Shown: piece after piece, positions 1 to 38,113 of the stretch | How positions within the stretch are numbered: the first letter of the stretch is position 1 | How the letters are laid out: every line of letters begins with the position of its first letter | Program-made: the position numbers and the translations under genes | From: a virus | Virus record (IMG/VR): IMGVR_UViG_3300031823_000018 | Coordinates: 1-38,113 of that record | DNA length: 38,113 bases | Direction: 5' to 3' (one strand) | The notes under the pieces: model-generated | Databases searched by the model: none | Told to the model about the DNA's origin: nothing | Seen by the model: the letters and a program-made list of their open reading frames with translations, nothing else

Positions 1-142
1 GCGCGATGGTCCAGCCATGCGACTTGGCCATCTCCAAGTCTTTGATATCGACCATGCCGCACAGGTCGCTGTCGAGCGGCCCATCGATCAAGCTGATCGT
101 GGCAAGGGGGTCGGGCGCGCGGACGCGGATTTTCATGGCCAT
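1..142 (-). CDS. Hypothetical phage protein, 3' part outside the window
   Basis: Open frame on the minus strand running off the left edge; about 47 residues are visible, beginning MAMKIRVRAPDPLATISLID. The start at 142 follows a GGAG four to ten bases upstream and overlaps the stop of the upstream capsid gene (stop 147-145), so it is probably co-transcribed with it. A second ATG at 136 is possible. I do not recognise the family. Its place directly after the capsid gene suggests a head-completion or decoration protein, but that is inference from gene order only. Confidence 0.6.
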   Translation of the reverse strand, partial: MAMKIRVRAPDPLATISLIDGPLDSDLCGMVDIKDLEMAKSHGWTIA

Positions 143-144
143 GA

Positions 145-1734
145 TCAAGCTCCAGTGATGTTGTTGATGATGCCGATAGCGAACGGGGTATGGACGGCCA
201 GCACTTCCTGGCTGTAGACCCCAAAGTAAATCGTGCGCTGAACGCGCGGCCAAACTTCCATGTATGTATCCATGCGCGCTGAGACGATGGCGGGAGATGG
301 CAACGCATTCGTTGTATACCAAATTGGTAACCGCTCCGCCCAGCCCAGCACAGTGCCCGGGGGCATGTAAGGGTGGGCCGCCACTTTGACCTTGCAGCCG
401 CCATCGGCGTTGTAAGGGTTGAACAGCCACGCGATGACACCTTGCGGAGTCACACTGACATCGACACTGGCGTCGCCCAACAGGGGAGCGGTCGACGATG
501 TCACGGCGATATTGGCCATTGCCCGCACCCCGCTGGTGCTGGCGTAAAGCACCGTTGGTGAGAGGAAGTTACTGAGCCACATCGTCTTGAACATGTTATC
601 GACCTCGGCAATGGCGCCGTCGTTGCCAACAGTCAGCCCTGCCCCACTGGCCAGTGTGTTGACGTAGGCGCCTGATCCAGATTTCAGCCCCCAAGTCAGC
701 AACCCATCGTATGCCAAGGCGGTATTGGTCGAGCAGTTGGCCGTGATGGCACTGGCCGATTGGGCACCAGCCGTGAGCGGCGCCGAGAAAGTGGCGCTAT
801 TGGCCCCGGTAATGGCCTGTAGGGTCTCGGCACCGGCCGCGCCCACATACCAGGCATAAGCACTGGCCCCAGGCAGGACAGGGGTCGTAGCGGTCAAATT
901 TTGACCCGAAGTCAGCGATTGCGTGGCGTTCAGGCTCTTGTTGCCCGAGCCCATGTTCAGGACGAAGGTTTGGCCGTCGTTGCCGGTGATGTTCAACGCC
1001 TGACTGACCCCGCCCGCCAGCGAGCTGTTGGCGTAGCCTTCGGCGGTCAGCCCGACCACAATCACCGAGTAGGTTGCCGTACCCAGCGTGCCGAGCGAGC
1101 CGGTCGCCGTCACCGTCGGCGCTGTCGGCACACCGATCGGTAGGGAGCGGTTGCCCCCCAACAGCGCCATCTCCTGCTTGGCGAACAAGCGCAGCATGGT
1201 GCGGAGCTGGATCAGCGCCGCTTCATCCTCGAAGCCATCGGCGGCGATCAGGGCTTCCTCGGTGACGCTGTCTTCCTCCCCCAAGGTGGCGAAATTGAGC
1301 GTGGTGGACGACGTGCTGTAGCTCATGCTGGCGGCGCGCCGGCCTTCCGGCACCCAGCCGATCGCGGCCGGCCCCGAGCCGGTGGTCGAGTTGACCGTCT
1401 TGAAATAGTAGGCGTCGCCGGGGAATTGGGTCTGAATGCGGCGGACCGAATTGCGGATGGGAGTCACTGTCGGGAAGATGTTCAACGCCGGCGCCCGCAG
1501 GTCATAGTAGGCCAGGCCGGCGGCCATGGTGACATTCTTGCGCAAAGGCGCCTCGGCCAGGTCGATCGGCGCGATCGGGCGCTTACCGGCCTGCTTGAAC
1601 GCATCGAGAGTGGCGGCGGCGCGCTCGCGGGTCATGAAGCCGCGCCGGTGGGGATCTGGCGGCCCCATGCCATTGATGGCATCGCACACCACATCAATGA
1701 CCGAGTCACGGGGCAGTGGCACGGAATTGTACAT
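145..1734 (-). CDS. Major-capsid-type protein, paralogue 1 (529 aa)
   Basis: Likely capsid subunit, assembled with the portal and prohead protease encoded to the right. The N-terminal part carries the block RKNVTMAAGLAYYDLRAPAL, shared almost unchanged with the 545-aa paralogue at 2659-4296. The two proteins also match in the segments around WVPEG.R.ASMSY and EEDS.xEEA, and in the C-terminus YSQEVLAVxxPFAIGI.NNI. Residues about 195-330 are a Thr/Ser/Gly/Ala-rich beta domain of Ig-like character, probably an insertion that projects from the capsid surface. The start at 1734 has a good GAGGAG site nine bases upstream. Copy A of the intergenic element lies immediately 5'. The capsid call rests on size, paralogy and position next to the protease/scaffold gene; no HK97 signature was verified. 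Confidence 0.75.
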   Translation of the reverse strand: MYNSVPLPRDSVIDVVCDAINGMGPPDPHRRGFMTRERAAATLDAFKQAGKRPIAPIDLAEAPLRKNVTMAAGLAYYDLRAPALNIFPTVTPIRNSVRRIQTQFPGDAYYFKTVNSTTGSGPAAIGWVPEGRRAASMSYSTSSTTLNFATLGEEDSVTEEALIAADGFEDEAALIQLRTMLRLFAKQEMALLGGNRSLPIGVPTAPTVTATGSLGTLGTATYSVIVVGLTAEGYANSSLAGGVSQALNITGNDGQTFVLNMGSGNKSLNATQSLTSGQNLTATTPVLPGASAYAWYVGAAGAETLQAITGANSATFSAPLTAGAQSASAITANCSTNTALAYDGLLTWGLKSGSGAYVNTLASGAGLTVGNDGAIAEVDNMFKTMWLSNFLSPTVLYASTSGVRAMANIAVTSSTAPLLGDASVDVSVTPQGVIAWLFNPYNADGGCKVKVAAHPYMPPGTVLGWAERLPIWYTTNALPSPAIVSARMDTYMEVWPRVQRTIYFGVYSQEVLAVHTPFAIGIINNITGA

Positions 1735-1752
1735 GCGCTGAGACTCCTCGTG

Positions 1753-1845
1753 CGTATAGTATAAATGCCGGCAGTGATGTCGGTAGCGGGAGCGGCCATC
1801 AATCAGCTGAAACCCAGATCACCCGTGCCGCCCCCGCACTTCCTC
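1753..1845. repeat. Structured intergenic element, copy A
   Basis: First of four copies (others at 2335, 17256 and 32977). Read on the plus strand it contains a TATA-like tract (CGTATAG at 1753-1759) and a short hairpin, 1768-1773 with 1778-1783. Then comes a long hairpin whose arms are 1786-1796 and 1827-1837 (GCGGGAGCGGC with GCCGCCCCCGC, one A.C mismatch), closing a loop of exactly 30 nt that contains TGAAACCCA. It fills the divergent gap between the capsid gene (minus strand) and the 70-aa gene (plus strand), so its active strand cannot be decided from position. The minus strand read-out places TATACT/CTATACG 5' of the capsid gene. Confidence 0.8.
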
Positions 1846-1864
1846 ACACCACTAGGAGACGCCA

Positions 1865-2077
1865 ATGCCAACCATCAAAGTCCAACTGCCGCTGGTCAGC
1901 AGTGACCCCAACGCTTTGCCCTTGGTCTACGCGCGCGGGCGCGAGAACATGACCGAGCAGGAAATCCCCACCGCCGCCTATGTAGCCCTGAAAGGCAAAG
2001 TGAAGGGCTACTTCAAAGGCGAGTGGCTGCGCGGCACCTGGCGCATCGGCGCGCCCGTGGCTGACGAGCCGTGGTGA
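1865..2077 (+). CDS. Small conserved-looking phage protein (70 aa)
   Basis: One of the few rightward genes in the structural region. The start at 1865 is supported by AGGAG eight bases upstream. The protein begins MPTIKVQLPLVSSDPNALPL and ends with a basic/aromatic segment KGKVKGYFKGEWLRGTWRIG. The ending resembles, loosely, the FRIGEPVP segment of the 108-aa protein at 16841-17167, which also follows a copy of the intergenic element; a common fold is possible but unproven. Its stop codon abuts the stop of the convergent membrane-protein gene with no gap. No function recognised. Confidence 0.7.
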   Translation: MPTIKVQLPLVSSDPNALPLVYARGRENMTEQEIPTAAYVALKGKVKGYFKGEWLRGTWRIGAPVADEPW

Positions 2078-2281
2078 TCAGCGCAGCAAGGGCGCGTGCC
2101 AGCCCATGCTCATGCCGGTGAGCGGCAAGAACATATCGAGGATCACCAGCAGCAGGATCAGCAGGAACACCACAAGAATTATTTGTTTGAAGGGCTGCGG
2201 GATCGGCAGCAAATTGAGAATATACCAAACCACCCCTGCCACAAGACACAAGACCAACAAATAAATTAAAAGACCGATCAT
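2078..2281 (-). CDS. Small hydrophobic membrane protein (67 aa)
   Basis: Two predicted membrane helices make up most of the protein: about residues 2-20 (IGLLIYLLVLCLVAGVVWYI) and about 28-50 (IILVVFLLILLLVILDMFL). A short C-terminal tail follows. The pattern resembles the small two-helix membrane proteins (Thr1/DUF-type or holin-like) often found in phages, but nothing identifies it as a holin. The start at 2281 has GGGAG upstream; a longer upstream reading (from 2317) lacks a better ribosome site. Copy B of the intergenic element lies 54 bases 5' on the same strand. Confidence 0.7.
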   Translation of the reverse strand: MIGLLIYLLVLCLVAGVVWYILNLLPIPQPFKQIILVVFLLILLLVILDMFLPLTGMSMGWHAPLLR

Positions 2282-2334
2282 AGCATGAACTCCCGCTGAG
2301 TGCGCCGTGAGCGTCACGGCCCGCCGGGCCTTGT

Positions 2335-2427
2335 CGTATAGTACTGATACCGGCAGCGATGCCGGTAGCGGGGGCGGCCACGCGCCGGTTGAAACCCATT
2401 AGTGAGCTGCCGCCCCCGCGCCTTCCA
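2335..2427. repeat. Structured intergenic element, copy B
   Basis: Closest relative of copy A. CGTATAG lies at 2335-2341. The small hairpin is perfect here (2349-2355 with 2360-2366, loop GCGA). The large stem is a perfect 11-bp duplex, 2368-2378 with 2409-2419; the A.C mismatch of copy A is a G-C pair here. The loop is again exactly 30 nt and carries TGAAACCCA. It lies between the end of the second capsid gene and the 67-aa membrane-protein gene. Neither strand shows a T-run after the stem, so it is not a standard intrinsic terminator. Confidence 0.8.
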
Positions 2428-2472
2428 CACACCAAAGGGCTGCGACCGGCGCCCACCAAGTTTCGATTGTCT

Positions 2473-2577
2473 ATGACCATGCACGGGCCAAATCAGGATT
2501 GGGAGACCATCGACACCCCCAACCTCCTGCATGCTTTGGAATGGCGCAAACGCTTGCGGACGCGCGGATATCGATAG
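2473..2577 (+). CDS. Possible 34-aa peptide
   Basis: Rightward short frame downstream of element copy B, encoding MTMHGPNQDWETIDTPNLLH and a basic C-terminus (WRKRLRTRGYR). Composition looks protein-like, and its position relative to copy B mirrors that of the 70-aa gene relative to copy A. There is no convincing ribosome binding site in front of either ATG, so this is a weak call. Confidence 0.3.
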   Translation: MTMHGPNQDWETIDTPNLLHALEWRKRLRTRGYR

Positions 2578-2585
2578 GTTGTTGC

Positions 2586-2631
2586 AAAAAAAGACAAGTC
2601 GGCAGCTCCAGAGGAGCCAAAGCCCCTCTGG
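2586..2631 (-). terminator. Candidate terminator after the second capsid gene
   Basis: Read on the minus strand, 28 bases after the capsid stop, a hairpin CCAGAGG...CCTCTGG (2631-2625 with 2614-2608) is followed by a run of seven T residues (complement of 2592-2586). The T-run starts about 15 bases after the stem, farther than in a textbook intrinsic terminator. Position at the end of a highly expressed gene makes termination or mRNA 3'-end protection plausible. Confidence 0.45.
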
Positions 2632-2658
2632 ATTCGTAGCAACCGCCGTCGTCAGGCG

Positions 2659-4296
2659 TTAGCTGTTCGAGATATTGTTCAAGATCCCGATCGCAAACGG
2701 GGCATACACCGCCAGGACTTCCTGACTGTAAATCCCGTAGTATTGCGACCGCGAGACCTTAGGCCACACCTCGGCATAGTAGTCTTGTCGGGTTTGTACC
2801 GCGGCCACTTCCGGCACCGCGTTCGACACATACCAAGGCGGCAGATTCTCAGCCCAGGTCAAGATCGTGCCTGGCGCCAAGTTCGGGTGGATGTTGATCG
2901 GGATGCGCACCCCGCCATCCGGGGTGAACGGATTGTAGTAGAAGGCGACCACCCCTGCCGCAGTGGCGCGATATTCGACGCCGCCGGCGGCATCCGTCTC
3001 GGTCACGAAGCGCAGCAACGGGCTGCTGGCGCCATTCATCACGCGCTTAGTCAGGTTCAGCAATTCCTGACTGTTCACGTACATCACCGTGGGCGAGATC
3101 AGACTTTTGTTCCACATAGCCTGGAACATCGTGTCGATCTCGTTGACTGACCCCATACCCGAGCTGGTCAGCGGGGTGCCGACGCCAACTGGGCCCGTGG
3201 CGAAGGTATTGACGTAAGCACCACTGGTAGTCAGGAACCCCCAGGTGAGCAAACCGTCAAAGGCGTAATTGGTATTGGTCGAGCAGTTGGCCGTGATGGC
3301 ACTGGCCGATTGGTTTGTGGTGGTCAGAGCCGAGGTAAAGGTGACGCTGTTCAGCGTGGTGATGGTTTGCAGCGTCTCCGAGCCCGCCGGCGTGCTCGCA
3401 TACCAAGCGTAGGCCACCGCGCCGTTGACCGCGGGCACGGAGAGCGTCAGGTTTTGCGTGCTGGTCACGATCTGAGTCTGCGCAGCCGACTTGTTCGACG
3501 ACCCGCCATTGACCACATAGGTCTTGCCGTCGTTGCCGGTGACTGTCAGCGCCGCGGCCACACCGTTCGCCACTGACGAGTTCAAGAACCCTTCCTGGGT
3601 CAACGCCACCACATAGGCCGAGTAGGTGCCTGCCGCCACCGTGCTGGTGGTGCCACCGGCACCGGTGACAATAGTGCCGGGTGTGGCCAAGGCCAGCGAA
3701 CGATCGCCGCCCAGCAGGCCCGCCTCTTCTTTGATGAAGGTGCGCAGGAGCAGGCGGAGCTGCACCAAAGCGTCTTCATCCTCGAAGCCCTCGGCAGCAA
3801 AGCGCGCCTCCTCGGACAGACTGTCTTCCTCGCCGATGGTCATGTAACTCAGCGAGTTGTTGGTGGTGACATAGCTCATGCTGGCCGAGCGTTGGCCCTC
3901 AGGCACCCACCCCATGAACGGCTGACCGGAGCCGACCGTGCTGGTGATGGTTTTCCAGTGCGCGCTGTCACCCGGATGCTGCCGTTGCAGACGCGGCAGG
4001 GTGTTGCGCAGCGGCGTCACCGTGGGGAACAGATTCAACGCCGGCGCCCGCAGATCGTAGTAGGTCAGGCCGGAGCTGATGGTGACATTCTTTTTCAATG
4101 TCTCATCGTTCAGCTCGCCCGGAGACATCGGGTTGCCGAAGGCGACCTTGAAAAAGTCGAGGGTTTGCTCAGCCTGATCATGGCTGAGAAACCGGGCACG
4201 GCTGGGCTTGTCGCTGTCAGTACCGTTGATCGCCATCATCAATTTGGCAATCGCCGGCTCCCGCGACTTCTGCACGGGGGCAAGTTTGTTTTCCAC
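2659..4296 (-). CDS. Major-capsid-type protein, paralogue 2 (545 aa)
   Basis: Full-length paralogue of the 529-aa protein at 145-1734. It has the same block order: KKNVTISSGLTYYDLRAPAL, the WVPEGQRSASMSY segment, EEDSLSEEA, a Ser/Thr/Gly-rich beta domain (about residues 205-335), and the ending YSQEVLAVYAPFAIGILNNI. It lies directly downstream of the prohead protease/scaffold gene, the usual place of the major capsid gene, so this copy is the more likely principal subunit. I chose the GTG at 4296 because AGAGGAG sits eight bases upstream; the GTG at 4305 overlaps that site. Having two full-length capsid paralogues is unusual. Possible roles are a hexamer/pentamer division of labour, as in T4 gp23/gp24, or a decoration subunit. 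Confidence 0.8.
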   Translation of the reverse strand: MENKLAPVQKSREPAIAKLMMAINGTDSDKPSRARFLSHDQAEQTLDFFKVAFGNPMSPGELNDETLKKNVTISSGLTYYDLRAPALNLFPTVTPLRNTLPRLQRQHPGDSAHWKTITSTVGSGQPFMGWVPEGQRSASMSYVTTNNSLSYMTIGEEDSLSEEARFAAEGFEDEDALVQLRLLLRTFIKEEAGLLGGDRSLALATPGTIVTGAGGTTSTVAAGTYSAYVVALTQEGFLNSSVANGVAAALTVTGNDGKTYVVNGGSSNKSAAQTQIVTSTQNLTLSVPAVNGAVAYAWYASTPAGSETLQTITTLNSVTFTSALTTTNQSASAITANCSTNTNYAFDGLLTWGFLTTSGAYVNTFATGPVGVGTPLTSSGMGSVNEIDTMFQAMWNKSLISPTVMYVNSQELLNLTKRVMNGASSPLLRFVTETDAAGGVEYRATAAGVVAFYYNPFTPDGGVRIPINIHPNLAPGTILTWAENLPPWYVSNAVPEVAAVQTRQDYYAEVWPKVSRSQYYGIYSQEVLAVYAPFAIGILNNISNS

Positions 4297-4340
4297 GAAG
4301 AGCACTCCTCTACGGCAGTTGCGACGAAAGGGGAAAAGCC

Positions 4341-7300
4341 TTAGGGCCTACGCGTACGGGCCGCGTTGGCCAGTGCTTCCGCGCGCTGCTTGCCCGCAGG
4401 GATCGCGAGGAAACGATCAACGACCGAGTTGCCGGTCGTCTTGATGCCGGGGCCACCCCCGAGCTTAGAAAGGTCAACCGAATTGAGACTGTCGGCCTCC
4501 TTGGTCGTCGAATACCCCTCGGGTAGTCCGACCCGCGGCGGTGGCAACGGCTCCGCTTCCACCTTGGCCAGCCGCTCTTGCAGCATTTTGTTCTCGGCCT
4601 GCGCCGAGAGGCTACGCGCATTACTATCCAGTACCATCTTGGTCAGCGCAGCCATCTGGCCGGAGACTGTTTTGAACGCCTTGATCGCTTCGGCACGCTC
4701 CTCATCGGCGCGCTTTGCGGCTTCTGTGCCGGCGCCCACCTCGACCTGAGTTTCCTGGTTGGGGTCGGGCTTGGCGTAATTGGCGGCCAAGGCACTGGAG
4801 CCAGGGGCGTCGACGGCTTTTTGTGCGTGATCCTTCTGCGCTTTCATCGCCCACTTGGCGATGCGGTCGGCCAAGGTGCTGCGCAAATGACGATCGATGT
4901 CAGGCACGCCTTTGGCCATGGCGGTCGAATGCAACGCTTGCCCCACCGCGGTCATCCAGGAAGGGCCATCGGCTGATGTGCCAACCGACCCCATGACCTG
5001 TTTAAACAAAACATTCGTATTCAGCATGAGCGCCTGGTCGGCCACGATCTTTTGCAGCGCTGCGATGTTGTCTTTGATCGCTTGCGCAGTGCCTTCCGCT
5101 TTAGCCAGCGCGCCGGCCGTCCCATCGCTGCGCAAGGCACGAAGACCGTGCAAGGCCAGCGCGGCGGTGCGCAAAGAGATGACACGCGTGGTCATCTTGT
5201 CGAGGCCGTCGTCCTCGCACTCGTCTTTGCAATCCTGCACATCTTGCGCGTCTTGGTCGGCCTGATCCTGCGCATCTTGAGCATCCTCGTCTGCCTGATC
5301 CTGCGCGTCTGAATCAGACTCATCGCTCTTGTAGGTCTTGGCTGCCTTCGCAGCCGCGTCCTTAGCGTCATCCTTGCTGTCGAACGGCTCCTTGGCACCA
5401 GAGAAGGACGGCTTTTTGTCGCCATCGTCCTTGGCGTCGGCGGCCTTGGCTGCGCCTTCCTTCATCGCGCCTTCCTTGGCGTAGGCGGCCTTGGCAGCAG
5501 CCTCTTTATCGTCACTCATCCAATCATCAGGCAGTTCGTCCGATGCACCGAGATCCTTGGCGCGCGCCTTGATATGAGCCTTGGCCTTGGCCGGATCTTT
5601 GGCCCGGCCGATCGCGCGGACGGCGTTGCTCAAATCGTCCTTATTCTCAATCGGGAATGATCCATCAGGCAACGCATGGCCTTTGTCTGCCATGGCTTGC
5701 CGCTCCTTATCGGTAAAATCCCGCTTGCCGAAGTAAATGCCGTTCTTGTCCAGCACGCCATCCCGGAATCGGGCCAACTGCTTGGCGGACTTGACCAACT
5801 CCTTGGTCGGCTTGTCGAGGCCTGTGTCGGTCAACACCCCCGGCACGTCGAGGTTGGGGCGGGTGCGGTCAGGATCGCCGGCCTTCGGGTCAGTGCGCTT
5901 GTCGGCCGCCATGTCGGTCAACCGCTCGCAGATGATGCCCAGGGCCTTGCTGAGACTGGTCCCAGTCTGACTGAACCCCTTGAGACTGGCGGAGAAGGCT
6001 TTAACCGCATCTTCGTCGCAGGTCTTACCCTCGGCCATAGTCTTGGCCGCCTTATCACAGGCTTCGACCATCTCGTCGGCCGACTTTTTCGCCTTGGCCG
6101 CCACTTCGGCGCATTCCTTGGGATCGGCCATCTTGGCCATCGCCTTCGACGTGTTGCAGATCGAATCCTCGTTAGCCCCATGTGCCGAGGCACCAGGATC
6201 GGGTTTGAAGGCGTCCGCCACCATGGCCTGATAGCTTTGCGCCGCGCGGGCGTGCGCCGCCGCCACTGTGGCATGCGCCGCCATCTCGGCGAAGCCATGC
6301 TTGGCCTTATCCGGGGCGCCATCGGCCAGGGCCGCGGCGCTGGTCGCATGCGCTTGAATGGTCGCCGCAATCTCGGCAATCGCCAGCGCCGAGGCGTTCT
6401 GCCCCTGCAAGCATGACGACTGCGCTTTGGCAAAAGGAGTCAAAGCAGGGGCATCAGTCAGAATCGCCTTGTGCAGCGCTTCCATCTGCGCCTGTGCGTC
6501 GGCCATCGCGGCCTGAACCGAACCATCCATCACATCCTCCGTGGGGTTTCCAAGACGTTCGTACGTGCGCGCGATGCGCTCATGATAGGCAGCGGAGCCG
6601 CCACCCAGTTTCGCCAAATTCTCATGCAATTTGTAGGCAACGATATCGTCGGTGGTCCCGGCCAAGCGGGCCGCCTCGGTATGCCTTTGCTCGTCAAGCC
6701 GATGCTGCGCAGCAGCGTCAAAGTGCTGCTTGGCCATGGCTTGAGCCAATTCCTGGGTCTCGCCAATCAAGGGATAGCCGCCGGTTTCCTGGCGTGCGCG
6801 CAACAGCAGCGCGCGGCCTTCCATGCACGCCTGAGCATCGGCCTTGACCGCGTGCTGGTGACCCGGCACGCCGCACGCCCAAACCTGTGAGGGCTGGACC
6901 CGCAACTGACCGTCCGGGGCGCGCTTAACCAAGTCGAATTTCGCATCGGGGTTGGACGGACGATCGACCAGCGAGATTTCGTGCAAGGCGATCCCGGTGA
7001 TGATCGAGCGGTCGGCAGGGTCGCGCTTGGTGATCTTGCCGCCGACCGAAAAGCCCCGGTACACCTTGGCCTTGACCTTACGCCAGGCTTGGTCATCCAC
7101 CACCTGTGCGCCGAAGTAGAGCCCATTTTCGTCGAGCGTCGCCGCAATACCGACCCCAGCCGCGCTAGGCTGGTGCATCTCGCGCACGGTGGGGAACGAC
7201 AAATAGGCGGGCAAGGCCGCCTTCAGGGCATCAATCGACATAATCTCGCCCTGCGCGTCGCGCGTAGGCGTGGAGGCATACCCAAAGACTTGGCGGGCCT

Positions 7301-7349
7301 CCTCATCGATTTTACAAAAGTCGGCAAACAATTGGATGTCATCGGACAT
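4341..7349 (-). CDS. Prohead protease fused to a very long scaffold-like protein (1002 aa)
   Basis: Residues 1-145 match the phage prohead serine protease (XkdF/HK97-gp4-like) pattern: QVFGYASTPTRDAQGEIMS, YRGFSVGG, ALHEISLVDRPSNPDAKF. The remainder is Ala/Lys/Asp-rich and largely helical. About residues 543-610 form a small domain (DFTDKERQAMADKGHALPDG to SDELPDDW) seen in other phage head proteins. About 680-720 is a repetitive acidic tract of DAQDQAD-type units ending in a Cys pair. The C-terminal 250 residues look like coiled-coil scaffold. Family proteases are usually 200-300 aa, so this is an unusually large protease-scaffold fusion. The start at 7349 has GGAGG six bases upstream. It presumably cleaves and organises the two capsid paralogues just downstream. 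Confidence 0.8.
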   Translation of the reverse strand: MSDDIQLFADFCKIDEEARQVFGYASTPTRDAQGEIMSIDALKAALPAYLSFPTVREMHQPSAAGVGIAATLDENGLYFGAQVVDDQAWRKVKAKVYRGFSVGGKITKRDPADRSIITGIALHEISLVDRPSNPDAKFDLVKRAPDGQLRVQPSQVWACGVPGHQHAVKADAQACMEGRALLLRARQETGGYPLIGETQELAQAMAKQHFDAAAQHRLDEQRHTEAARLAGTTDDIVAYKLHENLAKLGGGSAAYHERIARTYERLGNPTEDVMDGSVQAAMADAQAQMEALHKAILTDAPALTPFAKAQSSCLQGQNASALAIAEIAATIQAHATSAAALADGAPDKAKHGFAEMAAHATVAAAHARAAQSYQAMVADAFKPDPGASAHGANEDSICNTSKAMAKMADPKECAEVAAKAKKSADEMVEACDKAAKTMAEGKTCDEDAVKAFSASLKGFSQTGTSLSKALGIICERLTDMAADKRTDPKAGDPDRTRPNLDVPGVLTDTGLDKPTKELVKSAKQLARFRDGVLDKNGIYFGKRDFTDKERQAMADKGHALPDGSFPIENKDDLSNAVRAIGRAKDPAKAKAHIKARAKDLGASDELPDDWMSDDKEAAAKAAYAKEGAMKEGAAKAADAKDDGDKKPSFSGAKEPFDSKDDAKDAAAKAAKTYKSDESDSDAQDQADEDAQDAQDQADQDAQDVQDCKDECEDDGLDKMTTRVISLRTAALALHGLRALRSDGTAGALAKAEGTAQAIKDNIAALQKIVADQALMLNTNVLFKQVMGSVGTSADGPSWMTAVGQALHSTAMAKGVPDIDRHLRSTLADRIAKWAMKAQKDHAQKAVDAPGSSALAANYAKPDPNQETQVEVGAGTEAAKRADEERAEAIKAFKTVSGQMAALTKMVLDSNARSLSAQAENKMLQERLAKVEAEPLPPPRVGLPEGYSTTKEADSLNSVDLSKLGGGPGIKTTGNSVVDRFLAIPAGKQRAEALANAARTRRP

Positions 7350-7365
7350 CACGGCCTCCACAAAA

Positions 7366-7372
7366 CGTATAG
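7366..7372 (-). promoter_or_regulatory. CTATACG motif 5' of the protease/scaffold gene
   Basis: The minus strand reads TTCTATACG 16 bases before the start codon. The same heptamer lies 5' of the first capsid gene, the 67-aa membrane-protein gene and the TerL operon. All four occurrences of this heptamer that I found on the minus strand precede leftward genes. It could be the -10 region of a phage-specific or host promoter; no matching -35 hexamer is evident. Confidence 0.35.
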
Positions 7373-7402
7373 AAGGGCAGGCCAGTCATGAAAGGGCAGC
7401 CG

Positions 7403-7675
7403 ATGTCGGATGGAACCGAAGACCGCACCAAAGCCGAGCAACAGCGCGCCATGAGCTTCCACTGGTTGACCCAATGCCTGGGGTCGATCCCGGCCGAGCA
7501 AGAACTTGATGCGACGTTGAGCGCAGTCGGTGCCATGGTGGGCCATGTCGCATTCGGCACCACCTCGCCATTCGAGGCGGTCGTCCGGGTGCAAGACATC
7601 GCCTGCCAGATGATCAACAAACTGGCTGCGCGGCTGCCCTCCTCACCCAAAGGAGATGATGCCAATGCCGGATGA
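7403..7675 (+). CDS. Hypothetical protein, first gene of a rightward cassette (90 aa)
   Basis: Begins MSDGTEDRTKAEQQRAMSFH; mostly helical and soluble, no recognised domain. An AAGGG six bases upstream supports the start at 7403; an upstream in-frame ATG at 7388 is an alternative. Its 3' end overlaps the next start, so the three rightward genes from here to 8275 form an operon that divides the leftward structural genes. The role is unknown. Confidence 0.65.
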   Translation: MSDGTEDRTKAEQQRAMSFHWLTQCLGSIPAEQELDATLSAVGAMVGHVAFGTTSPFEAVVRVQDIACQMINKLAARLPSSPKGDDANAG

Positions 7676-7859
7676 TGCAACACCCGCATGGGCGCGCGAG
7701 GTGTTGGCCGATGCGCTGCAATCGATCCGGCTCACTCAATGGGAGGAACACTTCGCCGCGGACCTGTCAGAAAGACTCGATAGCGGTCAGAATTTTCAGC
7801 TCAGCGACAAGCAGATCGAGGTGATCCGCCGCATCGAGAGCAAAATTTACGGCACCTAA
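7665..7859 (+). CDS. Hypothetical protein (64 aa), second gene of the rightward cassette
   Basis: Starts at 7665 behind a strong AAAGGAG, inside the end of the preceding gene. The protein is acidic and helical, with the segment QLSDKQIEVIRRIESKIYG near its C-terminus. I do not recognise the family. Tight overlap with its neighbours indicates translational coupling. Two ATG codons at 7656 and 7659 overlap the ribosome binding site and are less likely starts. Confidence 0.65.
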   Translation: MPDDATPAWAREVLADALQSIRLTQWEEHFAADLSERLDSGQNFQLSDKQIEVIRRIESKIYGT

Positions 7860-7870
7860 AGGAGGGCACC

Positions 7871-8275
7871 ATGCCGGCAAACCCTGCCGATCAATCCAAC
7901 AAGCCCGTAAGACCAACCGCCGAGGAGCAAGCCGTGATGTTCGGCGGCCCGCCGAATGACCCAGCAATAGCTCCGGCCAAAGCCGCCGTACAAGCAGCTC
8001 TCAGTTCCATTCGGAAGCAACTGATGCAAGCTATTCAAGCGCAGGGGACGTTTGATGGCGACGCTGCCGTCATCACCAGATTGGCACAAAAGCTGCACCA
8101 AAGTCCAGAGGCCGTTCACGCTTTTCTCAACCGAGAAACTGATATCTCGATATCCACCATGGTGCTTTATGCGCAAGCACTCGGGCTCCAGTGGCATATC
8201 AACTTGGTCCTTGCCCACACAATCGGGATCACAATCTCCGACCAAAGACACCCATCAGCGCCACCGCAACTATAG
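7871..8275 (+). CDS. XRE/Cro-type helix-turn-helix protein (134 aa)
   Basis: The C-terminal half (about residues 62-115) reads as a lambda-repressor-like helix-turn-helix: ITRLAQKLHQSPEAVHAFLN then DISISTMVLYAQALGLQW. This is the family pattern 'A.kLg.s.s.vsr.lngk..is..tl..ia.aLG'. AAAGGAGG seven bases upstream fixes the start. As the only candidate DNA-binding regulator in this rightward cassette it may control the cassette or the flanking leftward operons; an antitoxin-like role cannot be excluded. Its 3' end overlaps, antisense, the 54-aa membrane-protein gene. Confidence 0.6.
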   Translation: MPANPADQSNKPVRPTAEEQAVMFGGPPNDPAIAPAKAAVQAALSSIRKQLMQAIQAQGTFDGDAAVITRLAQKLHQSPEAVHAFLNRETDISISTMVLYAQALGLQWHINLVLAHTIGITISDQRHPSAPPQL

Positions 8276-8393
8276 TCCCCACAACACAGATCCCAGACCC
8301 TCCATAAGGGCTACCATCGTACCAACCTGCATTGTACCCATAACCACCAACCAAAAAGAGCGCGGCCAAGACAACCGAGAGAAACAACAACAT
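8229..8393 (-). CDS. Small two-helix membrane protein (54 aa)
   Basis: The minus-strand frame encodes an N-terminal membrane helix (MLLLFLSVVL-type, residues 2-17), a Gly/Tyr-rich linker (GGYGYNAGWYDGSPYGGSG), and a second helix (residues about 36-50) with a basic end GRRL. It sits 19 bases after the 268-aa coiled-coil protein in the same direction and overlaps the convergent HTH gene by 47 bases. The Shine-Dalgarno site is weak (GGTAAG). It is short enough to be missed by gene callers; the hydrophobic pattern is the main support. Confidence 0.5.
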   Translation of the reverse strand: MLLFLSVVLAALFLVGGYGYNAGWYDGSPYGGSGICVVGTIVAVALMGVFGRRL

Positions 8394-8412
8394 AACACTT
8401 ACCCATGGTTGT

Positions 8413-9219
8413 TTACTTTGTTTGCGGAGCAGCGCTTATCGACGGTAACGGCGCAACACCCGCAGCCTGATGAACACTGCTTGAAGCATAAATACCAACT
8501 AAAATCGTGGCAACCAGAGCCACTATAGCAATCAGGTTGGCTTGAACAATAGCGCGCGTGTTGGCCTGATTCAGTGTGACATCCTCTTGCCTCATGCTTT
8601 GTCGACCCGAACCATCGCCACGGTCGAGGCGACTGCTCAACCCGGCAATCTTCTCATCAACCGCTTTGGTATTGGACGCCATTAAAGCAAAAATGCCGTC
8701 GATCTGCTTGATCGTCGCTGCCTCTGCCTTGGCAACGGCCGTCGTGCTGGCCGTATTCTGCGCGGCAACAGCTTCCTTCTGCGCCTGAAAAGTTGCCAAG
8801 ACGGCATCACGATCAATAAACCGATCTGTGAGACCAGAAAACCTAGTGTCAACCAGATCTTCGTTTCTGCGAACCAAGTCCGCTAAGCGTTGAATCTCAT
8901 TGCTCAAAGAGGCAGCTACAACGTCATTTCGTGTGATTCGCATATCGGTTGTTTTATCCATAGCGATCAAACGTGCCTCAATAAAAGCTTGCAGGTTATG
9001 TACTGCCTGATCAACGTATTTTTCCAGATTAGCACGAAACTGCGCACTGGAATCAGATAGCATCTCCAAGGTCTTATCAATCCCGACAAGCCGCGCCTCC
9101 ACAATTTCACGCACCGCGACAGACAGCTCCCGTTGCAACTGCTCAATGGTCACAAACAACCGGTCAGGACTCTGAGGATTTAAGCCTGGAACATTACTAG
9201 GTTGTGCTGGCTCTGCCAT
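8413..9219 (-). CDS. Coiled-coil protein with C-terminal membrane anchor, paralogue 1 (268 aa)
   Basis: Long helical/coiled-coil region (about residues 25-215) followed by one membrane helix (ANLIAIVALVATILVGIYA, about 232-250) and a short tail. The second half is clearly homologous to the adjacent 243-aa protein: both contain KQIDGI.AL.ASNTKA, RLDRG..SG.Q and RQEDV.LNQ.NTRA. The first half differs more. The tandem arrangement indicates duplication. Proteins of this shape occur in phage structural and lysis regions, but I do not recognise a function. I chose the ATG at 9219; a GTG at 9228 is the alternative. Confidence 0.75.
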   Translation of the reverse strand: MAEPAQPSNVPGLNPQSPDRLFVTIEQLQRELSVAVREIVEARLVGIDKTLEMLSDSSAQFRANLEKYVDQAVHNLQAFIEARLIAMDKTTDMRITRNDVVAASLSNEIQRLADLVRRNEDLVDTRFSGLTDRFIDRDAVLATFQAQKEAVAAQNTASTTAVAKAEAATIKQIDGIFALMASNTKAVDEKIAGLSSRLDRGDGSGRQSMRQEDVTLNQANTRAIVQANLIAIVALVATILVGIYASSSVHQAAGVAPLPSISAAPQTK

Positions 9220-9298
9220 GTGATTCACACGCCAATGCAGGCGCGCTCCATCCTGTCCAATATTGCGCCGTTATTGCAACAAGGCACAGTAGAATGTA

Positions 9299-10030
9299 TT
9301 ATTTCACTTGCGGGAGGGCATTGACCGACACCGGGGTAGTGCCCACACCCATCGAATGATTGCTGGACACTGCATAGAGCCCAACAAGCACTGTAGCAAT
9401 CAAGGCAACCACGGCAATCAAGTTGGCTTGCGAGACGGCGCGCGTGTTGGATTGGTTCAGCCCGACATCCTCTTGCCGCACCACCTGCTTGCCCGACGCT
9501 TCACCACGATCGAGGCGCCCATTGATGACGCTGATCTTATCATCGATCGCCTTGGTGTTGGACGCAAGCAAGGCGAGGATGCCGTCGATCTGCTTTATGG
9601 TGGCCGCTTCAGACTTGGTGATCGCCGCTGCATTGGAATCGTTCTGCGCGCCCGCAGCTTCCTTCTGCGCTTGCAACGCCGCGTTCACGGCCACTTTGGC
9701 AGCGTCTTCAGCAGCCTTGGCGCGGACATCGCGTTCATCGAACTGCTTTTGTACGCTGTTGAACCGTTCTTCATGAAGAGCACGCAAGTGACCGATTTTT
9801 TCAGAAGTCATTCCTGGCCAGTCTTTGATCGCCCCATGCAGCCGCTCAAGACTGCTATCCAACTCCTTAAAACTAGCGGCTGTCGCGTTTTCAACAGCCC
9901 CGATCTTCACATCTAGAATATCCCGCATCGCCCCCAACTCGCGCCGCAATTGCTCGGTGGTCAGCAGCGAAGGATCGGGAACCGGGATATTCTGGTACGG
10001 AAGCCCATCTGATACGGGAGACCTGACCAT
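9299..10030 (-). CDS. Coiled-coil protein with C-terminal membrane anchor, paralogue 2 (243 aa)
   Basis: Same architecture as its downstream neighbour: helical body, conserved block IKQIDGILALLASNTKAIDD, then a membrane helix (ANLIAVVALIATVLVGLYA) about 20 residues from the C-terminus. AAGGA nine bases upstream supports the start at 10030. A strong hairpin at 10101-10126 separates it from the upstream gene, so it may begin its own transcript. Function unknown; the membrane anchor points to a role in adsorption/injection or lysis rather than capsid structure (inference). Confidence 0.75.
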   Translation of the reverse strand: MVRSPVSDGLPYQNIPVPDPSLLTTEQLRRELGAMRDILDVKIGAVENATAASFKELDSSLERLHGAIKDWPGMTSEKIGHLRALHEERFNSVQKQFDERDVRAKAAEDAAKVAVNAALQAQKEAAGAQNDSNAAAITKSEAATIKQIDGILALLASNTKAIDDKISVINGRLDRGEASGKQVVRQEDVGLNQSNTRAVSQANLIAVVALIATVLVGLYAVSSNHSMGVGTTPVSVNALPQVK

Positions 10031-10100
10031 AACTGTTATCCTTGAGGTGACCAGTCGTGATCAAGCGGCCATCATCCGCGCCTTCAGAGCACATCAGTAC

Positions 10101-10126
10101 GGCGGAAGGGGGATGCCCCTTCCGCC
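10101..10126. terminator. Strong GC hairpin between operons
   Basis: Perfect 11-bp inverted repeat GGCGGAAGGGG / CCCCTTCCGCC with a 4-nt loop, in the 146-base gap between the 243-aa and 228-aa genes. No T-run follows on either strand, so intrinsic termination would be weak; a Rho-dependent end, an RNA-processing site or an mRNA stabiliser fits equally well. Confidence 0.5.
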
Positions 10127-10176
10127 GCCACCAACAGCCATCAATGACTTATAGATTCAGTGGATCAGCAGCCAGA

Positions 10177-10533
10177 TCACGGACCAGGCGCGGTCGGCAC
10201 CGGCTGGCTGACATGAGTCGCATCCGCCACATCGAGGATGATGTTGGTATCCGCCACGTCAGCGACAATGTCGACGATCTGCACGAACTGGGCCAGACCA
10301 GACGAGTCAGAGACGGTCACCGTCAGCCCCGGCGAGGCTTGCACCAGCGGGGTCATCACCACCGCCGGGTTGCCCGCCGCATCCGTGCCAACCGCCACGC
10401 GCAACGATGCAGGGTTGCTGGAAACGGCTGTGAACACATCCCCTGCTGGAGTGGGCTCAACGGTGCCAGCGCTGTTGGTGGTCTTGATGGTCACCGTGTA
10501 GACGGCATCATTCATGACTTCAAAATTTGGCAT
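10177..10533 (-). CDS. Alternative product: C-terminal beta domain alone (118 aa)
   Basis: Internal in-frame start inside the 228-aa gene. The protein begins MPNFEVMNDAVYTVTIKTTN, and AAAGGA lies seven bases upstream, as good a signal as that of the full-length start. The sequence is rich in beta-forming residues (VTVSDSSGLAQFVQIVDIVA) and reads as a free-standing small structural domain. Whether it is made separately cannot be told from sequence. Confidence 0.5.
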   Translation of the reverse strand: MPNFEVMNDAVYTVTIKTTNSAGTVEPTPAGDVFTAVSSNPASLRVAVGTDAAGNPAVVMTPLVQASPGLTVTVSDSSGLAQFVQIVDIVADVADTNIILDVADATHVSQPVPTAPGP

Positions 10534-10863
10534 GGTCTGTCCTTTCCTGGATACTTGGGGGATAGAGAGGGCAATGTGCGTTGGATGACCAACCACACTG
10601 TAGAAAAGCCAAGTGGCGAGCCGCCAGCGAAACTCGGCGGTCTGCTCATCAAGACCCGGCGAGAAGGCAGCCACGTCCTGGCAATAATCGATCAGCTCGT
10701 CGCAGTACAACGCCAACCCATCGCGGATTTGGTGCAGCCATTGCCGTGTATTGTCCCAACTATCCGCATGCGGGTGTTCCCGCGGCGGCGTGGGTGGCGC
10801 CGGCATGACGGGACGGCGACGCCTGCGATCATCCTTGCCGTAATCTGGATGATCTGACGCCAT
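10177..10863 (-). CDS. Two-part protein with an internal start (228 aa full length)
   Basis: One uninterrupted frame holds two different segments. Residues 1-109 are charged, Pro-rich and then helical (MASDHPDYGKDDRRRRRPVM; WDNTRQWLHQIRDGLALYCD). Residues 111-228 are a Thr/Val/Ala-rich beta domain resembling phage tail or decoration proteins with an Ig/Big-type fold. The full-length start at 10863 has AGGAGGAGG upstream. A second strong ribosome site (GGAAAGGA) precedes the ATG at 10533, at the domain boundary, with no stop in between. It could be a single fusion, two products from one frame, or two genes fused by loss of a stop. Confidence 0.65.
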   Translation of the reverse strand: MASDHPDYGKDDRRRRRPVMPAPPTPPREHPHADSWDNTRQWLHQIRDGLALYCDELIDYCQDVAAFSPGLDEQTAEFRWRLATWLFYSVVGHPTHIALSIPQVSRKGQTMPNFEVMNDAVYTVTIKTTNSAGTVEPTPAGDVFTAVSSNPASLRVAVGTDAAGNPAVVMTPLVQASPGLTVTVSDSSGLAQFVQIVDIVADVADTNIILDVADATHVSQPVPTAPGP

Positions 10864-10874
10864 CAGCCTCCTCC

Positions 10875-10958
10875 TTAACCAACACCAAAGCCGGCACGAC
10901 ACCCTTGGAGGACCAAGATCGCAACCAGCCAAAGAGCTGCTTTGAGATATAGGTTCAT
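10875..10958 (-). CDS. Mini-lipoprotein 2 (27 aa)
   Basis: Starts at 10958 behind a strong GAGAGGAG. It encodes a short signal-like helix (NLYLKAALWLVAILVLQGC) whose lipobox LQGC is followed by only seven residues. The stop TAA overlaps the ribosome site of the 228-aa gene. With the adjacent 31-aa peptide it forms a tandem of two tiny putative lipoproteins between the portal gene and the beta-domain gene. Size is below normal gene-calling limits. Confidence 0.55.
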   Translation of the reverse strand: MNLYLKAALWLVAILVLQGCRAGFGVG

Positions 10959-10970
10959 GAGATGCTCCTC

Positions 10971-11066
10971 TCAATTACCGTGGATACCGCCGCGCACATG
11001 GGCGGTGCAACCGACCACAGGAGCGACAGCAAACATCAGGAGCAGCAAAACCAATAGCGCACGCAT
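10971..11066 (-). CDS. Mini-lipoprotein 1 (31 aa)
   Basis: Start at 11066 with GGAGG six bases upstream. Residues 2-21 form a hydrophobic signal sequence (RALLVLLLLMFAVAPVVGC) ending in a lipobox VVGC at residues 18-21. The mature part is about ten residues (CTAHVRGGIHGN). Its stop lies 12 bases before the second mini-lipoprotein's start. Entericidin-like or outer-spanin-like roles are conceivable, but neither is shown. Confidence 0.55.
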   Translation of the reverse strand: MRALLVLLLLMFAVAPVVGCTAHVRGGIHGN

Positions 11067-11113
11067 GACAAACCTCCACTAAGCCCCCATGGTCGGCGGG
11101 GCAGGCAATGGGG

Positions 11114-14100
11114 TTATTCTTCAGTGTCGTCGGCACCCGCGTCTGGACCGTCCTCGCTGGGCTCACCAGTGTCAGGATCAATCACAGCTATTTCAATATC
11201 ACAACGGCAATTTGGATGCGCCGGGACCGTATCGTCTCCCGAGTCAAACGCATCGTCGAGATTGATCCAATCCTGATCGACATTCGGCTGACAAATTTCT
11301 CGGCACGGGTCGTCACCGACCCACCGCTTTTGCAGTTCTAAATCGTATTGATCTGCGGTGGCTTTGTAGCCTTCCAAAGCCCCGCCACCGCGCGCAAACG
11401 CCGCTTCAGTACGAGCGACCGTCAATGCGCGCGCTGCCGAGAAAGGATAGGCCAGTTCGCCAGTGTCAGCCATAAGGCCAGTTTGGATCTGGGCGGCGGT
11501 CATACCAGTGCTGATTGCCTCACCCAACCCCTCACGTAACATGGTTCGAGTGGTCTCGTCTATACGCATAGTTGCGCGGGCGGCCGGGACCAGTTTGCCC
11601 CGTGCGTTATAACGCATGCCGATCAGCTCAGCTGAGCGGGCGCGCGCTGCAGCGGCCACCCGTTGATCGACGGTATCGAAGATGTCCCGGCTGCCGCCAC
11701 CCTCGCCACCTTTGCCCGCCGCCAGCATCACCGCCCGCACCGCCGACTGGCCGGCCAGGGTGCCGATCCGGCCGAGCACCGGCTCCAACGTGACGATGGT
11801 ATGCAGCTCGTCCTGAATTTTGACGCTGGCCATGAGGCTGGCAGCTTGCTGCTGCGGCGCTGGATCAGCCTTGCCCAGGTGGGTGCCGACCGCCTGCACC
11901 ACGGCGTGCCGCAAACGGTCGAAGGCGGTCTTGACAACGTCGGCCATGGCCTGAATTTGCGGCTCAGACGGCCACGCTGGATCGCGGTTGACGATGACCC
12001 GCCGGCGCCGTGCCTTGGCCAAGGGGTCATCGGCGCGGAGGCGCGACCAACGCTTCGCCAAGTCGCCAGCACCTTCGCGCACGGTCCACTCTGGCATCAA
12101 GCCGATTTTCTGATCAGCAAAATGCGTGGTCGCGCTCGATGCCGTCCGATTGCTCTCGCCGTACGGACCATAGTTGACCCAGGAATTTTGCCCTCGCGTT
12201 TCCGTGGTCATCGCCCGTGCCGCTTCCGGCGAGAACATCGCCACATGCGACCGCCAGGCGTTTTCCTCACCGTCAGCACGGAAGCCGTTGCCTTCCTTGA
12301 TATGTCCAAAATAGTCATGGACGACGCGGAACACGTCGTTGGCCACCATCGGGTGGCCGTGCATGTCCACTTCCTTGGTCGGCGCCAACAGCGGATTTTT
12401 CGAGACATCAAAGTGGGCATCGCTACCGAACCCCGCTGAAGTCGGGAACACCCACAGGTGATTGTTCTTTTCCACATCCAGGGCGGCCAACCGCGGAGAG
12501 GCGGCATAGGGATCGCCATGCTTGGCATAATCGATGAATTCGACCTTCAGCCCAGTGTCCTTGACCGCCTGATACTGCGCCACGACCTCTTCGATCATCT
12601 TGCCATAAGCCGCCTTGACAACGGGATCGTGGGGCGCGTCTTTCATTCTATCAAATTCGTCTGCAATGCGCGTCGCCCGCACCGGGTCCACCTTCACGTA
12701 CTGGGTCGGCGGGGTATAGGACAGACCGGCTTTTTGCATGTAATCACGCGCAGCTTGGCGCGCGATCGCATTCGGCCCGACGACAATCGGCCCAACGCCT
12801 GGAACTTTTACGTGGCCGGGGAGTCCTTCGAGAGGCTTTTCGCCATGCGCAGAATCGGCAGCACCCGATGACGCCACCCCGCCAGCGCTTCCTGAAACGC
12901 CGCCTCGGTGGGGAAGTTCGCCCGTTGCGGCTCGGGAGGAAGATTGGGAGTCTCCATGGCCATCACTTGTGCTTCCTCCGCCGCCGCCTGTCCACTGTCC
13001 ATGTTCATCGCGCGGCTGATCCGGGTTGAAATCCTTCCTTAAGACTTTTTCGGTTCCGGTTTCCCAGAATCGGGTGGTGCGGTCGACGGTCCAGCCGAGT
13101 CGGGCGGCGTAGGCATCTTCAACGGAGGAGATTTTCGGCCCCAGCTCGGAAACGAGCCGATCGGCCCGCCCTGAAAGATCGGATCGTCCTCTTGTACGAA
13201 GGACCGCCAGATAATTTTGCCCACGCGGACGCTCCTGCCAATCATTGGCAATATAACCAAACTCCGCCTTCGCACGAGTCGCCGTCGCAGACGGCACTCG
13301 AACATCAATCAAGGCGTGCGCCATCTTACCCTGAAAGGTTGCATTGTCCAGTTTCGTATATTCAGGAATGTTCAAAACTCGAAACCCTGTCGCAGTCGTG
13401 ATCGGAGACAGGTCAGCCGAGCCCGTGTGCTCGGTAATGGCAGCGTTGACCCGAACGGCCTCCTCATTGGTCAGCGGGCGCCCGACATTCACATCAATCA
13501 AATTGGCGTCATGGGGCGCCACATGGGCGCCAGCATACACCACGCTATGCCAGGCACTCGCGTCTTGGCGCAGCAGTGCCCCGCGCACGGCTTGCGCGAC
13601 ATCCAGGCGATCCTTCGAGTCCTGCGACAACCTGCCGTCGCCGCCTTTTTCCGTCCGCGCATAGACGATGGCCTGGCTGCTGGGGTTGACATGGCCCTCA
13701 AAGACGCCCGGTCCCGAGACTGTCGGCTTGGTCTCCAAGCCCAGGCGGGTCGCGATCACATCCCGGCCTTGGGCGTCCACAAGCTGGTGTTCAATCGCGT
13801 CGTGGTAAGCTTGCCGCTGCGCCAAGCTGGCGTTGTGAAATTCCGGCAGCGCATGCATAGTCCGGCCGGGCGCCGCCTCCCAACTCAATTGGGTTGAAAA
13901 GCGCGACTTAGGCCCGGCGGAAGCGCCACTTTCTGACCACCGGCCGTGGTCGTCGCGGGGTTGATCCGAATTGAACGCCTTAGTAGCGGCCCCAGTCATG
14001 GGGTCGAAAGGGCTGTCGGCATTGGCCGCACCCCACTTGCTCAGCGTCTTCGGCGCGTGCAAATCGGCCGTGGTCAACCAGTGCTTGAATTCGGCCACCG

Positions 14101-16534
14101 TCATCTGCTGCGGCGGACCCAGCCGGTGGGTTTGCGCCGCGCCATTGTCGTAAGATTGGACATAATCAAGCTGGGCCTCGATCCAATTATCGTAACAAAT
14201 AAAGCACTTATGCTCATCGAAGGCGCCGTCCGCGCCCACCTGATCCATGACAAAAACAATATCGCTATCAGGGTTGGAGCCAATAAACACGTCCATCTGC
14301 TGCTCATCGGCGCCCACGGTGCGGCGGATGTAGCCGTAATGGGTCATCATGGTGCTGGCCCAGTCACCGGTCTTGCCTTGGCGCACCGAGCCGGCGGCGT
14401 TTTCAATGGTAATATCCAAACCCTGCCACTGAAAATGCCCCATGCAGTAATTGCCCGCCTGACGCTGCGGCAAGGTGGGCGCGGGGTGCGCCTGGGCCGC
14501 GGCGGTGTCGATCTCCTCGGCGGTGATCTTGGCCAAGCCGTCTTCATAGACCAGCGGGACTTCCGGGCCGAACAGCAGCAAGCCGGCATAGGGTTCGACG
14601 GAGGGGTCCGCATCCTCGGAGTCATCGCCGGGGAGGGAGTCTTCATCGTCCGGGCCCTCCTTGCCCAGGCTGATGCTCAGCTCGGACGCGAGGAGCCCGC
14701 CCAGCGCCCGCGCGCGCATCTCCAGCGCCGGAGAATGAATGACAAGGTGCCACCCGTCATCGTCTTCGCGCAGCTCGCGCGCGTCGCCCTCCACCACCAG
14801 CAATGGCTGGTCTTCATCCAAGAGGAACGGCAGCCCCATTTGTCCGACAAAACTGGCGATCTCCACTTGCGTGTTGCTGGGCACGTCAAAGCCGTGCTGC
14901 TTGCCCCATTGCTGGAGATCGAAGACGTTGATCAACGGGCGCACCAGCAGACCGGTGCGGGTACCCGCCAGTTTGTTCATCTCCGCGCCCCCGGTCTCGA
15001 CGCCTTGCCCGGCAGCGGCCTGGGCGGGTGCTGTCGACGGTTTGGGTAGCGCAGGCATCCCCGGCTTGCCACTACCGCCGAACGGCTTGGGCGCCCCGCC
15101 TAGGACCGGCTGGCCGGACCCGGCAGCGCCCGGCGCCCCTGCCGTGGCAGCCGGCGCCATCAACCGTGCCTGCACGGCCTGCGCCTGATCCTGGTGCTGC
15201 TGAAAGCTGTTCAGTGGCACGTAGCCGGTCGCCGTGGCGAACATCGGCTCAGCCGCGGCGCCGCCAATCGGATCCAAGCCGACATCGTCGCGCACCTCGT
15301 CAATCGATTCGATGCCCGCGCGCACGTATAAATTGTCGATGGTCGCAGCCTTGATCGGATCGAACTCGCGGTCTTCCTGCCAGGTGAATTCCAGATCCTC
15401 AATACCCAATTCCTCACGGTTGATCTTATTGATCAAGCGCGCGATCCACCGCATGGTCGGTTGCAAGCCCTCGGCCTGCGCTTGCTGCACGCTGGTTTGC
15501 GCGGTCGCTCGATTCATCTGTTTAATAAATGGCTGCGGAGAGATCGAGAAGGCGTAGCAAATCACCTTGGCCAGCCACGCATCGAATTCGTCAAACAGCA
15601 ATTCTTTCTGAAACGGCGTGTACTTGCTGCCTGCCGGCACCCACCACAGGCGCGCCCGCTCCTCGATATTGCCACGGAAGATCGAATCCCAGTGGCCTTG
15701 AACGTCGTTGACCTGCTCTTGCGTGAGGCTGGCCGGTGCTTCCATGACACCACGCGGCACATCACCATACTGATAATATGCCAACTGCTCGCGCACGCGA
15801 CCGATCGACAATTCGACGTAAGCCGCAATTTGCTCCACCGGACCGTAACCGTACATATGGTCGGGGCGTGCGTTCTTGATGGCATAGATCATATCGCCAG
15901 CAGTGTAAGCCGCGTAGTCTGATGCCGGAACGCCCTTCAGCACTTGCTGGTAGGCCACGCTGGGCGGCGCGGGGATGCGACCATCGGCATCGACCTTGAC
16001 GCTGATGGTGGCCGCGTCCAATTGCTCCAATCCATACACTTGGCCGCCGCGCGTGCGGCGCTTGTACAAAGCCACCGCATCATAGACAAAATGCTGCTCC
16101 AACACCGAGCGAATCCACTGCTGCCAATCCAGGCGGCGATCCGGCTTCTCCCAAAACTTGGTCAGCATATCAATCGCATCAGCATTGGCCCTACGCGCTT
16201 GCCGGCGCTTGTCCCCGGCCACCTTAGGCTGGATGTTCCAGCGCAGTGATTCGATCTGATCCTTACGAGTCTCCAGCACCATGCGCAGAATTGGTGACAC
16301 ATGCGACAAGTGCTTCAAACGCGAGAAGGACATTGGCTCCCATGCACGCGGGAGATAATTCAAGTTGAACGCCACCGGGAAATCCCAAAGCCGCCCCTTG
16401 ACCTCGGGGGCCATCGGCTGGAGCGGCTGCATGGGCGACATCCACGTCTGCGGTGTCACCCCCGCGATCGTGTAGCGCACCGCCTGGGTCAGGCGTTGCC
16501 GAAAGCCGGGATTGGGTTTGGGCAGATCAGACAT
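11114..16534 (-). CDS. Portal protein fused to polyvalent domains and a MuF-type head protein (1806 aa)
   Basis: Residues about 1-450 are a phage portal protein (e.g. FEFTWQEDREFD-like C-terminal part; RGVMEAPASLTQEQVNDVQG). About 690-825 match the inorganic-pyrophosphatase-like domain of phage polyvalent proteins (DITIENAAGSVRQGK; HYGYIRRTVGADEQQMDVFI). Linkers at about 855 (FNSDQPRDDHGRW) and 1170 (FNPDQPRDEHGQW) repeat a motif common in phage MuF-type proteins. About 1230-1480 is a conserved phage domain with HDYFGH and ENAWRSH. About 1610-1800 are MuF/SPP1-gp7-like, with the terminal PAHPNCRCDIEIA motif. AAAAAGGG precedes the start. Portal and MuF are normally separate genes; here a single chain links them through enzyme-like domains, which probably enter the cell with the DNA or act in the head (inference). 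Confidence 0.9.
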   Translation of the reverse strand: MSDLPKPNPGFRQRLTQAVRYTIAGVTPQTWMSPMQPLQPMAPEVKGRLWDFPVAFNLNYLPRAWEPMSFSRLKHLSHVSPILRMVLETRKDQIESLRWNIQPKVAGDKRRQARRANADAIDMLTKFWEKPDRRLDWQQWIRSVLEQHFVYDAVALYKRRTRGGQVYGLEQLDAATISVKVDADGRIPAPPSVAYQQVLKGVPASDYAAYTAGDMIYAIKNARPDHMYGYGPVEQIAAYVELSIGRVREQLAYYQYGDVPRGVMEAPASLTQEQVNDVQGHWDSIFRGNIEERARLWWVPAGSKYTPFQKELLFDEFDAWLAKVICYAFSISPQPFIKQMNRATAQTSVQQAQAEGLQPTMRWIARLINKINREELGIEDLEFTWQEDREFDPIKAATIDNLYVRAGIESIDEVRDDVGLDPIGGAAAEPMFATATGYVPLNSFQQHQDQAQAVQARLMAPAATAGAPGAAGSGQPVLGGAPKPFGGSGKPGMPALPKPSTAPAQAAAGQGVETGGAEMNKLAGTRTGLLVRPLINVFDLQQWGKQHGFDVPSNTQVEIASFVGQMGLPFLLDEDQPLLVVEGDARELREDDDGWHLVIHSPALEMRARALGGLLASELSISLGKEGPDDEDSLPGDDSEDADPSVEPYAGLLLFGPEVPLVYEDGLAKITAEEIDTAAAQAHPAPTLPQRQAGNYCMGHFQWQGLDITIENAAGSVRQGKTGDWASTMMTHYGYIRRTVGADEQQMDVFIGSNPDSDIVFVMDQVGADGAFDEHKCFICYDNWIEAQLDYVQSYDNGAAQTHRLGPPQQMTVAEFKHWLTTADLHAPKTLSKWGAANADSPFDPMTGAATKAFNSDQPRDDHGRWSESGASAGPKSRFSTQLSWEAAPGRTMHALPEFHNASLAQRQAYHDAIEHQLVDAQGRDVIATRLGLETKPTVSGPGVFEGHVNPSSQAIVYARTEKGGDGRLSQDSKDRLDVAQAVRGALLRQDASAWHSVVYAGAHVAPHDANLIDVNVGRPLTNEEAVRVNAAITEHTGSADLSPITTATGFRVLNIPEYTKLDNATFQGKMAHALIDVRVPSATATRAKAEFGYIANDWQERPRGQNYLAVLRTRGRSDLSGRADRLVSELGPKISSVEDAYAARLGWTVDRTTRFWETGTEKVLRKDFNPDQPRDEHGQWTGGGGGSTSDGHGDSQSSSRAATGELPHRGGVSGSAGGVASSGAADSAHGEKPLEGLPGHVKVPGVGPIVVGPNAIARQAARDYMQKAGLSYTPPTQYVKVDPVRATRIADEFDRMKDAPHDPVVKAAYGKMIEEVVAQYQAVKDTGLKVEFIDYAKHGDPYAASPRLAALDVEKNNHLWVFPTSAGFGSDAHFDVSKNPLLAPTKEVDMHGHPMVANDVFRVVHDYFGHIKEGNGFRADGEENAWRSHVAMFSPEAARAMTTETRGQNSWVNYGPYGESNRTASSATTHFADQKIGLMPEWTVREGAGDLAKRWSRLRADDPLAKARRRRVIVNRDPAWPSEPQIQAMADVVKTAFDRLRHAVVQAVGTHLGKADPAPQQQAASLMASVKIQDELHTIVTLEPVLGRIGTLAGQSAVRAVMLAAGKGGEGGGSRDIFDTVDQRVAAAARARSAELIGMRYNARGKLVPAARATMRIDETTRTMLREGLGEAISTGMTAAQIQTGLMADTGELAYPFSAARALTVARTEAAFARGGGALEGYKATADQYDLELQKRWVGDDPCREICQPNVDQDWINLDDAFDSGDDTVPAHPNCRCDIEIAVIDPDTGEPSEDGPDAGADDTEE

Positions 16535-16547
16535 GCAATCGCCCTTT

Positions 16548-16835
16548 TTACGAGATCAGTTCCAACTCGATCGCCAGCGGTCGGCCGTTGTGCTGGCCCA
16601 ACACGAAGCTCGCCCGTTGGCCGCATTCCAACTCAGTCACGCCCAACGCCTCCACCGCGGTACGGTGGACGAATAAATCGCGCCCGGCCGGGGCTAGCAT
16701 CGGGTCATCAGGCACGATGAATCCCCAGCCATAGCCGGGGTCAGAGCGATAAAACCGCACCGTCCCGAGATGACGGGTCTCGCCGGCATCGGTCTCAGGC
16801 GGTGGATCATCAGGTGGTGTAAGATGGTTCGGCAT
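16548..16835 (-). CDS. Cold-shock-domain-like protein (95 aa)
   Basis: After a Pro-rich acidic N-terminus (residues 1-22), the rest follows the cold-shock fold: GTVRFYRSDPGYGWGFIVPD (RNP1-like YGWGFI in place of KGFGFI), RDLFVHRTAVEALGV (RNP2-like LFVH), GQRASFVLGQHNGRPLAIEL. Proteins of this family bind single-stranded RNA or DNA and can melt RNA hairpins or antiterminate. It lies 13 bases upstream of the portal start and downstream of structured element copy C, so action on phage transcripts is an attractive but unproven idea. Slightly longer than the usual 65-70 aa. Confidence 0.75.
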   Translation of the reverse strand: MPNHLTPPDDPPPETDAGETRHLGTVRFYRSDPGYGWGFIVPDDPMLAPAGRDLFVHRTAVEALGVTELECGQRASFVLGQHNGRPLAIELELIS

Positions 16836-16840
16836 GCGGG

Positions 16841-17167
16841 TCAGCCTTGAATATCGCGCTTCTGGCGCAGCACACGATCGATGTCAGATTGGGTAGGCAT
16901 CTTGGTGAGCGACCGGCGCAGCTCGCGGCGGCGACGGCGTTGGTCCTGCTCCAGGTAAGTCTTCAGCACCACCTCGTAGTCGAGCGGATGCAAGGTAATG
17001 GCGTCGGCGTGGACGATCGGCACCGGCTCACCAATGCGAAACACGCCCAGAAGCTTGCCCTTGGCATAAAGCGCTTGCACGCCCTCAGGAATCTCTGACG
17101 ACTTGCGCACAACCAAACCGTTGATCTCGCGCGGCGCATAGCCCACGGGTTTGCGGGTTTTTTCCAT
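16841..17167 (-). CDS. Hypothetical phage protein (108 aa)
   Basis: First gene of the operon leading to the portal. N-terminal part has the segment VVRKSSEIPEGVQALYAKGK followed by LLGVFRIGEPVPI; the C-terminal part is highly basic and helical (DQRRRRRELRRSLTKM). The middle resembles, weakly, the 70-aa protein at 1865-2077. The start at 17167 (ATG) is reasonable, although its ribosome site is poor. Structured element copy C lies about 90 bases upstream on the same strand. Function unknown. Confidence 0.7.
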   Translation of the reverse strand: MEKTRKPVGYAPREINGLVVRKSSEIPEGVQALYAKGKLLGVFRIGEPVPIVHADAITLHPLDYEVVLKTYLEQDQRRRRRELRRSLTKMPTQSDIDRVLRQKRDIQG

Positions 17168-17255
17168 GACAAATTTGATCCTTGAGTCAAGCGGCGCCAG
17201 GCCGCACGGCAGCTCTGCCAGCTAAAACAATATCTTAGCGCGCTGGCGCTTAATT

Positions 17256-17396
17256 ACTTGAAAGTGAATAAGGCCGACAAGCCGACTGCCAGTATATACA
17301 AATTGCTAGCCTTAAGGGTGGTGGGGAGGCCATGCTCCAGGTGAAACCCAGAAAACCCATGCTTCCCCACCATTCTAAGGTCCGGTCTTCTTTCCA
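17256..17396. repeat. Structured intergenic element, copy C
   Basis: Longer version of the element, shared with copy D over about 140 bases. Plus-strand order: direct repeat GCCGAC-AA-GCCGAC, TATATA at 17293-17298, GCTAGCCTTAAG, then the main stem 17320-17330 with 17361-17371 (GGTGGGGAGGC with GCTTCCCCACC, 11 pairs including one G.U). The stem closes a 30-nt loop with GTGAAACCCA, and a conserved CTTCTTTCC follows. A T-A pair here replaces a C-G pair in the other copies, which supports a real helix. Read on the minus strand, TATACT faces the 108-aa/cold-shock/portal operon. It occupies most of the 266-base gap. Confidence 0.8.
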
Positions 17397-17433
17397 GGGG
17401 CGCCATCCGCGCGCCCCACGCGATCATAAAAAA

Positions 17434-17661
17434 TCAAAAATCGCGCAAATGCGTCAAACTCTCGGCCATCGGTATCACGTTACCTTGCGCCAGAGCAGCT
17501 ACCGCTTCATCAAGTCGGCGATCGCGAAACTGACAAAGCCAGAGCACATTTTCATCTAAACTCAAGCGGCGCACCCGCGTCATCTCGGCGCGCAACGCCC
17601 GCTCCAGTGCAGGGTGTTGGGTGGTCAGTCCGTCCGCGATAATGCGCGAAAAGCGGCTCAT
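17434..17661 (-). CDS. Hypothetical helical protein (75 aa)
   Basis: Begins MSRFSRIIADGLTTQHPALE and ends SLTHLRDF; predicted mostly helical, soluble, with no recognised motif. The ATG overlaps the stop of the preceding membrane-protein gene (ATGA), which selects this start over a longer in-frame reading that would run through the upstream gene. It is the last gene before element copy C, so the transcript may end or be processed there. Confidence 0.7.
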   Translation of the reverse strand: MSRFSRIIADGLTTQHPALERALRAEMTRVRRLSLDENVLWLCQFRDRRLDEAVAALAQGNVIPMAESLTHLRDF

Positions 17662-17870
17662 GGATGATGCCCCCACAGGCTCAGCAGCACCAACAGCGTG
17701 CCGAACCAGAACATGACGATGCCCAGCAAGACCAAGAAGGCATTTTCGCGGCGCTGTTGGAGTCGCCGGCGTTGGGAATCGTGCATCCAAGGCTTTGTCT
17801 TCTCCTGGCGCTTGGCCCATTCCGCGTTCGACTGTTCGATCCAGTCCTTATTCGATTCATCGCTCATCAT
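17658..17870 (-). CDS. Single-pass membrane protein (70 aa)
   Basis: Charged N-terminal part (about residues 1-42, rich in Glu, Lys, Arg, Trp) followed by one membrane helix (NAFLVLLGIVMFWFGTLLVLL) and a very short tail. The start at 17870 overlaps the stop of the upstream methyltransferase-like gene (ATGA), and its own stop overlaps the next start the same way, giving a tightly coupled trio. No specific family recognised; small anchor proteins like this are frequent in phage lysis and structural modules. Confidence 0.7.
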   Translation of the reverse strand: MMSDESNKDWIEQSNAEWAKRQEKTKPWMHDSQRRRLQQRRENAFLVLLGIVMFWFGTLLVLLSLWGHHP

Positions 17871-18439
17871 TCCAACTCCCGGCGCAGGCACCGATCAAGA
17901 ATTGATCCAGCACTCACCGGCGCCAGCACGATGATATCGTAAGGGTGCCGCCAGTAGCCGTAGCCCCCTTGCTGCGCCCGCTCGAAGATCTCCGCGCGCT
18001 GCGGGGCATGGTGGCGCGGCACATCAAAGCAATGGGCGTCATCAATGGCAATGATGTGCACCCAAGGTGAGGTATTGATGATATCCAACTCGTCAAGCAG
18101 CGGCCAATCATCGACCGCGCCAAATTGTGGCGCGGCGACATGCGCATCCAGCCAGAAGAATGATTGCCGCCCGAGAGACGCCACCAGGCCCGGCAGCAGG
18201 GTGCGCGAATCGCCCAGCCAGAACGTGATGTTGGCGCAGCCCTGCTCCTGGCAATTGGCGCGGCCGCCGGCCTGAAACGCCGGATTGATCTCGATGGTGT
18301 GAACCTCATCGAACATCTGCGACGCCAAGCGCGTACTGCGGCCATCATAGGTGCCGGTCTCGACACAAATTTGCAGCGCATACTGCTTGATTAACGGCAG
18401 CAACACCACGTCCAGCGGCGGGTCGGCCAAACAGCCCAT
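17867..18439 (-). CDS. Class I SAM-dependent methyltransferase-like protein (190 aa)
   Basis: Rossmann-type pattern: motif I region CVETGTYDGRSTRLASQ (variant of E/DxGxxxGxS), acidic post-I position VHTIEINP, and motif SFFWLDAHV. These resemble FkbM/class I methyltransferases that act on small molecules or glycans. Typical size for a minimal catalytic domain. No DNA-methyltransferase motif IV (D/N/SPPY) is present, so the substrate is not evidently DNA. I chose the ATG at 18439 because GAGG lies nine bases upstream; 18448 is possible. It overlaps the downstream membrane-protein gene by four bases. A role in modifying a phage structure or a host surface molecule is speculative. Confidence 0.65.
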   Translation of the reverse strand: MGCLADPPLDVVLLPLIKQYALQICVETGTYDGRSTRLASQMFDEVHTIEINPAFQAGGRANCQEQGCANITFWLGDSRTLLPGLVASLGRQSFFWLDAHVAAPQFGAVDDWPLLDELDIINTSPWVHIIAIDDAHCFDVPRHHAPQRAEIFERAQQGGYGYWRHPYDIIVLAPVSAGSILDRCLRRELE

Positions 18440-18472
18440 GTCTAGCACCTCGCTCTTCTATACGAATCGCCG

Positions 18473-18940
18473 TTAAGGCGACGAAGGGAAGAAGTGTTTG
18501 GGTTCCGGCGGCTTCTTCCAACACAATAAGTAATGCTGCTGACACAAGTCGCGGCGGAAGGTCGGCGCATCGCAATACAAGCCGGTCGGCCGCTCCTTGT
18601 TATTCCACAACGGGTAGCGGCAGGTGGCCGAGGGTTGCAGGCGCGTTTGAGTTTCATACAAAGGACGAATGAACCCCAAACCGTCGCGACGCCCTTGTTT
18701 ATTGGCGCGCTCAACGGCAAGCGAACGCTTGGCTTGCCGCTCACGATAGGTTTCCTTCGGTGGGTTGCCAGACTTGATCGGCGATGGGCGAGGGGTGAGG
18801 CGCATCGCACGCACGTGGCGGCGCACGCTCGACATAGTACGATGCACCTGCCGGCCGATCTCACACACCGGGACGCCAGCTTGCCAAAGTGTGCGCACCG
18901 CATCGGTTTGGGCCTGAGTCCAAGTGAAACGGCGATCCAT
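18473..18940 (-). CDS. GcrA-like regulator (155 aa)
   Basis: The N-terminal helix-turn-helix reads FTWTQAQTDAVRTLWQAGVP then EIGRQVHRTMSSVRRHVRAM, the GcrA pattern 'WT.e.v..L..LW.eG.s..eIg..lg.s..aV..k'. The C-terminal half has the Cys-rich segment TCRYPLW, LYCDAP and LCQQHY, matching the GcrA C-terminal 'C.wP.g.....FCg....Yc..H' signature. In alphaproteobacteria GcrA is a sigma70 cofactor that activates promoters carrying CcrM-methylated GANTC. A phage copy could redirect host transcription, and it belongs with the phage beta-class methyltransferase nearby. The start overlaps the upstream stop (TGATG). Confidence 0.8.
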   Translation of the reverse strand: MDRRFTWTQAQTDAVRTLWQAGVPVCEIGRQVHRTMSSVRRHVRAMRLTPRPSPIKSGNPPKETYRERQAKRSLAVERANKQGRRDGLGFIRPLYETQTRLQPSATCRYPLWNNKERPTGLYCDAPTFRRDLCQQHYLLCWKKPPEPKHFFPSSP

Positions 18941-19368
18941 CAGTAAGTCTGGTCTGGAGCAAAACAACGAATATGGGTCTCAACGGTCGATCCATCGGCG
19001 CTGCTTCGCCGAATGATGTAGCCGCTCCACCAAGCGATGCCGCTGCCTGTCGGGTTCATGGTGTGCAGCACCGCCTCTTTCTCCACAGTGTAGTAAACCC
19101 CAGCCTGCGGCTTCTCCTCGGTGATCACCGTCTCCGGATGCAGGAAAGTGACTTCATAGTGATCACCATTGATCCGCCAATTAACCATGCGGCCATCGGC
19201 CAACGAGCAACAGGCGCCCAGATCGCTGGATTGCGAGAGGAACCACCCGCCGTACTCGCGCATTCGCTGCTCTTCCTCACTGCCTGAGGGGGCCGGCGCG
19301 CCATGAGCAGCGGCAAACACAAGCAACGCGCTACCAACGGTCAGGTGAATCAGCGTACGCATGGCCAT
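18940..19368 (-). CDS. Exported protein with signal peptide (142 aa)
   Basis: Residues 1-24 form a classical Sec signal (MRTLIHLTVGSALLVFAAAH, AHGA-like cleavage site). The mature protein has three Cys (ACCSLADGRM, HIRCFAPDQ) and aromatic beta-rich segments (YEVTFLHPETVITEEKP; IAWWSGYIIR). It resembles small periplasmic proteins carrying a 'DLGACCSLADGR' motif found in many alphaproteobacterial genomes and phages; the function is unknown to me. The start at 19368 has GGGAG upstream. It is translationally coupled to the GcrA gene through TGATG. Confidence 0.7.
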   Translation of the reverse strand: MAMRTLIHLTVGSALLVFAAAHGAPAPSGSEEEQRMREYGGWFLSQSSDLGACCSLADGRMVNWRINGDHYEVTFLHPETVITEEKPQAGVYYTVEKEAVLHTMNPTGSGIAWWSGYIIRRSSADGSTVETHIRCFAPDQTY

Positions 19369-19375
19369 TCTCCCA

Positions 19376-19927
19376 TTATTCGTATATGTCACCGTATACG
19401 TAACAATCCGCTGTCGCAGCCGCCCCTTCCGCGGTGGTGAGCGACAGATATATACTATATACGCCGCCCACCACGGCCCATGCCGATGCCGGATAAACAA
19501 TGTTGGCCGACACCAAGGTCAGGTCAAGCGCCAGCGCGCCGGTGGTGACTGCGGTGAAAGCCTGGGTCGCGGCGACGATGGCGGTGCCACCCTTGGCCGT
19601 GGTCGGGTAAATGCCTCCGGCCGCAGTGGCCAGGGTGTGACTGGCATTGAGCACGCTGATTCGGGTCAGACGCACGGATGCGCCGCCCGGGATGAACAAG
19701 GGGATCGCCTGGTCAGTAGTAACGTTGAAATTGGCCCCCAGCAGCTTGCCGATGTAAGGTGAGAAGAATGGGACCGCGCCCGAGGCGATGAGGTCGGCGG
19801 CATCCTGGCCACTGGCCGGGGCGGTGATATGGCCATTGATGTCGGGCGTGTAGAGCACCCCCGAGCGCGGAAGAATCGCCTGATTGACGCTCGGCGCCAC
19901 CCAGATTGTATTACGAACTTGTGCCAT
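19376..19927 (-). CDS. Probable head or tail structural protein (183 aa)
   Basis: Ala/Thr/Val/Gly-rich beta protein starting MAQVRNTIWVAPSVNQAILP, with an internal segment LIPGGASVRLTRISVLNAS typical of phage virion decoration or fibre-like proteins. AAGGAG eight bases upstream supports the start at 19927. Its stop is eight bases from the downstream exported-protein gene, and its ATG overlaps the stop of the 91-aa gene. The structural assignment comes from composition and context; no domain was recognised with confidence. Confidence 0.6.
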   Translation of the reverse strand: MAQVRNTIWVAPSVNQAILPRSGVLYTPDINGHITAPASGQDAADLIASGAVPFFSPYIGKLLGANFNVTTDQAIPLFIPGGASVRLTRISVLNASHTLATAAGGIYPTTAKGGTAIVAATQAFTAVTTGALALDLTLVSANIVYPASAWAVVGGVYSIYLSLTTAEGAAATADCYVYGDIYE

Positions 19928-20202
19928 CAGCGGTACTCCTTACCACGGTGCGGGTTTTTCATGACAAGAGACAGCCAGCCATCGCCCAGTTCGGTAAATT
20001 CTTCGACCCATCCCCGCGCCATCGCCATCGCTTCGATCGCCGGGCGTGTAGCAGCCAACACAGTCTCGCGGATCACAGGCTGACCGATGACCATCTGGTG
20101 CCAGATCACGCCACAGGCAAAGCCGTGGGTGAACCCCGGCGATTGCTCGGGGAACACGAACACGCGGTGCGCACGCGGCGCGGGAAGGCCGGGGCTTGGC
20201 AT
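19927..20202 (-). CDS. Hypothetical protein (91 aa)
   Basis: Encodes MPSPGLPAPRAHRVFVFPEQ and the helical segment RETVLAATRPAIEAMAMARG, ending WLSLVMKNPHRGKEYR. Soluble and small. The C-terminal part 'W.ee.telgdgWls.vmk' looks like a conserved phage protein of unknown function. The stop overlaps the next start in the operon (TGATG), confirming the frame. Confidence 0.65.
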   Translation of the reverse strand: MPSPGLPAPRAHRVFVFPEQSPGFTHGFACGVIWHQMVIGQPVIRETVLAATRPAIEAMAMARGWVEEFTELGDGWLSLVMKNPHRGKEYR

Positions 20203-20303
20203 GGTCTGACTCAGGGTTACCTTCGGTCAAACAAGAAAGTATTGGCTTTCCACCAAATTGCCGGGTTTGCCCGCTGCGCTCCGCGGTCGAGACGATGTTG
20301 CCA

Positions 20304-20423
20304 TCAAGGTACCACCGGACTATAAGTGCGGCCCACACGACGGGCGATGACGAGAGCAGGCACATTCTGCATCCACAATTGCCGCAAGAGATCAGTATCG
20401 GCAGTCGACCAGTAATTGTTCAT
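20304..20423 (-). CDS. Truncated-looking helix-turn-helix peptide (39 aa)
   Basis: Begins MNNYWSTADTDLLRQLWMQN and continues PALVIARRVGRTYSPV, the first helix-turn-helix of GcrA/Myb-like proteins (W.....LL..LW......IA...GRT...V) without the rest. AGGA lies six bases upstream. Its TGA overlaps an ATG (TGATG) that opens a 25-aa frame ending at 20227. Either the gene is a minimal DNA-binding protein or a frameshift has shortened it. It follows the broken methyltransferase gene at a 12-base gap. Confidence 0.5.
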   Translation of the reverse strand: MNNYWSTADTDLLRQLWMQNVPALVIARRVGRTYSPVVP

Positions 20424-20435
20424 TGCATTCCTATT

Positions 20436-20900
20436 TTAATCTGCGACGACCCGCTCCATGGACGCGTCGGCGCGCCAGAGAAAACCTGAATCGTCGCGCA
20501 AGCGCCGACGCATAAGGGTGACATAGGCGGGATTAAGCTCAATCAACACGGCGTGACGCCCCAGGCGGTTGGCGACGAGGCCGGTGGTGCCCGCGCCGGC
20601 GAAAGGATCAAGGATCGTACAAGGCACCGGATCGCCGGCGGCACAGGCGCAGCCCGGAAACCATGCGGTCTCGCCGCGTACCCGCAAGCCGGCCAGGATG
20701 CGGCGCTTAACATCGCTGGCGTTCTGCACGCCCGCCAGGGCATAGGGCTTGGTGGCCTGCCCCTCGTACCCGCCATCAGCGTTGCCGCCACAGGCGGCCT
20801 GCCATTGGGCGTCGGGAGGGCCTTTTGTCACAGTGCCGACCCAGGGCGCGCGGCATTGGGGGCAGCAACCTTGTGCGCTGGAGCCGGCGGCGATGCAGCG
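20436..20900 (-). pseudogene. C-terminal part of a beta-class DNA methyltransferase
   Basis: Carries [16 protein letters not shown], a Cys-rich segment found in the second half of many phage DNA methyltransferases. Further on is the SAM-binding motif TILDPFAGAGTTGLVANRLG, then VLIELNPAYV. The matching N-terminus, with catalytic motif IV, lies on the same strand 1.86 kb away at 22751-22885. The middle of the protein (well over 100 residues in related enzymes) is missing and replaced by bacterial chromosomal sequence. As assembled the enzyme cannot be made. The join at about 20880-20900 falls within bases readable as both this gene and anmK. Confidence 0.85.
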
Positions 20901-21021
20901 CCTCGTCATACGGCAGGGTGCAGGTGGGGCCGAAGCGGATGATGCGCTCGCCGTCGCTTTCCACCCAGGCCGCGTCCACCCCATCCAGCGAGGTGCCGCT
21001 CATCAACCCGATCGCCCGCAT
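20890..21021 (-). pseudogene. anmK: N-terminal fragment of anhydro-N-acetylmuramic acid kinase
   Basis: About 40 residues beginning [20 protein letters not shown], the diagnostic N-terminus of AnmK with its ATP-binding [12 protein letters not shown] motif. Homology stops after LPYDEAL, where the phage methyltransferase begins in another frame. AnmK recycles anhydromuramic acid in peptidoglycan turnover and is normally about 360-380 aa. Here it is divergent from tyrS, with starts 54 bases apart, as I expect in the chromosome of an acetic-acid-bacterium relative. It is one end of the inserted chromosomal segment. Confidence 0.85.
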
Positions 21022-21074
21022 TCCCCCTCCCCCCACGCTATGCTATGCGAAGGCGACAGCCGCGGAACCGCCCG

Positions 21075-22325
21075 ATGCCCAGCAGTGACTTTCTACACGA
21101 AGCCAGCGAACGCGGCTTCATCCATCAATGCACCGACACCGAAGGGTTGGACGCGGCACTGCGCGCGGGATCGGTTGGCGGCTATATCGGCTTTGATTGC
21201 ACCGCCGACAGCCTCCATGTCGGCAGTCTGGTACAGATCATGCTGCTGCGGCTGATGCAGCGCCACGGGCATCGGCCGGTGGTGCTGATGGGCGGGGGCA
21301 CCACGCGCATCGGCGATCCTTCCGGCAAGGATGAGGCGCGGCAATTGCTGTCCGACGCGCAAATCACCGCCAACATGGCCGGCATTCGCCGCACCTTCGA
21401 TCCCTTCCTGCGCTTCGGCACCGGGCAGGGCGATGCGATGATGGTCAACAATGCCGATTGGCTGGATGGCCTCGGCTACATTCCGCTGCTGCGCGACGTG
21501 GGGGTGCATTTCACCATCAGCCGCATGCTGGGTTTTGAATCCGTGCAGCTTCGCCTGGCGCGTGAGCAGCCGCTGACCTTCCTCGAATTCAATTACATGA
21601 TTTTGCAAGCGTACGATTTTCGCGAACTGTTTCGCCGCCACGGCGCGGTGCTGCAAATGGGTGGCTCCGACCAATGGGGCAACATCGTCTGCGGCATCGA
21701 ACTGGCCCGCCGCACCGACAACGCGGCGCTCTTCGGCCTCACCACGCCGCTGATCACCACCGCATCGGGTGCGAAGATGGGCAAGACCGCGCGTGGTGCG
21801 GTGTGGCTGACGGCGGATCGCACCAGTGCCTATGACTATTGGCAATTCTGGCGCAACACCGAAGACGCCGATGTCGGCCGCTTTTTGCGCCTGTTCACCG
21901 ATTTGCCGCTGGCGGAGGTGGCGCGGCTGGAAGCGCTCGGTGGCGCCGAGATCAACGCGGCGAAGAAAATCCTCGCGACCGAAGCCACCAAGTTGGCGCA
22001 TGGACAACAGGCGGCGGAACAAGCGGCAGCGACGGCGAGCGAGACGTTCGAGGTAGGCAGCATCGCCGCCGATCTGCCAACCATTACCGTGGCGCGCGCC
22101 GAACTGGCCGCCGGCATTCCCGCTTTCCGGCTGTTCGCGCAAGCCGGCTTGGCGGAAAGCGGTGGCGAGGCGCGGCGGTTGATCCGTGGCGGTGGCGCGC
22201 GGGTGAACGATTCGCCGGTGGCGGCTGAAGCGCAGCCGATCACGTTGGCGGATTTGCACGACGGCGCCATCAAACTCTCCGCCGGGCGCAAGCATCATCG
22301 TTTGGTTCGCGTGGCCGGCGAATGA
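21075..22325 (+). CDS. tyrS: Tyrosyl-tRNA synthetase (416 aa, complete)
   Basis: Class I aminoacyl-tRNA synthetase that charges tRNA-Tyr. Visible signatures: the substrate pocket [16 protein letters not shown], in which HVGSL (residues 48-52) is the HIGH motif; [17 protein letters not shown]; the tyrosine-binding region GGSDQWGNI; the KMSKS equivalent GAKMGKT at about 232-238; and a C-terminal S4 domain ([20 protein letters not shown]). Length is normal for the bacterial enzyme. I start at [15 protein letters not shown], in line with alphaproteobacterial homologues; an ATG at 21045 is possible. It is an essential host gene, unexpected in a phage region and probably part of an inserted chromosomal segment. 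Nothing in the frame is broken. Confidence 0.95.
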
Positions 22326-22579
22326 TGGCGCTATCCCGCTTTCTGCTGCTGGCACTGCTGATACTGCCCGCCGGCGTGGCGCGGGCGGATAGCGGGGCGC
22401 TGTGGCGCATCGTGAACGGGCGCTGCGTGCCCGACCAGCAAGATCACGCCAATCCCGCCCCGTGCGAGGCGGTGGCGCTGGACGGCGGCTGGGCGGCGCT
22501 GAAGGATATTGTCGGCACCACACAATTTCTGCTGATCCCCACCGCGCGCCTTGCGGCGATGCGTTGGGGGAAGAGCTAG
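22322..22579 (+). pseudogene. cdh: N-terminal fragment of CDP-diacylglycerol diphosphatase
   Basis: Signal peptide (SRFLLLALLILPAGVARA) followed by ALWRIVNGRCVPDQQDHANP, APCEAV, GGWAALKDIVG and TQFLLIPTARL, the conserved start of the CDH family (about 250 aa). Homology ends after TARLAA, at the left edge of a 48-bp repeat that supplies the last residues and the stop. ATGA overlap with tyrS (ATG at 22322) shows the two were an operon in the source genome. The intact enzyme hydrolyses CDP-diacylglycerol in the periplasm; this fragment lacks the catalytic part. Confidence 0.75.
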
Positions 22580-22600
22580 ATCGACAGGTTGTCGATCTAG
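22553..22600. repeat. 48-bp repeat, copy 1
   Basis: Matches 29742-29789 at 46 of 48 positions. The right half is a perfect dyad (arms CTAGATCGACA and TGTCGATCTAG, 3-nt loop); the left half reads GCGTTGGGGGAAGAG. It begins exactly where cdh homology ends. The second copy also begins where a short gene-like frame ends. Shared flank sequence outside the 48 bases is not apparent. Confidence 0.8.
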
Positions 22601-22684
22601 CTTGATGATCGACAGGTTGTCGATCTAGCTCTTCGACAGACGAATTGTCTGTCGTGTATCTCCATAGACATATTGTCTATGGAG
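22576..22684. promoter_or_regulatory. Cluster of four related dyads
   Basis: Four inverted repeats: 22576-22600 (11-bp arms, loop GGT), 22607-22625 (8-bp arms, loop GGT), 22634-22654 (8-bp arms CGACAGAC/GTCTGTCG), 22660-22684 (11-bp arms CTCCATAGACA/TGTCTATGGAG). All share a GAC...TTGTC core. The last includes the GGAG ribosome site of the frame that starts at 22693. The layout suits operators of an autoregulated gene, or alternatively a transcript with stacked hairpins. Confidence 0.6.
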
Positions 22685-22692
22685 TCCCGATC

Positions 22693-22750
22693 ATGAACAC
22701 AAAGCAGATGGTTGACGAGATCGTCGACCGATCCCAAGAAATTCTGGGAG
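22693..22750 (+). pseudogene. Start of an unidentified gene behind the dyad cluster
   Basis: ATG with GGAG eight bases upstream, encoding MNTKQMVDEIVDRSQEI before the sequence enters the methyltransferase gene in antisense orientation at about 22750. The frame stays open but downstream codons belong to phage sequence. Too short to identify; the dense dyads upstream suggest an autoregulated gene. Confidence 0.4.
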
Positions 22751-22885
22751 AAGGCCAATCTGATCAATATTGTCATAATCACGCAAATTATAGTAAGGCT
22801 GACTGGTCACAACGCAATGAACGCTTTGGTCAGGCAGATCTGCCAATTGTTGGCGGCAATCACCCATCAGTATGTCGACCGTCAT
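22751..22885 (-). pseudogene. N-terminal part of a beta-class DNA methyltransferase
   Basis: Start codon at 22885, 14 bases after the upstream gene. It encodes MTVDILMGDCRQQLADLPDQ, then HCVVTSQPYYNLRDY and DQIGL, the usual opening of phage N6-adenine/N4-cytosine methyltransferases with motif IV. The motif reads SQPY in place of the common SPPY, a substitution at a position near the catalytic pocket. After DQIGL the family pattern stops. The C-terminus is at 20436-20900. Beta-class enzymes include CcrM, the partner of GcrA in alphaproteobacteria. Confidence 0.85.
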
Positions 22886-22898
22886 GCGGCAACCAGGA

Positions 22899-23387
22899 TC
22901 AATTGCATGTATCGCGCAACGCCTTGTGGAGCGGCAGCGCCGCTTGTGCACGATACCACTCAGCAAGTTTCTTGTGCCTTGACGCCAGCGCGAGGTGACG
23001 GGCGGCCTCGGCCTCATGCAGATCGGACAGCAAAGACAGCATCGGCGACTGCGCGTCCGCCAATACTGAGGTTTGCACATGCCGCCGCGCGCGCTTGGAT
23101 AATCGGAACGCGCGGCGCAACACGCTCGCGGTCTCTGGCCGGGCGTCGCCCACAGGATCCACCGCCGGCTTGCGCGGCGTCTTGGGCGTGCTAGGCATCT
23201 TGGCGAACCGCTCGGTATCCAGATCGTCGAGGATCTTAAAGGTGCTCCGACCGCCAGGCCGAGAATAGTTCTGGACCACCCCAGCCCCCGGCACGCCGAG
23301 CGGCTCGTAATCGGACGGCAAGCCGCCCTGGCCGCCGGCGGTCACGCTGGTATGCTCCTCCACTTTAGACGGAAACCACGATGCCAT
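22899..23387 (-). CDS. Hypothetical phage protein (162 aa)
   Basis: N-terminal half is loop-rich with Gly and Pro (MASWFPSKVEEHTSVTAGGQ); C-terminal half is helical (SLLSDLHEAEAARHLALASR). GGAG nine bases upstream supports the start at 23387. It directly precedes the methyltransferase start with 13 bases between. No family recognised; size and place fit a small virion or packaging-associated protein. Confidence 0.65.
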   Translation of the reverse strand: MASWFPSKVEEHTSVTAGGQGGLPSDYEPLGVPGAGVVQNYSRPGGRSTFKILDDLDTERFAKMPSTPKTPRKPAVDPVGDARPETASVLRRAFRLSKRARRHVQTSVLADAQSPMLSLLSDLHEAEAARHLALASRHKKLAEWYRAQAALPLHKALRDTCN

Positions 23388-23498
23388 GATCCACTCCCCT
23401 CATTCAGTTATACGAGAAGACAACACGCGCCGGCACGCATCTGCTAATACCAACCAAAACAAAGGCCGACGCCGGCGCGAGAGAGGCGCACCAGGTAG

Positions 23499-23534
23499 CC
23501 CCGTCCACCCATTCGACGGAGGCGGTGGACGGGG
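23499..23534. other. Strong hairpin after the lipoprotein gene
   Basis: Perfect 11-bp inverted repeat CCCCGTCCACC (23499-23509) / GGTGGACGGGG (23524-23534) with a 14-nt loop. It lies 21 bases after the stop of the leftward lipoprotein gene in a 167-base gap. No T-run follows, so it may protect or process mRNA ends more than terminate. Confidence 0.5.
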
Positions 23535-23554
23535 TTGGGAACCAAGGCTGTCGT

Positions 23555-24082
23555 TCAAGCACGCTTGCCATTGCTGGCAATGAAGTTCTCCAAGTGGCCG
23601 CGGGCGGTGTTGGGCTGCATCGGCACGCCCGCCACGCGCGGATGCGCAGCCAACAGGCCGACCGCGAACTCAATCACCGGGATCAAGGTCGCCAGGCCCG
23701 ACAAGGCAGTCTGGAAAGCGGAAGGCAAACCCACACCACTCAAAGCTTGGATGATGCTGCTGGCATCCGCGGCAAGCTGCTGCACCCAGGTCTGTTGCGC
23801 CGGCGCTGCGGCAGCCGTTGAGAAGGCAACCGCGACCTGATGCACCGCCGAAGCGGCTTCTTGGATCGTGGCAACGGTCGCTGCCGAGACCACACTGCCC
23901 AGGCCGCCCAAACCACTGGCAATGACCTGGATGGCACCGTCAACCAAAGTAATATCAGAGGCCACTTGAGCGTTGGCAGCCGGGGTCGGCGTGGGAGTGG
24001 GCGTCGGGAATAACGTCGAGCAAGCACCCAAGCCGAGCATGGTACTGCCCAGCAAGGCCGTGCGTCGCGAGATGTTGGTCAT
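23555..24082 (-). CDS. Phage lipoprotein (175 aa)
   Basis: N-terminus MTNISRRTALLGSTMLGLGA followed by Cys: a twin-arginine-like SRRTALLG signal with a lipobox LGAC at residues 18-21. A Thr/Pro repeat (TPTPTPTP) follows, then an Ala/Val/Gly-rich helical body with hydrophobic stretches (SGLATLIPVIEFAVGLLAAH). AGAAGGA upstream fixes the start. It sits in the lysis region after endolysin and DUF3800. A role at the outer membrane during lysis or in superinfection exclusion is conceivable; neither can be shown here. Confidence 0.75.
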   Translation of the reverse strand: MTNISRRTALLGSTMLGLGACSTLFPTPTPTPTPAANAQVASDITLVDGAIQVIASGLGGLGSVVSAATVATIQEAASAVHQVAVAFSTAAAAPAQQTWVQQLAADASSIIQALSGVGLPSAFQTALSGLATLIPVIEFAVGLLAAHPRVAGVPMQPNTARGHLENFIASNGKRA

Positions 24083-24101
24083 GATTTTGTGTCCTTCTGT
24101 T

Positions 24102-24251
24102 TCACAAAGGCACGATCACCCTGGGCCGGGTTGGAGGCTGCTGCGGCAGATCGCGATACGACGCCAGGATTTCGACAGTATTCAACAATTCCAGCTTGGC
24201 GCAGTCATTGGCTCTCTCGGGCAGGCAAGGCGCGGATGATGGCCGCGGCAT
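24102..24251 (-). CDS. Possible Pro-rich small protein overlapping its neighbour (49 aa)
   Basis: Frame with ATG at 24251, out of phase with and overlapping the 35-aa frame. Its C-terminal part ASYRDLPQQPPTRPRVIVPL is Pro-rich, as in outer-membrane spanin subunits, and the embedded arrangement is also seen for Rz/Rz1 pairs. However, I see no clear signal peptide or lipobox, only CLPERANDC. Without it, 123 bases before the lipoprotein would be non-coding. Confidence 0.35.
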   Translation of the reverse strand: MPRPSSAPCLPERANDCAKLELLNTVEILASYRDLPQQPPTRPRVIVPL

Positions 24252-24312
24252 CGGAGGAACCCGCCAGGATGTCGCTCAATGCTTTGCTCTGCGCTTCCAG
24301 CAGATCGGTCAT
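24205..24312 (-). CDS. Micro-protein (35 aa)
   Basis: Encodes MTDLLEAQSKALSDILAGSS then DAAAIIRALPARESQ, an amphipathic helical peptide. The frame is open back to the stop of the preceding 25-aa peptide, so upstream GTG/TTG starts are possible. It continues the series of short, coupled genes between DUF3800 and the lipoprotein. No function recognised. Confidence 0.45.
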   Translation of the reverse strand: MTDLLEAQSKALSDILAGSSDAAAIIRALPARESQ

Positions 24313-24351
24313 CGCACTCACCACATATTCCAAGCGCCGAAGCCGAGGACA

Positions 24352-24429
24352 CTACTCGTCAGTCTGGTTATAATACACCCGCCAGGCCTCGTTCACTATG
24401 GCCAGGGCTTTGTCTATGGAAGCGGGCAT
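24352..24429 (-). CDS. Micro-protein (25 aa)
   Basis: ATG overlaps the stop of the upstream 98-aa gene (TAATG), a strong coupling signal. Encodes MPASIDKALAIVNEAWRVYY plus five acidic/polar residues. Helical and amphipathic. The coupling is the main evidence that it is translated. Confidence 0.45.
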   Translation of the reverse strand: MPASIDKALAIVNEAWRVYYNQTDE

Positions 24430-24725
24430 TACCGCAGCGACTCCGGGAGCGTGCCATCAATCCCCATCAGGGCAGCAGCGATCGTCTCGCGCTTGGGATC
24501 GTCAGGCAGCAGCCGCAACCATGCGGTCACCAGTTGCGACTTAGTAAGCGCGGTAATGGCCATACGCTGCGCCTCGACCAGCTCGACCAACGCCAAGACC
24601 AGGTGCTCCAACAGCCGGTGATGTTCCTCGCCGGTGGTGGTGACCGGCGCTTGCAACTTCTCCTGGCAGCTGCGCACGCGCAGCGCTAGGGCGGCCAAGG
24701 AGGGCGGGGGTGCGGAGTCGGTCAT
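24429..24725 (-). CDS. Hypothetical helical protein (98 aa)
   Basis: Predicted helical bundle: ALALRVRSCQEKLQAPVTTT, HRLLEHLVLALVELVEAQRM, then KRETIAAALMGIDGTLPESL. Starts at 24725; an upstream GTG/ATG reading to 24779 has no better ribosome site. It is located between DUF3800 and a series of micro-genes. Not recognised. Confidence 0.65.
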   Translation of the reverse strand: MTDSAPPPSLAALALRVRSCQEKLQAPVTTTGEEHHRLLEHLVLALVELVEAQRMAITALTKSQLVTAWLRLLPDDPKRETIAAALMGIDGTLPESLR

Positions 24726-24794
24726 GCGCCTTTCACCGGGATAAATTCGAGCGCGCGTTTGAAAAAGTCGTACCCACAAAAAAGCCTTCTGCTC

Positions 24795-25715
24795 TTACGA
24801 AGCCCTAAGTTTTTCCATTTCACGCATTTTCTTTTGATCTGCTTCTAGCTCGGAAAACTTCGCCTCCACCATTTCGCCATCCCATAGCTCACCTTCGTAA
24901 TCCAGATCGCGGTCAGGTAGCGCCGAGAACAATTCTCGCCATCCTTCAGTTTCCGCCTGGGTGCCACTCTGATTCACGAGATGCTTACGAGTTTGCCACG
25001 CCAATATGTCAGCCGCCTGAAGCAGGTAATAGTGGCGCGCATCACCAAAGCTGATTGCTGCGACGCGACTTGCCATGCGTGGGTCCCGCTTATTGATGTG
25101 CTCAAGCAGCCGCAGCCTAGGCCGAGCGAACTGATAATCCCGGTTAAACACCAGTTCTATGGCGTCGCGCTCCTGGGCTTGATCTAGCCGATCGATGATC
25201 CGCCGCAGGAGTCGTTGAAAGCAGAACTCCTGAGCATCACCAAACGACTTGCGCCTTTGGCTTGAAAGCTTGCGCCATACGTCCGCATCAACCGCCACAC
25301 CGAATCCGATCAGCTGCGAATCCTTAATTGCCCCAATGAACTCGCTCAGAACGCGGTGACCATAGTTTAGTGCCCATTTCTTTTCTCGTCGCGTTCCTTC
25401 CCAATCCTTCATATGTACGGCTGGAATGCCATGACGCATAAGCAAATGGCGCCACCGTTGCTGAAAGCCCCACCACACCTGATCGTGAGCGAGATAACCA
25501 GCGATACACACGAATCTGTGGTCGCCCTGGCTTTCTTTTCCACTATCGTCAAAGAAGGCTTCGATCACGACTCGATACTCCGGACGGATGAGGGCCGACC
25601 GGAACGCAGGACGCCAGCCGGGCGCGCTCATGGTGCGCTCCCGATCATAGCACGAATGGGAACGTGAAGTATAATATCGCCGATCCAAGGCTGGTTGATC
25701 AGAATCGTCGGTCAT
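24795..25715 (-). CDS. DUF3800 domain protein (306 aa)
   Basis: DUF3800 pattern: VVIEAFFDDSGKESQGDHRF with the acidic FFDDSG motif near the domain start, then FVCIAGYLAHDQVWWGFQQR, the mid-protein ELVFNRDYQF, and the late acidic/aromatic pattern GDARHYYLLQAADILAW with 'QAADIlaw'. The fold is RNase-H-like and often considered a nuclease. The GAGGA eight bases before 25715 supports the long form; a start at 25631 would still keep the whole domain. DUF3800 genes are frequent in phages and prophages, commonly as accessory genes next to lysis genes. Anti-defence or defence roles are possible but not shown. Confidence 0.85.
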   Translation of the reverse strand: MTDDSDQPALDRRYYTSRSHSCYDRERTMSAPGWRPAFRSALIRPEYRVVIEAFFDDSGKESQGDHRFVCIAGYLAHDQVWWGFQQRWRHLLMRHGIPAVHMKDWEGTRREKKWALNYGHRVLSEFIGAIKDSQLIGFGVAVDADVWRKLSSQRRKSFGDAQEFCFQRLLRRIIDRLDQAQERDAIELVFNRDYQFARPRLRLLEHINKRDPRMASRVAAISFGDARHYYLLQAADILAWQTRKHLVNQSGTQAETEGWRELFSALPDRDLDYEGELWDGEMVEAKFSELEADQKKMREMEKLRAS

Positions 25716-25726
25716 AAGTGGATCCT

Positions 25727-26347
25727 CTACGATTGAATGGCGCTCCTAGCCTTATATACGATGGTGGCCAAATATACGATGGTGGCCAAACGCCGCATCC
25801 AGCCAAGGCCAAAGCGATCAAACCCGGCGGCCAGGGCGTAGGCCAGGGCGCGCTGCGCCACCAGCTCGATAAACAGTGCTTCGGGATCGGCCGCGGCGAT
25901 CGCCGCCCTTGAGATTGGGCCGATCGTGCCATCAACATCCACGCCCACCGCCGCTTGCACCAGACGGGCGATGCGCGCCACTCCTTGGTTGACCGCGCCA
26001 TCGAACGCCAACACGGCCAGATCACCCGGCATGACGTCGGCGCCGATCGGCACCCAATAATCTGTCAAATAGATCGCCTGCGCGTCGGCCAAGGTCAGGT
26101 TGACGATGTCAAGCGTCGGGTAGGACTTGGCGCTGATACCGTATTTGGTGCCTTTAAGCTCGCCAACTCCCTGCGCGCCGCCGGTCCAGTTACCGGCATC
26201 GACGGGGTTATTGTCAAAACCCCCTTCGACATTGACCACCGCCGGGAAGGCGATGGCGGTGAAAAAGTCGGCGGTGGCCGCGCGCACGACCCCAAGCTTG
26301 GAGTCGGCGGTAGTGACCACGCCGGGACTGTGCGCGCCACCGCTCAT
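25727..26347 (-). CDS. Endolysin, glycoside hydrolase family 108 (206 aa)
   Basis: Cleaves peptidoglycan at the end of infection. Catalytic-site segment VVNVEGGFDNNPVDAGNWTG (Glu41 the likely acid), KGTKYGISAKSYPTLDIVNL, LADAQAIYLTDYWVPIGAD, DGAVNQGVARIARLVQAAVG and the peptidoglycan-binding-like DVDGTIGPISRAAIAA follow the family order. No signal peptide or N-terminal anchor is evident, so release probably depends on a holin among the small membrane proteins upstream. The ATG at 26347 overlaps the previous stop (ATGA). An 18-bp tandem duplication adds ATIVYL-ATIVYK near the C-terminus. Confidence 0.9.
   Translation of the reverse strand: MSGGAHSPGVVTTADSKLGVVRAATADFFTAIAFPAVVNVEGGFDNNPVDAGNWTGGAQGVGELKGTKYGISAKSYPTLDIVNLTLADAQAIYLTDYWVPIGADVMPGDLAVLAFDGAVNQGVARIARLVQAAVGVDVDGTIGPISRAAIAAADPEALFIELVAQRALAYALAAGFDRFGLGWMRRLATIVYLATIVYKARSAIQS
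25755..25790. repeat. Perfect 18-bp tandem duplication
   Basis: TATACGATGGTGGCCAAA occurs twice in direct succession (25755-25772, 25773-25790) inside the endolysin's C-terminal codons, adding six residues without breaking the frame. Consistent with a recent slippage event. Confidence 0.9.
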
Positions 26348-26634
26348 AGCACGAACCTCGCACCACAACAACGACAAGCCTGCACATGAAAAAACGTGGG
26401 ATGGCTCAGAACACAATCTTGACGATCGTGTTTCCGGCCATCCACGTATTCTCGTACCCAGGGTATACCCACATCTTGAACCCCACTCGCCCAACGGCGT
26501 TGCCCCCACCCCAACCAGCGCCAGCGCTTGCAGGCGTAGACTGGGTACCAAGCGAACCATTCTTGCCACCGATCGGCTTGTGACAGAAGGCCAAAGCGCT
26601 GGGCAACAGCAGCGTGCGAAGCGTCATCGATCAT
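26344..26634 (-). CDS. Trp-rich small phage protein (96 aa)
   Basis: Contains DRWQEWFAWYPVYACKRWRW and LGWGQRRWA, a pattern I recognise loosely from small uncharacterised phage proteins of the type 'W..WFAW.PV......W.WL'. Both ends are coupled: its ATG overlaps the stop of the 270-aa gene (ATGA) and its stop overlaps the endolysin ATG (ATGA). That favours this frame over a 73-aa alternative in another frame at 26406-26627. Ends with a Cys pair, CRCCGARFVL. Confidence 0.6.
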   Translation of the reverse strand: MIDDASHAAVAQRFGLLSQADRWQEWFAWYPVYACKRWRWLGWGQRRWASGVQDVGIPWVREYVDGRKHDRQDCVLSHPTFFHVQACRCCGARFVL

Positions 26635-27443
26635 GCGGCCACCGGCTCCGGTCGTGCCTTGGCGCGCTTCATGGCGCGCTCCAAGCGCGCTGACACCAAA
26701 GCGATATCGGACGGAGGTGCTTGGTTACCCATACAAATTGCTTCGTCCAGCAGGGCAACAGCGGCCGTCCACAGAGTCCGTGTCCAGACCTCCGACGATG
26801 CAAACGATGCAAAAAGACGGTTCGTCCGATTGAATCGAGAGGAGAACTTCAATAAAAAGTGAGTACCAAGACAGGCAGAATAAAGAATATTCAACCAGCT
26901 CATACTGCGCACCAGAAGGGTCTCTGGTGCTTTCAGTGCATCTCGCTCGGTCAGATACGGGATCAGCTCTAGCACAACCTTTCGCACTTTACCAGACACC
27001 CAAAACGAGTCACGCGTGGACAGCGCGCTGATCACACATTGGGCATCATGCCAGGTCGTAATTCCAGCAAAGCTCGGCGACAAAGACGAGCAATCTGTGG
27101 CGTCCAACACCAGCGGCGCCAGTCGCTTCAATATTCCAAAAGCCAGAAACTGGGTACGCTGTAATTCAACGGCTTTCCGATCAGCAGTGCCAGCCAAACG
27201 AGTCACGAACGACAGCAGCAGTTCTTGCCGAAGATAGTCCGGCATCGCGTCATTTAACAAAAGCGCAAAACCACTAATAGGACGCGAAAAGCAGGGTGGA
27301 AAATCGGACGTCGTACTGATGCTCCGATACTTCATCCCCGCCGCCACGACGGCCGCCTCATTAATGCACGTCCCGCCATCCGGCCCAGGGAATTCGTGCG
27401 AGCCCTCAAGGAGGCGCCAATTGCTAATAGAATCGAAGTTCAT
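26631..27443 (-). CDS. Conserved protein of unknown function (270 aa)
   Basis: Strong family feel: SNWRLLEGSHEFPGPDGGTC followed by INEAAVVAAGMKYRSI, then CFSRPISGFALLLNDAMPDY and RQELLLSFVTRLAGTAD. I remember this pattern from uncharacterised proteins in many bacterial genomes and mobile elements, without an assigned function. AAGGAGG upstream gives a firm start at 27443. Soluble and mixed alpha/beta. It lies between small phage genes and the endolysin; in other genomes it also travels alone, so it may be accessory cargo. Confidence 0.75.
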   Translation of the reverse strand: MNFDSISNWRLLEGSHEFPGPDGGTCINEAAVVAAGMKYRSISTTSDFPPCFSRPISGFALLLNDAMPDYLRQELLLSFVTRLAGTADRKAVELQRTQFLAFGILKRLAPLVLDATDCSSLSPSFAGITTWHDAQCVISALSTRDSFWVSGKVRKVVLELIPYLTERDALKAPETLLVRSMSWLNILYSACLGTHFLLKFSSRFNRTNRLFASFASSEVWTRTLWTAAVALLDEAICMGNQAPPSDIALVSARLERAMKRAKARPEPVAA

Positions 27444-27503
27444 GGGGTAGTCCTCCTTGAAATCGTTATAGATCGAGCCACCAACAAAGCATCAGTTTGC
27501 ATG

Positions 27504-27890
27504 TCAGCCTTCCGCCCAAGGGTCGGGTTGCCGGCGCGCCGATATGACGTTGCCCTGCGGGTCGAGCGGGAGGTCCAGCTGAAGGGTCAAAGGAGCGGCA
27601 TCTGCAAAGAGAAATTCCCTCGCATTTTCCAGCAGAATGGTATAAAGCAAAGCAGCCACTTCCGTATTATAGATTTCCAAATAAGCCCGCGGCAGCACGC
27701 CCTCCCAAAGCACCTTCAGCGATGCGCTTACACCATCATGGGCCAAGTACAGCGGTCGCTGGCCGGGGCGATCGCGCCGATAGACGGTACCCAGGCCGGG
27801 CTGCTGACCAATGTCCACATCGTGGGTCGGGTCCGGCTCAACAAACCGCGCGGGGCGAACGATCGTCTGGTTATCTCCCTGCTCAACCAT
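27504..27890 (-). CDS. Hypothetical phage protein (128 aa)
   Basis: Begins MVEQGDNQTIVRPARFVEPD and contains AYLEIYNTEVAALLYTILLE and FADAAPLTLQLDLPLDPQGN. Mixed helix/strand, soluble. Its start overlaps the end of the 27-aa peptide gene by eight bases. Not recognised. Confidence 0.65.
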   Translation of the reverse strand: MVEQGDNQTIVRPARFVEPDPTHDVDIGQQPGLGTVYRRDRPGQRPLYLAHDGVSASLKVLWEGVLPRAYLEIYNTEVAALLYTILLENAREFLFADAAPLTLQLDLPLDPQGNVISARRQPDPWAEG

Positions 27891-27966
27891 TCACAACCTC
27901 CGCCACCGAATGCAGTGCTGCGACAACCCTGGCGGCGTGCGCTGTCTCCACCTTGAAAGTGACCAT
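27883..27966 (-). CDS. Micro-protein (27 aa)
   Basis: ATG at 27966 with AAGGA eight bases upstream. Encodes MVTFKVETAHAARVVAALHS then VAEVVNG, a single beta/helix peptide. Its 3' end overlaps the start of the 128-aa gene, which suggests coupling. The ribosome site is among the best in the region, so I consider translation likely despite the size. Confidence 0.5.
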   Translation of the reverse strand: MVTFKVETAHAARVVAALHSVAEVVNG

Positions 27967-27984
27967 CACTTGTTTCCTTCTCGC

Positions 27985-28314
27985 TCAGAGGGTCCCTGTT
28001 CGCGTTAGGCATACCAGGCGCCGCCAAAAGGACGGACCACGAACGAGGGCCCGGTTTTCGATGTGCTGCTCGGCCTCACGGGCGCGCTCCCGACGCGTTT
28101 CCTCGCGCAGCGCCTCGCGCTCGCGGCGTGACTCCTCGACCACGGCGGCCAGCAACGTACTGCGCTCGACCGTCGAGGTATCCCATACCACCACACCACC
28201 ACCAATTTCATCAGACAAGTAAATATGGCAGCCGCCATCAGCAGCCTGACGATACAGCCTGTGGCCGTTGGGCAGCCGGCCCAGTGGATGGGCGTCGTCG
28301 GACATGGTCAGCAT
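27985..28314 (-). CDS. Hypothetical protein with a charged helical C-terminus (109 aa)
   Basis: The N-terminal part (SDDAHPLGRLPNGHRLYRQA; HIYLSDEIGGGVVVWD) reads as a small beta domain. Then a long charged helix follows (ESRREREALREETRRERARE). The ATG at 28314 overlaps the preceding stop (TGATG); an internal ATG at 28305 is the other candidate. The helix could form a coiled coil. Not recognised. Confidence 0.65.
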   Translation of the reverse strand: MLTMSDDAHPLGRLPNGHRLYRQAADGGCHIYLSDEIGGGVVVWDTSTVERSTLLAAVVEESRREREALREETRRERAREAEQHIENRALVRGPSFWRRLVCLTRTGTL

Positions 28315-28463
28315 CAGAGTCTCCAATACAAAATTCCAAACGCGGCCAGGAAGCCCAAGTAGACCAGGATGAACCCAAGCGTATGGAACAAGCCGGTCCA
28401 CTGGGTGGCGCGCCGGCGGGCGCGTTCTTCGTGCAGGATGCGCAAGATCACAGCGTCATTCAT
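28314..28463 (-). CDS. Single-pass membrane micro-protein (49 aa)
   Basis: Encodes a basic N-terminal helix (ILRILHEERARRRATQW) and one membrane helix (LGFILVYLGFLAAFGILYW). Start overlaps the stop of the 20-aa frame (ATGA) and stop overlaps the next start (TGATG), so it is embedded in a fully coupled series. Topology would be N-in. It could be a holin/antiholin-class protein, but that is only a class-level guess. Confidence 0.6.
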   Translation of the reverse strand: MNDAVILRILHEERARRRATQWTGLFHTLGFILVYLGFLAAFGILYWRL

Positions 28464-28522
28464 CGGCGTACCGGCCCAAGATCAACAATCTCTCTGGTCC
28501 GATGCTGTTCCTTGTAGTTCAT
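28460..28522 (-). CDS. Micro-peptide (20 aa), possible leader
   Basis: ATG at 28522 preceded by AGGAAACAGC. Encodes MNYKEQHRTREIVDLGPVRR and overlaps the next start (ATGA). Same frame as the longer upstream reading of the two-helix gene, so it may instead be the C-terminus of that protein if the frame is intact. Confidence 0.35.
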   Translation of the reverse strand: MNYKEQHRTREIVDLGPVRR

Positions 28523-28557
28523 CACGCTGTTTCCTAAGGAACGAAATCGGTTTGTAA

Positions 28558-28876
28558 TCAGAAGCGACCGGGGCGCAGCATCGGCGCGGGTGGCGGAGGC
28601 CGCTCTCGTATCGACGAGACAGGTGGGTTGAGGCCACCCTTGCGAACCATGCCTTCGCGCAAGAAAGAGGTCGGTTTGGCCGGGGGTGGCATGGCAGTCC
28701 GCCAACGGTGATAGAGGCTTCCCAGGACGAAGCCCGACCCCCACAGGCAGACGAAGCCATCGCTGCACCCCCCAGACCAAGAGGGCCAAGACCCACCCCA
28801 GTATGAAGCCGAACAGCAGCGCGACCCAGACCGTATCCAGCGGCAGCACCGACCAAGGAGGCAGCTCAACGAGCAT
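28558..28876 (-). CDS. Two-helix membrane protein, apparent frameshift
   Basis: Starts at 28876, overlapping the preceding gene, with MLVELPPWSVLPLDTVWVAL and the first membrane helix (VALLFGFILGWVLALLVWG). At a run of six G (complement of 28768-28773) the better-looking protein shifts frame: the second frame gives a further hydrophobic segment (FVCLWGSGFVLGSLYHRW) and a Pro-rich ending PPPPAPMLRPGRF stopping at 28558. Staying in the first frame ends at 28460 with less membrane-like sequence. Either a sequencing error in the G-run, a programmed shift, or two overlapping genes. Confidence 0.5.
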
Positions 28877-29174
28877 GATGAGCGGCGTAGGCTGTCCAAC
28901 AGACCCAGGCCACCACGGCCAAGACCAGCACACCCCAGATGATGAGCCGCGTCCTACGGCCAGACGCCTCTCGCGCGCCTTGTCCAGACACGGCGCTATC
29001 AGCCAAGCCTTCTGGGGTGTGGACCGGATCATCGAAGGGGCGCGTGAGCGGCGCAGCGCCCGTCATCTGCTCCGCAATCGCTTTGTGTGCGCGCTTGCGC
29101 GCCAAGGGCTTCTTGATCGCCGCAGCCAGCTTTTTCAGCCCTGGTTTTTTGGCAACGTATTTGCTCTTAACCAC
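28866..29174 (-). CDS. Single-pass membrane protein (102 aa)
   Basis: Lys-rich N-terminus (MVKSKYVAKKPGLKKLAAAI), a polar middle and a C-terminal membrane helix (LIIWGVLVLAVVAWVCWTAY). GTG start at 29174 with GGAGG nine bases upstream. A C-terminally anchored (tail-anchored) topology is likely. Its end overlaps the start of the next membrane-protein gene by 11 bases. Unknown family. Confidence 0.65.
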   Translation of the reverse strand: MVKSKYVAKKPGLKKLAAAIKKPLARKRAHKAIAEQMTGAAPLTRPFDDPVHTPEGLADSAVSGQGAREASGRRTRLIIWGVLVLAVVAWVCWTAYAAHHAR

Positions 29175-29204
29175 AATATTAACCCTCCGGGTTACAGCAG
29201 CACG

Positions 29205-29498
29205 TCAGTCCTGCGTGTCGAGTCGTGAGACAGACGAGGCAAAAGGCGTATCTTTTGTGCTCACCGCCGCCGCATCCGCCGAGCAGCGGATCGCCACTAA
29301 CCCGCGCATCTCCACTGCCCGCAACATCTCCCGGTGCACCTCCACAAAGTACTTCTCCGCGAGCCAAAGTTTGCTCCCCAGCGCACCACAACCCAAAGCC
29401 ATGGTATTGAAAAATCTCTCCAAAATTAAAAGATCATAATTGGAAACCGGCAATTGGTTGTGCCAGCGTGATAAGAGCTCAGAGCTAGGAATTTGCAT
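29205..29498 (-). CDS. Hypothetical protein (97 aa), first gene behind a promoter
   Basis: Starts MQIPSSELLSRWHNQLPVSN; helical, with SNYDLLILERFFNTMALGCG and AEKYFVEVHREMLRAVEMRG. Soluble. It is the first gene after a well-formed sigma70-type promoter (29531-29559), so it heads the series of small genes down to the endolysin. No family recognised. Confidence 0.65.
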   Translation of the reverse strand: MQIPSSELLSRWHNQLPVSNYDLLILERFFNTMALGCGALGSKLWLAEKYFVEVHREMLRAVEMRGLVAIRCSADAAAVSTKDTPFASSVSRLDTQD

Positions 29499-29530
29499 TG
29501 GGTGGGTCTCTTGTGAACGTTAGTAACTGG

Positions 29531-29559
29531 ATTGTATGTGCACGTGACTGTGTTATCAA
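29531..29559 (-). promoter_or_regulatory. Sigma70-type promoter for the small-gene/lysis operon
   Basis: On the minus strand TTGATA (29559-29554) and TACAAT (29536-29531) are separated by exactly 17 bases. The -10 box lies 32 bases before the start of the 97-aa gene. This is the best consensus promoter I found in the window. Confidence 0.6.
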
Positions 29560-29696
29560 GCCCGTTTTCGTACTTCGTAAACACACTTTGGGGTAGTGTC
29601 TCAGTTTGAATTGTAACAGTCCGATCGCCGCTTGACGCACCTATCGCGTCCGCCCCGCGCTTCCTATATGCTTAGCGGGAAGCATGGAGACCGAAG

Positions 29697-29768
29697 ATGC
29701 CAAGATATGCGATTGCATTCGAACTAACGCCCTCCGTCATGGCGGCGAAGCGTTGGGGGAAGAGCTAG
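29697..29768 (+). pseudogene. Fragment of an unidentified gene, VapD-like start (23 aa)
   Basis: ATG with GGAG seven bases upstream, encoding MPRYAIAFELTPSVMAA before the frame enters the 48-bp repeat and stops (KRWGKS). The opening RYAIAFEL recalls VapD-type endoribonucleases (YAIAFDL), but the match is too short to rely on. It is rightward, alone in a 317-base gap between leftward phage genes. Its truncation at the repeat parallels that of cdh at 22553. Confidence 0.4.
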
Positions 29769-29789
29769 ATCGACAAGTTGTCGATCTAG
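29742..29789. repeat. 48-bp repeat, copy 2
   Basis: Second copy of the repeat at 22553-22600 (46 of 48 identical). The dyad at 29765-29789 keeps both 11-bp arms; only the loop differs (AGT for GGT). Flanks on both sides are unrelated to those of copy 1. Confidence 0.8.
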
Positions 29790-29815
29790 GCTATCGTCAC
29801 CATAACCGGAACGGC

Positions 29816-30115
29816 TCATTGAAGTGCCCTTTCTACGATCACCCGTCCAACCATCAGGCCGAAGGCGAAGCTGGCGAAGCCGAAGGCCACAACGGAGAGC
29901 ACCAACACCAACCGCTCGAATTTGGTGGCAGCCCGCGGTTGCGGCAGCAGATCCTTGAGGCGGCGCATCTCGGCCGCCAGCTCGGCGGCATGGGTCGCGT
30001 GATCTTCGATCTCTTTGCGCCAGATCGCCAGCTCGTCTTCGATCTGCAAGCGCTCGCGGTGGATGCGTTCCTCGCGCTCGACCCACTCTGGCTCTTTGGA
30101 GTCAGGGGTCACCAC
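29816..30115 (-). CDS. Coiled-coil protein with C-terminal membrane helix (99 aa)
   Basis: Charged helical body (WVEREERIHRERLQIEDELA; DHATHAAELAAEMRRLKDLL) followed by a membrane helix (LVLVLSVVAFGFASFAFGLM) and a short tail. Two GTG codons (30115 and 30112) overlap the stop of the preceding gene; either may be the start. Shape resembles Rz-like inner-membrane spanins in reverse orientation, but the helix is at the C-terminus, so I do not make that call. Last gene of the TerL operon. Confidence 0.65.
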   Translation of the reverse strand: MVTPDSKEPEWVEREERIHRERLQIEDELAIWRKEIEDHATHAAELAAEMRRLKDLLPQPRAATKFERLVLVLSVVAFGFASFAFGLMVGRVIVERALQ

Positions 30116-30390
30116 TGGCTGGCCGCCGCGTGCAAAATGCCATCAGCCATTTCCGCCACCGACAAGCCCTCGCGAAATTCGTCGTGCACATCACCCACCA
30201 GCCGCGCCGTTTCATCGAGCGGCATGGCCACGCCACGGGCGACAATACCAACCACCTCGGTCAGATATTGGTCATAAGTCATGAACCCCTCCACGACAGG
30301 ATCGGCCGCTGCCGGGCCGGCGCCGATCGCCTCGTCCCCGCCCCAATGGGCCATGCGCAAGCACCAGTCTTTCAGAAACGTGGTTTTCAT
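30109..30390 (-). CDS. Hypothetical protein downstream of TerL (93 aa)
   Basis: ATG at 30390 overlaps the TerL stop (ATGA) with GGAG upstream. Encodes MKTTFLKDWCLRMAHWGGDE and the helical segment RLVGDVHDEFREGLSVAEMA. Soluble, acidic. Coupling to TerL suggests a packaging or head-joining accessory role, inferred from position only. Confidence 0.65.
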   Translation of the reverse strand: MKTTFLKDWCLRMAHWGGDEAIGAGPAAADPVVEGFMTYDQYLTEVVGIVARGVAMPLDETARLVGDVHDEFREGLSVAEMADGILHAAASQW

Positions 30391-31952
30391 AACTCGATCG
30401 TCTCCTCGACCTGGACGCACCCAGCCTGAATCAGGCCGGCCAAGTGCCTCGGGTGTGCTTCTATAGACGCATCACCATCGGAGACGTAGCGCTTTCCCTG
30501 GCCGTCGGGGCCAGTTACATAATAAGCCATGAATGGATCGGGCGCCTTGAGCTTGATTAAAGCTTGGTCCAGCGCGGTTTGCAACCGGATGCCGGGGGCG
30601 GTCGCGGCGATCTCCTCATCACGCTTCACAATCCGTTCGTGCCGCGATTTATAATAATCAACCCAGCCCGAGGCATTCTCGCCCAGCATCAACTCGGTCA
30701 ACGCCCACACCAACGCATCGCAGCGATTCGGCGAACCCAATCCCGTAAACCCACTATCCGAAAAGCTCACTTGCTCGTCCTCAAGGGCATCGAAACGACC
30801 GACATGATGCACCTTGCCCTGCGCATACAGCGCCGACACCGGCTCGGCCCGCTGCACCTTGCCACGGCTGGCCGTCACCAGCGTCACCGGCACGCTGCCA
30901 TCAACGGTGCGAATAACATATTCGACCATGGCGCCGCCGAAATTGACCTCGGCCACGATGCGGTCGGCCTTGTGCGCATGATAGGCGGCTACCGCAGCGC
31001 GCCCCCACTCATTGGGACCAGCCAGCAGTGTGTCATCGGCCAGCACATAGGCATGGCCATCGGCGCCGCGACCCACCACCACAATGCCGATCGGATCATG
31101 TCCCAGATCGAGGGAGTTGGCGGCGCCGGACGGGTCAACCCCGACCACCACCCGCTGCAACGGCGGCAATTCGGCGCGGGTGATGCGGCAAGCCTCCAGC
31201 CCGGTGAAGGTCCACAGAGCGCTGGCGACCTCGTCGACATAGACACCATCGCGGAAGCGTGCACGGATCCGCGCCGGCATGGCATCCAGCGAGGCCAGAT
31301 AATCAGGATCGAGATGCTCGGCGTGGTCGCGCGGATTGAGGTAAAAGCGCTTGTAGTTGTGCGGATCATCCAGCTTGTGTTTGGTGAGCGGGTTGCGGTG
31401 CTCGCCGAACAGCATATTGGTCCAGTGGCCGAGCCCGAGCGGGTTCAAATCGTAATAGGCGCGCTGACGCATGCCCGCGACCTTGGCAGCCAAACGGCTC
31501 AGCGCAATTAATACCGAATTATACGGTATCTCGCTGCATTCATTGAAGAAAATACTCAAATATTCCTTGCCGAGGATCTTATCGACTCGACTCTTTTCAT
31601 CCAAACCACCCAACCAGATCTGCGATCCGGTATCCAACAACTCAAGATAATGATCGGACAGGTGCATGCGATGCCGCAATCCTTGCGGCCAGAAGTGATT
31701 GATCACGAAAGGGATGGTTTGCAGCCCGACGCTGGGCCAAACGCTGTTTTGACGAAACCGCAAGATGGCTTGCGTGCAGGGGACGACCAAACCGCGGATG
31801 ATCATGGCGCGGACGATCAGGGCAGTCTTGCCCGAGCGGGCGCCGCCGACCAGGCACAGATGGCGGGCAGGTGAGCCCAGCAACTCATCGTTGGCTTGCG
31901 CCTGCTTGAGTGTCAGCAGATGGAGGCCGCAATCGCCCTGTTCGGCTAGCAT
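30387..31952 (-). CDS. terL: Terminase large subunit (521 aa)
   Basis: DNA-packaging motor. ATPase signatures: Walker A GGARSGKT at residues 36-43; Walker B LSIFFNECSE at about 135-145. Nuclease domain of RNase H type: VVVGVDPSG at about 268 (first Asp), DRIVAEVNFGG at about 330 and NRCDALVWALTEL near 410 (distal acidic site). Length is typical. The start at 31952 is nine bases after the preceding stop; its ribosome site is weak, so translation may be coupled. A longer upstream frame would overlap the 75-aa gene. Normally adjacent to TerS; here separated by an IS and a non-coding region. Confidence 0.95.
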   Translation of the reverse strand: MLAEQGDCGLHLLTLKQAQANDELLGSPARHLCLVGGARSGKTALIVRAMIIRGLVVPCTQAILRFRQNSVWPSVGLQTIPFVINHFWPQGLRHRMHLSDHYLELLDTGSQIWLGGLDEKSRVDKILGKEYLSIFFNECSEIPYNSVLIALSRLAAKVAGMRQRAYYDLNPLGLGHWTNMLFGEHRNPLTKHKLDDPHNYKRFYLNPRDHAEHLDPDYLASLDAMPARIRARFRDGVYVDEVASALWTFTGLEACRITRAELPPLQRVVVGVDPSGAANSLDLGHDPIGIVVVGRGADGHAYVLADDTLLAGPNEWGRAAVAAYHAHKADRIVAEVNFGGAMVEYVIRTVDGSVPVTLVTASRGKVQRAEPVSALYAQGKVHHVGRFDALEDEQVSFSDSGFTGLGSPNRCDALVWALTELMLGENASGWVDYYKSRHERIVKRDEEIAATAPGIRLQTALDQALIKLKAPDPFMAYYVTGPDGQGKRYVSDGDASIEAHPRHLAGLIQAGCVQVEETIEL

Positions 31953-31960
31953 GATCGGAC

Positions 31961-32188
31961 TCAGGAGGTGATGGTGGGGGACACGGAGGCGCGGACCAGG
32001 CGATTGGCCTGCTGCTGCGCCAATTGACTGAACGATTTCAGCAGCGCCCCCCAGGCGTCGGGGCTCGGGGCGCAGATCACCAGGTCGCCGACGAACTGGC
32101 CGGTCGACGTGGTGCATACCAACCGCCAGGTGTTGGGGCTGATCTGGAAGGGAATGGCATTGATGGAGACTTCACCGAGGAGGGCCAT
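31961..32188 (-). CDS. Hypothetical protein upstream of TerL (75 aa)
   Basis: Begins MALLGEVSINAIPFQISPNT and continues WRLVCTTSTGQFVGDLVICA, a beta-rich opening, then a helical half (WGALLKSFSQLAQQQANRLV). Its stop is eight bases before TerL. A CTATACG motif lies 33 bases upstream. Unknown family; it may be a small packaging-related protein. Confidence 0.6.
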   Translation of the reverse strand: MALLGEVSINAIPFQISPNTWRLVCTTSTGQFVGDLVICAPSPDAWGALLKSFSQLAQQQANRLVRASVSPTITS

Positions 32189-32221
32189 TGCGGGACTTTC
32201 GTAGGGTCGAAATCGGGCGAA

Positions 32222-32228
32222 CGTATAG
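32222..32228 (-). promoter_or_regulatory. CTATACG motif 5' of the TerL operon
   Basis: Minus strand reads CTCTATACG 33 bases before the start of the 75-aa gene. See the identical heptamer at 1753, 2335 and 7366, each 5' of leftward structural genes. Confidence 0.35.
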
Positions 32229-32855
32229 AGGGGAGAGAGACCACAATCTGGGGTTCGCCTCGTAGCCCAGGTCAGCCGTCCCCGCGCAGCGGGAGCCGAG
32301 AGTCCCTGTGGTTAGCCCACCCCCGCCCCCCTGCTGCCCGCCGGGTGCCTGTTCATGGCCACCGGGATGGAAGGCGGGGGTGCCTAAGAAGCCGCCTTGA
32401 CGGGCCCCTGTGGGGCTGCGGGGCGGTGGGGGGGTCGGCGAGCCAACTCCTGCCCCCTGGCCCGGCCGGGTGTCTGTCGTCGCTCGGCGGGTGAGCCAAG
32501 TGAAGCCGGAACGCTGACGAGCAACTTCACCCCACCAGCAGAATATATTCGCAGATTGATCACAGATCATTTTCTGGGGGCGGGTTGTAGCGGCCGGTCT
32601 GAGGGGAATGCGTTTGAATGCACCAGGGTGTGGGGGCACCCCCCTGGGTGGTGAAAGCAATCACCACGGCGCACACGACAGCACGACGCCGATTGTCCGA
32701 ATTGACAGGCTGGCACGTCGCTCCTTCTGGGGATCAAGCCTGCTGGAAGCGGCTGCTTGACCTTCGGAAGGGGCACTGTACCTCCCGAACCGATTGACCC
32801 CCTAGATAATGTCATATACCATATAATTAATAACAAGATCTAGATGCCTTAGAGG

Positions 32856-32877
32856 AGCGCCTAAAAGGCGCTTGCTT
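32856..32877 (+). terminator. Rightward hairpin with short T-rich tail
   Basis: Perfect 7-bp stem AGCGCCT-AAA-AGGCGCT followed by TGCTT. A weak intrinsic terminator for rightward transcription. Leftward the stem is followed by CCTCTAAGG, with no T-run. Confidence 0.4.
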
Positions 32878-32926
32878 AGCATGGCAAATCAATCGGTTAA
32901 CTTATAACTCACTGCCTTTAAGGAGG

Positions 32927-32950
32927 GCGGGCTCTGCCCGCTTTGTTTCT
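32927..32950 (+). terminator. Rightward intrinsic terminator candidate
   Basis: Stem GCGGGC-TCT-GCCCGC directly followed by TTTGTTTCT. It lies just before element copy D and would shield copy D or the IS from rightward read-through. Confidence 0.5.
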
Positions 32951-32976
32951 TGATCGGGCACCCTTGCACCTGAGTC

Positions 32977-33116
32977 ACTTTAATGTGAATAGGGCTGGCA
33001 AGCTGGCTTCCATTATATACAAACCGCTAGCCTTAAGGCTAGCGGGAAGGCTATTAGCTTCGTGAAAGCCATTAAAGCGCTGCTTCCCCGCCATTTTAGG
33101 GGTCAGACTTCTTTCC
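32977..33116. repeat. Structured intergenic element, copy D
   Basis: Homologous to copy C along its whole length: direct repeat GCTGGC-AA-GCTGGC (GCCGAC twice in copy C), TATATAC, then a perfect 22-base palindrome 33024-33045 (CCGCTAGCC-TTAA-GGCTAGCGG). The main stem is 33042-33051 with 33082-33091 (GCGGGAAGGC with GCTTCCCCGC, same A.C mismatch as copy A, one G.U). It closes a 30-nt loop with GTGAAAGCCA, and CTTCTTTCC ends the element. On the minus strand a perfect TATAAT replaces TATACT of copies A and C. The IS1595 element begins 70 bases to the right. Confidence 0.8.
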
Positions 33117-33285
33117 TTTGACTCCGGTCCTAAAACCGGGTTTTACATCAGTTTTTGTATCGACATCAATGGCGTGCTCTGCCCAAAGCGGACATGTACA
33201 CTTTAGGGCTTGACATCATCTAATAGACCCATTAAGTTACTCCCATGAGCGCGGCAATGGGCCGGCTCCTAATGGGAGACGAAAG

Positions 33286-33555
33286 ATGAACCGGAACTAC
33301 ACTCACCCGACTATCGACCAGCAATGGGCGCTGAGCCGTGAGACGCACGAAGCGGTCGCGACGGCGATCCATGCTATTGCCGACAGCCGCCGTAGCGCCC
33401 AAACGATCTGGGAAGCGCCGACACAGGCGGAGTTGGACCAGGTAACGATGGCCGTTGAGGAATACATCCGCCACGGTGATTTTTCTGCTGAGCCTGACGG
33501 GCGCTACCAATGGGGTTTCGAGACCATCCGCCTCGACCAGCCGGCTGAAGGCTAA
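33286..33555 (+). CDS. IS-associated passenger protein (89 aa)
   Basis: Encodes MNRNYTHPTIDQQWALSRET and EATP-like acidic segments, ending ETIRLDQPAEG. A good ribosome site (GGGAG) precedes the ATG. It lies within the IS inverted repeats, upstream of and in line with the transposase. Passenger frames of this kind occur in some IS1595-group elements; no function is known to me. Confidence 0.65.
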   Translation: MNRNYTHPTIDQQWALSRETHEAVATAIHAIADSRRSAQTIWEAPTQAELDQVTMAVEEYIRHGDFSAEPDGRYQWGFETIRLDQPAEG

Positions 33556-33558
33556 GCC

Positions 33559-34208
33559 ATGACCGGCATCGTCGAAATCTATCGGCGCTACCCGACCAAA
33601 GAGGACTGCATCGCGCATCTCGAAAAGGTGCGCTGGAATGACAAGCCGCTCTGCCCCTACTGCGGGGCAGAGCGCGTCTCGCGCCATCGTGAGGCGCTGC
33701 GGGATGACCGATGGCAATGTCAGCGGTGCGAGCGCTCTTTCTCGGTCACGGTCGGGACCATCTTCCATCAAACGCACGTCGATTTGCAGCGCTGGTTTCT
33801 GCTGATCTCGCTCATGCTGTCGGCCAAGAAAGGGTTGTCTGCGATGCAGGCCGCGCGTGACCTGGAGATGCGTCGCCCGACCGTGTGGAGTATGATGCAT
33901 CGCATCCGCAAGGCGCTCGCTGATGACGGCAAGCTCCTGGCCGGCATCGTTGCGATGGACGAAACCTATGTCGCAGGCAAACCTCGCAAGCGCAACCGGC
34001 GCAGCGACGATCCGCTCTACGGCTCGACGCACACCAACACGATCGACGGGACTTTTGGGCGCTGGTGAAGCGCGCGATCTACGGCCAGTTCCACCATGTC
34101 AGCCGGAAGTACCTGCCGCTGTACCTGGACGAGATCACTTGGCGCTTCAATCAGCGCAGCAACCCCGGCGCCTTCGACCATGCGCTGCATGTTGCGGTCA
34201 AGCCCTAA
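33559..34208 (+). pseudogene. IS1595-family transposase, internal deletion and frameshift
   Basis: N-terminal zinc-ribbon (CPYCGAERVSRHREALRDDR ... QCQRCERSFSV) and the helix-turn-helix-like MLSAKKGLSAMQAARDLEMR are intact, as is the first catalytic Asp in IVAMDETYVAGKPRKRN. After DDPLYGS the next segment of the family (about 80-90 residues including the second catalytic Asp) is missing. The sequence resumes at THTNTID. A one-base loss in TTTT then shifts the frame: the C-terminus WALVKRAIYGQFHHVSRKYL to the TAA at 34206-34208 is readable only in another frame. Inactive. Confidence 0.85.
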
Positions 34209-34493
34209 AGCGCACATGTCCGCTTCATACAGCGTGGCGGTGCCGACGATGCGCGGGGCCGCGATGGTTGGAGGCATTGCTGATCCTGACTGAGTCCTGA
34301 TCTCTTATACGAAAAGGACTCGCCCCGGAAAAGGATCGACCCAGGACATCAAGGGCACTTGCTGTCCCGGGCCGACAAGGTGAGGGAGGAACCAATGACA
34401 CCACGGGTGCCCTGCTGACAGGGGCTTCAACCCAACCTGTGCCACTCGTCATTGTGTATTAAACGATGCGGAACACCAAAATCAAGAGGGAAG

Positions 34494-35066
34494 TTATAAC
34501 CTTGTGTCGCTTCCTGTCACCCGGATCACCCGATTATTGGTGGTGGGGGCATCAAGAGGAGTGATTGATTCACGCCAGCCGGCGCGCATTTTCAGCCAGG
34601 AAAAGGTCGCCGCCGGGAATTCTCCTGAGCAAGCCAGGGCATGTGCGGTCTCCGCCACCTGGCATACCGCCTCAAGATGGCCGACATCCAGCTCGGTGCG
34701 GTAATAATGCACCAAAGTGTTGTGATTGGTACCCAGCAGCTTGGCGATGTCAGTCTCCGAAAGACCAAAGCCGGCCAATGCGCGCACGCATCGCCGCAAG
34801 GCGCGGGTCGGGGCCTCGCCGCGGGGATCGATCTCACCCTGCTCGACGCCGTCCAGTAATGCCCGCATCTGCTTGGTAATCGGGTGGCGGGCTAGGGGTT
34901 CGATCGGCGTTCCTTCCAAGGCGACCACCGCTTGGCTGTCAGAAATAGGCAAAACTTGCTTGCGCAGGCGCCTGCGCGCACGGAGTTTGTCCGGGAACGG
35001 CAACACCGAGCCAGGCGGCGAGACGTGCAAGACATGACGGTCGGGAGGATCGGGAGGATCAGCCAT
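34494..35066 (-). CDS. Terminase small subunit-like protein (190 aa)
   Basis: Central helix-turn-helix GLSETDIAKLLGTNHNTLVH and the segment following it (YRTELDVGHLEAVCQVAETA; ATFSWLKMRAGWRES) match the pattern of phage small terminases that bind pac DNA. The N-terminal third is basic and probably disordered. The ATG at 35066 overlaps the NusG-like gene by eight bases; a longer upstream reading lies inside that gene and is unlikely. It recognises viral DNA and hands it to TerL, which lies 2.5 kb downstream beyond the IS and the hairpin-rich region. Confidence 0.75.
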   Translation of the reverse strand: MADPPDPPDRHVLHVSPPGSVLPFPDKLRARRRLRKQVLPISDSQAVVALEGTPIEPLARHPITKQMRALLDGVEQGEIDPRGEAPTRALRRCVRALAGFGLSETDIAKLLGTNHNTLVHYYRTELDVGHLEAVCQVAETAHALACSGEFPAATFSWLKMRAGWRESITPLDAPTTNNRVIRVTGSDTRL

Positions 35067-35601
35067 GAGGAATTTCGACCGCGCGGGGCCGCGGCACCAA
35101 CTGTTGCGGGGGAAGGGTGACCAGGCGTTGTCCACCCAACACGTCGAGCAGGATGGTCACGCGCTCTTTGGCACTGTGGACACACAAGCCGCTGGCGCCG
35201 TGAAACAAGCCGCCGGTGATCTGGGTGGTATCACCCGGCTCGAAGCGGCGCGGGCGATTGTCGAACTGCTCGTAAGGGCCGGCCTCGGCGCGAAGCTGCT
35301 CGACGTAGCCTCGTGGCAGCGGTAGCGGGGTCTCGGCATCACAACCCATCAGCCGGGAGACGCCAACGGTAGTATGAATGCGGCGCCAGGCTAAATCCAA
35401 AATGTCGAATGATATAAACAGGTAGCGTGGGAACAAGGCGTTGATGAGGGTCTTTTGGGTGCGCCGCGACTGTTCCAACACGACCGGATAGAAAACAATA
35501 AATTTTTCGTGCAGCAGGGCTTTCTTCGCCAGGGTCTCCTGGTGATAATTGCTTTGGACACAGTACCAGGTCTGGGGATCATTCAGTAAAACATCAGACA
35601 T
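35059..35601 (-). CDS. NusG/RfaH-like transcription elongation factor (180 aa)
   Basis: N-terminal NGN domain: TWYCVQSNYHQETLAKKALL, FYPVVLEQSRR, LINALFPRYLFISFD, HTTVGVSRLMGCD. The C-terminal KOW domain: RRFEPGDTTQITGGLFHGAS then LLDVLGGQRLVTLPPQQLVP. This is the pattern of specialised NusG paralogues (RfaH, LoaP, ActX), which bind RNA polymerase and a nucleic-acid element and suppress termination in long operons. As the first gene of the leftward late region, coupled to TerS, it is well placed to drive late read-through. The intergenic structured elements are candidate recruitment sites. Confidence 0.85.
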   Translation of the reverse strand: MSDVLLNDPQTWYCVQSNYHQETLAKKALLHEKFIVFYPVVLEQSRRTQKTLINALFPRYLFISFDILDLAWRRIHTTVGVSRLMGCDAETPLPLPRGYVEQLRAEAGPYEQFDNRPRRFEPGDTTQITGGLFHGASGLCVHSAKERVTILLDVLGGQRLVTLPPQQLVPRPRAVEIPHG

Positions 35602-35694
35602 TGCCCCGCCATCCGCGTATCGTGCGCCGCGGAACGCGGCACCCTCTTAGCGAATTGTGCCGGGAGAAACAAGCGCGATCGTGCTCGGAAGCCT

Positions 35695-35721
35695 TTGACG
35701 ACATTAATTCAATTTTATGCG
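35695..35721 (+). promoter_or_regulatory. Weak rightward promoter candidate
   Basis: TTGACG at 35695-35700 and TATGCG at 35716-35721, with a short 15-base spacer, in the 194-base divergent gap between the NusG-like gene and the rightward genes. AT-rich between the boxes. It is the only recognisable sigma70-like pair in the gap. Confidence 0.3.
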
Positions 35722-35795
35722 ATGCCCTTGTCACACGGGGAAAAGCGCCTTATCTGGGGTGGAATAGGTCGTGAAACAGGTTGGTTGTCAAGCCG

Positions 35796-36338
35796 ATGCC
35801 CGCCGTCAAAGCCGCGTTAGAGTCGTTCGATCTCCTCTCTGCCTTCGACAAATTGGTCGAAGGGGCGTCGCGCGACGAATTGCGGGCGATCCAGGAGCGA
35901 ATCGCTTATCTGCTCGCGGTCGAGCGTGCGAGTTTCGATGACTTCGAGGGCGCCCTGTGGCTGGCGCTGGCGCGCGCGGTGCCCGGCCGCCGAGCCGCGA
36001 CGTTGGCCGGACTGGAGCAATTCGTCTATAGTCTTCATGCCGAGCCTGACATGAATGAAGGATATGGAATCATCCCCTACCGCGCCGCCTGCCAAACCGT
36101 GCTGCACTTCCTCAAGGCCCATACCAATGGGCCACTGCGCCCAGCCGTGCGCAATCGCCTGTTGGACGCGGCACTCCAATGCGTCAAAATCACCCTGTGC
36201 GAGCGCAATATGCCGGTCACCCGTAAGACTGTCCTGAAAGAAGCGGCGACGAAGCTCGAATGGAACATCGACCAACAGTTCCCCGGCTATGCCGCAGCGG
36301 GGCTGCTGACTCACCTGGCCAGGGTGGAGGTTGCTTGA
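35796..36338 (+). CDS. Hypothetical protein, first rightward gene (180 aa)
   Basis: Helical protein beginning MPAVKAALESFDLLSAFDKL, with ASRDELRAIQERIAYLLAVE and the C-terminal KTVLKEAATKLEWNIDQQFP. Soluble. No family recognised. The TTG at 35781 is an alternative start; neither has a strong ribosome site. It heads the operon with primase and a sigma-like factor, so it is likely an early or replication gene. Confidence 0.65.
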   Translation: MPAVKAALESFDLLSAFDKLVEGASRDELRAIQERIAYLLAVERASFDDFEGALWLALARAVPGRRAATLAGLEQFVYSLHAEPDMNEGYGIIPYRAACQTVLHFLKAHTNGPLRPAVRNRLLDAALQCVKITLCERNMPVTRKTVLKEAATKLEWNIDQQFPGYAAAGLLTHLARVEVA

Positions 36339-36339
36339 G

Positions 36340-36708
36340 ATGACCAAACTTGCCGAATTTCATGATCGCCGGGCAGGCCAGCCTGCCTATCACCACGCGC
36401 TTGCCTCCGAACCCTATCTTGCCGCCCTGGTCTCGGTGCGCCAGGCTGCGGAACAGGCGCAGCAGGCAGCGCTCACCGCCCAGCACTTCCCGATGTGGGT
36501 GGTGTTGGGCCCCACCACCAGCGATTACCCTGGCCGCTATTGCGCGCGCTTGTGGGTGTTGGAAAAGGAGGTGCGCCGGCGCGCGGCTTCTCGCGGCCTG
36601 GTGTTGGCCGATTCGCTGCCCGAGCTGCGGGCCTTGCTCCCCCCTAATCTGATCCGGCTCGACCGCGTCCCTGATGACGACCCCACCATCCTGGAAGTCT
36701 GGATTTAA
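36340..36708 (+). CDS. Hypothetical protein (122 aa)
   Basis: Starts MTKLAEFHDRRAGQPAYHHA one base after the preceding stop, with GGAGG nine bases upstream. Contains a helical stretch (SVRQAAEQAQQAALTAQHFP) and the beta-type segment MWVVLGPTTSDYPGRYCARL, ending DDDPTILEVWI. A conserved-looking small phage protein of unknown function beside the primase, possibly involved in replication. Confidence 0.65.
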   Translation: MTKLAEFHDRRAGQPAYHHALASEPYLAALVSVRQAAEQAQQAALTAQHFPMWVVLGPTTSDYPGRYCARLWVLEKEVRRRAASRGLVLADSLPELRALLPPNLIRLDRVPDDDPTILEVWI

Positions 36709-36710
36709 CC

Positions 36711-37628
36711 ATGGCCGTTGACTGGCGAGCTTTGTTCGCCGATCTCGGTATTTTTTGGGTCGATCACGGGCGCAATTGCGGTCGCGACCACATTAATATT
36801 CAATGCCCTTGGTGCGACCTGCTTGACCCCAGCCAGCATCTAACAATCCACGAATTCAAGGGGGTGTACTACTGCTACCGCGATCCTCGACACAAGGGCG
36901 GCGAGCCGCTGTATTTGATCCAAAAGCTGGTGCGCTCGCGCGCCAGGGCCGCGGCGCTGCTTAATGCCTATTACATCGAAACCGGCACCAGCACACCGGC
37001 GCCGATCGAGGCTACTCCTTACGACGACTTTTTGCCTGCGCAGCAATCGGCCGACGTTTTAGACTACCTCGCCGCGCGCGTGTTCGAGCGACCGGAGTGG
37101 GTGTGCCGGTTTTTCAATCTGCGCGTCAGCCTGAAAGGCACCTGGGCCGGCCGGGTGCTGCTGCCCTTGCGCGCCTGTCGGACGCCGCCCCCGGCCGGGG
37201 TGCAGGCGTGGACCGGACGAGCGCTGTCGCCCTGGCTGCAACCACGCTACCGCCAGAGCGAGGTGCCAGCGGGCAGCTCGTGGATCGGAGGCATCGCCAG
37301 CGGTGAAACCTTGGTGGTGGTGGAGGGCCCGTTCGATGCGTTGAAAATAAACGCCGCCTGCGCCCAGCATCTCGCTCAAATTTCCGCAATATCGTTGAAT
37401 GGGCTCAAACTCAGTCAGGGCGCCTCCCGCTTGGTCGCCGAATTACAACCTCGCCGAATCTTGATCGCGTTGGATGAGGGTGTTTCACTTGCGACCGTGG
37501 CTTCAGTTCGATATAATCTACAACACAGTTGCCCCCGCGCCGTCATCGGGCGGCAATCGGTCCCCGACCGACAAAAAGACCCGGCGGCAATGAGCGAGCA
37601 AGCAATCCGAACCTGGCTTGCCGTCTAA
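36711..37628 (+). CDS. DnaG-type primase-like protein (305 aa)
   Basis: N-terminal CHC2-like zinc-binding region: QCPWCDLLDPSQHLTIHEFK followed by YYCYRDPRHKGG. The TOPRIM domain has the catalytic Glu in ETLVVVEGPFDALKIN (about residues 198-213) and the acidic ALDEGV at about 250. The second acidic motif is DEG in place of the usual DxD, so activity may be altered. The protein lacks the long RNA-polymerase-binding and helicase portions of cellular DnaG, as in small phage primases. The start is three bases after the previous gene; GGAAG lies upstream. It presumably synthesises primers for phage replication. Confidence 0.8.
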   Translation: MAVDWRALFADLGIFWVDHGRNCGRDHINIQCPWCDLLDPSQHLTIHEFKGVYYCYRDPRHKGGEPLYLIQKLVRSRARAAALLNAYYIETGTSTPAPIEATPYDDFLPAQQSADVLDYLAARVFERPEWVCRFFNLRVSLKGTWAGRVLLPLRACRTPPPAGVQAWTGRALSPWLQPRYRQSEVPAGSSWIGGIASGETLVVVEGPFDALKINAACAQHLAQISAISLNGLKLSQGASRLVAELQPRRILIALDEGVSLATVASVRYNLQHSCPRAVIGRQSVPDRQKDPAAMSEQAIRTWLAV

Positions 37629-37646
37629 AATTGAGGGAGGAATGCC

Positions 37647-38113
37647 GTGGCGTTGCCACAATGGGAAGGTACCTTCGAGAACTACTCACGGAGTTTTGTT
37701 TATAAAAATCGAGGTCGCGCCGAGCAGACGCTCCCCACTCGCGACGACGCGCTGCAAGAATGCGCTGTCGTCTTTACGCGCATTATATCGAAATACGGCA
37801 CCACTGTCACCGAACCGCGCCACTTTATGGCTCTCTACAAAACCGCCTTGGCGAATCATTGGATCGATCTGGTGCGCAAGCAGGCGCTTCGTCCAGTGCT
37901 GACGCCAATGACCGAAGAGATTGAAAAACAATGGAAAGAACAAGGCGACATCGACGGGACGCCGGTGCAACTCCTATGGCGGCAAGCCTCGCGCGAGTTG
38001 AAAGCGGTACTGACCAAAATCGCCAACGGTCCTCAAGAGATTGTGAATCTTCTGTTGGATGAAAACGCTCCCAACACCAATTTATTGTGGCAACGGATTG
38101 CCCAAACCCCCTG
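37647..38113 (+). CDS. Sigma-factor-like protein, 3' end outside the window
   Basis: GTG start with GGAGGA five bases upstream. The first 75 residues follow sigma-70 region 2: TFENYSRSFVYKNRGRAEQT, DDALQECAVVFTRII (core-binding helix, compare ECF 'eDalQevfl'), then FMALYKTALANHWIDLVRKQ (compare 'fraWL..ia.N..iD..Rk'). The remaining visible residues (to 155) are helical; region 4 is not yet recognisable. I have seen similar openings in alphaproteobacterial phage proteins annotated as sigma factors. A phage sigma would give promoter specificity, and the recurrent CTATACG/TATAAT motifs before late genes are possible targets. Confidence 0.65.
   Translation, partial: MALPQWEGTFENYSRSFVYKNRGRAEQTLPTRDDALQECAVVFTRIISKYGTTVTEPRHFMALYKTALANHWIDLVRKQALRPVLTPMTEEIEKQWKEQGDIDGTPVQLLWRQASRELKAVLTKIANGPQEIVNLLLDENAPNTNLLWQRIAQTP

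What the first reader, a model, noticed from the sequence alone, without database searches (positions are those of the whole stretch)
1753..2427. Four-copy structured intergenic element: copies A and B and the family definition
Seen in sequence: copies at 1753, 2335, 17256 and 32977, all in the same orientation, have a GC stem of 10-11 pairs closing a loop of exactly 30 nt with TGAAA(C/G)CCA at its centre, preceded by a second hairpin and a TATA-like tract. Stem positions covary: T-A in C against C-G elsewhere, G-C in B where A and D have the same A.C mismatch. No copy has a T-run, so they are not plain terminators. Each lies 5' of a leftward structural gene set. It looks like an undescribed phage RNA or protein-binding element.
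Basis: seen in the sequence. Interest (0 to 1): 0.85.

Follow-up and report, generated by a model that had tools for sequence, protein, structure and literature searches.

The report
Four scattered dual-guide RNA genes
The four hairpins are guide-RNA genes of the recently described TIGR-Tas family, each with two 9-letter guide segments for pairing with DNA, and unusually they are scattered singly along a bacterial virus genome rather than packed into an array.

Summary
All four copies are stem-loop tigRNA units of TIGR-Tas systems (Faure et al. 2025, PMC12045711). The '30-nt loop' is box C (CA/UA), a 9-nt spacer, the loop repeat UGAAANCCA (box D + box C), a second 9-nt spacer, and U.

A pattern from the copies hit many viral contigs where the same hairpin stands in arrays beside a Tas (Nop-domain) gene, always on the Tas strand (15 of 15). 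These proteins match solved TasR and TasH by sequence (E 1.6e-51, 1.2e-21) and fold. Stems covary (0.893 against 0.17 shuffled). Within arrays, stems are about 95% identical while spacers are at chance (25-30%). A model built without the window's copies recovers all four.

What differs from published loci is layout: single units scattered over 31 kb, with no Tas in this 38-kb fragment. That absence is weak evidence: another Tas-less fragment proved 99.5% identical to a virus that has Tas. No target was found in 397 presumed-host-family genomes, nor above chance in IMG/VR. Two guides have near-matches 45 bp apart in one of the phage's own genes (0 of 1500 shuffles): suggestive only.

The parts
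1786..1837 (+). Copy A, stem-loop tigRNA unit: 11-pair stem (one A.C), box C CA 1797-1798, spacer A TCAATCAGC 1799-1807, loop repeat TGAAACCCA 1808-1816, spacer B GATCACCCG 1817-1825
   Evidence: R1 E 5e-10; R2, built without window copies, E 1.9e-8
1755..1785 (+). Leader of A: TATAGTATAAA tract and second hairpin (1766-1785)
   Evidence: fold; 82% identical to the leader of B. Promoter role inferred; no sigma-70 match
1865..2077 (+). Small rightward ORF (70 aa) with AGGAG just upstream, downstream of A on the same strand
   Evidence: read in the sequence; no PHROG match
2368..2419 (+). Copy B, stem-loop tigRNA unit: perfect 11-pair stem, spacer A CGCGCCGGT 2381-2389, loop repeat 2390-2398, spacer B TTAGTGAGC 2399-2407
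   Evidence: R1 E 5e-11; R2 E 3e-10
2337..2367 (+). Leader of B: TATAGTA tract and second hairpin (2348-2367)
17321..17370 (+). Copy C, stem-loop tigRNA unit: spacer A TGCTCCAGG 17333-17341, loop repeat 17342-17350, spacer B GAAAACCCA 17351-17359; stem can extend to about 20 pairs
   Evidence: R1 E 4e-10; R2 E 5e-9; extended stem
17293..17320 (+). Leader of C: TATATACAAA tract, weak second hairpin
   Evidence: 84% identical to D over 31 nt
33042..33091 (+). Copy D, stem-loop tigRNA unit (box C is UA): spacer A TTAGCTTCG 33054-33062, loop repeat TGAAAGCCA 33063-33071, spacer B TTAAAGCGC 33072-33080
   Evidence: R1 E 2e-6; R2 E 0.008, the weakest copy
33014..33045 (+). Leader of D: TATATACAAA tract and second hairpin 33024-33045, which overlaps the 5' arm of the unit by a few nt
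33123..33144 (+). Intrinsic-terminator-like hairpin plus TTTT downstream of D
16902..16920 (-). Near-match (16/18, 1-nt gap) to the target expected for guide B, inside ORF 16841-17167(-)
   Evidence: lead only
16947..16964 (+). Near-match (15/18, no gap) to the target expected for guide C, inside the same ORF
   Evidence: lead only

Best explanation
Each copy is a stem-loop tigRNA gene, a dual-guide RNA of the TIGR-Tas kind. It is probably transcribed rightwards as a short RNA (TATA-like leader, leader hairpin, guide unit; D also has a terminator). By analogy with the solved complexes, a dimer of a nuclease-less Nop-domain protein (TasA) would hold it by its two box C (CCA/CUA) and two box D (UG) motifs and expose two 9-nt spacers, one pairing with each strand of an 18-20 bp DNA target. 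Without a nuclease domain the outcome would be binding and bending of DNA (blocking transcription or replication of a rival element, or regulating the phage's own DNA) rather than cutting. Shown here: unit anatomy, covariation, homology with Tas-linked units, strand, hypervariable spacers. Inferred: transcription, Tas binding, DNA targeting, biological role. The Tas gene is not in this fragment; most likely it lies in the missing part of the genome.
For: Box C - N9 - UG - linker - CCA - N9 - UG inside a palindromic stem is the published stem-loop TIGR unit. Same unit in arrays beside Tas in 15 stem-loop loci, always on the Tas strand. Tas confirmed by profile, by PDB sequence match to TasR and TasH and by fold. 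Covariation 0.893 against 0.172. Stems 95% and spacers 25-30% identical within arrays; A and B share leader and stem but 11% of spacer positions. Model without window copies finds all four. Same core in 36-nt dual-repeat TIGR arrays. Dispersed units also in G012, which has Tas.
Against: No Tas in the 38 kb. No target found. No expression data. D is a weak match to the independent model (E 0.008). The units used for the covariation count had been filtered for a stem.
Confidence: 0.88

Rival explanations
1. True orphan tigRNAs: the virus has no Tas of its own, and its dispersed guides load into a Tas made by a host prophage or a co-infecting virus, redirecting or competing for it, much as phage-borne mini-CRISPR arrays or solitary repeats do.
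For: No Tas in the window; G009 (73 kb, 6 units) and G013 (37.6 kb, 9 units) also lack it; Tas with stem-loop units exists in the presumed host family, 3 of 338 genomes.
Against: The window is cut at both ends. G007 looked like an orphan but is a fragment of a virus that has Tas. Tas is rare in the host family.
Confidence: 0.12
2. Cis-acting leader RNA read by the phage's NusG paralogue (35059-35601), in the manner of RfaH/ops or LoaP, controlling read-through into the neighbouring operons.
For: A NusG paralogue is present (PF02357, phrog_6386); copies A and B contain CGGTAGCG, which resembles the ops core recalled from memory; two hairpins in a leader recall LoaP sites.
Against: The units face away from the structural genes and only a 70-aa ORF follows A on its strand. 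C and D lack the ops-like word. Most Tas-bearing loci with the unit have no NusG paralogue. It does not explain hypervariable 9-nt segments of fixed length.
Confidence: 0.03
3. A DNA element: an inverted-repeat operator or a mobile-element end that acts as DNA.
For: The stems are inverted repeats; an IS1595-type transposase lies near D (33559-34068); -10-like sequences can be read leftwards as well.
Against: G.U exceeds A.C on the guide strand (52 to 21) and units share the Tas strand in every locus. Stem sequence is free to vary, unlike an operator or IS end. A, B and C have no transposase nearby. No Rfam match.
Confidence: 0.02

Closest known systems
TIGR-Tas stem-loop arrays (TasA type), Faure et al., Science 2025 (PMC12045711)
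   Same: Palindromic stem, box C and box D twice, two short spacers, conserved loop repeat, phage setting, neighbouring TasA in homologous loci
   Different: Here single units are dispersed over 31 kb with their own leaders instead of standing in tandem, and no Tas is in the fragment
TIGR dual-repeat arrays with 36-nt tigRNAs (same paper)
   Same: Loop repeat UGAAANCCA and 9+9 nt spacers are the same as in L026, L029, L033, L038
   Different: Edge repeats are replaced by a variable 9-11 pair stem; no 36-nt period
IS110 bridge RNA and box C/D snoRNA
   Same: Bipartite guides read by a Nop-type domain; snoRNAs are also dispersed single genes
   Different: No IS110 transposase, k-turn, L7Ae or fibrillarin in the window; one loop only, no donor loop

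Membership tests
TIGR-Tas stem-loop tigRNA | Palindromic stem of variable sequence enclosing the unit | tested here: met
   9-11 pairs in all four; covariation in homologues
TIGR-Tas stem-loop tigRNA | Box C (CCA) and box D (UG), each twice, in fixed positions | tested here: met
   All four; D has CUA for the first CCA
TIGR-Tas stem-loop tigRNA | Two spacers of 8-12 nt, hypervariable between units | tested here: met
   9+9 nt in all; A/B share 11% and C/D 39% of spacer positions against 94% and 83% of stem positions
TIGR-Tas stem-loop tigRNA | Tandem array of units | tested here: not met
   Single units at 1.8, 2.4, 17.3 and 33.0 kb; arrays only in homologous loci, and dispersed units with Tas in G012. 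So the claim is that these are units of this kind, not a canonical array
TIGR-Tas stem-loop tigRNA | Adjacent tas gene with Nop domain | tested here: inconclusive
   None in the 38-kb fragment, which is cut at both ends; present in 15 homologous stem-loop loci
TIGR-Tas stem-loop tigRNA | Transcribed, processed and bound by Tas; guides DNA targeting | not testable with these tools
   needs RNA sequencing, pull-down and binding assays
NusG-paralogue (RfaH/LoaP) leader element | Element lies in the leader of the operon it controls, on the same strand | tested here: not met
   Units are on the strand opposite to the structural genes
Rfam families | Score above the curated threshold | tested here: not met
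   No match in the window; no hit over the units of L005-L008 even at E 5
IS110 bridge RNA | Adjacent IS110 recombinase | tested here: not met
   The Tas profile, which also reaches IS110 proteins in the PDB, finds nothing in the window

The most novel reading that the evidence does not exclude
A phage lineage that carries only scattered, individually expressed tigRNAs and no Tas, and uses in trans the Tas of a host prophage or co-infecting virus: viral guides that reprogram another element's RNA-guided DNA-binding protein, possibly aimed at a gene (homologues of ORF 16841-17167) shared among related phages.
Probability: 0.12. Interest if true: 0.88.

Novelty: new variant of a known kind. Interest (0 to 1): 0.62.

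Why it matters
TIGR-Tas was described in 2025; its natural targets, spacer origin and biological role are unknown, and the nuclease-less stem-loop branch is the least understood. This work adds a compact covariance model (48 positions) that finds single units which array-based searches could miss. It shows that stem-loop tigRNAs occur as dispersed intergenic genes in several viruses. It catches one unit whose two spacers are both replaced between closely related viruses. It also points to cultured phages (Rhizobium phage RHph_X2_25, Mycobacterium phage Rich, Gordonia phage Morrissey) in which the function can be tested by deletion.

Tried and rejected
Rfam, tRNA and near DNA matches in cultured phages: nothing. 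Self-targeting as a general rule: no excess of the expected A/rc(B) geometry over control geometries in held loci. Exact targets in IMG/VR: guide A, one virus in three contigs; B and D, none; C, two contigs, of which L132 was read and is an AT-rich virus without a homologous gene (L133 not read); all at chance level. Presumed host family: no exact target for any guide in 397 genomes. Prophages related by TerL have no convincing units and no Tas. A weak Tas-like ORF in G013 is an arginine-rich, probably wrong-frame artefact. Relatives by the head protease: none. Cultured-phage homologues of ORF 16841-17167: none. A link with the NusG paralogue was considered and dropped.

Full report
WHAT IS THERE. 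Four copies of a hairpin with TGAAASCCA at the loop centre lie at 1786-1837, 2368-2419, 17321-17370 and 33042-33091, all on the + strand. The nonamer is expected 0.53 times and never reached four in 100 shuffles. The loop is exactly 30 nt in each copy and the stems differ by paired changes. All four fold better than dinucleotide shuffles on the + strand (z -2.5 to -2.8).

HOW IT WAS IDENTIFIED. The spacing GGCYA-N9-TGAAANCCA-N9-TGC is constant in all four. Scanning IMG/VR with it gave four contigs; in three of them the same hairpin occurs more than once in a row. A slightly shorter pattern gave over a hundred stretches, partly chance matches. The convincing ones fall into two kinds. One has long variable stems around the 30-nt loop. 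The other has the same core at 36-nt period with TGCGAGCCA between units and no stem. The second kind is the published TIGR dual-repeat array (Faure et al. 2025, PMC12045711). [quoted passage not shown] The '30-nt loop' therefore reads: CA (box C), 9-nt spacer A, UGAAANCCA (box D, linker, box C), 9-nt spacer B, U(G) (box D).

THE PROTEIN. A protein encoded next to the L005 units found relatives in 43 loci by iterative profile search, including 15 loci with stem-loop units. In all 15 the units are on the Tas strand, which fixes the RNA strand independently of folding. The alignment of these proteins matches solved TasR (9mty, E 1.6e-51) and TasH (21kl, E 1.2e-21). An AlphaFold model of the L008 protein has TasR and TasH chains as its five best structural matches, followed by IS110 recombinases. 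The confident part of that model, residues 125-362, is helical throughout, so it looks like a nuclease-less TasA.

COVARIATION AND HYPERVARIABLE SPACERS. On 52 units, 97% of stem cells pair, 8 of 9 pairs show compensatory change, and the covariation score is 0.893 against 0.172 in shuffles and 0.11-0.17 when the pairing is slid. The units had been filtered for a stem, so this number is inflated; the two-peaked distribution of stem scores before filtering and the linkage to Tas are the unbiased support. G.U and U.G pairs outnumber A.C and C.A 52 to 21 on the named strand. In L035, 25 units of two stem types have 95-96% identical stems within a type but spacers at 27-30% identity, which is chance; L055 and L094 behave alike. 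In the window, A and B share leader (82%) and stem (94%) but only 11% of spacer positions. G007 and G012 are 99.5% identical over 16 kb; within a roughly 500-bp more divergent end segment one unit keeps its stem while both spacers are replaced. This is the behaviour of guides.

INDEPENDENT RECOVERY AND SPECIFICITY. A model built without window or L008 copies (R2) recovers all four at E 3e-10, 5e-9, 2e-8 and 0.008. Its training units were found with a pattern taken from the window, so it is not wholly independent in the loop. The full model finds no convincing hit in 1.48 Mb of loci around related terminases in bacterial genomes (best E 0.02). D is the weakest copy (UA for CA, one mismatch), but it shares its leader with C (79% over 62 nt).

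LAYOUT. The window copies are single, dispersed units. A and B share a leader of TATAGTA plus hairpin; C and D share TATATACAAA plus a hairpin that is clear in D and weak in C; D has a terminator about 33 nt downstream. No sigma-70 consensus promoter was found at the leaders, so transcription from them is inferred. A lies just before a ribosome-binding site and a small rightward ORF. In G012 (76.7 kb) units are also spread from 5.6 to 36.7 kb, several between a stop codon and the next ribosome-binding site and with a short hairpin just upstream, and that virus has Tas at 25.0-26.0 kb. So dispersed tigRNA genes are a real layout and not peculiar to this window; the published description stresses regular arrays.

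IS TAS MISSING? No Tas is detectable in the window. Open frames run off both ends and I recognised no tail module, so the fragment is probably incomplete. G007 looked like an orphan too until G012 showed the rest of the same virus. G009 (73 kb, 6 units) and G013 (37.6 kb, 9 units) remain without Tas. In that family 3 of 338 genomes have Tas, with stem-loop units nearby. A Tas supplied in trans is therefore possible but unproven.

TARGETS. From the published cleavage pattern I derived that one target strand should read spacer A, 0-2 nt, then the reverse complement of spacer B. Exact targets: none in 397 genomes of the presumed host family for any guide, and chance-level hits in IMG/VR. Held loci show no excess of this geometry over controls. 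One curiosity: guide B (16/18) and guide C (15/18) both have near-matches, 45 bp apart, in ORF 16841-17167 of the same phage; none of 1500 shuffles of the four guides gave any such pair within 100 bp. Read in frame, the C site differs from its guide by two silent changes and one Tyr/His change, as if the guide fitted a diverged homologue. This was noticed after looking, so it is a lead only.

VERDICT. Stem-loop tigRNA genes of the TIGR-Tas kind, dispersed as single units: a known kind in a variant layout. The identity is well supported; the function is inferred from the family.

Noticed in passing
L142 24251-26022 (MW960032.1, Rhizobium phage RHph_X2_25): A cultured, probably temperate phage has a Tas-like gene (24663-25718, annotated hypothetical) flanked on both sides by stem-loop units, between its repressor and an XRE regulator.
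   Followed up: partly
L144 and L145 (Mycobacterium phage Rich gp50; Gordonia phage Morrissey gp42): Hypothetical proteins that match Tas, with stem-loop units whose loop repeat starts CGAAACCCA; Morrissey has two in tandem just upstream of gp42.
   Followed up: partly
L035 5968-9711 (-): An array of about 26 units that alternates two fixed stems (ACGGTCGC and GAGCCCGGC) around a Tas gene; why two stem types alternate is unexplained.
   Followed up: no
window 145-1734 and 2659-4305 (-): Two diverged paralogues of phrog_13692, probably major capsid proteins, lie almost side by side.
   Followed up: no
window 21045-22325 (+): A complete tyrosyl-tRNA synthetase in the phage, 75% identical to an Acetobacteraceae copy, on the strand opposite to its neighbours.
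   Followed up: partly
window 35059-35601 (-); L228 5488-6042 (-): NusG-paralogue antiterminators in two viruses that carry tigRNA units; probably coincidence.
   Followed up: partly
window 11114-16534 (-): An 1806-aa ORF that joins a portal domain, domains matching several unrelated phage families (including antirestriction and endolysin families) and a head-morphogenesis domain.
   Followed up: no
window 18473-18967 (-): A GcrA-like cell-cycle regulator encoded by the phage.
   Followed up: no
G012:C1:15741 and G007:C1:16680: Same-locus unit in two closely related viruses: stem kept, both spacers replaced, flanks about 10-15% diverged.
   Followed up: yes

Follow-up and report, generated by a model that had tools for sequence, protein, structure and literature searches.

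The 38,113 bases of this viral record, which is linear and probably a fragment (the whole stretch is called the window here), hold three components that are best understood as separate things: a NusG paralogue that probably acts as a late antiterminator, a protein resembling sigma factors of the ECF type, and four solitary units of the TIGR guide-RNA type that recruit neither of the two proteins. We put the probability of this reading at about three in four. The initial annotation, which had joined all three into a self-contained late transcription system, is partly supported: what it had observed was largely right, the interpretation that linked the observations was wrong, and the all-in-one system is only half right.

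A NusG paralogue opens the late operon

The genes that matter here lie on either side of a divergent gap. Those to its left are almost all on the minus strand and run, in order from the gap, from the NusG-like gene through an HTH protein, an IS1595 fragment that interrupts the stretch before the large terminase, and the large terminase (TerL) itself to the structural genes. On the right the order is two unknown genes, then the gene of a primase-like protein, then the sigma-like gene.

30387–32117, minus strand: terminase large subunit (TerL); phrog_979, 7e-52
34494–35066, minus strand: HTH protein, probably the terminase small subunit judging from its position and its HTH; phrog_12540, 4.8e-6 on a longer frame
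35059–35601, minus strand: NusG/RfaH-type paralogue, 180 aa; Pfam NusG, phrog_6386, RfaH chains
35602–35780: divergent intergenic region of 179 bp, from the ORF map
36711–37628, plus strand: primase-like protein; phrog_47, 5.8e-10, and a weak Toprim match
37647–38113 (feature row 37647–38111), plus strand, cut by the contig end: ECF-sigma-like protein; phrog_35491 and a fold match

The assignment of the 180-residue protein to the NusG/RfaH type is confirmed by several searches. Its Pfam NusG match (6.4e-15; 55.9 bits against a cut-off of 22.2) covers residues 11–104, which is the NGN domain, and it matches phrog_6386, 'transcription antiterminator', at 2.5e-16. The closest solved structures are RfaH chains (7e-8), with NusG following later at 2e-4; the RfaH alignment spans residues 10–154, and a separate Pfam KOW match is absent. 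The protein thus shares the NusG N-terminal domain with RfaH, LoaP and ActX, and its RfaH match reaches into the C-terminal region, but unlike these factors it is phage-borne and leads a packaging and structural operon. Its gene does open the leftward late region as had been proposed, being the first to the left of the gap and standing ahead of the HTH protein and TerL.

A search with the window protein alone returned no close relatives, and an alignment was used as the query to gather 66 NusG relatives in viral loci, a set that includes some resembling bacterial capsule loci (L474) rather than phage late operons. In seven contigs (L456, L476, L478, L486, L496, L463 and L514) one or two small genes come after NusG, with a large terminase of the phrog_38, phrog_15 or phrog_5989 type next; the small gene in L514 is a Pfam Terminase_2 protein. 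Five further contigs carry a homologue of the HTH protein 1.7–2.8 kb downstream of NusG, several phage NusG loci have a divergent gene 200–1000 bp upstream, and in contig G106 capsid, protease, portal, TerL and NusG occur in the window's order. This leading position in the packaging operon, recurring across differing terminase types, is what would be expected of a late antiterminator. As the NusG gene precedes pairs of a small gene and a large terminase in several viral contigs, a late antiterminator comparable to lambda Q is the likeliest role of the window paralogue, to judge from gene identity and position. That NusG paralogues recur as late-operon leaders in phages appears to be new.

The phage NusG, whose gene comes first in the leftward late operon, would most likely bind elongating host RNA polymerase and carry it through the lengthy run of packaging and structural genes, as Q does in lambda. 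The likeness to Q is one of position, with a product that would act on the adjacent late operon; the proteins themselves are unrelated. Q itself is loaded at a promoter-proximal pause, and does so through a site in the late-promoter DNA (PMC6606751).

An ECF-sigma-like protein in the rightward operon

The NusG and sigma-like genes had been described as a pair flanking the divergent control region. This holds for NusG; the sigma-like gene is the fourth of the rightward operon, directly behind the primase gene, and therefore does not directly flank the gap. The cut window copy matches phrog_35491 (2.8e-10), an unannotated family, and gives no match in a Pfam search. Edwardsiella phage vB_EpM_ZHS has a homologue within a replication cluster, ~2 kb past the primase gene, and a scan with an alignment of the window copy and this homologue yielded 34 loci of the family, whose members are mostly 166–199 aa long. 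In a 28-member alignment D34 and an FMALxK motif (F60–L63, K65) are invariant, and there is a DDxxQE-like motif, judged against the conserved D-x-x-Q-E of region 2. Five of the 28 relatives match Pfam Sigma70_r2 weakly, the best at E 0.0034. Because the window copy lacks a Pfam match and those of its relatives are weak, the protein is called sigma-like rather than filed as an ECF sigma factor.

The resemblance is clearer at the level of the fold. The AlphaFold model of the window piece has a mean pLDDT of 85, rising above 90 over most of residues 1–80, and the best VIA match of residues 1–86 is region 2 of the ECF sigma factor SigE (76 aa, 2.2 Å) with a Z of 8.2, which is about the generic level for helical proteins, yet the leading matches are nearly all sigma factors. 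The top six Foldseek matches of the same model are ECF sigma chains, none of them significant. For the full-length homologue L426, nearly all of the 50 best structural chains are sigma factors; it aligns across regions 2 and 4 of several of them at a large overall rmsd, and region 4 of SigD4 falls on its residues 103–184 at 3.9 Å, while the window copy itself is cut. Relatives, predicted models and fold matches thus bear out the proposal of a sigma-region-2-like protein at fold level, and the phrog_35491 family looks, from these models, like ECF sigma factors. Such a protein, with region 2 and a putative region 4 and encoded in the replication operon, would probably redirect the polymerase to some of the phage promoters. 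Phages phiEco32 and 7-11 encode sigma factors of the sigma70 class that serve middle and late promoters (PMC4331800). The window phage resembles them in having a sigma-like gene among its non-structural genes, and differs in that its protein belongs to the unannotated phrog_35491.

The recurring CTATACG boxes had been suggested as targets of the sigma-like protein. They are indeed enriched in the window (six copies against 1.1 expected) and five of the six are intergenic, but the box is not conserved in relatives: it is absent upstream of the capsid genes in 44 of them and intragenic in G106. CTATACG as a conserved late promoter is rejected.

Four solitary units of the TIGR type

The four intergenic elements are real, since the unit finder recovers four in the window and none in 60 order-1 Markov resamplings; 80 loci of capsid relatives (980 kb) and their reversals likewise gave none, so false positives of the finder are rare.

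1786–1837, plus strand: unit E1; 11-bp stem; GCCA-TCAATCAGC-TGAAACCCA-GATCACCCG-TGC
2368–2419, plus strand: unit E2; 11-bp stem; spacers CGCGCCGGT and TTAGTGAGC
17315–17376, plus strand: unit E3; spacers TGCTCCAGG and GAAAACCCA; TATATAC at 17293 on the plus strand
33042–33091, plus strand: unit E4; spacers TTAGCTTCG and TTAAAGCGC; two box mismatches

A scan of the gap at 35602–35780 found none of the four inside it; they occur singly, 0.6 to 16 kb apart, at 1.8, 2.4, 17.3 and 33.1 kb. Each reads GCCA-N9-TGAAACCCA-N9-TGC within a palindromic stem, the loop TGAAACCCA and the flanking stems being common to all four. The boxes are exact in E1–E3, and the stems measure 10–16 bp with at most one mismatch counted. 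All four lie on the plus strand, with AT-rich, promoter-like boxes directly upstream on it; the late genes occupy the minus strand. E3 and E4 have 147 nt of promoter-like upstream sequence in common. E1 has a TATA-like box directly upstream and a plus-strand ORF (1865–2077) downstream; E4 is accompanied by TATATAC at 33014 and a terminator-like hairpin at 33123–33140. An Rfam search of the window and of the arrays described below gave no relevant match, nor did a motif text search of the literature for the element.

A first scan of viral contigs with the pattern TGGGTTTCA-N8-RTGGCC returned 88 stretches, about 12 of them with true stems and some forming arrays; a second found 36-nt tandem arrays in many contigs. 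The consensus of 408 units is the same as that of the window elements, with information close to zero in both N9 stretches. Clusters of units are found where neighbouring genes run in the same direction, in the gaps between them; in 88 of 109 cases the TGAAACCCA strand also carries the next gene. Arrays of as many as 19–20 units stand beside a Nop-type protein. Among the cluster-adjacent proteins, 65 of 228 form one family, whose representative matches Pfam Transposase_20 (IS110-like, 1e-5) and phrog_4285. The stem-type pattern gave 43 single matches in a genome collection, a count that says nothing on dual-repeat arrays in bacteria.

These features are those of the TIGR-Tas systems, in which alternating repeats starting with UG and ending with CCA enclose 9-nt spacers, a protein related to Nop and IS110 is associated, and palindromes replace the edge repeats in a stem-loop class of array (Faure et al. 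2025; PMC12045711). The definition applied to a TIGR unit was a pair of spacers of 8–12 nt, each between a box C (CCA) and a box D (UG). E1–E4 have both the paired spacers, two of 9 nt, each between CCA and UG boxes, and the palindromic stem of the stem-loop units; TGAAACCCA resembles the loop repeat, the palindromic flank takes the place of the edge repeat, and related records place such units beside a Nop/IS110-like Tas protein. Since this anatomy and the neighbouring protein family coincide with those published for TIGR-Tas, E1–E4 are units of the TIGR guide-RNA (tigRNA) type. Each would give rise to a tigRNA whose two 9-nt spacers would direct a Tas protein, which has a Nop domain, to DNA, with one spacer for each strand.

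The window departs from the described stem-loop arrays in having four single units, set against the direction of the surrounding genes, on a fragment without Tas. A search for a Tas homologue in the 38-kb fragment found none, and the contig is cut within the early region. The units are classed as TIGR-type; since they are single and not arrayed, the window as a whole does not count as a complete TIGR-Tas locus. In other contigs Tas is neighboured by genes for RecT, a YqaJ/RecE-type nuclease and a methyltransferase, which are early-region genes; the part of the early region where relatives keep their Tas genes is missing from the window contig. It is conceivable, though rather unlikely, that E1–E4 are the decayed leftovers of an array, fallen into disuse once Tas was lost. 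Four units only, one with two box mismatches, in 38 kb devoid of Tas would fit such decay. Three of the units, however, retain perfect boxes and intact stems, the upstream likeness of E3 and E4 extends over 147 nt, and the 76.7-kb contig G003 sets a precedent for dispersed units and a Tas homologue in one record: about 25 stem units are spread over 5.6–36.7 kb, many of them solitary between genes, with the homologue in their midst at 24.6–26.0 kb. Solitary guide units remain the preferred reading of E1–E4. No description of single scattered TIGR units far from any Tas gene was found in the literature, and the solitary arrangement appears to be a variant new relative to the described arrays.

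Targets of the spacers were sought as spacer A followed by the reverse complement of spacer B at a gap of 0–2. Among 980 spacer pairs, searched against 2.9 Mb and their own contigs, this arrangement was no commoner than control arrangements. Within the window the best self-match of E2 (16 of 18, gap 1) lies at 16902–16920, inside the gene at 16841–17167, and that of E3 (15 of 18) at 16947 in the same gene. Their closeness has a p of ~3e-4 against random spacer quartets and was noticed after the fact; for this reason, and because E3 has a mismatch at a seed position, no target is claimed. RNA hairpin stems should favour G.T over A.C mismatches. The stem mismatches display no such preference (58 versus 51) and no strand asymmetry, and the missing preference is unexplained if the stems act as RNA alone.

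Do the units belong with NusG or the sigma family?

In the model of the initial annotation E1–E4 were recruitment sites for NusG, akin to ops or the sites of LoaP, the sigma-like protein used the adjacent CTATACG/TATAAT boxes, and together they formed a self-contained late system. The enrichment and intergenic position of CTATACG speak for it, as does the distribution of NusG, which is present in 12 of 42 stem-type TIGR records as opposed to none of 46 records without a verified unit, none of 35 dual-repeat TIGR records and one of 50 capsid relatives (Fisher p 5e-5 to 4e-4, near-identical records counted in; 10 of 36 stem-type records after de-duplication by hand, p 1e-4, uncorrected for descent). 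The reverse test gives a different picture. Of the 66 viral NusG loci of the phage type, 61 showed no unit in the flanks examined, and the other five include at least two that are near-identical; in G106, syntenic and with NusG in the window's position, 23 kb are free of units. The initial annotation had itself named phages that have NusG and not the element as evidence against its model, and these are largely what is found. None of the 34 sigma-family loci has units nearby, among the records examined the family and the units occur together in that of the window only, and ops-like sites upstream of ~40 phage NusG genes are in no convincing excess. From these results on NusG loci, G106 and the sigma family it follows that the proposed triad is not conserved. 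Moreover, the elements are oriented opposite to the late genes, contain paired 9-nt spacers that are unconstrained, and are part of a family of arrays that elsewhere have Tas as their neighbour. The linking of NusG, sigma-like protein and elements is not supported, and the recruitment model is very improbable.

Least probable of all is that E1–E4 are factor-independent antiterminator RNAs binding RNA polymerase directly like HK022 put, which the hairpins just behind promoter-like boxes and the side-by-side stem-loops of E1 and E2 would suit, but put depends on its two hairpins together and on particular contacts in the stems (PMC9378689), whereas the element stems vary freely around a 27-nt loop with random N9 stretches and arrays of 19–20 units adjoin a Nop-type protein. 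The HK022 put RNA as such, with two defined, conserved stem-loops in a leader of ~70 nt, is ruled out by the variable stems, the random spacers and the single-unit copies.

With NusG, sigma-like protein and TIGR units again taken as three separate things, NusG and stem-type TIGR may still be associated more loosely. One speculative possibility, to which we assign little weight, is that phages with stem-loop TIGR need an RfaH-like NusG of their own, as polymerase, unaided, would stall or terminate on hairpin-rich, untranslated guide-RNA leaders. If true, the enrichment of NusG in stem-type and not in dual-repeat records would mean that RNA-guided targeting and antitermination are functionally coupled.

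The tempting link between NusG, sigma-like protein and elements is removed, and three testable facts stand in its place. A NusG/RfaH leader in phages of several terminase types is a possible alternative to lambda Q. The unannotated phrog_35491 family resembles ECF sigma factors. TIGR guide units can, it seems, be dispersed singly in a phage genome, in a manner closer to snoRNA genes than to arrays, and such solitary units are relevant to how TIGR arrays originated and to which targets TIGR systems have.

Promoter-like motifs and repeats

Upstream of E3 and E4, two of the solitary TIGR stem-loop guide-RNA units in the window, lie direct repeats whose two halves co-vary and which immediately precede a TATATAC box; these repeats possibly represent an activator site:

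17249-17299, upstream of E3, GCCGAC-AA-GCCGAC
32970-33020, upstream of E4, GCTGGC-AA-GCTGGC

The motif CTATACG occurs six times in the window against 1.1 expected, with most copies intergenic, and is a possible phage promoter element; when its conservation was checked in relatives, it was not conserved. The copies are:

1759, minus strand
2341, minus strand
7372, minus strand
32228, minus strand
18458, plus strand
11560, plus strand

A palindrome, CTAGATCGACARGTTGTCGATCTAG, is present in three copies, two of them tandem (22553-22645 and 29742-29789), and is operator-like.

Spacer self-matches and other genes of the window

The best self-matches of the E2 (16/18) and E3 (15/18) spacer pairs fall close together within a single gene (16902-16964), a clustering with a post-hoc p of about 3e-4.

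An IS1595-type fragment (33186-34225), whose terminal inverted repeats are 29 nt long and 93% complementary, separates the NusG and HTH genes from E4 and TerL:

33559-34068, transposase of the fragment (Pfam zinc ribbon, 6e-9)

The window encodes two capsid-type paralogues (phrog_13692; 145-1734 and 2659-4305) that are 52% identical; its syntenic relative G106 has a single copy. One 1806-aa protein (11114-16534) combines portal and head-morphogenesis domains with a DarB-like/minor-head stretch, and a DUF3800 protein adjoins a glycosyl hydrolase 108 endolysin (24795-25715 and 25727-26569).

TIGR arrays in other viral loci

Two more unannotated protein families recurrently adjoin TIGR arrays, at 21 and 14 loci (L080, L086, L105, L141, L276, L314 and related loci); hhalign detected no similarity of either to the Nop/IS110-like protein Tas or to each other. 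Besides NusG, the phage contig G011 (L127-L128) carries stem-type TIGR units in tandem, numbering at least 20, which occupy intergenic gaps across 4 kb.
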